NCBI GenBank assembly: GCA_020720405.1
Contig: DYOS01000009.1
Span: 1-45,609, forward strand
Reading direction: 5' to 3'
DNA from: Caldithrix sp.
GTDB lineage: Bacteria; Calditrichota; Calditrichia; Calditrichales; Calditrichaceae
DNA length: 45,609 bases
Shown here: in pieces, positions 1-45,609 of the stretch
Numbering within the stretch: the first letter of the stretch is position 1
Layout: each line of letters begins with the position of its first letter
Translations under genes and position numbers: made by a program
The notes under the pieces: generated by a model
What the model saw: the letters and a program-made list of their open reading frames with translations, nothing else
The model's database searches: none
Told to the model about the DNA's origin: nothing

Positions 1-458
1 AGTATCACTTCCTTACATTATTGTCATGCCGATCCCGCCCATGCGGGACATGCCGACTTGTTTCGGCATCCAAAGAATATCACCCTGAAATAGACCCTGA
101 TTCAAGTTCAAGGTGACATTTCGGTCTTTTCGGTGTCGATCGGTGGCTACTTTTTCTTTTTGAGATTTCTCCTCTCCCGCCCGGGCGGGATCGTTCGAAG
201 ACTTGTCCCGCTCCGGCGGGATGACGAACTGAGGGCATTCTTCAATTCCCGGGTCCGAATTCCGATTTCGTGTTAATTCGTGAAAATTTGAGAAATTCGT
301 GGACAAAAATTTTTGGATTCTTCAATTCCCAATTCCATGTTCCGTTTAGTAATTGCCCCTCCAACCAAAATATTTTTCGTTTCAACCCTCAAAAGTTTCT
401 TCTAAGATTTCATTATTTTAAACCGATTTAAAATCTAATAATTAAAATTCGGTACCGG
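1..458. other. Intergenic region with palindromes, no convincing gene
   Basis: No convincing coding sequence is present. The left half (about 33-221) carries three copies of the palindrome TCCCGC-N4-GCGGGA. The right half (about 237-330) carries short direct repeats: a 14-mer ATTCTTCAATTCCC at 237-250 and again at 317-330, and AATTCGTG at 275-282 and 294-301. The last 100 bases are AT-rich and probably hold the promoter of the sensor gene, but I cannot assign -35 and -10 boxes. An open frame on the minus strand crosses the palindromes and looks fortuitous. Confidence 0.7.
33..221. repeat. Three REP-like palindromes TCCCGC-N4-GCGGGA
   Basis: Perfect inverted repeats with 6-bp arms and a 4-bp centre lie at 33-48 (centre CCAT), 175-190 (centre CCGG) and 206-221 (centre TCCG). 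The arms are identical and only the centre varies. This is the pattern of dispersed extragenic palindromes that form hairpins in RNA or serve as protein sites. A further 7-bp inverted repeat, ATGCCGA/TCGGCAT at 50-56 and 63-69, sits next to the first copy. Whether the family is dispersed through the genome cannot be seen from this window. Confidence 0.7.
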
Positions 459-3400
459 ATGAAACTACTCAACCTTATTTCTATTTTAATCTGTCTTGCC
501 GCCGGAAGTCTGGTTTACGGGCAAAATTACAAATTTTCATCCAAAACCATCCGGGATGGTTTGTCTCAGGCGACTGTTACGGGAATTGTTCAGGATAGGT
601 ACGGCTTTCTGTGGTTTGGGACTCAGGACGGTCTGAACAGGTTTGACGGTTATAGTTTTAAGGTTTACCGCCATCAGTTGGATGATACGACCAGTCTTCA
701 GGAGAACTGGATTACGGCTATGGCCACCGATTCCCGGGGCAGAATTTTTCTAGGTACCAACAGTGGCTTTGTACAATATTTCAACCCGGATGATAATCTG
801 TTCCGGAATATTCCGGTTCAGAAAATTTTCCCCGGCGTAAACCAGATCATCCAAATCGTTATTGGGCAGAATGACCAGATTTGGTTGCTGACCAATGAGG
901 GACTGCTTTTAATACCCGATCCGGAGCAAACCGGACAGACCAAAATGATAATCCCTGTTCAGGAAATCGGGATAACCCGGCTTGGTTTGTGTGCTGAAAA
1001 GAAACTTCTGATCAGCACTGTCACGGGTGGGGTTCTGCATCAAAATGGCGAAAACAGAGCACCAATTTCCGGAACCGGACAATTTGGCCCAACCAGCCTG
1101 GCTTTTTCCGATTCACTTGGCCGGTTCTGGTTTACCACCCGGGACGGCCGGCTCTTCCGCAAGGATAGTCTGAATTCTCCCGACCGGCCAGAGTTAATTC
1201 TACAGGGTTATCGGTTCAGAGATGCTTCCGTTGCCGATGACGGTGAAATCTGGCTGGCAGCGGATGAGGCCTTGATCCACTTTAACACTTCGACCGGAAT
1301 AACCCAAATAAGCAACGATGAATTTTACCGGAATGGTATTGCCGGACGGTTTCCCCAGTTCCTCTTTCATGATCATAATAATATTCTGTGGATCGGTTTT
1401 TTGACCGATGGTCTGGCCCGGTTGATCCCGAATTCCGACCGGTTGCTCAGTTTCCCATCCAGCCGCGAAGAAGCACAAACCCTGCCCGACATCAATATCT
1501 GGACCATGGCCAGCCTGGATGATAATAATTTCTGGCTCGGTACCGATGCTGGTCTTCTCGAATTGTCACTTGACAAAATGCATCTTTCTTTACCGCAATC
1601 AGCCGGACTGCGCCAGGTACTGGAAAAACAGGTGGTCAGGAATCTGTTCATCTCTGACGGCTGGTTGTATATCGGTACGGACGGAGCCGGCATCTACCGT
1701 TTCCATCCGCCAAGCGGACATATTGAGCACTATCCTGAACCGCAGGCAATCCGATCATTTTATGAGGATCAAAATGGAATACTTTGGGTCGGTTCGCTGA
1801 CCGGGTTGTACACATGGGATAGAGATCGGAAAGGCTTCACCAGGTATCATTTTCAGAATCCGGTTTGGAATGAAACCCGGATCAGTCTAATTGATCAAGC
1901 GGGAGAGGGACAAATCTGGCTGGGTACTTATGGCAATGGATTGCTAAATTTCGATCCGCGCAGTGGTCAGGTTCAGCAGTTTAAACATCAGCCGGGGGAC
2001 TCTTCCAGCCTGAGTGATAACAGTATTCTTTCGGTTCTGACCATGCCCGATGGCCAGGTTTGGGTAGGGACTTTTATTGGTCTGAACCGGTTTGATCCGC
2101 TAACCCAAAAGTTCAGTCGCTGCCGGGCGCTGGAAATGGGCGGGGATGATGTGGTTTATTCGCTTTTAGCAGACAGCGCCGGTCATATCTGGATTAGCCA
2201 GAACAATGGCATTGCCCATTTTGATCCGCTGCGAAACAAATCGATCCGAAATTTTAACATGGATGACGGATTGCCCAACAATGAGTTCAATAAAGGGGCT
2301 TTTTATAAAACAAAGACCGGCGATCTGCTGTTCGGGGGCATTACCGGGCTGGTTCTGATAAAACTCCATGATGCGTCCGCTAACTCTGTCAAACCGTCGG
2401 TGGTATTCACAGATTTCCGTATTTTTAATCAGAGTACAGGAACTGAACATGAATTAAACCGGAAGCCATATATTGTCCTGTCCTATGATCAGAATTATTT
2501 CAGTCTCGAATTTGCGGCGCTTGACTATTCCAATCCGGCAAAAAATACCTATAGCTGGAAAATGTCCGGACTTGAGGAGCAGTGGCATTCGCCGACGAAT
2601 GAACATCGCGCCTATTATACAAACATGCCGCCGGGAGAATATGAGTTCATTGTCCGGGCTGCGAATAGTGAAGGGGTCTGGAATGAGACCGGGCGTTCAG
2701 TCAGAATAAGTATCGTTCCGCCCTTCTGGATGACAACGGTTTTCCGTGTCTTTGTTCTACTTATGACAATCCTTCTGGCTGTCGGATTTTACCTGCGCCG
2801 GGTTTATGTACTTAAAAAAAATCAGAGGGCGCTGCGTGAAGAAGTTGACCGGCAGACCAGTGAAATACGGGAAAAGAATGACCGGCTGCTGGCTGCTCAG
2901 AAAGAATCGGACATTATCTTTAACAATATCTCCGAAGGCTTGTTTATTCTCAGTTCCGATTTGCAGATCGGTGATAAATATTCTGCTTCCCTCACCGAAT
3001 TGCTTGGTTTGGCGGAGCCGGCCGGGAAATCGGTATTTGATGTTCTGCAAAATCAGCTCAACCCCGGCCAATTGCAGAGTGTCCGTGAATTTTTCGAACT
3101 AATGTTTATTACCAGTGTCGATGAGGATACCATCAGACAGTTAAACCCGCTCATGATGCTGGAAATAAAACCGTTGACTAAACAGGCCAATTTTGCCGAC
3201 AGCCGGTTTTTACGTCTCGAGTTTTCACGCATCCGCTCGGCTGCCGGTCAGATCGAACACCTGCTTTGCACCGTTGTTGAGATTACAGAAGAAGTGCTTT
3301 TGGCCCGGCAGCTGGAGGAAAAAGAAGAACAAAACAAACGACACATGGAATGGCTGTTTAATATTCTGCATGTCGATGCCGGTTTGCTTCAGGAATTTTT

Positions 3401-4316
3401 AGACAGCGCCGAATCAGAACTGCTCGAATTGGAAGAGGGTTTCCGGGAAATTTTCAACCCGGATGATTTCAAAGCTGTATTGCAGAATGCCTTTCGTACC
3501 ATGCACCTGCTCAAGGGTAATGCTGCCCTCCTCGATCTTGGCTTTTTTGTCCGCAAATCCCATGATTTCGAAAATCTGATCCAGAAACTACAGAATAAGC
3601 CCGGTCTGCAGGGTTCCGATTTTGTGCCTTTGATCATGCGTCTGCATGAAATTAAGGATATGATTAAAGAAATTAACAGCCTTATCCTGCGCATGAGCGA
3701 GATTATGAAACAACTCAGGCCGCGCCGTGAACGGGAAACGAAAATGTTTTTTGATACCCTGCACACTATGGTTAAGAATATCAGTGAAAGACTAAACAAA
3801 CATGTTGAAATGGATCTGGAAAATTTTGATCCGACTCTCGTACCCTTTAAGCAGCGCTATCTGATAAAAGAAGTGATTGCCCAATTTATCCGGAATTCTC
3901 TGGTTCATGGTATCGAATCAACCGATGAACGGATTCTTCTGGAAAAACCAAGGTCGGGTAAGATAAAAATCGAAACCATGGCAAACACTTCAGGGATTGA
4001 ACTTATCTATAGTGACGACGGGCGTGGTCTGCAACTGGATTTGATCCGCAAAAAAGCGTTACGTCTGGCATTGGTCGATGAACAAACCGTAAATAATGCT
4101 TCAGCGGCAGAAATCTCGGGATTGATCTTCCTGCCCGGCCTGTCAACCGCGCCGAAAATTGATGAATATGCCGGCCGGGGCATTGGTCTGGATGTAGTAA
4201 AAGCCAAACTGAATAAAAATAATGCAGATATTGTTGTCACTTCAAAAGAAGGCAGTTTTTGCCAGTTCAATATTGTTTTTAATCCGCAGGAAGAAGCACT
4301 GGAGGCTCATAGATGA
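459..4316 (+). CDS. Membrane sensor kinase: Reg_prop propeller, Y_Y_Y, PAS, Hpt, CheA-type kinase core
   Basis: This is a 1285-residue sensor histidine kinase. A signal peptide (about 1-21) is followed by repeated Reg_prop-like blades (about 25-660, recurring W-F/V-G-T motifs), a Y_Y_Y domain (about 680-750) and a single membrane helix (about 760-782). The cytoplasmic part has a coiled coil, a PAS-like domain (about 816-945) and an Hpt-like domain with phosphoacceptor motif HLLKGNA (His1016). It ends in a CheA-type ATPase with N box RNSLVHGIE (Asn1146), G1 DDGRG (1186-1190) and G2 AGRGIGLDVV (from 1238). Common Reg_prop/Y_Y_Y sensors use a HisKA kinase; this core matches CheA, but I see no C-terminal CheW-binding domain, receiver or AraC domain. 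The stop overlaps the next gene (ATGA), so the receiver downstream is probably its substrate. The ligand is unknown; in Bacteroidetes, such propellers often sense glycans. Confidence 0.88.
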   Translation: MKLLNLISILICLAAGSLVYGQNYKFSSKTIRDGLSQATVTGIVQDRYGFLWFGTQDGLNRFDGYSFKVYRHQLDDTTSLQENWITAMATDSRGRIFLGTNSGFVQYFNPDDNLFRNIPVQKIFPGVNQIIQIVIGQNDQIWLLTNEGLLLIPDPEQTGQTKMIIPVQEIGITRLGLCAEKKLLISTVTGGVLHQNGENRAPISGTGQFGPTSLAFSDSLGRFWFTTRDGRLFRKDSLNSPDRPELILQGYRFRDASVADDGEIWLAADEALIHFNTSTGITQISNDEFYRNGIAGRFPQFLFHDHNNILWIGFLTDGLARLIPNSDRLLSFPSSREEAQTLPDINIWTMASLDDNNFWLGTDAGLLELSLDKMHLSLPQSAGLRQVLEKQVVRNLFISDGWLYIGTDGAGIYRFHPPSGHIEHYPEPQAIRSFYEDQNGILWVGSLTGLYTWDRDRKGFTRYHFQNPVWNETRISLIDQAGEGQIWLGTYGNGLLNFDPRSGQVQQFKHQPGDSSSLSDNSILSVLTMPDGQVWVGTFIGLNRFDPLTQKFSRCRALEMGGDDVVYSLLADSAGHIWISQNNGIAHFDPLRNKSIRNFNMDDGLPNNEFNKGAFYKTKTGDLLFGGITGLVLIKLHDASANSVKPSVVFTDFRIFNQSTGTEHELNRKPYIVLSYDQNYFSLEFAALDYSNPAKNTYSWKMSGLEEQWHSPTNEHRAYYTNMPPGEYEFIVRAANSEGVWNETGRSVRISIVPPFWMTTVFRVFVLLMTILLAVGFYLRRVYVLKKNQRALREEVDRQTSEIREKNDRLLAAQKESDIIFNNISEGLFILSSDLQIGDKYSASLTELLGLAEPAGKSVFDVLQNQLNPGQLQSVREFFELMFITSVDEDTIRQLNPLMMLEIKPLTKQANFADSRFLRLEFSRIRSAAGQIEHLLCTVVEITEEVLLARQLEEKEEQNKRHMEWLFNILHVDAGLLQEFLDSAESELLELEEGFREIFNPDDFKAVLQNAFRTMHLLKGNAALLDLGFFVRKSHDFENLIQKLQNKPGLQGSDFVPLIMRLHEIKDMIKEINSLILRMSEIMKQLRPRRERETKMFFDTLHTMVKNISERLNKHVEMDLENFDPTLVPFKQRYLIKEVIAQFIRNSLVHGIESTDERILLEKPRSGKIKIETMANTSGIELIYSDDGRGLQLDLIRKKALRLALVDEQTVNNASAAEISGLIFLPGLSTAPKIDEYAGRGIGLDVVKAKLNKNNADIVVTSKEGSFCQFNIVFNPQEEALEAHR

Positions 4317-4675
4317 AAAAAATACTGATCGTTGATGATTCATCCATTATCCGGAAAGTGATCGAGAAAAACCTTTCCGAATATGAGATTGAAATTGTTG
4401 GTGGCGCGGGGGACGGGTTAACCGCCCTGGAAATGTTCAGTAAATACAAACCGGATATCGTCACCCTTGATATCACCATGCCGGAAATGGACGGACTGAC
4501 CGTTCTGGAAAAAATGCTGATCATAAAACCGGATACAAAAATCATAGTCATCACCGCTTTGACTGATAAAAGCACAGGCATCAGGGCGATTAAAATGGGC
4601 GCTAAAAGTTTTGTCGGCAAACCCTTTACAGCCGCTCTTCTCAAAGCAACGTTTGAAAAACAATTAAGCGAATAG
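4313..4675 (+). CDS. CheY-like single-domain response regulator
   Basis: A 120-residue stand-alone receiver domain with no output domain. The acidic pocket is Asp8-Asp9, the phosphoacceptor Asp53 (TLDITMPEMDG), the switch threonine Thr81 and the conserved lysine Lys103 (KPF). Its ATG overlaps the sensor stop by 4 bp, and a CheX-like phosphatase gene follows, so the three probably form one phosphorelay: His1016 or the CheA-type core phosphorylates Asp53 and CheX removes the phosphate. Output is presumably by protein-protein contact; a flagellar motor target is not supported by anything in the window. Confidence 0.93.
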   Translation: MKKILIVDDSSIIRKVIEKNLSEYEIEIVGGAGDGLTALEMFSKYKPDIVTLDITMPEMDGLTVLEKMLIIKPDTKIIVITALTDKSTGIRAIKMGAKSFVGKPFTAALLKATFEKQLSE

Positions 4676-4683
4676 GTGAAGTG

Positions 4684-5130
4684 ATGAAAGAAAGCGATCT
4701 GCACATTTTTATAGACTCGGCCCTCAATTACTTCCGCGAGGTAACCCAGGAACCGGCTGAAGCGGGAATACCCTATTTAAAAGATGAGAAACCGGTAGTC
4801 CTCGAATTCTCCGGCATCATCGGCATATCCGGTAGAAGAAAAGGCAGTGTTTACCTGACCACAAGCGTCGAAATGTTAAAAAAATTAGGTGAAATAATTC
4901 TCGGCAGCGATGAACTGGGCAGCGATGAGCTGAAAGACCTGGTCGGTGAGGTTGCCAATACCATTTCCGGAAATGCCCGCAAGGAACTCGGAGCGGAGTT
5001 CATGATTTCCGTTCCGGTGGTAGTTGAAGGTTCTGCCCGTGATATTAAATTGCCATCGGATATCCCCACCTTCGTTATACCACTGCGCTGGAAAAAGCAG
5101 AAAGCCTACCTGGTTATTTGTCTCGAATAA
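4684..5130 (+). CDS. cheX: CheX-like chemotaxis phosphatase
   Basis: A 148-residue protein of the CheC/CheX/FliY phosphatase family, closest to CheX, which dephosphorylates CheY-P. The catalytic ExxN signature is visible as GEVANTISGNA, with Glu89 and Asn92. An in-frame GTG lies at 4681, but the ATG at 4684 is better placed behind AGG at 4674-4676, so I chose it. There are 8 bp between this start and the receiver stop. A perfect in-frame duplication GSDEL-GSDEL lies at residues 74-83, just before the catalytic helix. The partner is probably the adjacent receiver. No other chemotaxis gene is in the window. Confidence 0.87.
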   Translation: MKESDLHIFIDSALNYFREVTQEPAEAGIPYLKDEKPVVLEFSGIIGISGRRKGSVYLTTSVEMLKKLGEIILGSDELGSDELKDLVGEVANTISGNARKELGAEFMISVPVVVEGSARDIKLPSDIPTFVIPLRWKKQKAYLVICLE

Positions 5131-5257
5131 TCAATGGGCTGGCTTGAAATACAGGAAACCCGGAATTAGTTTGAGCAGCTTTGCCGGACAGCCTTCAAAT
5201 TTTGTCGGCTCAACACAGACGGTCCGGTCCGGATTTCTGACCTTGAGAAAGTTATAA

Positions 5258-6847
5258 ATGCGAACTTATTTATTGTTATCCCTTCTGCCGTTGCTGCTTA
5301 GTGCCCAAACCATTCCGCCCGGTTATTACGATTCCGCTGCCGGAAAAAGCGGAGCTGTTCTGAAAACTGCCCTGTATCAGATTATTAAAAACCCGCAGGT
5401 CGATTCCTACGATGGTTTGTGGAATGACTTCTGGGAAACGGATGTCCGCTCCGATCATACGATCTGGGATATTTATTCCAATATCCACTGGGCCAGCACT
5501 TCCAGCCAGTGTGGTAACTACAATAGTGAAGGTGACTGCTACAACCGCGAGCATTCCTTTCCCCAATCCTGGTTTAATGAAAGCAAACCGATGAAATCGG
5601 ATCTGTTTCATATTTATCCAACGGATGGATATGTCAATGGCAAGCGCAGTAATTATCCCTTCGGGGAAGTGGAAACGCCAACCTATACTTCCGGCAATGG
5701 CAGCAAACTCGGCCCCAATACCACGGAAGGTTATAGCGGAACGGTCTTTGAACCGGTTGATGAGTACAAGGGCGACCTGGCCCGGACCTATTTTTATATG
5801 GCCACCTGCTATGAAAATCTGGTTGCAGGCTGGGAACAGAATGAAGCCAATGCCGATGCCGTTCTGAATGGCACAACTTTCCCGGCTTTTGAAAACTGGA
5901 CTTTGGAACTTCTTCAGGCCTGGGATGTGCAGGACCCGGTTTCACAAAAAGAAATAGATCGGAACGAAGCGATTTACCTGATTCAGGAAAACCGCAATCC
6001 ATTTATCGATCATCCGGAATATGCTTCGCAAATCTGGTCGGAAAGCCAGCCGGAAGAGGAGATCATTATTCAGGAAAATTTTGAGGATGCTCTGGCCCAG
6101 AACTGGACTTTTTACTCCCTGGCCAGCAATAAAAACTGGGAAATCCTGAACTTGAGCAGCGGAGCCGGCGGCACAGCGTACTATACAGAAATTAACGGTT
6201 ACAACGGTGATTCAGCCAGCAACGACTGGCTTATTTCACCCGCCTTCAGTCTCAGTTCTGTGAGCGCCCCGCATCTCGACCTTTACCTGTACCGGCGATA
6301 TAGCGGGCCCGATTTGCAGCTGATGATTTCGACAAACTACACCTCCGGAAACGATCCGGGCACGGCTTCGTGGCAGACTCTGAATTTTTCCGTGCCGTCT
6401 GAACAAAGCTGGACACTAAACTCCATTGATCTGTCCGCCTTTACCGGGCAAAATGAGGTACATATTGCCGGTCACTATATTTCCAATGGCACCAGCAGCG
6501 GAACGGCCGCCCTGTGGCGGATGGATGAATTCAGCATCCGTGCGGCACCGCTTGCTCTGCCCGATCCTGCGGATGATCAGCATCCGGGGCAGTTTCTGCT
6601 GATCAGGGCCTGGCCGAATCCGTTTAATCAACAGGTTTTGGTGCAGATTGAAAATCCTGGGAAGAATTTACAATTGGGTGTTTTTAATATTTCCGGTCAA
6701 TCTGTCTTTACACTTCAACCCTCAGTTTTACCTGGTCAGCCCTGGCAATTCCGCTGGGATGCGGCTGGTCAGCCGTCCGGTGTGTATTTTGTGCGGGCGA
6801 TTAACGGTGGTCAGCAGGCCGTTCAAAAACTTATTCTGATCCGGTAA
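5258..6847 (+). CDS. Secreted endonuclease I family nuclease with T9SS-type C-terminal domain
   Basis: A 529-residue secreted nuclease. The N-terminal signal peptide (about 1-17) is followed by an endonuclease I (EndA/NucM-like) domain, about 20-265. The family hallmarks are present: NREHSFPQSWF with the catalytic His, SDLFHIYPTDG, NGKRSNYPFGEV, KGDLARTYFYM and ENRNPFIDHPEY. These enzymes cut DNA and RNA non-specifically outside the cell. A choice-of-anchor/MAM-like beta domain follows (about 270-435, WTFYS...NDWLISPAF). The last ~80 residues (RAWPNPFNQQ...GVYFVRAING...KLILIR) look like a type IX secretion sorting domain. A 127-bp gap separates it from cheX; the next gene begins 1 bp after its stop. 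Confidence 0.92.
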   Translation: MRTYLLLSLLPLLLSAQTIPPGYYDSAAGKSGAVLKTALYQIIKNPQVDSYDGLWNDFWETDVRSDHTIWDIYSNIHWASTSSQCGNYNSEGDCYNREHSFPQSWFNESKPMKSDLFHIYPTDGYVNGKRSNYPFGEVETPTYTSGNGSKLGPNTTEGYSGTVFEPVDEYKGDLARTYFYMATCYENLVAGWEQNEANADAVLNGTTFPAFENWTLELLQAWDVQDPVSQKEIDRNEAIYLIQENRNPFIDHPEYASQIWSESQPEEEIIIQENFEDALAQNWTFYSLASNKNWEILNLSSGAGGTAYYTEINGYNGDSASNDWLISPAFSLSSVSAPHLDLYLYRRYSGPDLQLMISTNYTSGNDPGTASWQTLNFSVPSEQSWTLNSIDLSAFTGQNEVHIAGHYISNGTSSGTAALWRMDEFSIRAAPLALPDPADDQHPGQFLLIRAWPNPFNQQVLVQIENPGKNLQLGVFNISGQSVFTLQPSVLPGQPWQFRWDAAGQPSGVYFVRAINGGQQAVQKLILIR

Positions 6848-6848
6848 C

Positions 6849-8087
6849 GTGGCTACCAGTTCGATGTCGGATATTCTGATTACCGGAGCCGGTCCGGCCG
6901 GACTGAGTGCCGCCCACTGGCTGAGCCGGCAGCACATACCCCATCTCCTCATCGACCAAAGCAGTTTTCCCCGTGATAAAATTTGTGGTGATGCCATCAG
7001 TGAAAAAGTATTGCTCGAACTGGAGGCACTATGGCCGGGTTCGTCAGCCGGGCTTGGTAAAAATCCCGCCTTTCATCCCAGTTTCGGGGTTCGTTTTGTC
7101 GCCCCCGATGGCACCGAAGTTCAAATCCCGTTTAAGGAGAACCCTGAAAATCCGGCTGGCTATGTGGTGCCGCGCCTCGAATTTGATCATTTTCTGGCCC
7201 AAAAACTGGACAGCGATTACACAACTGCTTTATGGAACAGCCGGGTGACCGGTCTGACCAAAACGGAGCTAGGTGAAATTCAGCTCGAAATTGGGAATGG
7301 AGCTTCCACCCGGCGGATAACAACCCGCCTGCTGATTGATGCCAGCGGTGAACGGGCCGTGGTTCGCAAAAAACTGCTCAGGCAGCCGTTCAGCAGGCAG
7401 CATTTCTCTGCCGGTCTGCGCTCGTATTATGACGGCATCCGTGGTCTGCATAAACAGGGCTTTATCGAATTGTTTTTCCTAAGCGAGGCGCAGCCTGGTT
7501 ATTTCTGGATTTTTCCGCAGGCAGAAGGCCGGGCCAATGTCGGCCTGGGTATTTTGTCTTCCACCGTCGCCAGAAAAAAAATCAATCTGCGCCGCTTGTT
7601 TTTTGATCTGATTGCGCATCATCCGGAGCTGAAGACCCGTTTTGCCGCTGCCCGTCCATTGACGGATCCAACCGGGTGGGGCTTGCCGCTGGGGTCGGAA
7701 AAAGGTCCGCGCAGCGGAGACCATTTTCTGCTGTGCGGTGATGCCGGAGCGCTGATAGATCCGTTTACCGGCGAGGGTATTGGCAATGCTCTGCTCAGCG
7801 GACGGCTGGCTGCTACACAAGCGGCCAAAGCACTTCAGGCCAATAATTTTTCCGCCTCCTTTCTGGCCGGGTATGATTCTGAATTAAACGCCCGGCTTAG
7901 GGATGAACTCCGGATAAGTTATTCATTACAACGTTTGGCAGCCCGCCCCTGGTTGTTTAACTTTGTCCTGCGCAAAGTCAGCCGCAGCCGCTTCCTGCAG
8001 CAGACCATCACCGGTATGTTCAGCAATGTGGATTCCCGGAAGCAATTCCGGAATCCTTTGTTTTACCTGAGGTTACTTTTCGGATAA
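6849..8087 (+). CDS. Geranylgeranyl reductase family FAD-dependent oxidoreductase
   Basis: A 412-residue flavoprotein of the geranylgeranyl reductase/GGR family, related to p-hydroxybenzoate-hydroxylase-fold enzymes. The N-terminal dinucleotide motif is GAGPAGLSAA (about 13-22), followed by the family motif FPRDKICGDA. The FAD motif CGDAGALIDPFTGEGIGNA lies at about 297-315. GGR members reduce isoprenoid double bonds, for example on menaquinone or lipid chains, but the substrate cannot be read here. Translation may start at GTG 6849 (used) or ATG 6864; neither has a good ribosome site. It is packed between two secreted-protein genes, and its stop overlaps the next ATG by 1 bp. Confidence 0.87.
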   Translation: MATSSMSDILITGAGPAGLSAAHWLSRQHIPHLLIDQSSFPRDKICGDAISEKVLLELEALWPGSSAGLGKNPAFHPSFGVRFVAPDGTEVQIPFKENPENPAGYVVPRLEFDHFLAQKLDSDYTTALWNSRVTGLTKTELGEIQLEIGNGASTRRITTRLLIDASGERAVVRKKLLRQPFSRQHFSAGLRSYYDGIRGLHKQGFIELFFLSEAQPGYFWIFPQAEGRANVGLGILSSTVARKKINLRRLFFDLIAHHPELKTRFAAARPLTDPTGWGLPLGSEKGPRSGDHFLLCGDAGALIDPFTGEGIGNALLSGRLAATQAAKALQANNFSASFLAGYDSELNARLRDELRISYSLQRLAARPWLFNFVLRKVSRSRFLQQTITGMFSNVDSRKQFRNPLFYLRLLFG

Positions 8088-9802
8088 TGCGTACTTTTAC
8101 CATCTTTATCTTTGTCTTGACCCGATTCCTCTGGACGCAGGTTGTCTTTAACGAAGTGCTGTTTGATCCGGCCAGAAATGAAAGCCATGATGAATTTGTG
8201 GAACTGGTTAATATTTCCGCCCAGGTGGTGGATCTAAGCGGCTGGCAATTCTCAGACAGCAGCGGCAGTGATGAGCTGACCGATGCCGGCGGTGGTTTGC
8301 AGGCCCAACCCGGTCAGTATATTGTTATTCTTGATGGCAGTTATTTTGGCAACTCCACGGCTTACGAAAACATTATTCCCGCTTCTGCATTAATCGTCAC
8401 CATCTCTGATAATTCGCTGGGTTCGGGCGGATTAAGTAACAGCAAAGCAGAGCGCCTTCAACTCTTCGATGATCAGGGTCAGCCCATCGATATTTACCGT
8501 TACACCACAGATAATCCGCCCGGTCACTCTGATGAGAAAATTGACCGGCTGGCCGGGAATAATGCCTCGAACTGGAGTAACAGTACAATTTCCGGGGGTA
8601 CGCCGGGGGCGCTCAATTCGCTCAGTCCGGCCGACTTCGACCTCGGGCTTGTCCCGGGCAGCCTGTTCTGGACGCCTGTTTCCGGGCTTCTGCCCGGAAC
8701 TCTGCTGACCCTGAATTTTTCTGTGCAAAATACAGGTAGTCAAAATTTTGATGATAGTCTTCAGGTCAGCCTGCGGGTACGGCAAATTTTCCCTTTGCCC
8801 GATGATTTTCAGGAGGTTGAGAGTTGGCACGAAAAGATTGAAATCCTACCTGGCAGCCTCCGCCAATACAGCGCCGGTTGGAGCCCGGTGCAGTCCGGTT
8901 CTTTCGAATTTGAGGCAGCCATCAGCTTAGAAAAAGATCAACGCCCGGGAAACAACAGCATTCGTTCGCAATTGCAGATTCATGATTCCGGATCAAGCCT
9001 GTTTCTCAGTGAGATACGGTTTCTGACCCGGGAAGAGGAAGCGGAGTGGATTGAGATTTATAATGGCGGAGAAAAACCGGCCCTGCTGACCGGCTGGGGG
9101 CTGGCTGATAAACAGGACACCATTCGCATCGACTCACTGGTCTATATCTTTCCCAACCAGTATAAAATTTTATCCCGGGTAAAAAATATTGGATCAGCTT
9201 TTACTGTGCCGGATAGCCTGGTGCTGGTGGTTTCGTTGCCTTCACTCAACAATACTGAGGATGAAATTTACCTGCTGCCGCCAGGTGGCGGATGGCAGGA
9301 GCGGGTGGCGTACAGCACGGAGTGGCTGGAAGGGGAAGACTGGCGAATGCCTTCTTTGGAAAGAATTTTGTTTACGGCAGATGCCTCACGTCAGGACAAT
9401 TGGGGACCATCTACCGCAGCCGAAGGTGCAACACCCGCTGCCCCGAATTCCATTCGGTCAGTCAGCAATAAAAAAGTCTCCGCTAAATTAAGAATAGAAC
9501 CAAATCCATTTTCACCGGACGGAGACGGCTATGAAGATCATACCGTTATCCGGGTTGAACTGCCGGTTCATTCTGCCCGCTACCGGATGCATATTTTTAA
9601 TTTGGCTGGCCATAAAATCCGCTCGCTATCCGACAATACCTACACGGGTTCTTCACTGGAACTGATCTGGAACGGCCGGGATGACCGGGACAGGCTGGTG
9701 CCGACCGGAATTTATATTGTCTGGCTGCAGGTTCTGGATGACCGTTCCGGAGTGCTTGCTGAGTATAAAAATACAGTCGTTGTTGTCCGAACCGTAAATT
9801 AG
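8087..9802 (+). CDS. Secreted lamin-tail domain protein with FlgD-like C-terminus
   Basis: A 571-residue exported protein. A signal peptide (about 1-18) is followed by a lamin-tail domain (about 20-175; VVFNEVLFDP, EFVELVNIS, DLSGWQFSD), a CARDB/Ig-like segment (about 185-300), and a second lamin-tail-like domain (about 303-430; LFLSEIRFL, EWIEIYNGG, TGWGLADK). The last ~95 residues (RIEPNPFSPDGDG...VPTGIYIVWLQV) form a FlgD-like Ig/type IX-sorting-like module. Secreted lamin-tail domains are usually thought to aid surface attachment or to accompany hydrolases. No catalytic domain is visible. No clear terminator follows in the 178-bp gap. Confidence 0.85.
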   Translation: MRTFTIFIFVLTRFLWTQVVFNEVLFDPARNESHDEFVELVNISAQVVDLSGWQFSDSSGSDELTDAGGGLQAQPGQYIVILDGSYFGNSTAYENIIPASALIVTISDNSLGSGGLSNSKAERLQLFDDQGQPIDIYRYTTDNPPGHSDEKIDRLAGNNASNWSNSTISGGTPGALNSLSPADFDLGLVPGSLFWTPVSGLLPGTLLTLNFSVQNTGSQNFDDSLQVSLRVRQIFPLPDDFQEVESWHEKIEILPGSLRQYSAGWSPVQSGSFEFEAAISLEKDQRPGNNSIRSQLQIHDSGSSLFLSEIRFLTREEEAEWIEIYNGGEKPALLTGWGLADKQDTIRIDSLVYIFPNQYKILSRVKNIGSAFTVPDSLVLVVSLPSLNNTEDEIYLLPPGGGWQERVAYSTEWLEGEDWRMPSLERILFTADASRQDNWGPSTAAEGATPAAPNSIRSVSNKKVSAKLRIEPNPFSPDGDGYEDHTVIRVELPVHSARYRMHIFNLAGHKIRSLSDNTYTGSSLELIWNGRDDRDRLVPTGIYIVWLQVLDDRSGVLAEYKNTVVVVRTVN

Positions 9803-9980
9803 ATGAATAGATATGAGCAATAGTGCATCTATACAACATACTTAACTTCAATATAAACAATACATAAGCAAGCCCAAAACAAGCCTTTTCCCTTTGCTTT
9901 TAGCTGTAGACAAGTTTAATTTTATCTCCTGAAATAAATCAAATCCTGTACCGGTTGTCCGGTCTAAATAGGAGGTTCAA

Positions 9981-11606
9981 ATGTCGAATGCCTTTTTTAA
10001 AGTACCCACACCGGTCAATGAACCGGTTCTTTCATATGCCCCGGGCAGCCCGGAACGGGCCCATCTCCAGCAAGCCCTGAACGAGCTGAAAAACAACCCC
10101 GTGGAAATCCCCCTGATTATCGGCGGGAAGGAAATCCGAACCGGCAAAACCGAACAGATTACTGCACCGCATGATCATTCGCAGGTACTCGGTTTTTATC
10201 ACAAAGCCGGGAAGGATGAGGTTGAACTGGCTATCAAAGCAGCGCTCGAAGCCCGCACAGCCTGGGCCGACCTGTCCTGGGAACACCGCCTTTCGGTATT
10301 TCTGAAAGCAGCCGAACTGATTGCCGGTCCCTGGCGCTATAAAATGAATGCAGCGACCATGCTTGGTCAGTCCAAAACGGTTTTCCAAAGTGAGATTGAT
10401 GCTGTGGCCGAGCTGGCCGATTTTTACCGTTTCAACGGTTTTTTCATGGCTCAGATTATGGGCGATCAACCTCTGTCCGTTCAGGGTGTCTGGAACCGGA
10501 TGGAATATCGTCCACTGGAAGGTTTTGTCTTTGCGGTAACACCATTCAATTTCACCTCCATTGCCGGCAATCTGCCAACGGCACCGGTCATGGTTGGTAA
10601 TGTTTCCCTGTGGAAACCGGCCTCGAGCGGTGTTTATCCGGCCTACTTCATTATGAAACTGTTGCAGGAAGCCGGACTGCCCGATGGCGTTATTAATTTT
10701 GTGCCCGGTTCCGGCGGACAGGTTGGCAATCCGGTTATGGCCAGTGAGTATCTGGCCGGTATACATTTTACCGGTTCAACCGAGGTTTTTCAGAATATGT
10801 GGAAAACGGTCGGCAACAATATCTTTAATATGAAATATTACCCGAGAATTGTTGGTGAGACCGGCGGCAAGGATTTTATTTTTGCCCATGCTTCGGCCAA
10901 TGTCAAGGCCCTGGTTACGGCTGCACTGCGCGGCTCTTTTGAGTATCAGGGGCAAAAATGTTCCGCGGTTTCCCGCATGTACATACCAAAATCAATCTGG
11001 CCGGAATTCAAAAGCCTTTATGTGCAGGAAGTCTCAAAAATTAAAATGGGTAATCCCGAGGATTTTCATAATTTTATGGGTGCGGTTATTGACCGCGGGG
11101 CTTTTGAAACCATTACGGCCTATATCGATGAAGCTAAAAAATCAGCAGATTGCGAAATTATCACTGGTGGAAACTACGATCTGAGCAAAGGCTGGTTTAT
11201 TGAGCCGACAACCATTGTTACCAGCAATCCCCATTACCGCAGTATGCGCGAAGAAATATTTGGCCCGGTTCTGACCATGTATGTTTATGAGGACGAGAAA
11301 CTGGATGAAACCCTGACCCTATGTGATACCACAGCCAGTTACGCCCTGACCGGTGCGGTTTTTGCCAGTGACCGCCAGGCCATTTCAAAGATTATGGATG
11401 CACTGCGCAACAGTGCCGGAAATTTCTACATCAACGACAAACCAACCGGGGCGGTAGTCGGACAGCAGCCGTTTGGCGGAGGCCGGGCTTCGGGAACCAA
11501 CGATAAAGCCGGCAGCGCCATGAATCTGATGCGTTGGATGACCGCCCGCTCGATCAAAGAAACAATGGTTCCGGCGGAAGACTGGGTTTACCCGTTTATG
11601 GCCTGA
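9981..11606 (+). CDS. pruA: L-glutamate gamma-semialdehyde (1-pyrroline-5-carboxylate) dehydrogenase
   Basis: A 541-residue aldehyde dehydrogenase that oxidises glutamate semialdehyde/P5C to glutamate with NAD+, the last step of proline (and ornithine-derived) catabolism. Typical residues are visible: VTPFNFT, the NAD-binding FTGSTEVF, the general base in GETGGKD (Glu293) and the catalytic Cys327 in GQKCSA. Length and N-terminus match the monofunctional ALDH4A1-like branch, not the long PutA fusion. AGGAGG at 9970-9975 sets the ATG. It appears to be a single transcription unit: 178 bp lie upstream, and a strong hairpin terminator follows. No proline dehydrogenase gene is in the window. Confidence 0.95.
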   Translation: MSNAFFKVPTPVNEPVLSYAPGSPERAHLQQALNELKNNPVEIPLIIGGKEIRTGKTEQITAPHDHSQVLGFYHKAGKDEVELAIKAALEARTAWADLSWEHRLSVFLKAAELIAGPWRYKMNAATMLGQSKTVFQSEIDAVAELADFYRFNGFFMAQIMGDQPLSVQGVWNRMEYRPLEGFVFAVTPFNFTSIAGNLPTAPVMVGNVSLWKPASSGVYPAYFIMKLLQEAGLPDGVINFVPGSGGQVGNPVMASEYLAGIHFTGSTEVFQNMWKTVGNNIFNMKYYPRIVGETGGKDFIFAHASANVKALVTAALRGSFEYQGQKCSAVSRMYIPKSIWPEFKSLYVQEVSKIKMGNPEDFHNFMGAVIDRGAFETITAYIDEAKKSADCEIITGGNYDLSKGWFIEPTTIVTSNPHYRSMREEIFGPVLTMYVYEDEKLDETLTLCDTTASYALTGAVFASDRQAISKIMDALRNSAGNFYINDKPTGAVVGQQPFGGGRASGTNDKAGSAMNLMRWMTARSIKETMVPAEDWVYPFMA

Positions 11607-11621
11607 TCTGTAAAATTATCA

Positions 11622-11651
11622 AACGCCGGACGGAAACTCCGGCGTTTTTTT
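11622..11651 (+). terminator. Rho-independent terminator after pruA
   Basis: A perfect 9-bp stem AACGCCGGA (11622-11630) pairs with TCCGGCGTT (11638-11646) around a 7-nt loop, and a run of seven T (11645-11651) follows. It lies 15 bp after the pruA stop and separates pruA from the CPGS-like/arcC genes. Confidence 0.9.
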
Positions 11652-11660
11652 GTTTTCGGG

Positions 11661-11844
11661 TTTGCATAAATATCAAGCCTTTTGCATATATAAAACTAAG
11701 CATCTAAATAAATAATAAACAGTTATTTAACAGTCATTTAAAAACGGCTTTCCCGGTTGCTTTTGCATAAACGCCTTGATAAATTCTGAGCCAAAAACCA
11801 GATCACCTCAGTTGGTGAGCAGATAAAAAAACTAAGGAGGACAA
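11661..11844 (+). promoter_or_regulatory. AT-rich leader with repeated TTTGCATA and tandem 11-mers
   Basis: This stretch between the pruA terminator and the CPGS-like gene should hold that gene's promoter. TTTGCATA occurs at 11661-11668, 11681-11688 (exactly 20 bp on) and 11762-11769. Two tandem near-identical 11-mers, ACAGT(T/C)ATTTA, lie at 11719-11740. A small inverted repeat TCACC/GGTGA is at 803-818 of the 11-kb block (11803-11818). One possible promoter is TTGCAT at 11682 with TAAATA 17 bp later, at 11705. The ribosome site AAGGAGG is at 11834-11840. The repeats could be operator sites; no regulator is identifiable. Confidence 0.4.
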
Positions 11845-13158
11845 ATGTCACGAATCAAGGTAATCATCATGGGAGCCGCAGGACGGGACTTCCATAATTT
11901 CAATACATTTTTCAGGGATAATGAGCAGTACGAAGTTGTTGCTTTTACTGCCACCCAGATTCCTGATATCGACGACCGGAAATATCCGGCTGAACTGGCC
12001 GGGCGTTTATATCCGCAGGGAATTCAGATCTTTCCGGAGGATGAGCTGCTGTACCTGATCAAAAAACATGATGTTGATGAGGTCATTTTCTCCTACTCGG
12101 ATGTGCCTTACGATTATCTGATGAGCCGCTCGGCCACGGTTAATGCAGCGGGAGCCGACTTTAAACTGATGGGACCAAAGCATACCCAGATTAAAAGTAC
12201 CAAGCCGGTCGTTGCCGTTTGTGCTGTTCGTACCGGCTGCGGTAAAAGCCAGACCACGCGTCGGGTGATGGAGTTGCTCCGTGAAGCGGGGAAAAAGGTA
12301 GTCGCTATCCGCCACCCGATGCCCTATGGTGATCTGGCTGCCCAAAAAGTACAGCGTTTTGCCACCCTGCAGGATTTGGATTTGCATAAATGCACCATCG
12401 AAGAACGGGAAGAATATGAACCGCATGTTGTGGCCGGTAACGTGATTTATGCCGGTGTGGATTATGAGGCCATTCTGCGTGAGGCGGAAAAGGAAGCCGA
12501 CATTATTTTGTGGGATGGTGGTAACAATGATCTGCCCTTTTATAAATCCGATCTGCACATCACCATTGTTGACCCGCATCGTCCGGGGGATGAATTGTTT
12601 TACTATCCCGGTGAGGCCAATTTGCGCGCCGCCGATGTGGTGATTATAAATAAAATGGACTCAGCGGATGCGGAAGACATTCTCGAAGTCCGTGAAAATA
12701 TTCAGATGGTTAATCCATCGGCCATGGTTATCGACGCCGCCTCTCCAATTTTTGTTGAAGGTTATGAGCAAATTAAGGGTAAAACTGTCCTTGTTGTGGA
12801 AGACGGTCCGACTCTGACCCATGGTGAAATGACCTATGGTGCCGGCGTAGTAGCGGCAGAAAAATTTGGCGCCGCCGAAATGGTTGATCCCCGACCCTAC
12901 ACGGTTGGCACCATTACCGACACTTTTGAAAAATATCCCGGCATTGGTGAATTATTACCGGCCATGGGTTATGGTGATCAGCAAATCAAAGATCTGGAAG
13001 AAACCATTAACAATACCGAGTGCGATCTGGTTATTATTGGAACGCCGATCGATCTGCGTAAGCTGGTTCACATCAATAAACCGGCTTTGCGGGTAACCTA
13101 TGAACTGCAGGAAATTGGCAAACCCGATCTGAAGGATGCTCTGAAAAAAGTGCTCTAA
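11845..13158 (+). CDS. Cyclic 2,3-diphosphoglycerate synthetase-like GTPase (COG2403-type)
   Basis: A 437-residue predicted P-loop NTPase resembling archaeal cyclic 2,3-diphosphoglycerate synthetase and the COG2403 predicted GTPases. An N-terminal Rossmann-like segment (IIMGAAGRDFHNFN, about 7-20) precedes the P-loop VRTGCGKS (about 128-135), WDGGNND (about 224-230) and an NKMD-type guanine motif in VIINKMDSAD. The archaeal enzyme makes the thermolyte cDPG from 2,3-bisphosphoglycerate and ATP, but a cDPG role in a bacterium is unproven. The gene has a strong AAGGAGG site and its own upstream region, and carbamate kinase follows after 149 bp. That pairing suggests a role in carbamoyl-phosphate or amino-acid/purine fermentation; this is inference. 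Family assignment is firm, function is open. Confidence 0.82.
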   Translation: MSRIKVIIMGAAGRDFHNFNTFFRDNEQYEVVAFTATQIPDIDDRKYPAELAGRLYPQGIQIFPEDELLYLIKKHDVDEVIFSYSDVPYDYLMSRSATVNAAGADFKLMGPKHTQIKSTKPVVAVCAVRTGCGKSQTTRRVMELLREAGKKVVAIRHPMPYGDLAAQKVQRFATLQDLDLHKCTIEEREEYEPHVVAGNVIYAGVDYEAILREAEKEADIILWDGGNNDLPFYKSDLHITIVDPHRPGDELFYYPGEANLRAADVVIINKMDSADAEDILEVRENIQMVNPSAMVIDAASPIFVEGYEQIKGKTVLVVEDGPTLTHGEMTYGAGVVAAEKFGAAEMVDPRPYTVGTITDTFEKYPGIGELLPAMGYGDQQIKDLEETINNTECDLVIIGTPIDLRKLVHINKPALRVTYELQEIGKPDLKDALKKVL

Positions 13159-13174
13159 TCAGATTATGATTAAT

Positions 13175-13250
13175 AAACAGGAGCTGCTCCGGGAGTAGTA
13201 GAAAATCAGATGGACTGGTTATTCTATGTTTCCAGGCCGGCTCCTGTTTT
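13175..13250 (+). terminator. Long-loop inverted repeat, possible terminator or attenuator
   Basis: AAACAGGAGC (13175-13184) is perfectly complementary to GCTCCTGTTT (13240-13249), with 55 nt between and only TTTT then C after. The 5' arm also has a local partner: GGAGC (13180-13184), one T, GCTCC (13186-13190). The two pairings exclude each other, so the element could be a leaky terminator or an attenuator between the CPGS-like gene and arcC. Confidence 0.5.
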
Positions 13251-13307
13251 CATTTCCGGCACCGGGTAAATCTCAGACTAAATCATGAAGATGATAAGGA
13301 GAAAAGA

Positions 13308-14249
13308 ATGAAGAGGAGAATTGTCGTAGCCCTGGGCGGGAATGCCATCAGCAGGGAGTTCGAAGAGGGCAATATCACCCAGCAGTTTGAAAATACAAGA
13401 CAGAGTTTGAGCAGCGTGGTCGAGTTGCTCAGACAAGGTTACCAGGTTGTTATCACCCACGGCAACGGACCGCAGGTCGGCAATGCTCTGATCCGGGTCG
13501 AAGAAAGCCGCCATCTGGTTCCGCCTCTGCCGCTCGGGGTTATTGTGGCCGACCTGGAAGGGGGTATGGGTTATATGATTGAGCAATGTCTGCAAAATAA
13601 AATGCACGATGCCGGTCTGAACCTGCCGGTCACCACAATTCTGACCCAGATTCTGGTAGATAAAAATGATCCATCGATTTTAGAGCCAAGTAAGTTTGTC
13701 GGGCCGTTTTTCAAAGCAGACCAGGTGGAAAAACTGACATCCGAACGGGGCTGGGTGATGAAAGAAGACAAGGGCCGGGGCTGGCGGCGGGTTGTCTCCT
13801 CACCGGTACCGCGCGGCATTGTGGAAAAAGATATAATCCGCTTGTTAGTGGAACAGGGTATTATTGTTATTGCCGGCGGCGGCGGCGGAATTCCGGTTTA
13901 TTATGAGGCCAATGGCTGGCTGGAAGGTGTTGACGGGGTCATCGATAAGGATCTGGCTTCGGCCGTACTTGGTAATGAGATTGGCGCCCAGGAACTGCTG
14001 ATAGTTACCGGTGTTGATCAGGTTGCCCTGAATTTCGGCACTGCGCAGCAGGTTAATCTACCCCGCCTGACCGCTGCTGAAGCTCTGAACTATCTCGACG
14101 CAGGACAATTCCCGAAGGGCAGCATGGGTCCGAAAATAAAAGCCGCTGTTAATTTTCTGAAAGGCGGCGGAGAACGGGTTATTATCACCTCTATTGAAAA
14201 AGCACCCGATGCCCTGCTGGGAAAAGCAGGCACAGCCATTGTCCTTTAG
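13308..14249 (+). CDS. arcC: Carbamate kinase
   Basis: A 313-residue amino-acid-kinase-family enzyme that makes ATP and carbamate from carbamoyl phosphate and ADP. Signatures are VVALGGNAI at the N-terminus, VVITHGNGPQVGN, the family loop AGGGGGIPV, KDLASAVLGNEIGA with IVTGVDQVA, and GSMGPKIKAA near the C-terminus. A GGAG site (about 13300) precedes the ATG. Neither arginine deiminase nor ornithine carbamoyltransferase is nearby, so the carbamoyl phosphate source is unknown. The CPGS-like GTPase upstream may be functionally linked. A 236-bp gap to sucC follows. Confidence 0.96.
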   Translation: MKRRIVVALGGNAISREFEEGNITQQFENTRQSLSSVVELLRQGYQVVITHGNGPQVGNALIRVEESRHLVPPLPLGVIVADLEGGMGYMIEQCLQNKMHDAGLNLPVTTILTQILVDKNDPSILEPSKFVGPFFKADQVEKLTSERGWVMKEDKGRGWRRVVSSPVPRGIVEKDIIRLLVEQGIIVIAGGGGGIPVYYEANGWLEGVDGVIDKDLASAVLGNEIGAQELLIVTGVDQVALNFGTAQQVNLPRLTAAEALNYLDAGQFPKGSMGPKIKAAVNFLKGGGERVIITSIEKAPDALLGKAGTAIVL

Positions 14250-14485
14250 AAATTGAAACCGGCTGGAAAGCAGTCCGGATGGAGCCGGGGGCTTATTCCG
14301 ATGGTTTTTCCGGAGACGAAGATTGGCAAATCCGGGATTTAAAATGGTCAGGTTTAAAAACTTTCACTCCGGCTGAAAATAGCAGGGTTTTTATTTCTCT
14401 AATCCAGTGAAAATTCTTATATTTTTAATCTTATGCTAAGGCTGTCCGTGAATTAGTGTTTATTATAGGAAGGAGAATACAGGGC

Positions 14486-15664
14486 ATGAAAATTCATGAG
14501 TATCAGGGTAAAGATATCCTGAGAAAATTCAATGTTCCGGTACCGGAAGGTTATGTTGCCTTCAGTGTCGGTGAGGCAGTGGAGAATGCTAAAAAACTGG
14601 GCACACCCGTGGTTGTGGTCAAAGCTCAGATTCACGCCGGCGGCCGCGGTAAGGGCGGCGGTGTAAAGGTGGCCCGCGGGCTGCATGAGGTAAAAGACCT
14701 GGCCGGGCAAATTCTGGGCATGAACCTGGTTACCCATCAAACCGGTCCGGAAGGCAGGGAAGTAAAAAAACTGCTTATTGAGCAGGGTGTTGATATAGAG
14801 CGTGAACTATACCTGGGTATGGTACTCGACCGTTCTGTTTCACGGTTTGTCATGATGGCCAGTACAGCAGGCGGAATGGAAATTGAGAAAGTCGCCGAAG
14901 AAACACCGGAAAAAATCCTGAAAGAATGGATTGATCCGAAAATCGGTCTTCAGCCTTTCCAGGCCAGAAAGCTAGCCTTCAGCCTTGGTTTGTCCGGCAA
15001 ACAGGTCAATAACGCCGTGAAATTTATGCTTAGTCTGTACAAGGCATTTATGGCCAACGATTGTTCATTGGCCGAAATCAATCCGCTGGTAGTCACCAAA
15101 TCGGGCGATGTTTTAGCACTGGATGCCAAGATCAATTTTGATGACAGCGCGCTGTACCGCCAGCCGCACCTGCCCGAATTACGCGATATTGATGAAGAAG
15201 AACCACTCGAAGTGGAAGCATCCAAATATAATCTCAACTATATTAAACTCGACGGCAATGTCGGTTGTATGGTTAATGGCGCCGGTCTGGCCATGGCCAC
15301 CATGGACATCATCAAACTGGCCGGCGGTGAACCGGCAAATTTCCTTGATGTCGGCGGCGGGGCCAATGTTGAAACCGTCCGCAACGGTTTTAAAATCATC
15401 CTGGCCGATCCCAATGTGAAGGCTATCCTGATCAATATTTTTGGCGGGATTGTCCGTTGTGACCGTGTTGCCCAGGGTGTGATCGAAGCGGTCAAAACCA
15501 TTGATGTAAATGTACCGGTCGTTGTCCGCCTGGCTGGAACAAATGCTGAAGAAGCCGCAGTAATGCTAAAAAATTCCGGTCTGGATTTTATCGTTGGCGA
15601 CACGATTGGCGATGCCGCTCAAAAAGTTGTCGCTGCTGCCAAATCAGCCAGAGCCAAAAAGTAG
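14486..15664 (+). CDS. sucC: Succinyl-CoA synthetase, beta subunit (ADP-forming type)
   Basis: A 392-residue ATP-grasp subunit of succinyl-CoA synthetase, which couples succinyl-CoA cleavage to NTP synthesis. The N-terminus [15 protein letters not shown], the nucleotide-binding [13 protein letters not shown], the metal-site region EINPLVV and the C-terminal ligase domain with [10 protein letters not shown] are typical. An in-frame start exists 30 bp upstream, but the ATG at 14486 sits behind AGGAAGGAG and gives the standard N-terminus. sucD begins 9 bp after its stop, so the two subunits are translated together. Confidence 0.97.
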
Positions 15665-15673
15665 GAGAAATTC

Positions 15674-16549
15674 ATGAGCGTTCTATTAACTCAAAATACA
15701 AAAGTTGTGGTGCAGGGTATTACCGGTACCGAAGGCTCGTTTCATGCCCAGCAGATGATTGATTACAATACAAAAGTGGTGGCCGGAGTTACACCGGGCA
15801 AGGGCGGGCAGACCTTTTATGAAATCATCCCGATTTTCAATACCGTTCAGGAAGCAGTTAAAGCGACCGGTGCCAATGCCTCGGTTATTTTTGTGCCACC
15901 ATCATTTGCTGCCGATGCGATTATGGAAGCGGCCGATGCCGGAATTAAACTGATCGTGGCCATCACTGAAAATATTCCTGTTACGGATATGATTATGGTC
16001 TATGAATATATTGCCGGAAAGGGTATTCACCTGGTTGGCCCGAACTGTCCGGGTGTAATTTCGCCGGGCATTGGCAAGATGGGCATTATGCCCGGGTTTA
16101 TTCATTTGCCCGGCCGGGTTGGGGTGATCAGCCGTTCGGGCACGCTAACCTATGAAGCCGTCGGTCAATTGACCGCACTCGGAATCGGGCAGTCAACCTG
16201 CATCGGTATCGGCGGTGATCCGGTTATCGGGACCCGTTTTATCGATGCATTGAAAGTGTTTAACGAAGACCCCGACACCGATGCCGTTGTGATGATTGGT
16301 GAGATTGGCGGTACAGCCGAAGAAGAAGCAGCGGCCTGGATTAAACAATATTTCAAAAAGCCGGTGGTCAGTTTTATTGCCGGCCAAACCGCGCCTCCCG
16401 GGCGCCGGATGGGTCATGCCGGAGCCATTATCAGCGGCGGGAAAGGTACCGCGGCTGATAAAATGAAAGCCCTGCAGGAAGCTGGCATCCATGTCTGCAA
16501 AAGCCCGGCTGAAATCGGCTCAACCATGAAGAAAGTACTTGAAAAGTAG
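15674..16549 (+). CDS. sucD: Succinyl-CoA synthetase, alpha subunit
   Basis: A 291-residue alpha subunit that binds CoA and carries the phosphohistidine intermediate, His248 in the motif [11 protein letters not shown] CoA-binding Rossmann domain ([14 protein letters not shown] near the start) precedes the ligase domain with [10 protein letters not shown] and GIGGDPVIG. Length and motifs are normal. TAGGAG lies just upstream of the ATG. It pairs with sucC, and ndk follows 54 bp later; NDK can interconvert ATP and GTP made by this enzyme. Confidence 0.97.
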
Positions 16550-16603
16550 CAGCCGGATTATACCGGTTTAAATAATTGATAATTTGAAATTACAGGAGAT
16601 GAA

Positions 16604-17029
16604 GTGACCGAAAGAACTTTAGCTATTCTGAAACCCGACTGCGTTAAGAACAATCAGATCGGGAAAGTGATAGATCATTTGCTGGCCGCCGGATTTAAAA
16701 TTGTCGGGATGAAGATGATCCGCCTGACCAAAGAAACGGCCGGTGCGTTTTACGCTGTTCATGCGGCCCGGCCCTTTTACGCTGAACTAGTCGCCTTTAT
16801 GACTGAGAACCGGGTTGTGCCCATTGTTCTTGAGCGGGCTGATGCCGTTGCCGAACTGCGCCGGGTAATCGGCGCCACTGATCCGGCTGAAGCGGCCGAA
16901 GGTACGGTGCGCAAACTCTACGCCGAGAGCAAGGGACGTAATATTATCCATGCCTCCGATTCCGTGGAAAATGCCCGCACTGAGCTTAGCTTTTTCTTTA
17001 CTGAAAGTGAACTTATTTCAAATTTATAG
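16604..17029 (+). CDS. ndk: Nucleoside diphosphate kinase
   Basis: A 141-residue enzyme that transfers the gamma-phosphate between NTPs and NDPs through phosphohistidine His116 ([10 protein letters not shown]; most homologues have HGSDS). The N-terminal [13 protein letters not shown] is typical. The start codon is GTG behind AGGAG (about 16594-16598); no in-frame ATG gives a complete N-terminus. It lies between sucD and a hydroxyacyl-CoA dehydrogenase, and a terminator follows. Confidence 0.97.
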
Positions 17030-17038
17030 TTTGTCCCG

Positions 17039-17080
17039 GCCTCCGTCCAATTTCTGGGCGGAGGCTTATTTAGTTTCTTT
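17039..17080 (+). terminator. Hairpin terminator after ndk
   Basis: GCCTCCGTCC (17039-17048) pairs with GGGCGGAGGC (17056-17065), 10 bp including one T-G wobble, around a 7-nt loop. A T-rich tail (TTATTTAGTTTCTTT) follows. It lies 9 bp after the ndk stop and probably ends the sucCD-ndk transcript. Confidence 0.8.
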
Positions 17081-17091
17081 CCGGAGGCCTT

Positions 17092-18018
17092 ATGGCAGAT
17101 CAAAAACAAAATATCATGGACCTGGAGATGTTGCGGCAGACTGAAATGGAGACATTGGAAAATCCGGATGTCGTCAAAAAAGTTGCTGTTTTTGGGGCCG
17201 GGATTATGGGCCGCGGTATATCCGAACTGATCGCCTCCAAGGGTATGGAAGTTATCCTGATCGAAAGGGATGAGCGGGCGGCGAAGGAAGGTTTGAAAGC
17301 CCTGGAAAAGAATATCGATGAGGAAATTGCCCGCTGGACTATGACCGAGAGCGAAAAAAGGGCCATTCTAAGCCGCGTTACGGTTTCGAGTAAACCCAAA
17401 GATGCTATTCACGGCGATCTGGTCATCGAAGCCATCTCAGAAAATATGGAAGCCAAACGCAGTCTGTTGGTGTTGGTTGATTCTATTATTGATCCGAATA
17501 CCATATTCATTACCAATACCTCGGCCCTGAGTATTACCGAAATCGCGGCCGGAACCGAGCGGCAGGAAAAAGTGATCGGCATGCATTTCCTGAATCCTGT
17601 TCCAAAAATTCCACTGGTCGAAATCGTCCGTGGTCTGAAAACCTCCGACGAGACTTTCCACTTTATTAAATCCTTTGCTGAAACACTGGATAAAACAGCG
17701 GTTGAAGTTTTCGAATACCCCGGTTATATCACAACCAGAGTCATTGTACCCCTGATCAATGAAGCGATTTACATCCTGATGGAAGGTGTGGCCAGCGCCG
17801 AAGACATTGATACAGCAATGAAGCTGGGCTACAATTTTTCCAAAGGCCCGCTGGCACTGGCCGATAGTATTGGTCTTGATGAACTGATGGCCTGGATGGA
17901 AACCCTTTTCCGTGAATTGGGTGATCAGAAATACCGGCCCTGTCCTTTGCTGCGGAAACTGGTACGGGCGGGACATCTGGGGCGGAAATCCGGGCGCGGC
18001 TTTTTTAAATATAATTAG
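17092..18018 (+). CDS. 3-hydroxyacyl-CoA (3-hydroxybutyryl-CoA) dehydrogenase
   Basis: A 308-residue NAD(P)-dependent dehydrogenase that interconverts 3-hydroxyacyl-CoA and 3-ketoacyl-CoA. The dinucleotide motif is VAVFGAGIMGRGI (about 31-43), the catalytic His is in GMHFLNPVP and the conserved Glu in EIVRG. The C-terminal helical domain has GPLALADSIGLDE and ends in GRKSGRGFFKYN. The family's usual start lies near residue 27, so this protein has an extra ~25 polar residues, or the true start is a later ATG (17116 or 17134). GGAGG at about 17083 supports 17092. Its neighbour ackA, 8 bp downstream, suggests acyl-CoA fermentation or beta-oxidation. Confidence 0.92.
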   Translation: MADQKQNIMDLEMLRQTEMETLENPDVVKKVAVFGAGIMGRGISELIASKGMEVILIERDERAAKEGLKALEKNIDEEIARWTMTESEKRAILSRVTVSSKPKDAIHGDLVIEAISENMEAKRSLLVLVDSIIDPNTIFITNTSALSITEIAAGTERQEKVIGMHFLNPVPKIPLVEIVRGLKTSDETFHFIKSFAETLDKTAVEVFEYPGYITTRVIVPLINEAIYILMEGVASAEDIDTAMKLGYNFSKGPLALADSIGLDELMAWMETLFRELGDQKYRPCPLLRKLVRAGHLGRKSGRGFFKYN

Positions 18019-18026
18019 AGGTAATC

Positions 18027-19238
18027 ATGTTAGTGCTTGTCCTGAATACAGGTAGTTCCTCGGTTAAATATCAGGTCATCAATCCGGAAGAAAAAAAAGC
18101 CCTGGCTAAGGGTGTTGTCGAACGGATCGGAATGGCCGGTGCGGTTCTTACCCACAAGCCGTTTGACCGGGATGAAGTAAAATTATCCGGTGAAATTATA
18201 GATCATAAAATGGCCATTGAATATGTACTCAGCATCCTGTTGAGTAAAAACCACGGGGTCATTCAGAATAAAAACGAAATTGATGCGGTTGGCCACCGGG
18301 TCGTCCATGGCGGCGAAGCATTCAGCGGATCCGTGCTGATTACCGATGAAGTGATAAAAGAAGTGAGGCGCTGTATTGATTTTGCTCCGCTGCATAATCC
18401 GTCCAACCTGCGTGGTATCGATGCAGCCAAACAATTGCTGCCCAATATTCCGCATGTCGGAGTCTTCGATACCGCTTTCCATCAATCCATGCCGCCTCAT
18501 GCCTATCTTTACGGGCTGCCTTATGTTCTGTATAAAAGACATGGCATCCGGCGTTACGGATTTCATGGCACCTCGCACCGCTATGTTTCGAAACACGCCG
18601 CCTGGTTTATCGGGAAACCGATTGAAAGCCTGAAAATAATTACCTGTCATCTTGGAAATGGCTGCAGTATCGCAGCCATAGAAAATGGCAAATCGATCGA
18701 CACATCCATGGGCTTTACACCGCTCGAAGGTTTGTTGATGGGCACCCGTTCCGGGGATATGGATCCGGCCATCATTCTGCACATCATGAGTAAAGAAGAA
18801 CTGGGCATGAACGACGCCAATACCATGCTCAATAAACACAGTGGTTTGCAGGGCATCAGCGGTCTGTCCAGTGATATGAGGGAGATTGAAAACGATTACC
18901 ATGAAAACAGCCGGGCCAAACTTGCCCATGATGTTTTTACCTACCGGCTGAAAAAATATATCGGTTCTTATGCCGCGGCGCTGGGTGGTGTGGATTGTAT
19001 AGCGTTTACCGGAGGTATCGGTGAAAATTCCGACCTGGTCCGGGCTAATACACTGAGTGGAATGGAATACATGGGTGTCAGGCTGGATCAGGAGAAAAAC
19101 AAGCTGCGTTCTAAAGAAGAACGGGCGATTCATCACGAAAACTCTGCAGTCCAGGTATTAGTTATTCCGACCAATGAGGAACTGGTTATTGCCCTCGATA
19201 CCATGCGTATCGTAAAAGGCGAACCCCTCGCTATTTAA
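18027..19238 (+). CDS. ackA: Acetate kinase
   Basis: A 403-residue enzyme that forms ATP and acetate from acetyl phosphate. Signatures are LVLNTGSSSVKYQV at the N-terminus, GHRVVHGG, GVFDTAFHQSMP, YGFHGTSHRYV, HLGNGCS and FTGGIGENS. It begins 8 bp after the dehydrogenase stop, so the two are probably co-transcribed. No phosphotransacetylase is in the window. No clear terminator follows in the 43 bp before yceD. Confidence 0.97.
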   Translation: MLVLVLNTGSSSVKYQVINPEEKKALAKGVVERIGMAGAVLTHKPFDRDEVKLSGEIIDHKMAIEYVLSILLSKNHGVIQNKNEIDAVGHRVVHGGEAFSGSVLITDEVIKEVRRCIDFAPLHNPSNLRGIDAAKQLLPNIPHVGVFDTAFHQSMPPHAYLYGLPYVLYKRHGIRRYGFHGTSHRYVSKHAAWFIGKPIESLKIITCHLGNGCSIAAIENGKSIDTSMGFTPLEGLLMGTRSGDMDPAIILHIMSKEELGMNDANTMLNKHSGLQGISGLSSDMREIENDYHENSRAKLAHDVFTYRLKKYIGSYAAALGGVDCIAFTGGIGENSDLVRANTLSGMEYMGVRLDQEKNKLRSKEERAIHHENSAVQVLVIPTNEELVIALDTMRIVKGEPLAI

Positions 19239-19281
19239 GTTTGTAATCAGAAACGTCCTGTTTTATATTTCCCGACTTGTT

Positions 19282-19779
19282 ATGAAAATCAACATTCAAG
19301 CCGTTCAAAATGAGCATGTATTTTTCCGTGAGGAAGAAGTTTGCTCGTTTTTTCTGGTCGATGCACTGCGTCCGTATTATCCGGGTTCAGCCCGGCTGGT
19401 GGCCGACGTTGAACGGATCGGCAAAGACTTAAAGGTTTCGCTTTTTTTAAACACGGAAGGCGAATATCAATGTGACCGATGCCTTGTTACCTACAAGGCG
19501 GTACTGGAAAACAAGCTGGAACAGATGTTCCATTTTGGAAGCGGTGGATTAGCCGACAGCGAAGAGGTGATTGCCCTGCCGGGTGATCTGATTGAGCTTG
19601 ATCTGCGCCAAATGCAGAATGAAATCGTTGTCCTCAATCATCCGTTAAAAATGTTATGTAAAGAAGATTGTAAAGGAATCTGTCCGGATTGCGGCGCAGA
19701 TTTAAATATAGAAGCCTGCCGCTGCGGAGAAGCTAAAGTTGATCCGCGCTGGGATGAATTAAAAAAGTTGATCAGATAG
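19282..19779 (+). CDS. YceD/DUF177 family protein
   Basis: A 165-residue member of the YceD (DUF177) family, nearly always encoded just before rpmF. In E. coli YceD has been linked to 23S rRNA processing; the exact biochemical role is unclear. The conserved C-terminal region is present: an acidic-hydrophobic stretch ([14 protein letters not shown]), then four metal-ligand-like cysteines in CKEDC..GICPDCG and a further Cys pair in CRCG. The gene heads the yceD-rpmF-plsX-fab cluster, and rpmF follows 14 bp later. Confidence 0.92.
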
Positions 19780-19793
19780 GAGTAGATAAGGTT

Positions 19794-19982
19794 ATGGCCA
19801 ATCCAAAACGAAAAATTTCACGGTCCAAAAGAGATATGCGCCGCGCTCATTGGTTCAGAAGTCTGACCAGTGTCGGCACCATTAGCTGTAGCTATTGCGG
19901 TGAGGCAAAATTACCGCACCGGGCTTGTCCAAGCTGCGGGCAATACCGGGGCAAAAGTATTTTCGTACCGAAGAAGGCTTAA
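19794..19982 (+). CDS. rpmF: 50S ribosomal protein L32
   Basis: A 62-residue L32. The basic N-terminus [20 protein letters not shown] is family-typical, and a zinc ribbon with four cysteines (CSYCGE...CPSCGQY) follows, so this is the zinc-binding form. Its place between yceD and plsX is the standard bacterial arrangement linking translation and lipid synthesis. Confidence 0.97.
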
Positions 19983-19994
19983 TCCGGTAACGGA

Positions 19995-21005
19995 ATGCGT
20001 ATCGCACTGGATGTAATGGGAGGCGATCATGGTCCTCTGGTTACGATAGAGGGGGCCATGTCCTTTCTTCGGGAATCGCCAGGCTCGGATCAGGTAGTAC
20101 TGATCGGGGACCGGGATCTGATCAAACACCATCTTCAGAAACAGCCGCTCGAGCTTATTAAACGCTGCCCGATTGTTCATGCACCCGAAAATATCAGCAT
20201 GAACGAATCTCCTACCGATGCTTTAAAAAAGAAGAAAAACAGCTCAATGGTGGTTGGACTGGAAATGCATGGTCGCGGTGAAAGCGATGCGTTTGTCAGC
20301 GCCGGAAATACTGGTGCCCAGATGGCCGGCAGTCTGATCAGCCTGAAACGGATCCATGGTGTACGCCGCCCGGGTATAGGTGCGTTTTTACCAACTGAGC
20401 AGGGAATTGTCTTCCTGATCGATGTCGGTGCCAACGTCGACTCCCGTCCGGCAGACCTCTTGCAGTTCGCAATGATGGGCAATATATTCGTCACCGAAGT
20501 TTTCGGTCGGACGAATCTGAAGACGAGTTTATTGAATATCGGCGAAGAAGAGAAAAAAGGTAACGAACTGACGCTTCAATCCTATCAGCTGCTTAAAGAA
20601 AATCTCCCTAATTTTAACGGTAATATTGAAGGCCGTGATCTTCTTAAAGGCAAAGCCGATATTGTAGTGTGCGACGGATTTGTTGGAAATGTGGTGCTGA
20701 AGATGGCTGAAAGCGTTTTAGGTGTTCTGGTCAGGGGAATAAAAAAATCAATTGGACGAAATGTTATCACAAATATTGGCGCCTACCTGGTCAAACCGGC
20801 TTTCAGCGAATTAAAACGTTTATATGATTATGAAGAATACGGCGGTGTACCTCTGCTTGGCGTTAATGGAATTTCTATAATTTGCCATGGCAGTTCAGGC
20901 CCGAAAGCAATAAAAAATGCCCTGAAAGTTGCCAAAAGTATTCAAAGACGGAATGTGAATCGTTTAATCTCAGAAAAATTGAACCGGAAAGAATCAGCAG
21001 AATGA
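19995..21005 (+). CDS. plsX: Phosphate acyltransferase PlsX
   Basis: A 336-residue enzyme that turns acyl-ACP into acyl-phosphate, the first step of the PlsX/PlsY route to phosphatidic acid. The N-terminus MRIALDVMGGDHGP and the motifs FVSAGNTGA, LIDVGANVDSRP, VCDGFVGN and ICHGSSGPKAIKNA are characteristic. It starts 12 bp after rpmF and its stop overlaps the fabH ATG (ATGA). Confidence 0.97.
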   Translation: MRIALDVMGGDHGPLVTIEGAMSFLRESPGSDQVVLIGDRDLIKHHLQKQPLELIKRCPIVHAPENISMNESPTDALKKKKNSSMVVGLEMHGRGESDAFVSAGNTGAQMAGSLISLKRIHGVRRPGIGAFLPTEQGIVFLIDVGANVDSRPADLLQFAMMGNIFVTEVFGRTNLKTSLLNIGEEEKKGNELTLQSYQLLKENLPNFNGNIEGRDLLKGKADIVVCDGFVGNVVLKMAESVLGVLVRGIKKSIGRNVITNIGAYLVKPAFSELKRLYDYEEYGGVPLLGVNGISIICHGSSGPKAIKNALKVAKSIQRRNVNRLISEKLNRKESAE

Positions 21006-21997
21006 AAATCAGAGCCGGAATTACTGCTGTCGGACATTATGTACCCGAACGCATACTGACCAATTTTGATCTTGAAAAGATGGTCGATACCAATGATGAA
21101 TGGATCCGCTCCAGAACCGGGATTATTGAACGACGGATCTGTGCTGCTGATCAGGCCACATCTGATCTGGCGGTAGAAGCAGCCCGTTCGGTAATCCAAC
21201 AGAGTGGGCTTGACGTGCAGACAATTGATGCGATCATCGTTGCTACAGTAACCCCGGATCATTTTTTCCCGAGCACCGGTAATATTGTTCAGGAAAAATT
21301 GGGTGCACACAAGGCGTTTTCTTACGATCTGGCGGCAGCTTGTTCCGGATTTTTGTATGCCCTGCACATGGGTATGATTTTGATTGAAAGTGGCCGTCAT
21401 AAAAAGGTCATTGTCATCGGTGCTGATAAGATGAGTTCTATCGTCAACTATAAAGACCGTAATACCTGTGTCCTTTTTGGTGATGCCGCAGGAGCCGTAT
21501 TACTTGAGCCGATTGATGAAGCCGATGGTGGAATTCTGGATTCAATGCTGTTTGCAGACGGCAGCGGAGCAGAATATTTATATATGAAAGCCGGTGGTTC
21601 AAAGCATCCGCCGACCATGGAAACCCTGGCTAATGACTGGCATTTTGTTTATCAGGATGGCAAATCAGTTTTTAAATTTGCTGTGCAGAAGATGGCAGAT
21701 GTGGCGGAAGAAATTTTAACCAGAAACGGTTTCTCCGGTAAAGATCTGAAGATGTTTATCCCGCACCAGGCTAATCTAAGAATAATCGATGCTGCGGTGA
21801 GACGGTTAAAGATTGACTATGACCAGGTTATGATCAATATTTCCCGTTATGGTAATACAACGGCAGCGACCATTCCCCTGGCTCTTTCTGAAGCCTACCA
21901 GATGAAAAAACTGGAAAAGGGTGATCTGGTAGTATTTGCCGCTTTTGGCGGTGGTTTTACCTGGGGCAGCTCACTTTTGCGCTGGTCGCTTCCTTAA
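21002..21997 (+). CDS. fabH: 3-oxoacyl-ACP synthase III
   Basis: A 331-residue condensing enzyme that starts fatty-acid synthesis from acetyl-CoA and malonyl-ACP. The catalytic triad is visible: Cys114 (AAACSGF), His255 (PHQANLR) and Asn285 (YGNTTAA). The N-terminus GITAVGHYVPE and TNDEWIRSRTGI are typical. A longer in-frame opening exists upstream within plsX, but the ATG at 21002 gives the family's normal start and a 4-bp overlap with plsX. Confidence 0.97.
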   Translation: MKIRAGITAVGHYVPERILTNFDLEKMVDTNDEWIRSRTGIIERRICAADQATSDLAVEAARSVIQQSGLDVQTIDAIIVATVTPDHFFPSTGNIVQEKLGAHKAFSYDLAAACSGFLYALHMGMILIESGRHKKVIVIGADKMSSIVNYKDRNTCVLFGDAAGAVLLEPIDEADGGILDSMLFADGSGAEYLYMKAGGSKHPPTMETLANDWHFVYQDGKSVFKFAVQKMADVAEEILTRNGFSGKDLKMFIPHQANLRIIDAAVRRLKIDYDQVMINISRYGNTTAATIPLALSEAYQMKKLEKGDLVVFAAFGGGFTWGSSLLRWSLP

Positions 21998-22017
21998 ATT
22001 TAATCCGGATCGTGCCG

Positions 22018-22947
22018 ATGAAAAATGCCTTTATATTTCCTGGTCAGGCCTCTCAGTATATCGGAATGGGCAAGGACCTCTACGAAAACATAAGTAATGC
22101 CAGCGATTTTGTGAACCGAACCACAGAAATCATCGGTTTGGATTTGAAAACTTATTGTTTTTATGGGTCGGAAAACGATCTGAAGCAAACAAATATTACC
22201 CAGCCGGCGATCTTTGTCCACAGTATCGCGGTGCGCGGAATTTTAAAGGAAAAAGGTATTTATCCTGATGCGGTAGCCGGACACAGTCTGGGTGAATACA
22301 GCGCTCTCGTTGCTGCCGGCTCCCTGAGTTATGATGACGGACTGCGCCTGGTAAAAAGACGCGGGGAACTTATGCAGGAAGCCGGGGAAAAATTTCCCGG
22401 TACCATGGCCGCCATCATCGGTTTGGAGAAAGCGCAAATATATGAATTGTGTGAGCAGGTAAAAGAATACGGCATCTGCCAGCCGGCCAACTTTAATTCA
22501 CCGGGTCAGGTTGCTATTTCCGGTGAAAGGCCGGCAGTACTCAAAGCGATTGAAATAGCCCGGACAATGGGTGCCCGTAAAGCGGTTGAACTGGAAGTTT
22601 CTGGCGCCTTTCACAGCCCGTTGATGGGTTATGCCCAGGACGGATTACGGGAGGCGCTGGAGATTACGGAATTCCAGGATGCGGAAATTCCGGTTTTCAT
22701 GAATGTTCACGCTCAGCCGGTTCAGCATAAGGATGATATCCGGCAACTACTTTATGATCAGCTGACCCTGCCGGTTTTGTGGGAAGAGCTGGTTCAAAAT
22801 ATGATTCAATCCGGAATATCCCGTTTTTACGAGGTCGGCCCGGGCAAAGTCCTGACCGGTCTGCTTAAACGAATAGATAAATCGGTGAGCTGTCAGGAAA
22901 TCGGGACGATTGACGCTATCTTACAAATTGAACAGGAAGTTGCATGA
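22018..22947 (+). CDS. fabD: Malonyl-CoA:ACP transacylase
   Basis: A 309-residue transacylase that loads malonate onto ACP. The nucleophile elbow is GHSLGEYSAL (Ser90), and the catalytic partner His199 is in GAFHSPLM. The N-terminus AFIFPGQASQ is standard (usually GQGSQ). I chose the ATG at 22018 rather than a GTG two codons earlier, because it matches family length and has better spacing from a weak GGAT. Its stop overlaps fabG (ATGA). Confidence 0.95.
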   Translation: MKNAFIFPGQASQYIGMGKDLYENISNASDFVNRTTEIIGLDLKTYCFYGSENDLKQTNITQPAIFVHSIAVRGILKEKGIYPDAVAGHSLGEYSALVAAGSLSYDDGLRLVKRRGELMQEAGEKFPGTMAAIIGLEKAQIYELCEQVKEYGICQPANFNSPGQVAISGERPAVLKAIEIARTMGARKAVELEVSGAFHSPLMGYAQDGLREALEITEFQDAEIPVFMNVHAQPVQHKDDIRQLLYDQLTLPVLWEELVQNMIQSGISRFYEVGPGKVLTGLLKRIDKSVSCQEIGTIDAILQIEQEVA

Positions 22948-23681
22948 TGCATGGGAAAATCGCCATTGTTACCGGTTCAACCCGCGGCATCGGCCTGGCT
23001 ATTGCCAGAGCCTTGCTGGAAGCCGGCGCAACGGTTGTTGTCAGCGGGCGGGGTCAGGAAAAAGTTGATGAAACAGTCGCTGCTTTATCCAACTTTGGCA
23101 ATGTTAAGGGTGTGGCGGCCGATGTGGCCAAAAGCGCAGAGGCCCAGAAATTGATTGATGAAACTGTTGCCGCCTTTGGTCAGGTTGATGTCCTGGTTAA
23201 TAATGCCGGCATTACCCGTGATAATCTGCTGATGCGGATGAAAGAAGAAGAATGGGATGCGGTTATCGAAACAAATCTCAAAGGTGTATACAACTGTATC
23301 CGTTCTGCTGTAAAACCGATGATGAAAAAGCGGGATGGCGTCATTATCAACATTACTTCCGTTGTCGGGCAGACCGGAAATGCCGGGCAGGTTAATTATG
23401 CAGCATCAAAAGCGGGCATTATCGGACTGACTAAAAGTGTGGCAAAAGAACTGGCCTCACGGAATATCCGGGTCAACGCCATAGCTCCGGGTTTTATTGA
23501 AACAGATATGACCGGGATTCTGGCTGAAAATGTCAAAGAAGAACTAAAAAAATCGATTCCGCTGGGGCGGCTCGGTCAAGGCGAAGACATTGCTGCACTG
23601 ACCGTTTTTCTTGCCTCGGATAAAGCAACCTATATCACCGGGCAGACTTTTAATGTCGACGGTGGCATGGTTATGCAATAA
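22944..23681 (+). CDS. fabG: 3-oxoacyl-ACP reductase
   Basis: A 245-residue short-chain dehydrogenase that reduces 3-oxoacyl-ACP with NADPH. The cofactor motif is TGSTRGIGLAIA, followed by NNAGITRDNLLMRM. The catalytic residues are Ser139, Tyr152 and Lys156 (NYAASKAG). The C-terminus ITGQTFNVDGGMVMQ is typical. Translation starts at one of two adjacent ATG codons (22944 or 22947); the first overlaps the fabD stop. Confidence 0.97.
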   Translation: MMHGKIAIVTGSTRGIGLAIARALLEAGATVVVSGRGQEKVDETVAALSNFGNVKGVAADVAKSAEAQKLIDETVAAFGQVDVLVNNAGITRDNLLMRMKEEEWDAVIETNLKGVYNCIRSAVKPMMKKRDGVIINITSVVGQTGNAGQVNYAASKAGIIGLTKSVAKELASRNIRVNAIAPGFIETDMTGILAENVKEELKKSIPLGRLGQGEDIAALTVFLASDKATYITGQTFNVDGGMVMQ

Positions 23682-23720
23682 TTATTGTAACTTCATTAAT
23701 GTAATACTTTAGGAGGAATT

Positions 23721-23954
23721 ATGGATATTGAAGCAAAGGTAAAAGAGATAATCATTGAACAACTCGGTGTTGATGCCGAATCAGTAAAGATGGAAGCATC
23801 TTTTATTGACGATTTGGGAGCTGACAGTTTGGATACCGTTGAACTGGTTATGGCCTTCGAAGAAAAATTCGACATTGAAATTCCCGACGAAGATGCTGAA
23901 AAAATGCGTACCGTCGGTGAATCCATTGCCTATCTCAAAGAAAAGTTAAGCTGA
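23721..23954 (+). CDS. acpP: Acyl carrier protein
   Basis: A 77-residue acidic ACP. The phosphopantetheine attachment site is Ser36 in [10 protein letters not shown]. An AGGAGG site about 8 bp before the ATG is among the strongest in the cluster, fitting the high demand for ACP. It lies between fabG and fabF; a hairpin follows it. Confidence 0.97.
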
Positions 23955-23974
23955 TAAAGCTGTTGCATGACCTG

Positions 23975-24010
23975 AAGGGATAGGCATAGCCGAGTCCCTT
24001 TTTCTTTTTT
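23975..24010 (+). terminator. Hairpin with T-run between acpP and fabF
   Basis: AAGGGA (23975-23980) pairs with TCCCTT (23995-24000), with a possible inner stem GGC/GCC, then TTTCTTTTTT. It is 20 bp after acpP. It is probably a partial terminator that gives acpP a larger transcript share than fabF and rnc. Confidence 0.65.
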
Positions 24011-24044
24011 ACCCCGTTTATCCGGTCATTCAGGAGACAAGTTT

Positions 24045-25289
24045 ATGCAAAGACGTCGGGTTGTTATCACCGGCTTTGGTGCAATTACCCCGGTTGGGAA
24101 TACTGCCGAAAAATTTTGGAATGGGTTGCTATCCGGCCAGAATGGTGTTGATTTCATTACCATTTTTGATACCGAAGGCTTTACAACCCGGTTTGCTGCT
24201 GAAGTAAAAAACTATCAGCCGGAAATACATTTTGATACAAAAGAGATCCGGAAACTGGATCGTTTTACTCAGTTTGCTCTTATTGCGGCCCGTGAAGCCG
24301 TGCTTCATTCGGGCCTGGATCTGGAAAATGAAGACCGGGACCGGATCGGTGTTATCTTTGGTTCCGGCATTGGCGGTATGACCACCTTTGAGGATGAACA
24401 TCGTAAGCTGGTTGAGAAGGGACCGAAAAGAATCAGTCCATATTTTATACCGGCAATGATAAGTGATATTGCGGCAGGCTATATCTCCATGGAATTTAAT
24501 TTCCGTGGGCCGAACTTTGGTACTACTTCAGCCTGTGCTACTTCCGGTCATAGTATTGGCAGTGGATTCAGAACTATTCAGTATGGCGATGCTGATGTTA
24601 TGGTTGTTGGCGGTTCTGAAGCTTCGGTTACGCCGATGGGTGTTGCCGGTTTTAATGCTCTGAAAGCGTTATCAACGCGGAATGAAAATCCCCAAAAAGC
24701 CAGCCGGCCTTTCGATCTTGAGCGGGATGGTTTTGTGATGGGCGAAGGCGGGGCAGTTTTGGTACTCGAAGAGTATGAACATGCCAAAGCCCGCGGGGCA
24801 AAAATCTATGCTGAAATGGCCGGAATCGGATTTACCGCCGATGCCTACCATATTACGCAACCGGCGCCGGGCGGAAGAGGCGCAATCAAAGCCATGGAAC
24901 TGGCAGTTAAAGATGCCGGTTTTGCCTTAACCGATGTGGACTACATCAATGCCCATGGTACCTCCACTCCGTTTAACGATAAGAACGAAAGCGCTGCTAT
25001 CCGGACCCTGTTCGGCGATCATGCCAATAATCTGGCCATAAGCTCGACCAAATCCATGACCGGGCATAATCTCGGCGCAGCCGGCGCTATTGAAATGCTG
25101 GTCTGTACCCTCGCTGTTCACCATAATAAGATACCGCCAACCATAAATTATGAATTTCCCGATCCCGAATGCGATTTGAATTATACACCAAATAAAATGG
25201 TTGAGAAAAAGGTACATGTCGCCATCTCCAATTCCTTTGGCTTTGGCGGACATAATACCTGTCTTTGTGTTAAGAAATTTGAGTCTTGA
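24045..25289 (+). CDS. fabF: 3-oxoacyl-ACP synthase II
   Basis: A 414-residue elongating ketosynthase. The Cys-His-His triad is visible: Cys164 (TSACATS), His304 (NAHGTSTPFND) and His341 (MTGHNLGAAGA). The N-terminus RRVVITGFGAITPVGN and the C-terminus SFGFGGHN are normal. An AGGAG lies upstream (about 24031-24035). Its stop overlaps the likely TTG start of rnc. Confidence 0.97.
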   Translation: MQRRRVVITGFGAITPVGNTAEKFWNGLLSGQNGVDFITIFDTEGFTTRFAAEVKNYQPEIHFDTKEIRKLDRFTQFALIAAREAVLHSGLDLENEDRDRIGVIFGSGIGGMTTFEDEHRKLVEKGPKRISPYFIPAMISDIAAGYISMEFNFRGPNFGTTSACATSGHSIGSGFRTIQYGDADVMVVGGSEASVTPMGVAGFNALKALSTRNENPQKASRPFDLERDGFVMGEGGAVLVLEEYEHAKARGAKIYAEMAGIGFTADAYHITQPAPGGRGAIKAMELAVKDAGFALTDVDYINAHGTSTPFNDKNESAAIRTLFGDHANNLAISSTKSMTGHNLGAAGAIEMLVCTLAVHHNKIPPTINYEFPDPECDLNYTPNKMVEKKVHVAISNSFGFGGHNTCLCVKKFES

Positions 25290-26086
25290 TCACCTGTTGG
25301 TATGCAGTGTTTAGAAAGATTGTCGAAAAACTACTTCCGGTACAATTCACGCCGGACATTGAAAACCATTTAAAAATGGTTGAGAAAAGAATCGGGTATC
25401 GGTTCTCGGACCGGCAAATTCTGTTTCAGGCTCTCAAACACAAATCTTATCTTGTTCTTTCAAAGGAATCTTATCTTGAGTCGAATGAACGGCTGGAATT
25501 TTTGGGTGATGCTATTCTTGATCTGATTGTGACAGAATATTTGTATGCCAAATATCCAGGCGATGATGAGGGAGCACTTTCACAGAAACGTTCAATCCTG
25601 GTTTCCAGAAAAGCGCTTGGCGAATTGAGCCAGGTTCTGGAGTACGGTGATTTTCTGTTCTTAAATTATGGAGAGGAAAAAACCGGCGGCCGACAGAGGA
25701 ATTCCAACCTGGCTAATCTTTATGAAGCAGTTATTGCTGCCGTTTATCTTGATGGCGGTTACAAACAGGCGGTCCGTTTTTTTGAACGGACACTTTTACC
25801 GAATAGCCAGCAGTTCCTGAATGAAAGCAGTTTTTCGAATTACAAGTCCGTGCTGCTTGAGTTAAGTCAGGCCAGGGATTGGAGTACACCGGAATATATA
25901 GTTGCGTCCGAAGAAGGGCCTGATCATCAAAAAATGTTTGAAGTTAAGGTGATTGTGAATAAAGAATGGCAGGCCGCAGGAACAGGTTCTTCGAAAAAAA
26001 GGGCCGAGCAGGAAGCTGCCCATAAACTTATTGAAGAACTGCGGGATAGAATTGAGTTGCCATCAAAAATTAAAAACCTGCTATAG
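25286..26086 (+). CDS. rnc: Ribonuclease III
   Basis: A 266-residue double-strand RNA endonuclease for rRNA and mRNA processing. The catalytic domain carries ERLEFLGDAILDL (about 71-83) and a second acidic site near NLYEAVIAAVYLDGG. A dsRNA-binding domain fills the last ~75 residues (KKRAEQEAAHKLI). The start is uncertain: TTG 25286 overlaps the fabF stop, GTG 25307 is an alternative (MFRKIVEKLL), and the first ATG (25376) would remove sequence before EKRIGYRF. Coupling of fabF and rnc is common in bacteria. Confidence 0.95.
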   Translation: MITCWYAVFRKIVEKLLPVQFTPDIENHLKMVEKRIGYRFSDRQILFQALKHKSYLVLSKESYLESNERLEFLGDAILDLIVTEYLYAKYPGDDEGALSQKRSILVSRKALGELSQVLEYGDFLFLNYGEEKTGGRQRNSNLANLYEAVIAAVYLDGGYKQAVRFFERTLLPNSQQFLNESSFSNYKSVLLELSQARDWSTPEYIVASEEGPDHQKMFEVKVIVNKEWQAAGTGSSKKRAEQEAAHKLIEELRDRIELPSKIKNLL

Positions 26087-26102
26087 CAAAAGGATATCTG
26101 GT

Positions 26103-27188
26103 ATGAAGATTATAAATGTGGTTGGTGCCCGACCGAATTTTATGAAAGTAGCACCCATCCAGCGGGTGATGGAGCATCGTCACCTTGATGTGAAGCTGGT
26201 TCATACCGGGCAGCATTATGATGAACGTATGTCAAAATTATTTTTTATTGACCTGCAGATGCCCCAACCGGATGTTTATCTTAATGTTGGTTCGGGCAGC
26301 CATGCTGTTCAGACGGCCAAAGTTATGGTTGAATTTGAAAAAGTACTGGAAGCTGAGCAGCCTGACCTGGTGTTGGTCGTCGGCGATGTAAATTCAACGA
26401 TTGCCTGTAGTCTGGTTGCCTCAAAAATGAGCATTAAAGTTGCCCATGTCGAAGCCGGGTTACGCTCATTTGACCGCGAAATGCCGGAAGAAATAAACCG
26501 TATCCTGACCGATTCCATTTCCGATTACCTTTTTGTAACCGAACAAAGCGGTATCGATAATTTGAAAAAGGAAGGCATCTCTCCGGACAAAATTTTCTTT
26601 GTCGGCCATGTGATGATTGACTCTCTGGTCTATTTTTTGGAAAAAGCGAAAGAATCAGATATTCTGCAGAAAAATGGTCTTCAACCGCATGAATATGCTC
26701 TTATTACTTTACACCGCCCTTCAAATGTGGATGTCAAAGAAAATTTTGAAAAAATACTATCGGCCTTTGAGCAAATTGAATCCGATCTGCCGATTGTGTT
26801 TCCGATCCATCCGCGCAGCAGGAAGATGATTGAACAGTTCGGACTCAGCTCCCGGGTTGAAAAAATGAAAAATCTGAGGTTGATGGAACCGCAAGGTTAT
26901 CTGGATTTTATGAATATGATGCAGCAGGCCCGCCTGGTCATGACCGATTCCGGCGGCATTCAGGAAGAAACAACCTATTTGCAGATTCCCTGTTTGACCA
27001 TCCGGGAAAACACGGAACGTCCGGTAACTGTTGAACAGGGTACCAATATCCTGGTTGGAACCGACACAAACAGGATTGTTTCCGAAGCCAGGAAAATTCT
27101 GGCCGGAAATGGCCGTAAAGGCCGGATACCGGATTTATGGGATGGAAAAGCCGCTGAAAGAATTGTTGATATTTTAACAAGGGCATAA
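26103..27188 (+). CDS. wecB: UDP-N-acetylglucosamine 2-epimerase (non-hydrolysing)
   Basis: A 361-residue enzyme converting UDP-GlcNAc to UDP-ManNAc. Typical segments are VVGARPNFMKVAPI, HTGQHYDERMS, GDVNST, HVEAGLRSFDREMPEE, TLHRPSNVD and TDSGGIQEE. The ATG at 26103 gives the family start; a longer frame reaches back into rnc and is not needed. It follows rnc by 16 bp and opens the polysaccharide locus. It is the only sugar-nucleotide gene in the locus, so ManNAc or a derivative is a likely component. Confidence 0.96.
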   Translation: MKIINVVGARPNFMKVAPIQRVMEHRHLDVKLVHTGQHYDERMSKLFFIDLQMPQPDVYLNVGSGSHAVQTAKVMVEFEKVLEAEQPDLVLVVGDVNSTIACSLVASKMSIKVAHVEAGLRSFDREMPEEINRILTDSISDYLFVTEQSGIDNLKKEGISPDKIFFVGHVMIDSLVYFLEKAKESDILQKNGLQPHEYALITLHRPSNVDVKENFEKILSAFEQIESDLPIVFPIHPRSRKMIEQFGLSSRVEKMKNLRLMEPQGYLDFMNMMQQARLVMTDSGGIQEETTYLQIPCLTIRENTERPVTVEQGTNILVGTDTNRIVSEARKILAGNGRKGRIPDLWDGKAAERIVDILTRA

Positions 27189-27190
27189 CC

Positions 27191-28462
27191 GTGAAACTGT
27201 TTCTGTACTTAACAGGATTAATTTTCCTGACCTATTTTCAGGCGATCAGCCAGGAACTGAAAACCCAGGAATCAAATCAAAATCTTTTTGACCGGCAGAA
27301 TTCAAAATATGAAACATCAATGGAGCGGTTTTATCAGAGCCGTTCTGTAATCCGGACAATTTCGCCCCAGGTTTTGGAAGGTGTTCTGGATAAAGAAAAT
27401 TATCTGTTGGGACCGGGTGATCTTTTTCTAATCAGTGTGCTTGGTGAAATAGAATTTACTTATAGCGCCGAAGTGCTTCCCGATGGCAGTGTGGTTATTC
27501 CAACGGTTGGTACCGTGAGCGTGGATGGAAAAAAACTCGGTGCAGCAGAGGAAGAAATTGTTACGGCCATCAAAAAGATGTACAACCGTGGCGAAATTAA
27601 GGTCGCCCTGATTGGTTTGCGAAAGTTTCGGATCTACCTGACCGGTGAGGTAAGAAACCCCGGTACCTATTTTGCCCAGGGTTCGGACCGCTTGTCCGAT
27701 ATTATTGAAATTTCTGCCGGCCAGAATCAGACCACCAGGGAAGGGCTGATTGTAAGTTCAAGTGGTTTGAATGACTGGGCTGATAACACCCGCATCCAGG
27801 TTCGGCACCACGATGGCTGGAGCGATGAGTATGATCTTTCCCGGTTTTATAAGGATGGCGACATCAGTCAGAATCCGTTCCTGATGAGCGGGGATATGAT
27901 TATTGTGCCATCGATAAATCTTGACAATGATTTCGTGATTTTAGAAGGGAATATTGGTCTGCAGGGTTTATACCCGTTACGGAAGAATGAAAGTATCATC
28001 GGTTTTTTACAACGGGTGTCGGCGCTCAAACAATCGTCAAATCTTGAAAAAATAATGGTCATGCGGGATAATAAATCGACTCAGATCAATTTTTATGATG
28101 AGGTTGATGAACAAAATGTTTTTTTGCTCCAAAATCGCGACCGAATCATTATTCCGACCAATTACGACCGGGTGTATGTGCGGGGTGAGGTAGCCAGCCC
28201 GGGTTCGTATGGTTATATCGCCAACTATAAAGCCTCAGATTATATCGGCATAGCCGGTGCACTTGAAACTGCCGGGAAGAGCGGGAAAATCAAAACCATC
28301 CGCCAGACTACAGGTGAGATTCTGGAAGGCGGTGATATAATAGTGTACAAAGGTGATACTATTATCCTGAATAAACGACCACGTGAGGTGACCAAAGAGT
28401 ATATGCAGATATTAGCTCCCATCATCTCAATAGTTATAGCAACACTTGCTTTAATAAAATAA
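27191..28462 (+). CDS. Polysaccharide export protein (Wza-like, SLBB domains)
   Basis: A 423-residue periplasmic/outer-membrane exporter. A signal peptide (about 1-20) precedes a Poly_export domain (about 72-150; LLGPGDLFLISV, VLPDGSVVIPTVG) and three SLBB-like segments (about 150-200, 255-300, 325-375). It ends in a hydrophobic helix (about 403-423). No lipobox cysteine follows the signal peptide, unlike E. coli Wza. The start is GTG at 27191, 2 bp after the wecB stop. Together with the Wzz-like protein next door it probably forms the export channel. Confidence 0.9.
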   Translation: MKLFLYLTGLIFLTYFQAISQELKTQESNQNLFDRQNSKYETSMERFYQSRSVIRTISPQVLEGVLDKENYLLGPGDLFLISVLGEIEFTYSAEVLPDGSVVIPTVGTVSVDGKKLGAAEEEIVTAIKKMYNRGEIKVALIGLRKFRIYLTGEVRNPGTYFAQGSDRLSDIIEISAGQNQTTREGLIVSSSGLNDWADNTRIQVRHHDGWSDEYDLSRFYKDGDISQNPFLMSGDMIIVPSINLDNDFVILEGNIGLQGLYPLRKNESIIGFLQRVSALKQSSNLEKIMVMRDNKSTQINFYDEVDEQNVFLLQNRDRIIIPTNYDRVYVRGEVASPGSYGYIANYKASDYIGIAGALETAGKSGKIKTIRQTTGEILEGGDIIVYKGDTIILNKRPREVTKEYMQILAPIISIVIATLALIK

Positions 28463-28478
28463 TAAAGGATATTCCGTA

Positions 28479-29603
28479 ATGGTAGATCAGATGCCACCTT
28501 TTCTAAATTTGATTAAATTGTTTTGGCAGAACCGTAAATTTTTATTTCTATTCAATATTACCATTATATTTTCATCAATCATTGTTTCTTTACTATTGCC
28601 TAAATGGTATAAAGCTGATGTTAGGATATTAATACACGAGGAGAATAAAACCGACTATGCAATTTCAAGTATGTTACAAGGATTGCCGATCAGTTTGGGA
28701 GCTACAAAGAATGATGTAATCATTGATAGAAATAAAGCAATATTAAACAGTAAGGATTTTTTAGATAAAGTGATTGATCAATTCCAATTAGAAAACAATT
28801 ACAAAGTTAAGTACAGAGAACAAATCTACCCGGCATTGCGACAAGATTTGTTTTTAATAGATAATAAAGATGGTACATTTTCCGTAATTGGCTATTATAA
28901 AAATGATGCCAAACTAGCTGCTGAACTTGTAGAATTTGTCACTGGGCGGCTCACTGAAAAAAATATTCAAATTAGTCAATCAAGTGCCAGAGCGTATAGG
29001 AATTTTATGGAAGAAACTTATAAGAGAGTTTCATCTGAGTTGGAATCTGTCGAGAATCAATTAGTTAGTTTCCAAAAGGAAAACGATGTGATTCAAGTGG
29101 ATGAGCAAGCGAAAGAAAGCATAAAAATGATAGCCAATCTTGAAGTCAAAAAGATTGAGTTAGAATTACAACTTAATTTTCTACAACAAAATTATGAAGA
29201 TAACCACCCAAATATAACTGCCATCCAAACTCAGATATCCCTGCTTCAAAATAAAATTGAAGATTTAAAACGAAACAAGAATTATTCAAATATTGCTCTA
29301 AACACTTTTCCTGATAATTACATGAGTTATATGCGTCACTACCGTGAAGTATTCATCCATGAAAAGATACTCGAAATTATTGTACCCCAATTAGAAAAAG
29401 CAAAAATTGATGAGGCAAAAAATGTTACAAATTTAATCATCATTGATCCTGTAAAAGTACCGCAATTAAAGGCTAAGCCTAAAAGAACTGCAATTGTGGT
29501 ATTGAGTACATTTTTTAGCTTAGTTATATCTCTTATTATTATTTATCTAAATAAAAGCTATAAGAGTAATAAAGAAAACATTAGTTTAATTTTCAAACAA
29601 TAA
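28479..29603 (+). CDS. Wzz-type polysaccharide co-polymerase / chain-length regulator
   Basis: A 374-residue inner-membrane protein with one membrane helix near the N-terminus (about 18-40), a long periplasmic coiled-coil part (about 150-270) and a second helix near the C-terminus (about 337-358) after a Pro-rich PKVPQLKAKPKRT segment. It has no cytoplasmic BY-kinase domain, so it is the Wzz/PCP-1 form. Codon and base use are clearly more AT-rich than in wecB and the wza-like gene. Its stop abuts the ATG of the next gene with no gap. Confidence 0.88.
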   Translation: MVDQMPPFLNLIKLFWQNRKFLFLFNITIIFSSIIVSLLLPKWYKADVRILIHEENKTDYAISSMLQGLPISLGATKNDVIIDRNKAILNSKDFLDKVIDQFQLENNYKVKYREQIYPALRQDLFLIDNKDGTFSVIGYYKNDAKLAAELVEFVTGRLTEKNIQISQSSARAYRNFMEETYKRVSSELESVENQLVSFQKENDVIQVDEQAKESIKMIANLEVKKIELELQLNFLQQNYEDNHPNITAIQTQISLLQNKIEDLKRNKNYSNIALNTFPDNYMSYMRHYREVFIHEKILEIIVPQLEKAKIDEAKNVTNLIIIDPVKVPQLKAKPKRTAIVVLSTFFSLVISLIIIYLNKSYKSNKENISLIFKQ

Positions 29604-30872
29604 ATGTATAACTTTACTATTCGTAATCTTCCATTAGTAACGTTTACTGCGATATGGATTATCGTTTTTGGATTATTTTTTGTTAATCCGTATAATTTTG
29701 AAAACCTGAGCAAGGATGGATTAGTCGTAATTATAACTGGTTTAATATCTGTATTATTAGGCTTCATCCTTTCTGCCTTATATTTGAAAGTCGGACTAAA
29801 CAGACTTAATTCAGACCAGAGTGTTTCTGCAGTCCGATTCAATTATAAAAATTTATGGCATCTTCATCTTATCACTATAATATTGTCTTTTATTGGATTT
29901 GTTTTTTTAACACTCCATTATAGCAGTGAGTCGAATGGCTTGGTGGAATTTCTGCAGAATCCAATTGCAGCCAGATACAAAGTGGTTCAGCTTTCAACTG
30001 CTGTGAAAACAGACTGGAGTTTTTTTTTATCAATCAGCAGTTACTTTCTGGATTTCAACTACATTGCATCAATACTTGGCGGAATTTTATTTCATTATAA
30101 TTCAAATCGAATCTTTACGTATGCCTCAATTTTCCTTGGAATACTAACTAGTATTATCACTTTTCAGCGATATTTTATTATTCATGTATTCATGCTTTGG
30201 TTCTTTTCATTAATAATTACTGGCTACATGATATCTGGTATTGATAAAAAAGTTCTGAGGCGGGGCTTTGTGAAAGCAGTTATTTTCCTGAGTCTCATAT
30301 TAGTTATTTTTTTTTCTATCATATTTGGACTTAGGCAGTCTTCAGATGAAGGTGATTTGAATACCAATAAAATTGCCGAATTGATTATCGAGAGTAACTA
30401 TACTTACCTCGCCGGAAATATTATTGCTTTCGATAAATATTACATTTCAAATGAGATATCCCCGTACAATGGTTTCTCTACTTTTAGGGATTTATTCAAA
30501 TGGTTGATTCGTGCAGGACTTTGGGATGAAAATAATTTTATAAATGTTAAACAGGAATTTGTAAGTGTTGGACAAAGTGAACTAAATACTTATACATTTC
30601 TTCGAAATTTCTATGAGGACTTTGGTGTTTTTGGGATTGCTATACTTAGTTTTTTCTGGGCCTTCTTTGGGCAAATAATATTTAACAGCACTCTAAAAAA
30701 GTTTTCTTTAGTAAAACTATTCCTATCGACACATTTATTATTCTCATTCTTTATGTCTTTTTATGGTTTTGCACTTCAAAATATGAATTTAATTGGGATT
30801 GTCTTTATCTTCATTTTGCTTCTGGAATTATTTATATATTCTGCAAATGAATTGTACACCATCGAAATTTAA
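29604..30872 (+). CDS. Probable O-antigen/polysaccharide polymerase (Wzy-like)
   Basis: A 422-residue integral membrane protein with about ten to twelve predicted hydrophobic helices and a large hydrophilic loop (about 265-335), the layout of Wzy-type polymerases. Sequence conservation in this class is low, so the call rests on topology and on its position between Wzz-like and Wzx-like genes. It is AT-rich like its upstream neighbour. The start ATG directly follows the wzz stop. Confidence 0.75.
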   Translation: MYNFTIRNLPLVTFTAIWIIVFGLFFVNPYNFENLSKDGLVVIITGLISVLLGFILSALYLKVGLNRLNSDQSVSAVRFNYKNLWHLHLITIILSFIGFVFLTLHYSSESNGLVEFLQNPIAARYKVVQLSTAVKTDWSFFLSISSYFLDFNYIASILGGILFHYNSNRIFTYASIFLGILTSIITFQRYFIIHVFMLWFFSLIITGYMISGIDKKVLRRGFVKAVIFLSLILVIFFSIIFGLRQSSDEGDLNTNKIAELIIESNYTYLAGNIIAFDKYYISNEISPYNGFSTFRDLFKWLIRAGLWDENNFINVKQEFVSVGQSELNTYTFLRNFYEDFGVFGIAILSFFWAFFGQIIFNSTLKKFSLVKLFLSTHLLFSFFMSFYGFALQNMNLIGIVFIFILLLELFIYSANELYTIEI

Positions 30873-30943
30873 TTTATGGATTTCTCTATTAAGAAATATA
30901 AAACCAGAGCACTTATTTATAAATTTAATATGCTGATCCGTCT

Positions 30944-32356
30944 ATGAATAAGCCAAAGACTGTATTCCTGTTGATGATAAGTGACTCCCTGGTCAGCCTT
31001 CTGGGATTGATCCGGTCAAAAATGATTGCCATCATCTACGGGGTTACACATGTTGGAATTCTTGGTCAGATAATTACATTTTATAATTTTGAAAATACTT
31101 TTGTAACGTTTGGGACTAAAATTGCCATTATAAATTTTACCGGGAGTGAACCTGAAAAAAAAGCCCGGATTTTTGGCTTTTCATTTACTTTTCTGGTATT
31201 GATAAATTTTTTCTATCTTATCGTTAGTCTATTATTATCAAAGCAAATTGCCTTATGGTTGTTTAATGACCCGGATCTGAAATATTTGGTTGTCTTTGTA
31301 ATTTTGTTAGCACCGCTTCAATCTCTGAGTTTTCTACTCGAATCGATGATGCAGGCAGAAAATCGCCTGGCATCATTAACACCGATTAAAATTGGTGCCG
31401 TTTTTACTGCTCTGGTTTTGCTGGTTCCAATGATTCATTATTATGGACTGATCGGGGTTATTGCCGACCTTGGGATTTGGTTTTTGACGAGTATTATTTT
31501 ACTGATCGGTTCTAATTTTCGTTATCTGCGCTTTAGTCTGAAAATTCCAATGGAAGATAGAGAGCTAGTTTATTCCATTGTCAAAATTTCCAGTCTGAAT
31601 ACAGTCAGATATATCGTAGGAGCACTTGCATTATTAGTCGTCCGGATTTTTATAGTACATTTTTTGAGTATGGAAGAGGCTGGACATTTCCAGGCAGTCT
31701 GGAGCCTGACCAACTACCTGAATATTGGCATTACTGCCTTTGGTTTTTACCTGCTGCCCAGGCTGAGTAATTTGACATCACATGAAAATACCGGAGAGGT
31801 TGTTCAGACTGAATTTATAAACTATATCGCCGCTTTTCTCCCTATGCTTCTGCTCTTGTTCATATTGCCTGAAATTCTGTTACAACTTTTATTCAGTTCC
31901 AGTTTTGTTCAGCTCAAGGGTATTCTATACTGGATGACCATGGCTAAATTCTTTGAAGCCATAATATTTTTCATAATTATCGTTTTCGAATCCCGCCAAA
32001 AAACGAATTTGTATTTGAGAGTCGAGCTGATAAAATCTGTGTTATACATTGGTTTGTCCTATCTGATGATCAGGCATTTTGGTTTGAATGGTATTATTGC
32101 CTCTGCTGTTTTGATAAATTTGATTTTGTCCCTGTATCTCATTTATCTGGTCAAATCCGAGTCATTATTTTCCAAAACCAGTACTATAATCAAAAATTTA
32201 ATTATTGTAATATTATTAAGTATCCTCTTTTATTATTTGGATCAACCGTGGATAAGTTTACCGATAGCTGCCGGAGCCCTGCACCTGCTGATTGGTTTTG
32301 GAAGATACAAATCGATCTTTCTAAATCTCCTCCAGCCTGGAACCACAACTATGTAA
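30944..32356 (+). CDS. Polysaccharide flippase (Wzx-like, MOP superfamily)
   Basis: A 470-residue membrane protein with about 12-14 hydrophobic segments. The N-terminal SLLGLIRSKMIAIIYG resembles the conserved start of PST/Wzx flippases. It would move lipid-linked repeat units to the periplasmic face for the Wzy-like polymerase. Gaps of 71 bp before and 91 bp after show no further gene. Confidence 0.86.
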   Translation: MNKPKTVFLLMISDSLVSLLGLIRSKMIAIIYGVTHVGILGQIITFYNFENTFVTFGTKIAIINFTGSEPEKKARIFGFSFTFLVLINFFYLIVSLLLSKQIALWLFNDPDLKYLVVFVILLAPLQSLSFLLESMMQAENRLASLTPIKIGAVFTALVLLVPMIHYYGLIGVIADLGIWFLTSIILLIGSNFRYLRFSLKIPMEDRELVYSIVKISSLNTVRYIVGALALLVVRIFIVHFLSMEEAGHFQAVWSLTNYLNIGITAFGFYLLPRLSNLTSHENTGEVVQTEFINYIAAFLPMLLLLFILPEILLQLLFSSSFVQLKGILYWMTMAKFFEAIIFFIIIVFESRQKTNLYLRVELIKSVLYIGLSYLMIRHFGLNGIIASAVLINLILSLYLIYLVKSESLFSKTSTIIKNLIIVILLSILFYYLDQPWISLPIAAGALHLLIGFGRYKSIFLNLLQPGTTTM

Positions 32357-32447
32357 ATAGTTTAGCCGGCAGTATGAAAGAAATATTTAAGGATAGATGA
32401 GATGGATTTTATAAATTGTATAGAAGAATATTTACAGATTGAATAAC

Positions 32448-33635
32448 ATGAAAACGGGTAAAATATTAATTCTCACAGACGAATTTCCACCGGTTACAGG
32501 TGGGGCTGGAACATACTCATACGAGCTTGCTATTGGTATAGCCGGTTCTGGTAAATCTGTAACTGTCATAACCCGCTCAACGGGAACTGCTGCGAGCATA
32601 AAGGCAATCGATCTTGAATTAAAAATAAGATTCGCTGTGGAAGTCTTAAGATATTCAACTTTTTGGAAATTTTTCTTTGTTCAATTCCCCTGGCAGATAA
32701 AATCATTACTTCAAGATAAATCATTCCTGGATTATGATTTAATAATTGCGGCTGACTCGCGGATGGTCCGCTATCTGACACTTTTAAACGATGAGAAAGT
32801 TCTTGCAAAATCTCTGCTCATCTTCCATGGGGGTGAAGTCAAAACTTTTATAATCAAACCAAATCTTCAGGTTAGATTAAGTGGGATTTCCGGGCGATTC
32901 GCATCAGTATTACAAAAAAGCATAGGCTCCGTTTGTGTTAGCAGGGCTCTTCGCAATCAGTTTATCGGGCAACTGCCCGATTTGGAAAATAAATTTCATG
33001 TTGTAGCTCATGGCATTGATGTTGATAGTTTTAAGCCACTTACTTTTGATGAGAAAATATCAACCCGGGAAAACTATGGCTATCGGCAGAATGAGAAAAT
33101 AATAATCAGTGTATCCCGCTTAGTTCAGGGGAAAGGGCAAGATAAAATAATTTCTATTTTTGATGATCTGGCAAAAAAAATATCAGGGTTGAAATTATTG
33201 ATTGCCGGTGATGGACCTATGCTCGCAGAACTTCAGGCTCAAGCATCAAAACTGGTCTCAAAAAATGCTGTTCGGTTTTTAGGTAAAGTACCTCGCAATG
33301 AACTTAATAAATACCTTGGGATAGCGGATGTCTTCGTTCTTTTAAGTACTCTTGATGAGGGATTTGGAATTGTTTTTCTTGAAGCAAATGCTTGTGGTTT
33401 ACCTGTGATCGGCTGGGCTTCCGGCGGTGTGGTTGATGCAATCCATAATTATAAAAATGGCTTCATCTTACCAAATGGTGATTTGATTGGGGTTAGGGAT
33501 CGATTGATTGAACTGTTGAATGACGATGATCAACGGGAAATTTTATCCGATTCGGCAAGGGAATACGCTGTCGCAAACCATTCAAATCTCCGTATGGCCC
33601 GGGACACACTCCGACTGGTCGGAATTTCAGGCTAA
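32448..33635 (+). CDS. Glycosyltransferase family 4
   Basis: A 395-residue GT-B fold glycosyltransferase. The N-terminal glycine-rich acceptor loop is PPVTGGAGTYSYEL; the C-terminal domain has SRLVQGKGQD, AGDGP and the E-x7-E donor motif EGFGIVFLE followed by ASGGVVDAI. I chose the ATG at 32448 over a TTG three codons earlier. The donor sugar cannot be predicted. After it comes a 222-bp gap, the largest inside this locus. Confidence 0.9.
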   Translation: MKTGKILILTDEFPPVTGGAGTYSYELAIGIAGSGKSVTVITRSTGTAASIKAIDLELKIRFAVEVLRYSTFWKFFFVQFPWQIKSLLQDKSFLDYDLIIAADSRMVRYLTLLNDEKVLAKSLLIFHGGEVKTFIIKPNLQVRLSGISGRFASVLQKSIGSVCVSRALRNQFIGQLPDLENKFHVVAHGIDVDSFKPLTFDEKISTRENYGYRQNEKIIISVSRLVQGKGQDKIISIFDDLAKKISGLKLLIAGDGPMLAELQAQASKLVSKNAVRFLGKVPRNELNKYLGIADVFVLLSTLDEGFGIVFLEANACGLPVIGWASGGVVDAIHNYKNGFILPNGDLIGVRDRLIELLNDDDQREILSDSAREYAVANHSNLRMARDTLRLVGISG

Positions 33636-33857
33636 GTAAATCTTTTATTTCCAGTCATTTAATATAATGTCAATTCAAACTATTCAATCTCTTCTCATGT
33701 TTTGGTTATTTATTCCAACCCGATCATAATTCCCACTGCCAAGGAGTATAGCCAATCATTAATCTATGCGGTTCAGCCTTCGATTAAAGTTTGGGAAATA
33801 TCCGCCTCGTTTTTAATTTAGAATGTGGACAGTTATTAATCCGGATACTTTTTCTTT

Positions 33858-34970
33858 ATGCCAGATAAGTTGAAATACAAAATTCTCTACCTGATCACTT
33901 CCTGGGAGATTGGCGGTGCCGAAACTGCACTCTTAAAATTTATAAAACGTTTAATAGAAACTGGTTTCTCTTCAGAAAATATTATGGTTATTGCTCTGAG
34001 CCCGAACGGTAGTCTCCGGGAAAAATTTAGGGAACTGAATATCCAAACATTCAGCTTGGGCCTGATGAGCCCATATGAACTTTATAAAGCACTAAAGCTT
34101 AAAACTTATATAAATGATTTTAAGCCTGACATACTCCATACACATTTGCTCAAAGCTGATCTGGTCGGAGCCGTCATTGGCAGAATATGCCAGGTGAAAA
34201 AAATCGTCTCGACCAAGCATAATGGCAACCAGTTACTAAACCGGGCAAAAAAGATTCTTGAAAAAGGGATTGAGAGTTTTATCGATCTGCATATCTCTGT
34301 TTCTGATGCAGTAAAAACCGACATGGTCAAGCGTGGCATTCCGGAGCAGAAAATCAAAACAATTCCTATTTCTACGATTAACCCACTTAATAAAAATCTG
34401 ATTGCCCCAATCTTGAGTGAGAACAAAACATTTACAATCGGAGTATTAAGCCGGCTTCATCCTGTAAAGTCCTTTGAAGATATTGTTCTGATGACTCAAT
34501 ACCTTCTGCAGAGGAAATATTCAGTATCAGTGATTATTGGCGGGGAGTTTAATAATGAATATGGCAGACGCATCAGTCGAATGATCGATGCATTTGGATT
34601 GTTAGATGTGATTACAATGCTCGGTACTATTGATGATCTGACTAGTTTCTTTTCCCGGATTGATGTCCTGGTTTCAGCATCTATCTCCGAAGGCTTCCCG
34701 CAGTCACTTATTGAAGCAATGGTTTACTCTCTGCCAGTTGTGGCCACGGCAGTAGGAGGCGTTCCTGAATTGGTTATCGATGGGCAAACCGGGTTTTTGG
34801 TTCCGCCGCGGTGCCCTGAACTTTTGGCGGATAAAGTAGAATTCTTAATCAAAAATCCTGAAATTAGAACCCGGATGGGAATCGCTGGAGAGATGCGTGT
34901 CCGGGACCATTTTACTCTTGATGCGATGATAGAAAAAACACTGATACTCTATGACAGATTGATGGGTTAA
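33858..34970 (+). CDS. Glycosyltransferase family 4
   Basis: A 370-residue GT-B glycosyltransferase. Visible features are SWEIGGAETALLKF at the N-terminus, HTHLLKADLVG, SRLHPVKS and the donor-site E-x7-E motif EGFPQSLIE followed by ATAVGGVPELV. No Shine-Dalgarno site precedes the ATG. The next glycosyltransferase starts 11 bp after its stop, and the C-terminal motifs of the two are similar (ATAVGGVP), so they may be ancient paralogues. Confidence 0.92.
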   Translation: MPDKLKYKILYLITSWEIGGAETALLKFIKRLIETGFSSENIMVIALSPNGSLREKFRELNIQTFSLGLMSPYELYKALKLKTYINDFKPDILHTHLLKADLVGAVIGRICQVKKIVSTKHNGNQLLNRAKKILEKGIESFIDLHISVSDAVKTDMVKRGIPEQKIKTIPISTINPLNKNLIAPILSENKTFTIGVLSRLHPVKSFEDIVLMTQYLLQRKYSVSVIIGGEFNNEYGRRISRMIDAFGLLDVITMLGTIDDLTSFFSRIDVLVSASISEGFPQSLIEAMVYSLPVVATAVGGVPELVIDGQTGFLVPPRCPELLADKVEFLIKNPEIRTRMGIAGEMRVRDHFTLDAMIEKTLILYDRLMG

Positions 34971-34981
34971 AAGGAAATTTT

Positions 34982-36145
34982 TTGCCAAAAGTATTACTGA
35001 TTCAGTCCCGTTTTGTGATTGGCGGGCCTTCTCAGCAGAACCTGCTTATTGCTGAAGAACTTATAAAAAATGGATTCGAAGTTATTCTGGTTTCCGGGGC
35101 AGGCGATACTAAAGAAAAGCTTGTTATATCAGAAAGTGAACACCCGCATCTTGATTTCAGAATTATCTATGAGATGGGCAGGAATGTCCATTTTTATGAT
35201 GATTTTATCTCACTTTATAAACTGGTACGGTTGATTGCATCTGAAAAGCCGGATATTGTACATACCCATACCGCGAAAGCAGGCGCAATAGGACGGTTGG
35301 CTGCCTGGTTGATGCGGGTTCCGGTCGTCATACATACTTTTCATGGCCATATCTTTCACAGTTACTTCGGCAAATTTGTTTCCAGAATTTTTATTGAACT
35401 TGAGAGAATGTTTGCGTGGTTGTCAGATATAATCATTGTTTTGAGCCCATCACAATATCAGGATATTGTGTTTAATTACAGAATTTCACGTCCGGGGAAG
35501 ACAAGAATTATCAGACTTGGTTTCCGCTTCTCCAAGGATGTTTCACCCGAGCCGGGTCAAATGGTTTGGGAGAAATATAAAATTGACAGACAGCAGGCTA
35601 TAATCATTACGGTTGGTCGTTTTGTTCCTATAAAAAATATAAGACAGGTTATCCGTGTCTCCCGCTGGTTTAAAGATAATTCTGAAATTCCTGTTCATTT
35701 TCTGCTGGTTGGAGATGGTGAATTGCGAAATGAAATTCAGGAGGAAATTTTTAAAAACGGATTGGAAAAATCGGTCACCATTACCGGCTGGGTCAACGAT
35801 CTGGCAAAAATTTATCAGTCAGCTTCCATGCTGCTTTTAACCTCACATAACGAAGGAACACCGGTCACTATCATTGAGGCTGGTTCATGGGCTTTGCCGG
35901 TTGTAGCTACTGCAGTTGGAGGAGTTCCGGATATGATTACAGATGGAGAAAATGGTTTTCTTGTTGCACCGGAGAATGATTCACAAATGATTGAAAAAAT
36001 TAATTTTCTTCTCCGTGATGAAAGGCTCCGGAAAAGAATAGGTATGAACGGAAGAAACCGGGTATTGCGTGAATACGGTATTGAAACTTTGGTTCGAAAC
36101 ATCACTGACTTATATTCGACCCTACTGGAAAAGAAAAGACAATGA
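34982..36145 (+). CDS. Glycosyltransferase family 4
   Basis: A 387-residue GT-B glycosyltransferase. Key segments are FVIGGPSQQNLL, HTHTAKAGAIGRLAA, IHTFHGHIFHSYF, VGRFVPIKN, VGDGELR and the E-x7-E motif EGTPVTIIE with ATAVGGVPDMI. The start is TTG at 34982, supported by AAGGA (34971-34975) at 6-bp spacing. Its stop overlaps the ATG of the Wzi-like gene. Confidence 0.92.
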   Translation: MPKVLLIQSRFVIGGPSQQNLLIAEELIKNGFEVILVSGAGDTKEKLVISESEHPHLDFRIIYEMGRNVHFYDDFISLYKLVRLIASEKPDIVHTHTAKAGAIGRLAAWLMRVPVVIHTFHGHIFHSYFGKFVSRIFIELERMFAWLSDIIIVLSPSQYQDIVFNYRISRPGKTRIIRLGFRFSKDVSPEPGQMVWEKYKIDRQQAIIITVGRFVPIKNIRQVIRVSRWFKDNSEIPVHFLLVGDGELRNEIQEEIFKNGLEKSVTITGWVNDLAKIYQSASMLLLTSHNEGTPVTIIEAGSWALPVVATAVGGVPDMITDGENGFLVAPENDSQMIEKINFLLRDERLRKRIGMNGRNRVLREYGIETLVRNITDLYSTLLEKKRQ

Positions 36146-37845
36146 ACAGAATTTGGCTTTATATTATTTGGTTTTTAATATGTATTTCAGCGAGCCTGTA
36201 CTCAGCTTCCAATCCAGCCTCAGTACCCATAAGTCAGCCAGTCTATGCTTTTCTCGAACGCATGGAGGTGCTGGGTTTGCTCGATACACCGCTGCCCGAT
36301 ACCCGACCGATGTCCCGTGGTAAAATTGCTGAGATTCTTCTTCAAATTGCCCCAAAACAGGACTTACTAACTGCCGTAGACAAAGTCCGGCTGCAGAAAT
36401 ATCTGCTCGATTTCCGTTACGAGCTTCAAACTGGTAAGTATAATCTGAATTCTCCCGGCAGCGACGTTTTCTCTCCACTGCAAAACTGGACAACCATCAA
36501 AAAAGAGTTTGTCCGCTTTTTCATGGCACCCTATCCGGCTGAAGAAAACCATGTCGTTCTCTGGGAAGACAGCCTGAACACTTTTTATTTTGATTATGAA
36601 CAGGGCCTGACTCATGACCGGGAAACGCAGCAGGAACAACAGCGCACTGCCAGCTGGCAGGCGTTTTTACTGCGCGGGCAGATCGATGTGGATTTTTCAT
36701 GGCAAATCCGGGTTGATCTGCAGTCCGTCTCCGGTGATCCGGGATACAGGGAGAATGATCCGATTATTAAAGAGAGCTTTAGTCAGCCAAATGATGAAAA
36801 TACAAAGATTTTTTCCGACCGGACCGGCGCTGAAATGGCCTGGTCAACCTCCTGGTTCGACCTGTCCTTTGCCCAGCAGGAAGTTTCCTGGGGGCCGGGT
36901 CAAAGCGGGAAATTAACCCTGTCCAATTATGCCGAGCAATATCCTTACCTGTTATTTCACAAGGACTGGCAGCGCTTCCGGTTTACCTCTCTGCATGGTA
37001 AACTTCAGTCTTACCCGATTGAAGACCCATTAACCGGCACACTAAATTATCCGGAAAAATGGCTGGCTGCCCACCGCCTGGAAATCGATCTGCTGAATAA
37101 TCTGACTATCGGTCTGAATGAAAACTATATTTATGGTCAGCGTTATGCGGACTGGGCTTATTTGTTACCCATAAATTTTTACAGGGGTACGCAGCATAAA
37201 TTACGTGACCGGGATAATGCGACCATCTCCATCGATTGGAAATACCGGCCAATTAAAGGCGTCAGTAGTTACGGTACAATTTTTATTGATGAGATGAAAA
37301 AAAGCGCCCTCGGTACCGATTGGTGGGGAAATAAACATGCCATCCTGGCCGGTCTGGCTATGGCTGACCCTTTTGCTCTGGAAAATACCGAACTCGTTTT
37401 TGAATACACGGCCATCATGCCCTGGGTGTATACTCACAATTATGCCTATAATTCCTACACCACGGATTACCGTTCGCTTGGCCACTGGGCTGGACCGAAT
37501 TCTCAGCTTTTCTATGCCCATCTGAAAAAGGATTGGCTGCCCCGACTAGCCACCGGTCTCAAATTTATCCAGTACAAACACGGTGATAATTATCCGGATG
37601 AGAATATCGGAGGGGACATTCTTCATGGGCATCTGGACTTGTTCCCGGGGCAGACTGAACCCCGTGAAACGCGCAAATTTCTGGAAGGAATATTGACCGT
37701 GCGGGATTCCTGGCAGGTGTACACAAAATTCGAGCCCTTCAACGGACTGCAAATCGAAGCACTCTACCAACTCAATCGACAGGAGATTGATAAACTGAAA
37801 AACCGGTTTAACGAACTTCACCTCGGTGTAGTGCTGGAATATTGA
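36142..37845 (+). CDS. Wzi-like outer-membrane capsule assembly protein
   Basis: A 567-residue exported protein with a signal peptide (about 1-22), then a helical segment (about 30-90) and a long stretch of alternating polar/aromatic beta strands ending in an aromatic C-terminus (VVLEY), as in outer-membrane barrels. The segment FAQQEVSWGPGQSGKLTLSN resembles the conserved core of the Wzi family, which holds capsule on the cell surface. The match is by eye and distant. Context, at the end of a Wzx/Wzy locus, supports it. Confidence 0.72.
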   Translation: MNRIWLYIIWFLICISASLYSASNPASVPISQPVYAFLERMEVLGLLDTPLPDTRPMSRGKIAEILLQIAPKQDLLTAVDKVRLQKYLLDFRYELQTGKYNLNSPGSDVFSPLQNWTTIKKEFVRFFMAPYPAEENHVVLWEDSLNTFYFDYEQGLTHDRETQQEQQRTASWQAFLLRGQIDVDFSWQIRVDLQSVSGDPGYRENDPIIKESFSQPNDENTKIFSDRTGAEMAWSTSWFDLSFAQQEVSWGPGQSGKLTLSNYAEQYPYLLFHKDWQRFRFTSLHGKLQSYPIEDPLTGTLNYPEKWLAAHRLEIDLLNNLTIGLNENYIYGQRYADWAYLLPINFYRGTQHKLRDRDNATISIDWKYRPIKGVSSYGTIFIDEMKKSALGTDWWGNKHAILAGLAMADPFALENTELVFEYTAIMPWVYTHNYAYNSYTTDYRSLGHWAGPNSQLFYAHLKKDWLPRLATGLKFIQYKHGDNYPDENIGGDILHGHLDLFPGQTEPRETRKFLEGILTVRDSWQVYTKFEPFNGLQIEALYQLNRQEIDKLKNRFNELHLGVVLEY

Positions 37846-37847
37846 TC

Positions 37848-40292
37848 ATGTTTTTTATTTATGTATTCTTCTCGGGTTTGCTGACGGCCCTCATGGTTAC
37901 TTTTCTGGTTCGCTCTATGGCCAGGCGATACCGGATTGGCGCGCTGCCCAATCCACGCACCATGCATCAATCATTCACACCAATCATGGGCGGTTTAGGT
38001 ATTGCTGCCGGATTTATCATCGCTCTGTTAACCGGTTTTTTATTTCGCCCGGAACTGATCAAATTATGGAATACCGGACTGAGCAGTATGCTGCTGGCCA
38101 TCATCGTTATTTTAATGACTGGAATTCTGGATGATAAATTTACAATCAGTCCGTTCCAGAAATTATCAGGTCAGGCCTTATCAGCCCTGATCCTGTTGTT
38201 CGGCGGCTGTGCAATTCAACAGATTTCCGTGCTTGGGTTTGTTTTCCCTTTGGGTATTTTATCCTGGCCGCTGACCTTTCTGTGGATTGTCGGCGTGATG
38301 AATGCGGTTAACCTGATGGATGGGCTGGATGGTCTGGCCGCTGGTGTCAGTCTGATTGTTTCGATTATTTTTGCGGTGCTGGCCTGGCTGCGGCAGGATG
38401 TTGCTTTGATTCTGCTCAGCCTGAGCCTGATCAGCGGAATAGCCGGGTTTCTGAAATATAATTTTCGGCCGGCCAGTATTTTTATGGGTGATACCGGATC
38501 CTTGTTTCTCGGTCTGATGCTGGCCGTCCTCTCGCTGAAATCCTTCCGTTCGCCGGCCGACGGTTTCTATCCGGCAACGGCCTTGATTGCCCTCGGTGTT
38601 CCGGTAGGTGATACGGTTCTGGCCTTCTTCCGCCGGCTCTACCAGGGCAACCATCCCTTCAAAGCTGATAAAGATCATCTCCATCACCGGCTGATATTTC
38701 TCGGAATTTCTCATCTGCAGGCAGTATTAGTTATCTATTTTGCCTCACTGCTCTACATGATAACAGCCTTGACCATGAGTCTGAAACCCGGGCTGATTGC
38801 CCATCTGGCTCTGGCTGTGATTCTGGTAATCTCGGTGTTGGCCCTGCGCCGGTTGGGCTATCTCGAAGCCCGGGAATTTAAGACCATTCCCGGGGATGGT
38901 TCGGTTATACAGGTTGCTCAGGCTGTCGGCCCGATTTCATTGCGCCGTCTCGTTCATCGCATCACGCTGATTACAACCGATCTGTTAAGTATTAACCTGG
39001 CTTTTCTCTTCACCTGGTGGGTCAGATTCGATTCTGGCTTTCTCGGTCTGACCCAGGCGATTTCCTGGACGGATATGATTAACTCGCCGGTTCTGATTCT
39101 CCTCTCGGTATTCTGGACAGGTCTTTTCTTTATCAATAATCTTTACCAAATGCGTTGGGATATTTCGCGCTTTGAAAAGGTCCGGCGGGTCAGCCGTGTA
39201 ATTATTTTTGGCATGATGGTTATCTTCCTGACGACCATTGACCCGGATAATCTGCTTTCCTCCGGGCGGATTGCCCTGGCCATATATTTTATGGCCTTGC
39301 TTTTCCTGGTCAATGCCGGACGGCTGTTATTGATTGCCGGGCAGAAGTATTTCAGCATAATGGAATACGCCCGCCATGCATCTTTACTGATCGGTGCCTC
39401 CGAAAAAAGCCGCAAGCTGCTGAGAACTCTGATGACCAACCCGCATCTGCGCTACAATTTCGTTGGTATTTTGAGCAGGGAGCCGCTCAATTTTGCACAA
39501 TTTGCCGGTCTGCCTGTTCTGGGAACCTATGAGGATATTCAGCAGGTGGTGCTCAAAAACAGTATCGAAGAAATTGTTGTAGCCATTGATGAACGCTCCC
39601 GCGACCAGGTCATGAATATCATTGCGCCTGTGCTGATGATGAAGGTGCAGATAAAAATTCTGCCGCACATGGACGAACTGCTGAGCGGACATAAAAGGGA
39701 AGAAACCCTCGGTCATCCCCTCATCCATCTGTTCCCGGAAAACATGTATCTCTGGCAGTGGATGCTCAAACGAATATTGGATATCACTGCTTCCGGTCTG
39801 CTGATTCTAATGCTTAGTCCTTTGTTTTTATTAATTGGATTCTGGATGATTCTAAGTGGAAAATCCAACCCGCTGCGGGTTCAAAACGTGGTTGGAAGAG
39901 ATAATGAGATTTTCGGCCTGCTCAATTTCGATGCCAATCCCGCTGACCGGCATCGGCTGAACCGCTTTTTATGGCAAAGCAGGCTGTACAAACTGCCGGC
40001 CCTTCTAAACATCCTGATCGGCAAAATGAGTTTTGTCGGGCCGCGTCCGGAAGAACCGGAAAACGTAAATCTGCTGCGCCAGAAGATCCGCTATTATAAC
40101 CGTCGTTTTATTATCAAGCCTGGATTAACCGGCTGGGCACAAATCCGTTACCGCTATGATGAAGCCTTAAAACACCAGCGCGAACTGCTCAGGTTCGACC
40201 TGTTTTATCTGGAGAATATGAGTCTGACCTTTGACATCCGGATCATCGTTCGTTCTGTACTGCTTTTCCTCAGTGGCTGGAGAGTCAAATGA
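37848..40292 (+). CDS. Fusion: WecA/TagO-type sugar-1-P transferase + degenerate WbaP/PglC-like module
   Basis: An 814-residue bifunctional-looking membrane protein. Residues 1-340 are a polytopic WecA/TagO/MraY-type phospho-sugar transferase with intact motifs: DDKF (Asp95-Asp96), NLMDGLDGL (Asp158, Asp161) and DHLHH (276-280). It should start the repeat unit by moving sugar-1-phosphate, probably HexNAc-P, to undecaprenyl phosphate. Residues ~365-815 resemble a WbaP-type polyprenyl glycosylphosphotransferase: four to five helices, a CoA_binding_3-like domain (about 505-610) and a Bac_transf domain (about 640-814; MSFVGPRPEEPE, KPGLTGWAQI). The catalytic Asp-Glu before LPxLLN is replaced by Tyr714-Lys715 and the KFRSM-type segment is altered, so this half is probably inactive. 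ATG 37848 is chosen over a TTG at 37842. Confidence 0.88.
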   Translation: MFFIYVFFSGLLTALMVTFLVRSMARRYRIGALPNPRTMHQSFTPIMGGLGIAAGFIIALLTGFLFRPELIKLWNTGLSSMLLAIIVILMTGILDDKFTISPFQKLSGQALSALILLFGGCAIQQISVLGFVFPLGILSWPLTFLWIVGVMNAVNLMDGLDGLAAGVSLIVSIIFAVLAWLRQDVALILLSLSLISGIAGFLKYNFRPASIFMGDTGSLFLGLMLAVLSLKSFRSPADGFYPATALIALGVPVGDTVLAFFRRLYQGNHPFKADKDHLHHRLIFLGISHLQAVLVIYFASLLYMITALTMSLKPGLIAHLALAVILVISVLALRRLGYLEAREFKTIPGDGSVIQVAQAVGPISLRRLVHRITLITTDLLSINLAFLFTWWVRFDSGFLGLTQAISWTDMINSPVLILLSVFWTGLFFINNLYQMRWDISRFEKVRRVSRVIIFGMMVIFLTTIDPDNLLSSGRIALAIYFMALLFLVNAGRLLLIAGQKYFSIMEYARHASLLIGASEKSRKLLRTLMTNPHLRYNFVGILSREPLNFAQFAGLPVLGTYEDIQQVVLKNSIEEIVVAIDERSRDQVMNIIAPVLMMKVQIKILPHMDELLSGHKREETLGHPLIHLFPENMYLWQWMLKRILDITASGLLILMLSPLFLLIGFWMILSGKSNPLRVQNVVGRDNEIFGLLNFDANPADRHRLNRFLWQSRLYKLPALLNILIGKMSFVGPRPEEPENVNLLRQKIRYYNRRFIIKPGLTGWAQIRYRYDEALKHQRELLRFDLFYLENMSLTFDIRIIVRSVLLFLSGWRVK

Positions 40293-42343
40293 AAGTCTCG
40301 GTTATTATTGTCAATTATAATGTAAAGAGCTTTCTGGAACAGGCGCTGCATTCGGCACAAAAAGCGCTCACCGCTATTGATTCAGAAATTTTTGTGGTCG
40401 ACAATGCTTCGGTTGATGGCTCGGTAGAAATGGTCCGCCAGCGCTTCCCGGAAGTCAGGCTGATCGCCAGCCGCGAGAATCTGGGTTTTTCCCGGGCCAA
40501 TAACCTGGCCATCACTCAGGCCGGTGGCGACTTTATCGTTCTGCTCAATCCGGATACAGTGGTGCAGGAAGACACTTTTCATGTTTTACTGAGTTTTTTT
40601 GATCGGAATCCCGCAGCCGGAGCGGCAACCTGTAAAATTATCAATCCCGACGGCACATTTTCCGTGGACTGCCGGCACAGCATTCCGACGCCGGCCATCG
40701 CTTTCTGGAAGGCAATTGGATTCAGTTCCTTATTCCCGAAAAGCCGGCTGTTCGGCCGGTATAACCTGACCTATCTTGATGAAAACCAAACCGCCGAAGT
40801 CGAAGCAATTTCCGGTTCGTTTATGATGATCCGCCGGGAAACCGTGGCCAAGGTTGGTCTGCTCGACGAAACCTTTTTCATGTACTGTGAGGATATTGAT
40901 TATTGCCACCGCATCAATCTGGCCGGAGATAAAATTTATTATGTGCCGGATACTCAGATCATTCATTATAAAGGCGAGAGCACCAAAAAAAATAATATTG
41001 ACTATGTGGTAACTTTTAATAAATCCCTGTATCTGTTTTATAAAAAACATTATCAGCAAAGATACATTCTGCCCTTTAAATGGCTGATCTGGCTGGGTGT
41101 TGTTCTGCGCGGCATGCTCATTTTTATGCGCCAGAATCTGAAAACATTTTTTCCGGTATTAGCCGATTTATTTATTCTGAATGCTGTTTTTGCTGGTGGA
41201 TTTGCTTTACGCTATCTGGCACGGGGATCCTTTTCAATCGACAGGTTATGGTCTGATTTTGGTCTGGTTAACCTGCTGGCCAGTGTGTTGTTTTTCTTCA
41301 GCGGCATGTTTTTCAACATCCATACGGCGAACCGCCTGTCGCTGCTGCAAACTATTAAAAGCAATGCGGTTGCCCACCTGCTTTTAGCCGCGGCCACTTC
41401 TTTTCTGCGCCAGATCGCCTTTTCCCGTCTGGTTGTGGCGCTGGCCTTTATCCTGAACACCGCCCTTATGGTCTTGTGGAGAATCGGTTTTCGGAACTAT
41501 GCCCGGAAATTCACCAACCGGACTGGCGAGGATTATTTTGCCCGGCGCACCCTGTTGGTTGGTCTGCCGGAAGATGCCGGTCAGCTTAGCTTTCTTCTTC
41601 ATAACCGCGTCGATTCCGGCATCCGCCTGCACGGTTTGGTTTCGCCTGAAGCCAAGGACGTAGGGAAAAATGTAGCCGGGCAGGAGATTGTCTGCAGTCT
41701 TGAAAATATGCCGGAATATATCCGGCTAAACCGGATTAACCTGGTCATTTTTACCACAAAAAATATAAACTACACCGATATTTTGAGTACCATGAGCCAG
41801 GTTGGTTACCGCCAGGTTGAGTTTAAAATGGTACCGGAACATCTTGAATACATGATCGGCAAGGCACAAATCGAACCGCTCACCGAAGTTTCCCTGCTCG
41901 ACCTGGAATTTGCTTTGGAAAAGCCGTTCAATCAGTTTCTGAAACGTCTGATGGATTTAATGATCAGTCTGCCACTGGTGATTTTCGGCTCGCCTCTCGT
42001 TTTGATACTCTATCTCTTCAACCGACCGGGGCCGACTGCCGGCGGAGACAAAACCGGGCTGGGGACAGGTCAACCGCGGCTCCTCCGTCTCTGGCTAACC
42101 CTGATCGATGTAGCCCGGGGTTCATACAGCCTGGTCGGCCGTGACCGTTCGTATCCGACAGCGTTCCCAGGTGTGGTTTCGTACAAACCGGGATTAACCG
42201 GGATCATCCAGTTAAATCAGCCCAAAATCCGCAGTGAGCAGCACCGCCGGAATCTTGAAATTCATTACCTGAAAAATCAAAGTCTGGTACTGGATATCGA
42301 AATATTGCTCAAGTCGCTCTGGTCGGGTCGTTTCTTGCTCTAA
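40289..42343 (+). CDS. Fusion: GT2 glycosyltransferase + degenerate WbaP/PglC-like module
   Basis: A 684-residue protein that overlaps the previous gene by 4 bp. Residues 1-240 are a GT-A family 2 glycosyltransferase of the rhamnosyltransferase/WbbL type: [36 protein letters not shown] and EDIDYCHRI. Residues ~265-420 hold several membrane helices, ~430-560 a CoA_binding_3-like domain (RRTLLVGL), and ~565-684 a Bac_transf-like end ([35 protein letters not shown]). The positions of the catalytic Asp-Glu hold about Arg600-Leu601 and the helix before them is shortened, so no phosphoglycosyl transfer is expected. The GT2 half likely adds a sugar to the lipid-linked intermediate. Confidence 0.85.
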
Positions 42344-42390
42344 ACCGCGCTGCTTCTTAATTTCCGCACTCTTAATTCAAAGGAAATAGT

Positions 42391-43677
42391 ATGTTAGATA
42401 TTAAATTCATCCGCGAAAATCCGGAACTGGTCAAAATTGCGGTACAAAACAAAAATGAAAAAGCTGATGTTGACGCCCTGCTTCACCACGATGAGGAGCG
42501 CCGGACTTTAATTTTCCGTGTTGAAGAGCTGAAGCAGCAGCGGAATCAGAATTCGAAGGAAGTTTCCGAGCGGAAACGCCGTGGTGAAGAAGCTGGTGAG
42601 CTGATTGAAAATACAAGACTAATTTCGGAAGAGATAAAAGCTATGGATGAAAAACTGGCCGAAATTGAAGTCAGTGTTCATGAACAGCTGATCCGCCTGC
42701 CGAATTTACCCCATGAATCCACACCCGTTGGAAAAGATGCCAGTGACAATGTTGAAGTTAAACGCTTCGGTCAATTGCCTGAATTTGATTTCCCAATCTT
42801 AAATCACCTCGAATTGGGTGAGCGGCTGGATATTCTTGATTTCAAGCGCGGCGGGAAAATAACCGGCTCCGGTTTTCCGGTCTATAAAGGCGCCGGCGCA
42901 CGGCTGGAGCGGGCGCTTATAAATTTTATGCTTGACCTGCACATCGAAAAGCATGGTTATACGGAAATTTTTCCGCCGTTTCTGGCCAATGGGGAAAGCA
43001 TGTTTGGCACCGGGCAGTTGCCCAAACTTCAGGAAGATATGTACTATATTGGTAAAGATGATCTCTACCTTATCCCCACAGCAGAAGTTCCGGTAACCAA
43101 CCTGCTCCGTGATGAGATGCTCGACAGCGCTGATCTGCCGGTAAAATATACTGCGTACTCGGCTTGTTTCCGCCGTGAAGCCGGTTCCTACGGCAAGGAT
43201 ACCCGGGGTTTTCTGCGGGTTCACCAGTTTAATAAAGTCGAAATGGTCAATTTTGTCCTGCCCGAAACTTCCTACTCGGTTCATGAACAAATGCTGATGG
43301 AAGCCACGGAAATTCTGGAACTGCTGGAATTACCCTACCGGGTTTTATTGCTCTGTTCGGGTGACCTGAGTTTTTCTGCGGCCAAATGTTATGATATTGA
43401 AACCTGGTCGCCGGCCGAACAGAAATGGCTGGAAACCAGCAGTGTCAGCAATTTTGAAGATTTTCAGGCGCGCCGGGCCAATATCCGTTTCCGCCGCGAA
43501 CAGGGCGCCAAACCCGAATTTCTGCATACGCTGAACGGCAGCGGCCTGGCCACATCACGGCTGATGGTTTCCCTCCTGGAAACGTATCAGACCGATGAAG
43601 GCACGGTGCTCGTACCCTCCGTTCTAAAACCGTATATGAATGGTTTGAATGTTATCAAACGAAACTACCATGACTGA
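42391..43677 (+). CDS. serS: Seryl-tRNA synthetase
   Basis: A 428-residue class II synthetase. An N-terminal coiled-coil arm for tRNA binding (about 25-105) precedes the catalytic core with TAEVPVTN, motif 2 FRREAGSYGKDTRG and motif 3 GSGLATSRLMVSLLE. AAAGGAAAT precedes the ATG. The stop overlaps the next start by 8 bp. Length and domains are normal. Confidence 0.98.
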   Translation: MLDIKFIRENPELVKIAVQNKNEKADVDALLHHDEERRTLIFRVEELKQQRNQNSKEVSERKRRGEEAGELIENTRLISEEIKAMDEKLAEIEVSVHEQLIRLPNLPHESTPVGKDASDNVEVKRFGQLPEFDFPILNHLELGERLDILDFKRGGKITGSGFPVYKGAGARLERALINFMLDLHIEKHGYTEIFPPFLANGESMFGTGQLPKLQEDMYYIGKDDLYLIPTAEVPVTNLLRDEMLDSADLPVKYTAYSACFRREAGSYGKDTRGFLRVHQFNKVEMVNFVLPETSYSVHEQMLMEATEILELLELPYRVLLLCSGDLSFSAAKCYDIETWSPAEQKWLETSSVSNFEDFQARRANIRFRREQGAKPEFLHTLNGSGLATSRLMVSLLETYQTDEGTVLVPSVLKPYMNGLNVIKRNYHD

Positions 43678-44248
43678 ACGCCAGGCGCGGTTGATTCTCA
43701 CGGAATTCGGCCGCAGGATGCGGGTTGAAAATTATATCGTGGCCACGGATGGCAATTTGAGTATAAGGATAGGCGATAAAATAATTATTTCGCCGTCAGG
43801 CTTGGCTAAAGACCGCTTAAATCCGGATGATTTTGTGGTGATAAACCAGGAAGGGCAGAAAATCCGCGGCTCCCGTTCGCCTTCCACGGAGTGGCCGGTT
43901 CATACTGCCGCCTACCAGGCCCGGCCGGAAACCTGTTGTGTGCTTCATGCCCATCCGCTATATGCCACCGCTTTTGCCTCGGCCGGTCTGGCCCTCGAAC
44001 CACCGTTTCTAACCGAAATCCGGGATACTATTGGCCGGGTGCCGCTGGTGCCCTTTGCTGAACCGGGCAGCCGTCTGCTGGCTGAAAATCTGCGGCCGTT
44101 TCTAAGTGAATCCCCGGTTTGTCTGCTCGAGAATCATGGTTTGGTGGCCACCGGCGCCACCGTGGATGAAGCCTGGTTTAACCTGGAGCGGGCCGAGCAT
44201 TTTGCCCATATCCTTTACCTGAAAAAAAATCTACTGACCGGGGAGTGA
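43670..44248 (+). CDS. Class II aldolase/adducin family protein
   Basis: A 192-residue zinc-dependent aldolase of the fuculose-phosphate/ribulose-phosphate epimerase type. Metal ligands are His93 and His95 (HAHP) and His156 (ENHG), with the conserved Glu74 in STEWPVH; the phosphate-binding TDGNLSIR and SPSG are present. The substrate is not evident. I chose ATG 43670, which matches family length and overlaps serS by 8 bp. Confidence 0.92.
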   Translation: MTERQARLILTEFGRRMRVENYIVATDGNLSIRIGDKIIISPSGLAKDRLNPDDFVVINQEGQKIRGSRSPSTEWPVHTAAYQARPETCCVLHAHPLYATAFASAGLALEPPFLTEIRDTIGRVPLVPFAEPGSRLLAENLRPFLSESPVCLLENHGLVATGATVDEAWFNLERAEHFAHILYLKKNLLTGE

Positions 44249-44253
44249 CAGAA

Positions 44254-44973
44254 ATGTTCCGAACTGCTTTTTCAATTCTGGTTACCGTGGTTGATACTAT
44301 AATATTCAGCATCCTGGCCATCATCGCCAGCATCGGCAACCCTTATAATCCGGTAATGGACTGGATTCTGATGACCTGGGCCAGAATCATTATTTTTACC
44401 TCCGGTAACAGGTTAATTGTTGAGGGCAGGGAAAGGCTGGATAGTAAGGCTGTTTACGTATTTGCCTCCAATCACCAGAGTAATTTTGATATTCCGGCTT
44501 TGGTAATTGCCACAAATCGAACGGTACGTTTTGTTGCTAAAAAGGAATTATTCCGCATACCGCTTTTTGCCCAGGGTATGAAAATGAGCGGCATGATCGC
44601 CATTGACCGGGGCAATTCACAACAGGCCCGGTTGAGCATGCAGGAAGCGGCCCAAAAAATGCGCCGCGGTGTTTCAGTAATTATCTTTCCGGAGGGCACC
44701 CGCTCCCGGGATGGGAAAATTGCGCCCTTTAAAAAAGGTGCCTTTATTCTGGCCCTGGAAGGCGGTTTTCCGGTTGTACCGGTCTCTGTTTCCGGCTCCT
44801 TCTTTATAATGCAAAAGAACAGCTGGCGGATGCGGCGGGGAAATATAAAAATTGTTTTCGGCGAGCCGGTCCACCCGGAGAATTATTCCGCCGCCCAGCG
44901 CCAGGAAATTCTCGAAGAAACACGGCGCCGGATTGAAGCTAATTTTGACCCGGAATTCAACAAAGAAAGCTAA
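44254..44973 (+). CDS. plsC: 1-acyl-sn-glycerol-3-phosphate acyltransferase
   Basis: A 239-residue membrane acyltransferase that makes phosphatidic acid from lysophosphatidate. One or two N-terminal hydrophobic segments (about 5-28, 38-50) precede the H-x4-D motif NHQSNFD (His74, Asp79) and FPEGTRSRDG. I prefer ATG 44254, about 9 bp after GGGGAG (44240-44245), to the GTG at 44245, which lies inside that site. It complements plsX earlier in the window, but no plsY is seen. Confidence 0.93.
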   Translation: MFRTAFSILVTVVDTIIFSILAIIASIGNPYNPVMDWILMTWARIIIFTSGNRLIVEGRERLDSKAVYVFASNHQSNFDIPALVIATNRTVRFVAKKELFRIPLFAQGMKMSGMIAIDRGNSQQARLSMQEAAQKMRRGVSVIIFPEGTRSRDGKIAPFKKGAFILALEGGFPVVPVSVSGSFFIMQKNSWRMRRGNIKIVFGEPVHPENYSAAQRQEILEETRRRIEANFDPEFNKES

Positions 44974-44978
44974 AGCTG

Positions 44979-45608
44979 ATGTTTAAAAATCTGACCATTC
45001 TCGACCATCCGTTAATCCAGCAGAAATTGTTCTACCTGCGGGACAAACGGACAAATAACCTGAATTTCCGGACCATGCTGGATGAACTGGCTGGTCTGAT
45101 GGTTTATGAGGTAACCCGCAATCTGCCGGTACGGGAGCGCAGTGTCGAGACACCGCTGGAATTGACCAGCGGCTTTGTACTGGCAAAACCGGTCACCCTG
45201 GTGCCTATCCTGCGGGCCGGATTGGGGATGGCCACCGGTATTTTGAAATTGATTCCCCACGCCCGGGTGGCGCACCTTGGCTTATACCGGGATAAAACAA
45301 CACTCAAACCGGTAGAATATTACCGCAAGTTTCCCTCCGATTTGCCGGAAAGTGAAATCATCATCATTGATCCGATGCTGGCCACCGGCGGCAGTGCAGT
45401 GGCGGCAGCCGATTTTGTAAAAAACAACGGCGGTAAAAGCATTTCCTTTGTTTGCCTTGTCGCTGCCCCGGAAGGTATTGCCCTGTTCGAAAAGCGGCAT
45501 CCGGAAATTCCGGTTTACACGGCTGCCCTGGATCGGGAACTGAATGACCACGGTTATATTTTGCCCGGTCTGGGCGATGCCGGTGACCGCATCTATGGCA
45601 CGGAGTAA
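44979..45608 (+). CDS. upp: Uracil phosphoribosyltransferase
   Basis: A 209-residue salvage enzyme that makes UMP from uracil and PRPP. Typical motifs are PILRAGLGMATG, the PRPP loop DPMLATGGSA (conserved acid and Thr/Gly residues) and the uracil-binding C-terminus HGYILPGLGDAGDR. It starts 5 bp after plsC and is complete; the window ends 1 bp after its stop. Confidence 0.97.
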   Translation: MFKNLTILDHPLIQQKLFYLRDKRTNNLNFRTMLDELAGLMVYEVTRNLPVRERSVETPLELTSGFVLAKPVTLVPILRAGLGMATGILKLIPHARVAHLGLYRDKTTLKPVEYYRKFPSDLPESEIIIIDPMLATGGSAVAAADFVKNNGGKSISFVCLVAAPEGIALFEKRHPEIPVYTAALDRELNDHGYILPGLGDAGDRIYGTE

Positions 45609-45609
45609 G

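Follow-up and report, generated by a model that had tools for sequence, protein, structure and literature searches.

Organisation of the locus and make-up of genes A and B

The window, i.e. the whole stretch of 45,609 nucleotides of Caldithrix sp. (phylum Calditrichota) that was analysed, carries at its end a Wzx/Wzy cluster composed of genes for a UDP-GlcNAc 2-epimerase, an export protein, Wzz, a polymerase, a flippase, three GT4 glycosyltransferases, a Wzi-like protein and two fusion proteins, here called A and B (Table 1). Besides this pair, the phosphoglycosyl transferases (PGT) of the genome comprise a single intact monoPGT and one other protein with PF00953, which is presumably MraY.

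Table 1. Features of the A-B locus, with positions in the window
Feature	Position	Strand	Remarks
Wzx/Wzy-type polysaccharide cluster: export protein, Wzz, polymerase, flippase, three GT4	27191..36145	+	
Wzi-like capsule assembly protein	36142..37845	+	Wzi-A-B order kept in most f1/f2 genomes
Gene A, WecA/MraY-type polytopic PGT fused to dead WbaP module	37842..40292	+	816 aa; DD, NxxNxxDGLDG, GDTGS, DHLHHR intact
Y716-K717 codons of A, in place of catalytic Asp-Glu	39987..39992	+	
ATGA overlap, stop of A / start of B	40289..40292	+	4 bp
Gene B, GT2 glycosyltransferase fused to dead WbaP-like large-PGT module	40289..42343	+	684 aa
GT2 domain of B, aa 1-235	40289..40993	+	NPD aa 87-89, E201-D202; presumed active, rhamnosyltransferase-like
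Four-helix membrane bundle of B, aa 285-408	41141..41512	+	aa 367-375 equivalent to WbaP TM3 Ile99-Phe107 (dimer contact; PMC10942596)
CoA_binding_3 / DUF Rossmann part of B, aa 415-512	41531..41824	+	
Beta-hairpin of B, aa 524-543	41858..41917	+	equivalent to WbaP Asn251-Gln268, main WbaP dimer contact (PMC10942596)
Re-entrant helix and remnant PGT core of B, aa 546-677	41924..42319	+	without D-E dyad, KFRSM and GPRP

The initial annotation had described B as overlapping A by 4 bp and as a GT2 enzyme in front of a WbaP-like membrane/CoA_binding_3/Bac_transf module. Both statements are confirmed, the first by the shared ATGA and the second by Pfam matches to PF00535 (GT2, 3.5e-24), PF13727 (CoA_binding_3, 1.8e-10) and, over profile positions 94-175 only, PF02397 (Bac_transf, 3.1e-10). 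The large-PGT module scores above the Pfam cut-off, matches WbaP with a profile value of 4e-31 and has an AlphaFold model with a pLDDT of 86.6. It shows the architecture of a large monotopic PGT, including the four-transmembrane (TM) bundle, PF13727, the re-entrant helix and the PGT core, the last of these being partial in B.

The catalytic Asp-Glu dyad of active large monotopic PGTs is absent from both proteins, being replaced by L-R in B and by Y-K in A, and the KFRSM motif is gone from both. These replacements are seen in the alignment with PglC and with the intact paralogue of the same genome (L070), and by count along the translation the L-R pair of B is at approximately Leu599-Arg600; the initial annotation was thus right about the loss of the dyad and about the shortening of the flanking segment, and one residue off in giving Arg600-Leu601. 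Homologues of B across Calditrichota (44-57% identity) have the same loss, while all 21 other monoPGTs taken from this genome and from related ones keep D-E-x-P-Q, so that a chance loss or an assembly error is ruled out. In A, Y-K is found in 32 of 33 Calditrichota sequences, the exception being N-R in L047.

The GT2 domain of B has, in addition to its PF00535 match, the GT-A motifs NPD and ED, invariant in 79 homologues, and Foldseek matches to GT-A enzymes. As the top Foldseek match is the rhamnosyltransferase RmlT (PDB 8bz7) and RmlD is encoded near B in other phyla (KSB1, G093 and G097), B is probably a rhamnosyltransferase or similar enzyme, the donor being assigned by similarity only. 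RmlD was matched in 11 of 11 genomes tried, ten of them over the cut-off. The rhamnosyltransferase model TIGR01556 gives 51.5 bits for B, below its cut-off of 200.55. Within the Wzx/Wzy pathway B would probably be an early glycosyltransferase acting at the second step, a step number likewise given by similarity only.

Protein A is composed of a PF00953 domain (WecA/MraY-type) followed by CoA_binding_3 and Bac_transf, and its AlphaFold model matches both MraY and WbaP. The DD, DGLDG and HxHH-type motifs are present in every sequence checked, and the pattern applied for the GD motif is matched by all of them except L053 and L058. Given these preserved WecA motifs, A is expected to be catalytically active as a polytopic PGT, sitting on a dead WbaP scaffold. 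The dead core of A is well kept: its fold gives a TM-score of 0.80 to PglC (by target length), the motifs GPRP, KPGLTGWAQ and YLENMS are retained, and Y and K reach 5.1 and 4.1 bits, which is as conserved as D-E in live WbaPs. For this reason the core of A may have a further use. From the fold and the retained motifs of this core one could also suppose that the modules work with an altered active site, or that they are remnants in the course of being lost; however, neither dyad residue is left, KFRSM is missing, and the condition persists throughout whole phyla, which is not expected of decay. We consider such an explanation hardly credible.

Distribution of the pair and history of the modules

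Among 40 Calditrichota genomes examined, B is present in all 23 of good quality (completeness of 90% or more, contamination not above 5%); many of the genomes surveyed in this work are MAGs. The initial annotation had proposed a test of the gene order in related genomes. In Calditrichota, A and B are neighbours, A being the first, in 29 of 29 loci whose contig extends far enough; in most cases the two genes overlap or are separated by a short gap only, and the five loci with only one of the two genes all stop at a contig edge. In L051 the two genes are about 850 bases apart.

One scan of genome contigs yielded 80 B loci, which belong to Calditrichota, KSB1, Ignavibacteriota/Kryptoniota, Zixibacteria and Gemmatimonadota. 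A total of 78 B modules were read; all are without a functional D-E site, and the TM, DUF and hairpin parts are kept over at least five phyla. The B module of L089 contains the letters DE without any of the motifs around them, and its sister L091 is without DE.

Outside Calditrichota the A fusion is usually absent where B occurs, and the constant companion of B is one clade of WbaP. In Ignavibacteriota a standalone WbaP is encoded a few genes upstream of B, and all 30 such neighbours carry D-E. In KSB1, B comes after another GT2, and often also after RmlD, and before AccA, the WbaP orthologue and B being at separate loci; each of the two is nearly universal there (about 75 of 82 among the matches listed), with no co-occurrence contrast, and the phylum of G097, covered by a single genome, offers none either. 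The companion clade is well delimited by profile scores, which are bimodal among 98 relatives (at least 484 bits for the clade, at most 413 for other large PGTs). In a sample of 58 genomes outside Calditrichota, each from another family, the clade is present in four, B in five and both in four (P = 1.2e-5, a value which rests on the five B genomes). The co-occurrence proposed for the two fusions therefore holds for A and B in Calditrichota, and elsewhere it is replaced by that of B with a single WbaP clade.

In the module tree, which was obtained by a quick search and carries SH-aLRT support only, the B modules of the different phyla all fall into a single group. The A modules of Calditrichota group with those of two live WecA fusions; next come the live WbaPs encoded close to B in Ignavibacteriota, together with those of KSB1, G040 and G097. 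The A modules are thereby placed apart from most other monoPGTs of Calditrichota, including the other large ones in the tree (SH-aLRT 99 and 97). The initial annotation had taken A and B to carry inactive copies of the same module. Both modules are indeed of the WbaP type, but the B module is an old separate branch, so the two are not recent copies of each other; a recent duplication of one module within the operon is ruled out, the B modules forming their own clade. Homologues with an intact Asp-Glu pair, which had been named as evidence against two inactive partners, exist for the A type and not for B: in the WecA::WbaP fusions of a Bacteroidota genome (L147) and of G093 (L065) D-E and the WecA motifs are both intact. 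In G093 the genes following A match those following B in the window (SerS, aldolase, acyltransferase).

Two adjacent inactive modules are thus confirmed for Calditrichota, with Y-K in A and the dyad lost in B, and not elsewhere, where the companion WbaP is live. Because this companion is a live WbaP orthologous to the module of A, the pair of dead modules is a derived state, special to Calditrichota. The simplest course of events starts from a system of WbaP and B, in which a WecA became fused to that WbaP; the grafted WbaP stayed live in L147 and L065, and its site was lost in Calditrichota.

In KSB1 members of the companion clade also occur as fusions with GT2 enzymes and have retained D-E (L187, L188, L189, L190, L191), and these live GT2::WbaP fusions link the two activities. 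In G178 the gene next to the live fusion (L187), 70 bases behind it, encodes a dead GT2::WbaP (D-E to E-K), and in G173 a dead WbaP (L195, D-E to E-G) is found near a live fusion. Dead and live large PGTs have therefore come together more than once.

Conserved dimer contacts and the possible role of the dead module

WbaP is a homodimer, with contacts formed by the beta-hairpin Asn251-Gln268 and by the end of TM3, Ile99-Phe107 (PMC10942596). Both elements align to B, and the hairpin also aligns to A. In B the 29 positions equivalent to dimer contacts have a conservation of 2.65 bits, versus 1.86 bits for the rest of the module (P = 2e-6), and the TM3 stretch is above the other TM columns (P = 8e-4). 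The best 33-column window of the module comprises the end of TM3 and the start of TM4, and the hairpin window is in the top 4%; the catalytic insert has 0.95 bits. As the hairpin is well kept in live WbaPs too, the relevant point is that B retained it while its core decayed. In the B homologues of G040 (L069) and G046 the PGT core is gone, and GT2, TM and DUF are kept. Dimerisation is thus well supported as the function retained by the module of B, to judge from the conservation of its residues, and the earlier suggestion of a dimer-prone module kept without catalysis agrees with these data. Since the parts making dimer contacts are among the best-kept stretches, the dead module probably docks the second enzyme onto the first.

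A regulatory pseudoenzyme could also be considered, in which the dead module would respond to UMP/UDP-sugars or to the undecaprenyl-linked product by adjusting the activity of the GT2 domain and, in A, of the WecA domain. The DUF of WbaP binds uridine nucleotides and UMP inhibits WbaP (PMC10942596), and the conserved Y-K, GPRP, KPGLTGWAQ and YLENMS of A point to a ligand or surface which is still used. The core of B, however, is poorly kept, with its low-scoring insert and the loss of GPRP, and is missing from L069, so that sensing by the core cannot be the general function of B. We regard regulation as improbable.

The explanation we favour, to which we give an even chance as a whole, is docking: the dead module of B would pair with the WbaP-type scaffold of the initiating enzyme. 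It builds on the domain make-up, the loss of the active sites, the conservation of the pair and of the dimer contacts, and the orthology of the companion WbaP. According to this explanation the module of B gave up phosphosugar transfer and would still serve for membrane anchoring and for dimerisation via the DUF beta-hairpin and the end of TM3. In Ignavibacteriota and KSB1 B would pair with a live WbaP, and in Calditrichota with the scaffold of A, whose site would have died after a WecA-type transferase had been grafted in front. The pair would hold the initiating and the next enzyme together at the membrane, and the product may pass between A and B.

That the partner of B is A in Calditrichota and WbaP elsewhere is the best reading, likely although evenly poised, as the conserved dimer contacts fit a B:B homodimer equally well. 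Three points speak for it: A and B are strictly paired, the companions belong to a single clade, and A has retained its scaffold. Alternatively, the dead module would only anchor and homodimerise B as a membrane platform for its GT2, A doing likewise, and the gene neighbourhood would reflect a shared pathway and not contact. WbaP itself homodimerises (PMC10942596), the hairpin sequence of B is conserved but distinct from that of the WbaP clade, and the B and WbaP genes are unlinked in KSB1. The correlation of distance matrices shows nothing specific to the module either (0.40 for B module versus WbaP given GT2; 0.54 for WbaP versus GT2 given the module), and the co-evolution of the two modules foreseen in the initial annotation was thus not found by this mirror-tree approach. 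Homodimers alone leave three observations unexplained: the strict companionship of B with one WbaP clade, the whole scaffold kept by A after catalytic loss, while standalone WecA/MraY enzymes need none, and the live and dead neighbours in G178 and G173. We therefore consider this alternative rather unlikely.

Channelling from A to B is a further step beyond docking and is unproven. The active sites are 77 Å apart in the WbaP dimer (PMC10942596), so a direct hand-over is not obvious. More broadly, and tentatively, dead large-PGT modules could be a general docking device which heterodimerises with live or re-armed initiators and recruits the next glycosyltransferase, the initiating chemistry (WbaP to WecA) being exchangeable without loss of the complex; such modules would have arisen at least three times (the B family, A of Calditrichota and the KSB1 copies).

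The pair bears on the open question of how the enzymes that build lipid-linked glycans come together, and the study of such membrane complexes, or metabolons, has been called a long-standing goal (eLife 2024, PMC10942596). A conserved pseudoenzyme module occurring in both the initiating and the following enzyme would offer a testable handle. The Calditrichota case would record how the initiating chemistry changed from a monotopic to a polytopic PGT while the scaffold stayed, L147 and L065 being forms in which both active sites are still kept.

Comparison with known systems

In the part of the literature covered, neither a dead large PGT nor a fusion of a polytopic to a monotopic PGT was found. 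A and B share with the large monotopic PGTs of the WbaP/WcaJ type (Salmonella WbaP, PDB 8t53) the four TM helices, the DUF (PF13727) and the re-entrant helix with PGT core, and differ from them by the missing Asp-Glu dyad and KFRSM and by the extra enzyme domain in front. In its N-terminal half, A agrees in all motifs and in fold with the WecA/MraY polytopic PGTs (PF00953; PDB 5jnq, 4j72), and its C-terminal WbaP module sets it apart from them. The GT2 of B has the GT-A fold and the NPD and ED motifs in common with the rhamnosyltransferases (TIGR01556 subfamily; RmlT), but remains below the subfamily cut-off.

In Rhizobium leguminosarum the initiating PGT PssA has been reported to make weak two-hybrid contacts with glycosyltransferases (PMC9860679). 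Such contacts of an initiating PGT with later glycosyltransferases resemble those proposed here for A and B; unlike what is proposed for B, no dedicated docking module derived from a dead PGT has been described for PssA. Another related class are the Bi-PGTs, i.e. monoPGTs fused to other enzymes (cited in PMC10942596), which share with A and B the fusion of a PGT module to a glycosyltransferase or other enzyme. Bi-PGTs have two functional catalytic domains per chain, while the PGT half of B and the monoPGT half of A are dead, and the fusion partner in A is a second, polytopic PGT. The KSB1 GT2::WbaP fusions with intact D-E (L187-L191), on the other hand, look like ordinary live members of this class.

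Variants of the two fusion genes

An in-frame stop interrupts gene A (WecA-type polytopic PGT fused to a WbaP module that is dead, i.e. with its catalytic Asp-Glu pair replaced as read from sequence) at locus L075:842-3310 (the same as L039) of the MAG G014. The two resulting ORFs measure 429 and 389 aa, and the split copy is either a pseudogene or an assembly error. Two homologues of gene B, the GT2 fusion (L069:6258-8003, minus strand, and G046:C38:771234-772847), have no PGT core and retain the GT2, the TM bundle and the DUF. At G042:C7:153516-155401 a WecA-like gene and a B-like GT2 are immediate neighbours, and this GT2 has no WbaP module at all.

Other genes of the window

Further window genes, by position
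Feature	Position
Reg_prop/Y_Y_Y hybrid sensor (Hpt and HATPase domains), response regulator and CheX-like phosphatase, consecutive	459-5130
Endonuclease I with C-terminal Por secretion (type IX) sorting domain	5258-6847

Related fusions at other loci

WecA-type polytopic and monotopic PGTs are joined in a single chain, with both active-site motif sets intact, at L147:3513-5993 and L065:8254-10803 (minus strand). Some WbaPs of the phylum KSB1 (L184:460-2901, L192, L193, L199 and L194:4491-6923, minus strand) carry a fused GT2 domain of a different, more remote kind, about 350 aa long. In the KSB1 genome G178 a live GT2::WbaP (L187:6722-9025) adjoins a dead one (DE to EK; L187:9096-11369), and in G173, also KSB1, a dead standalone WbaP (DE to EG; L195:10852-12297) is found close to a live WbaP fusion.
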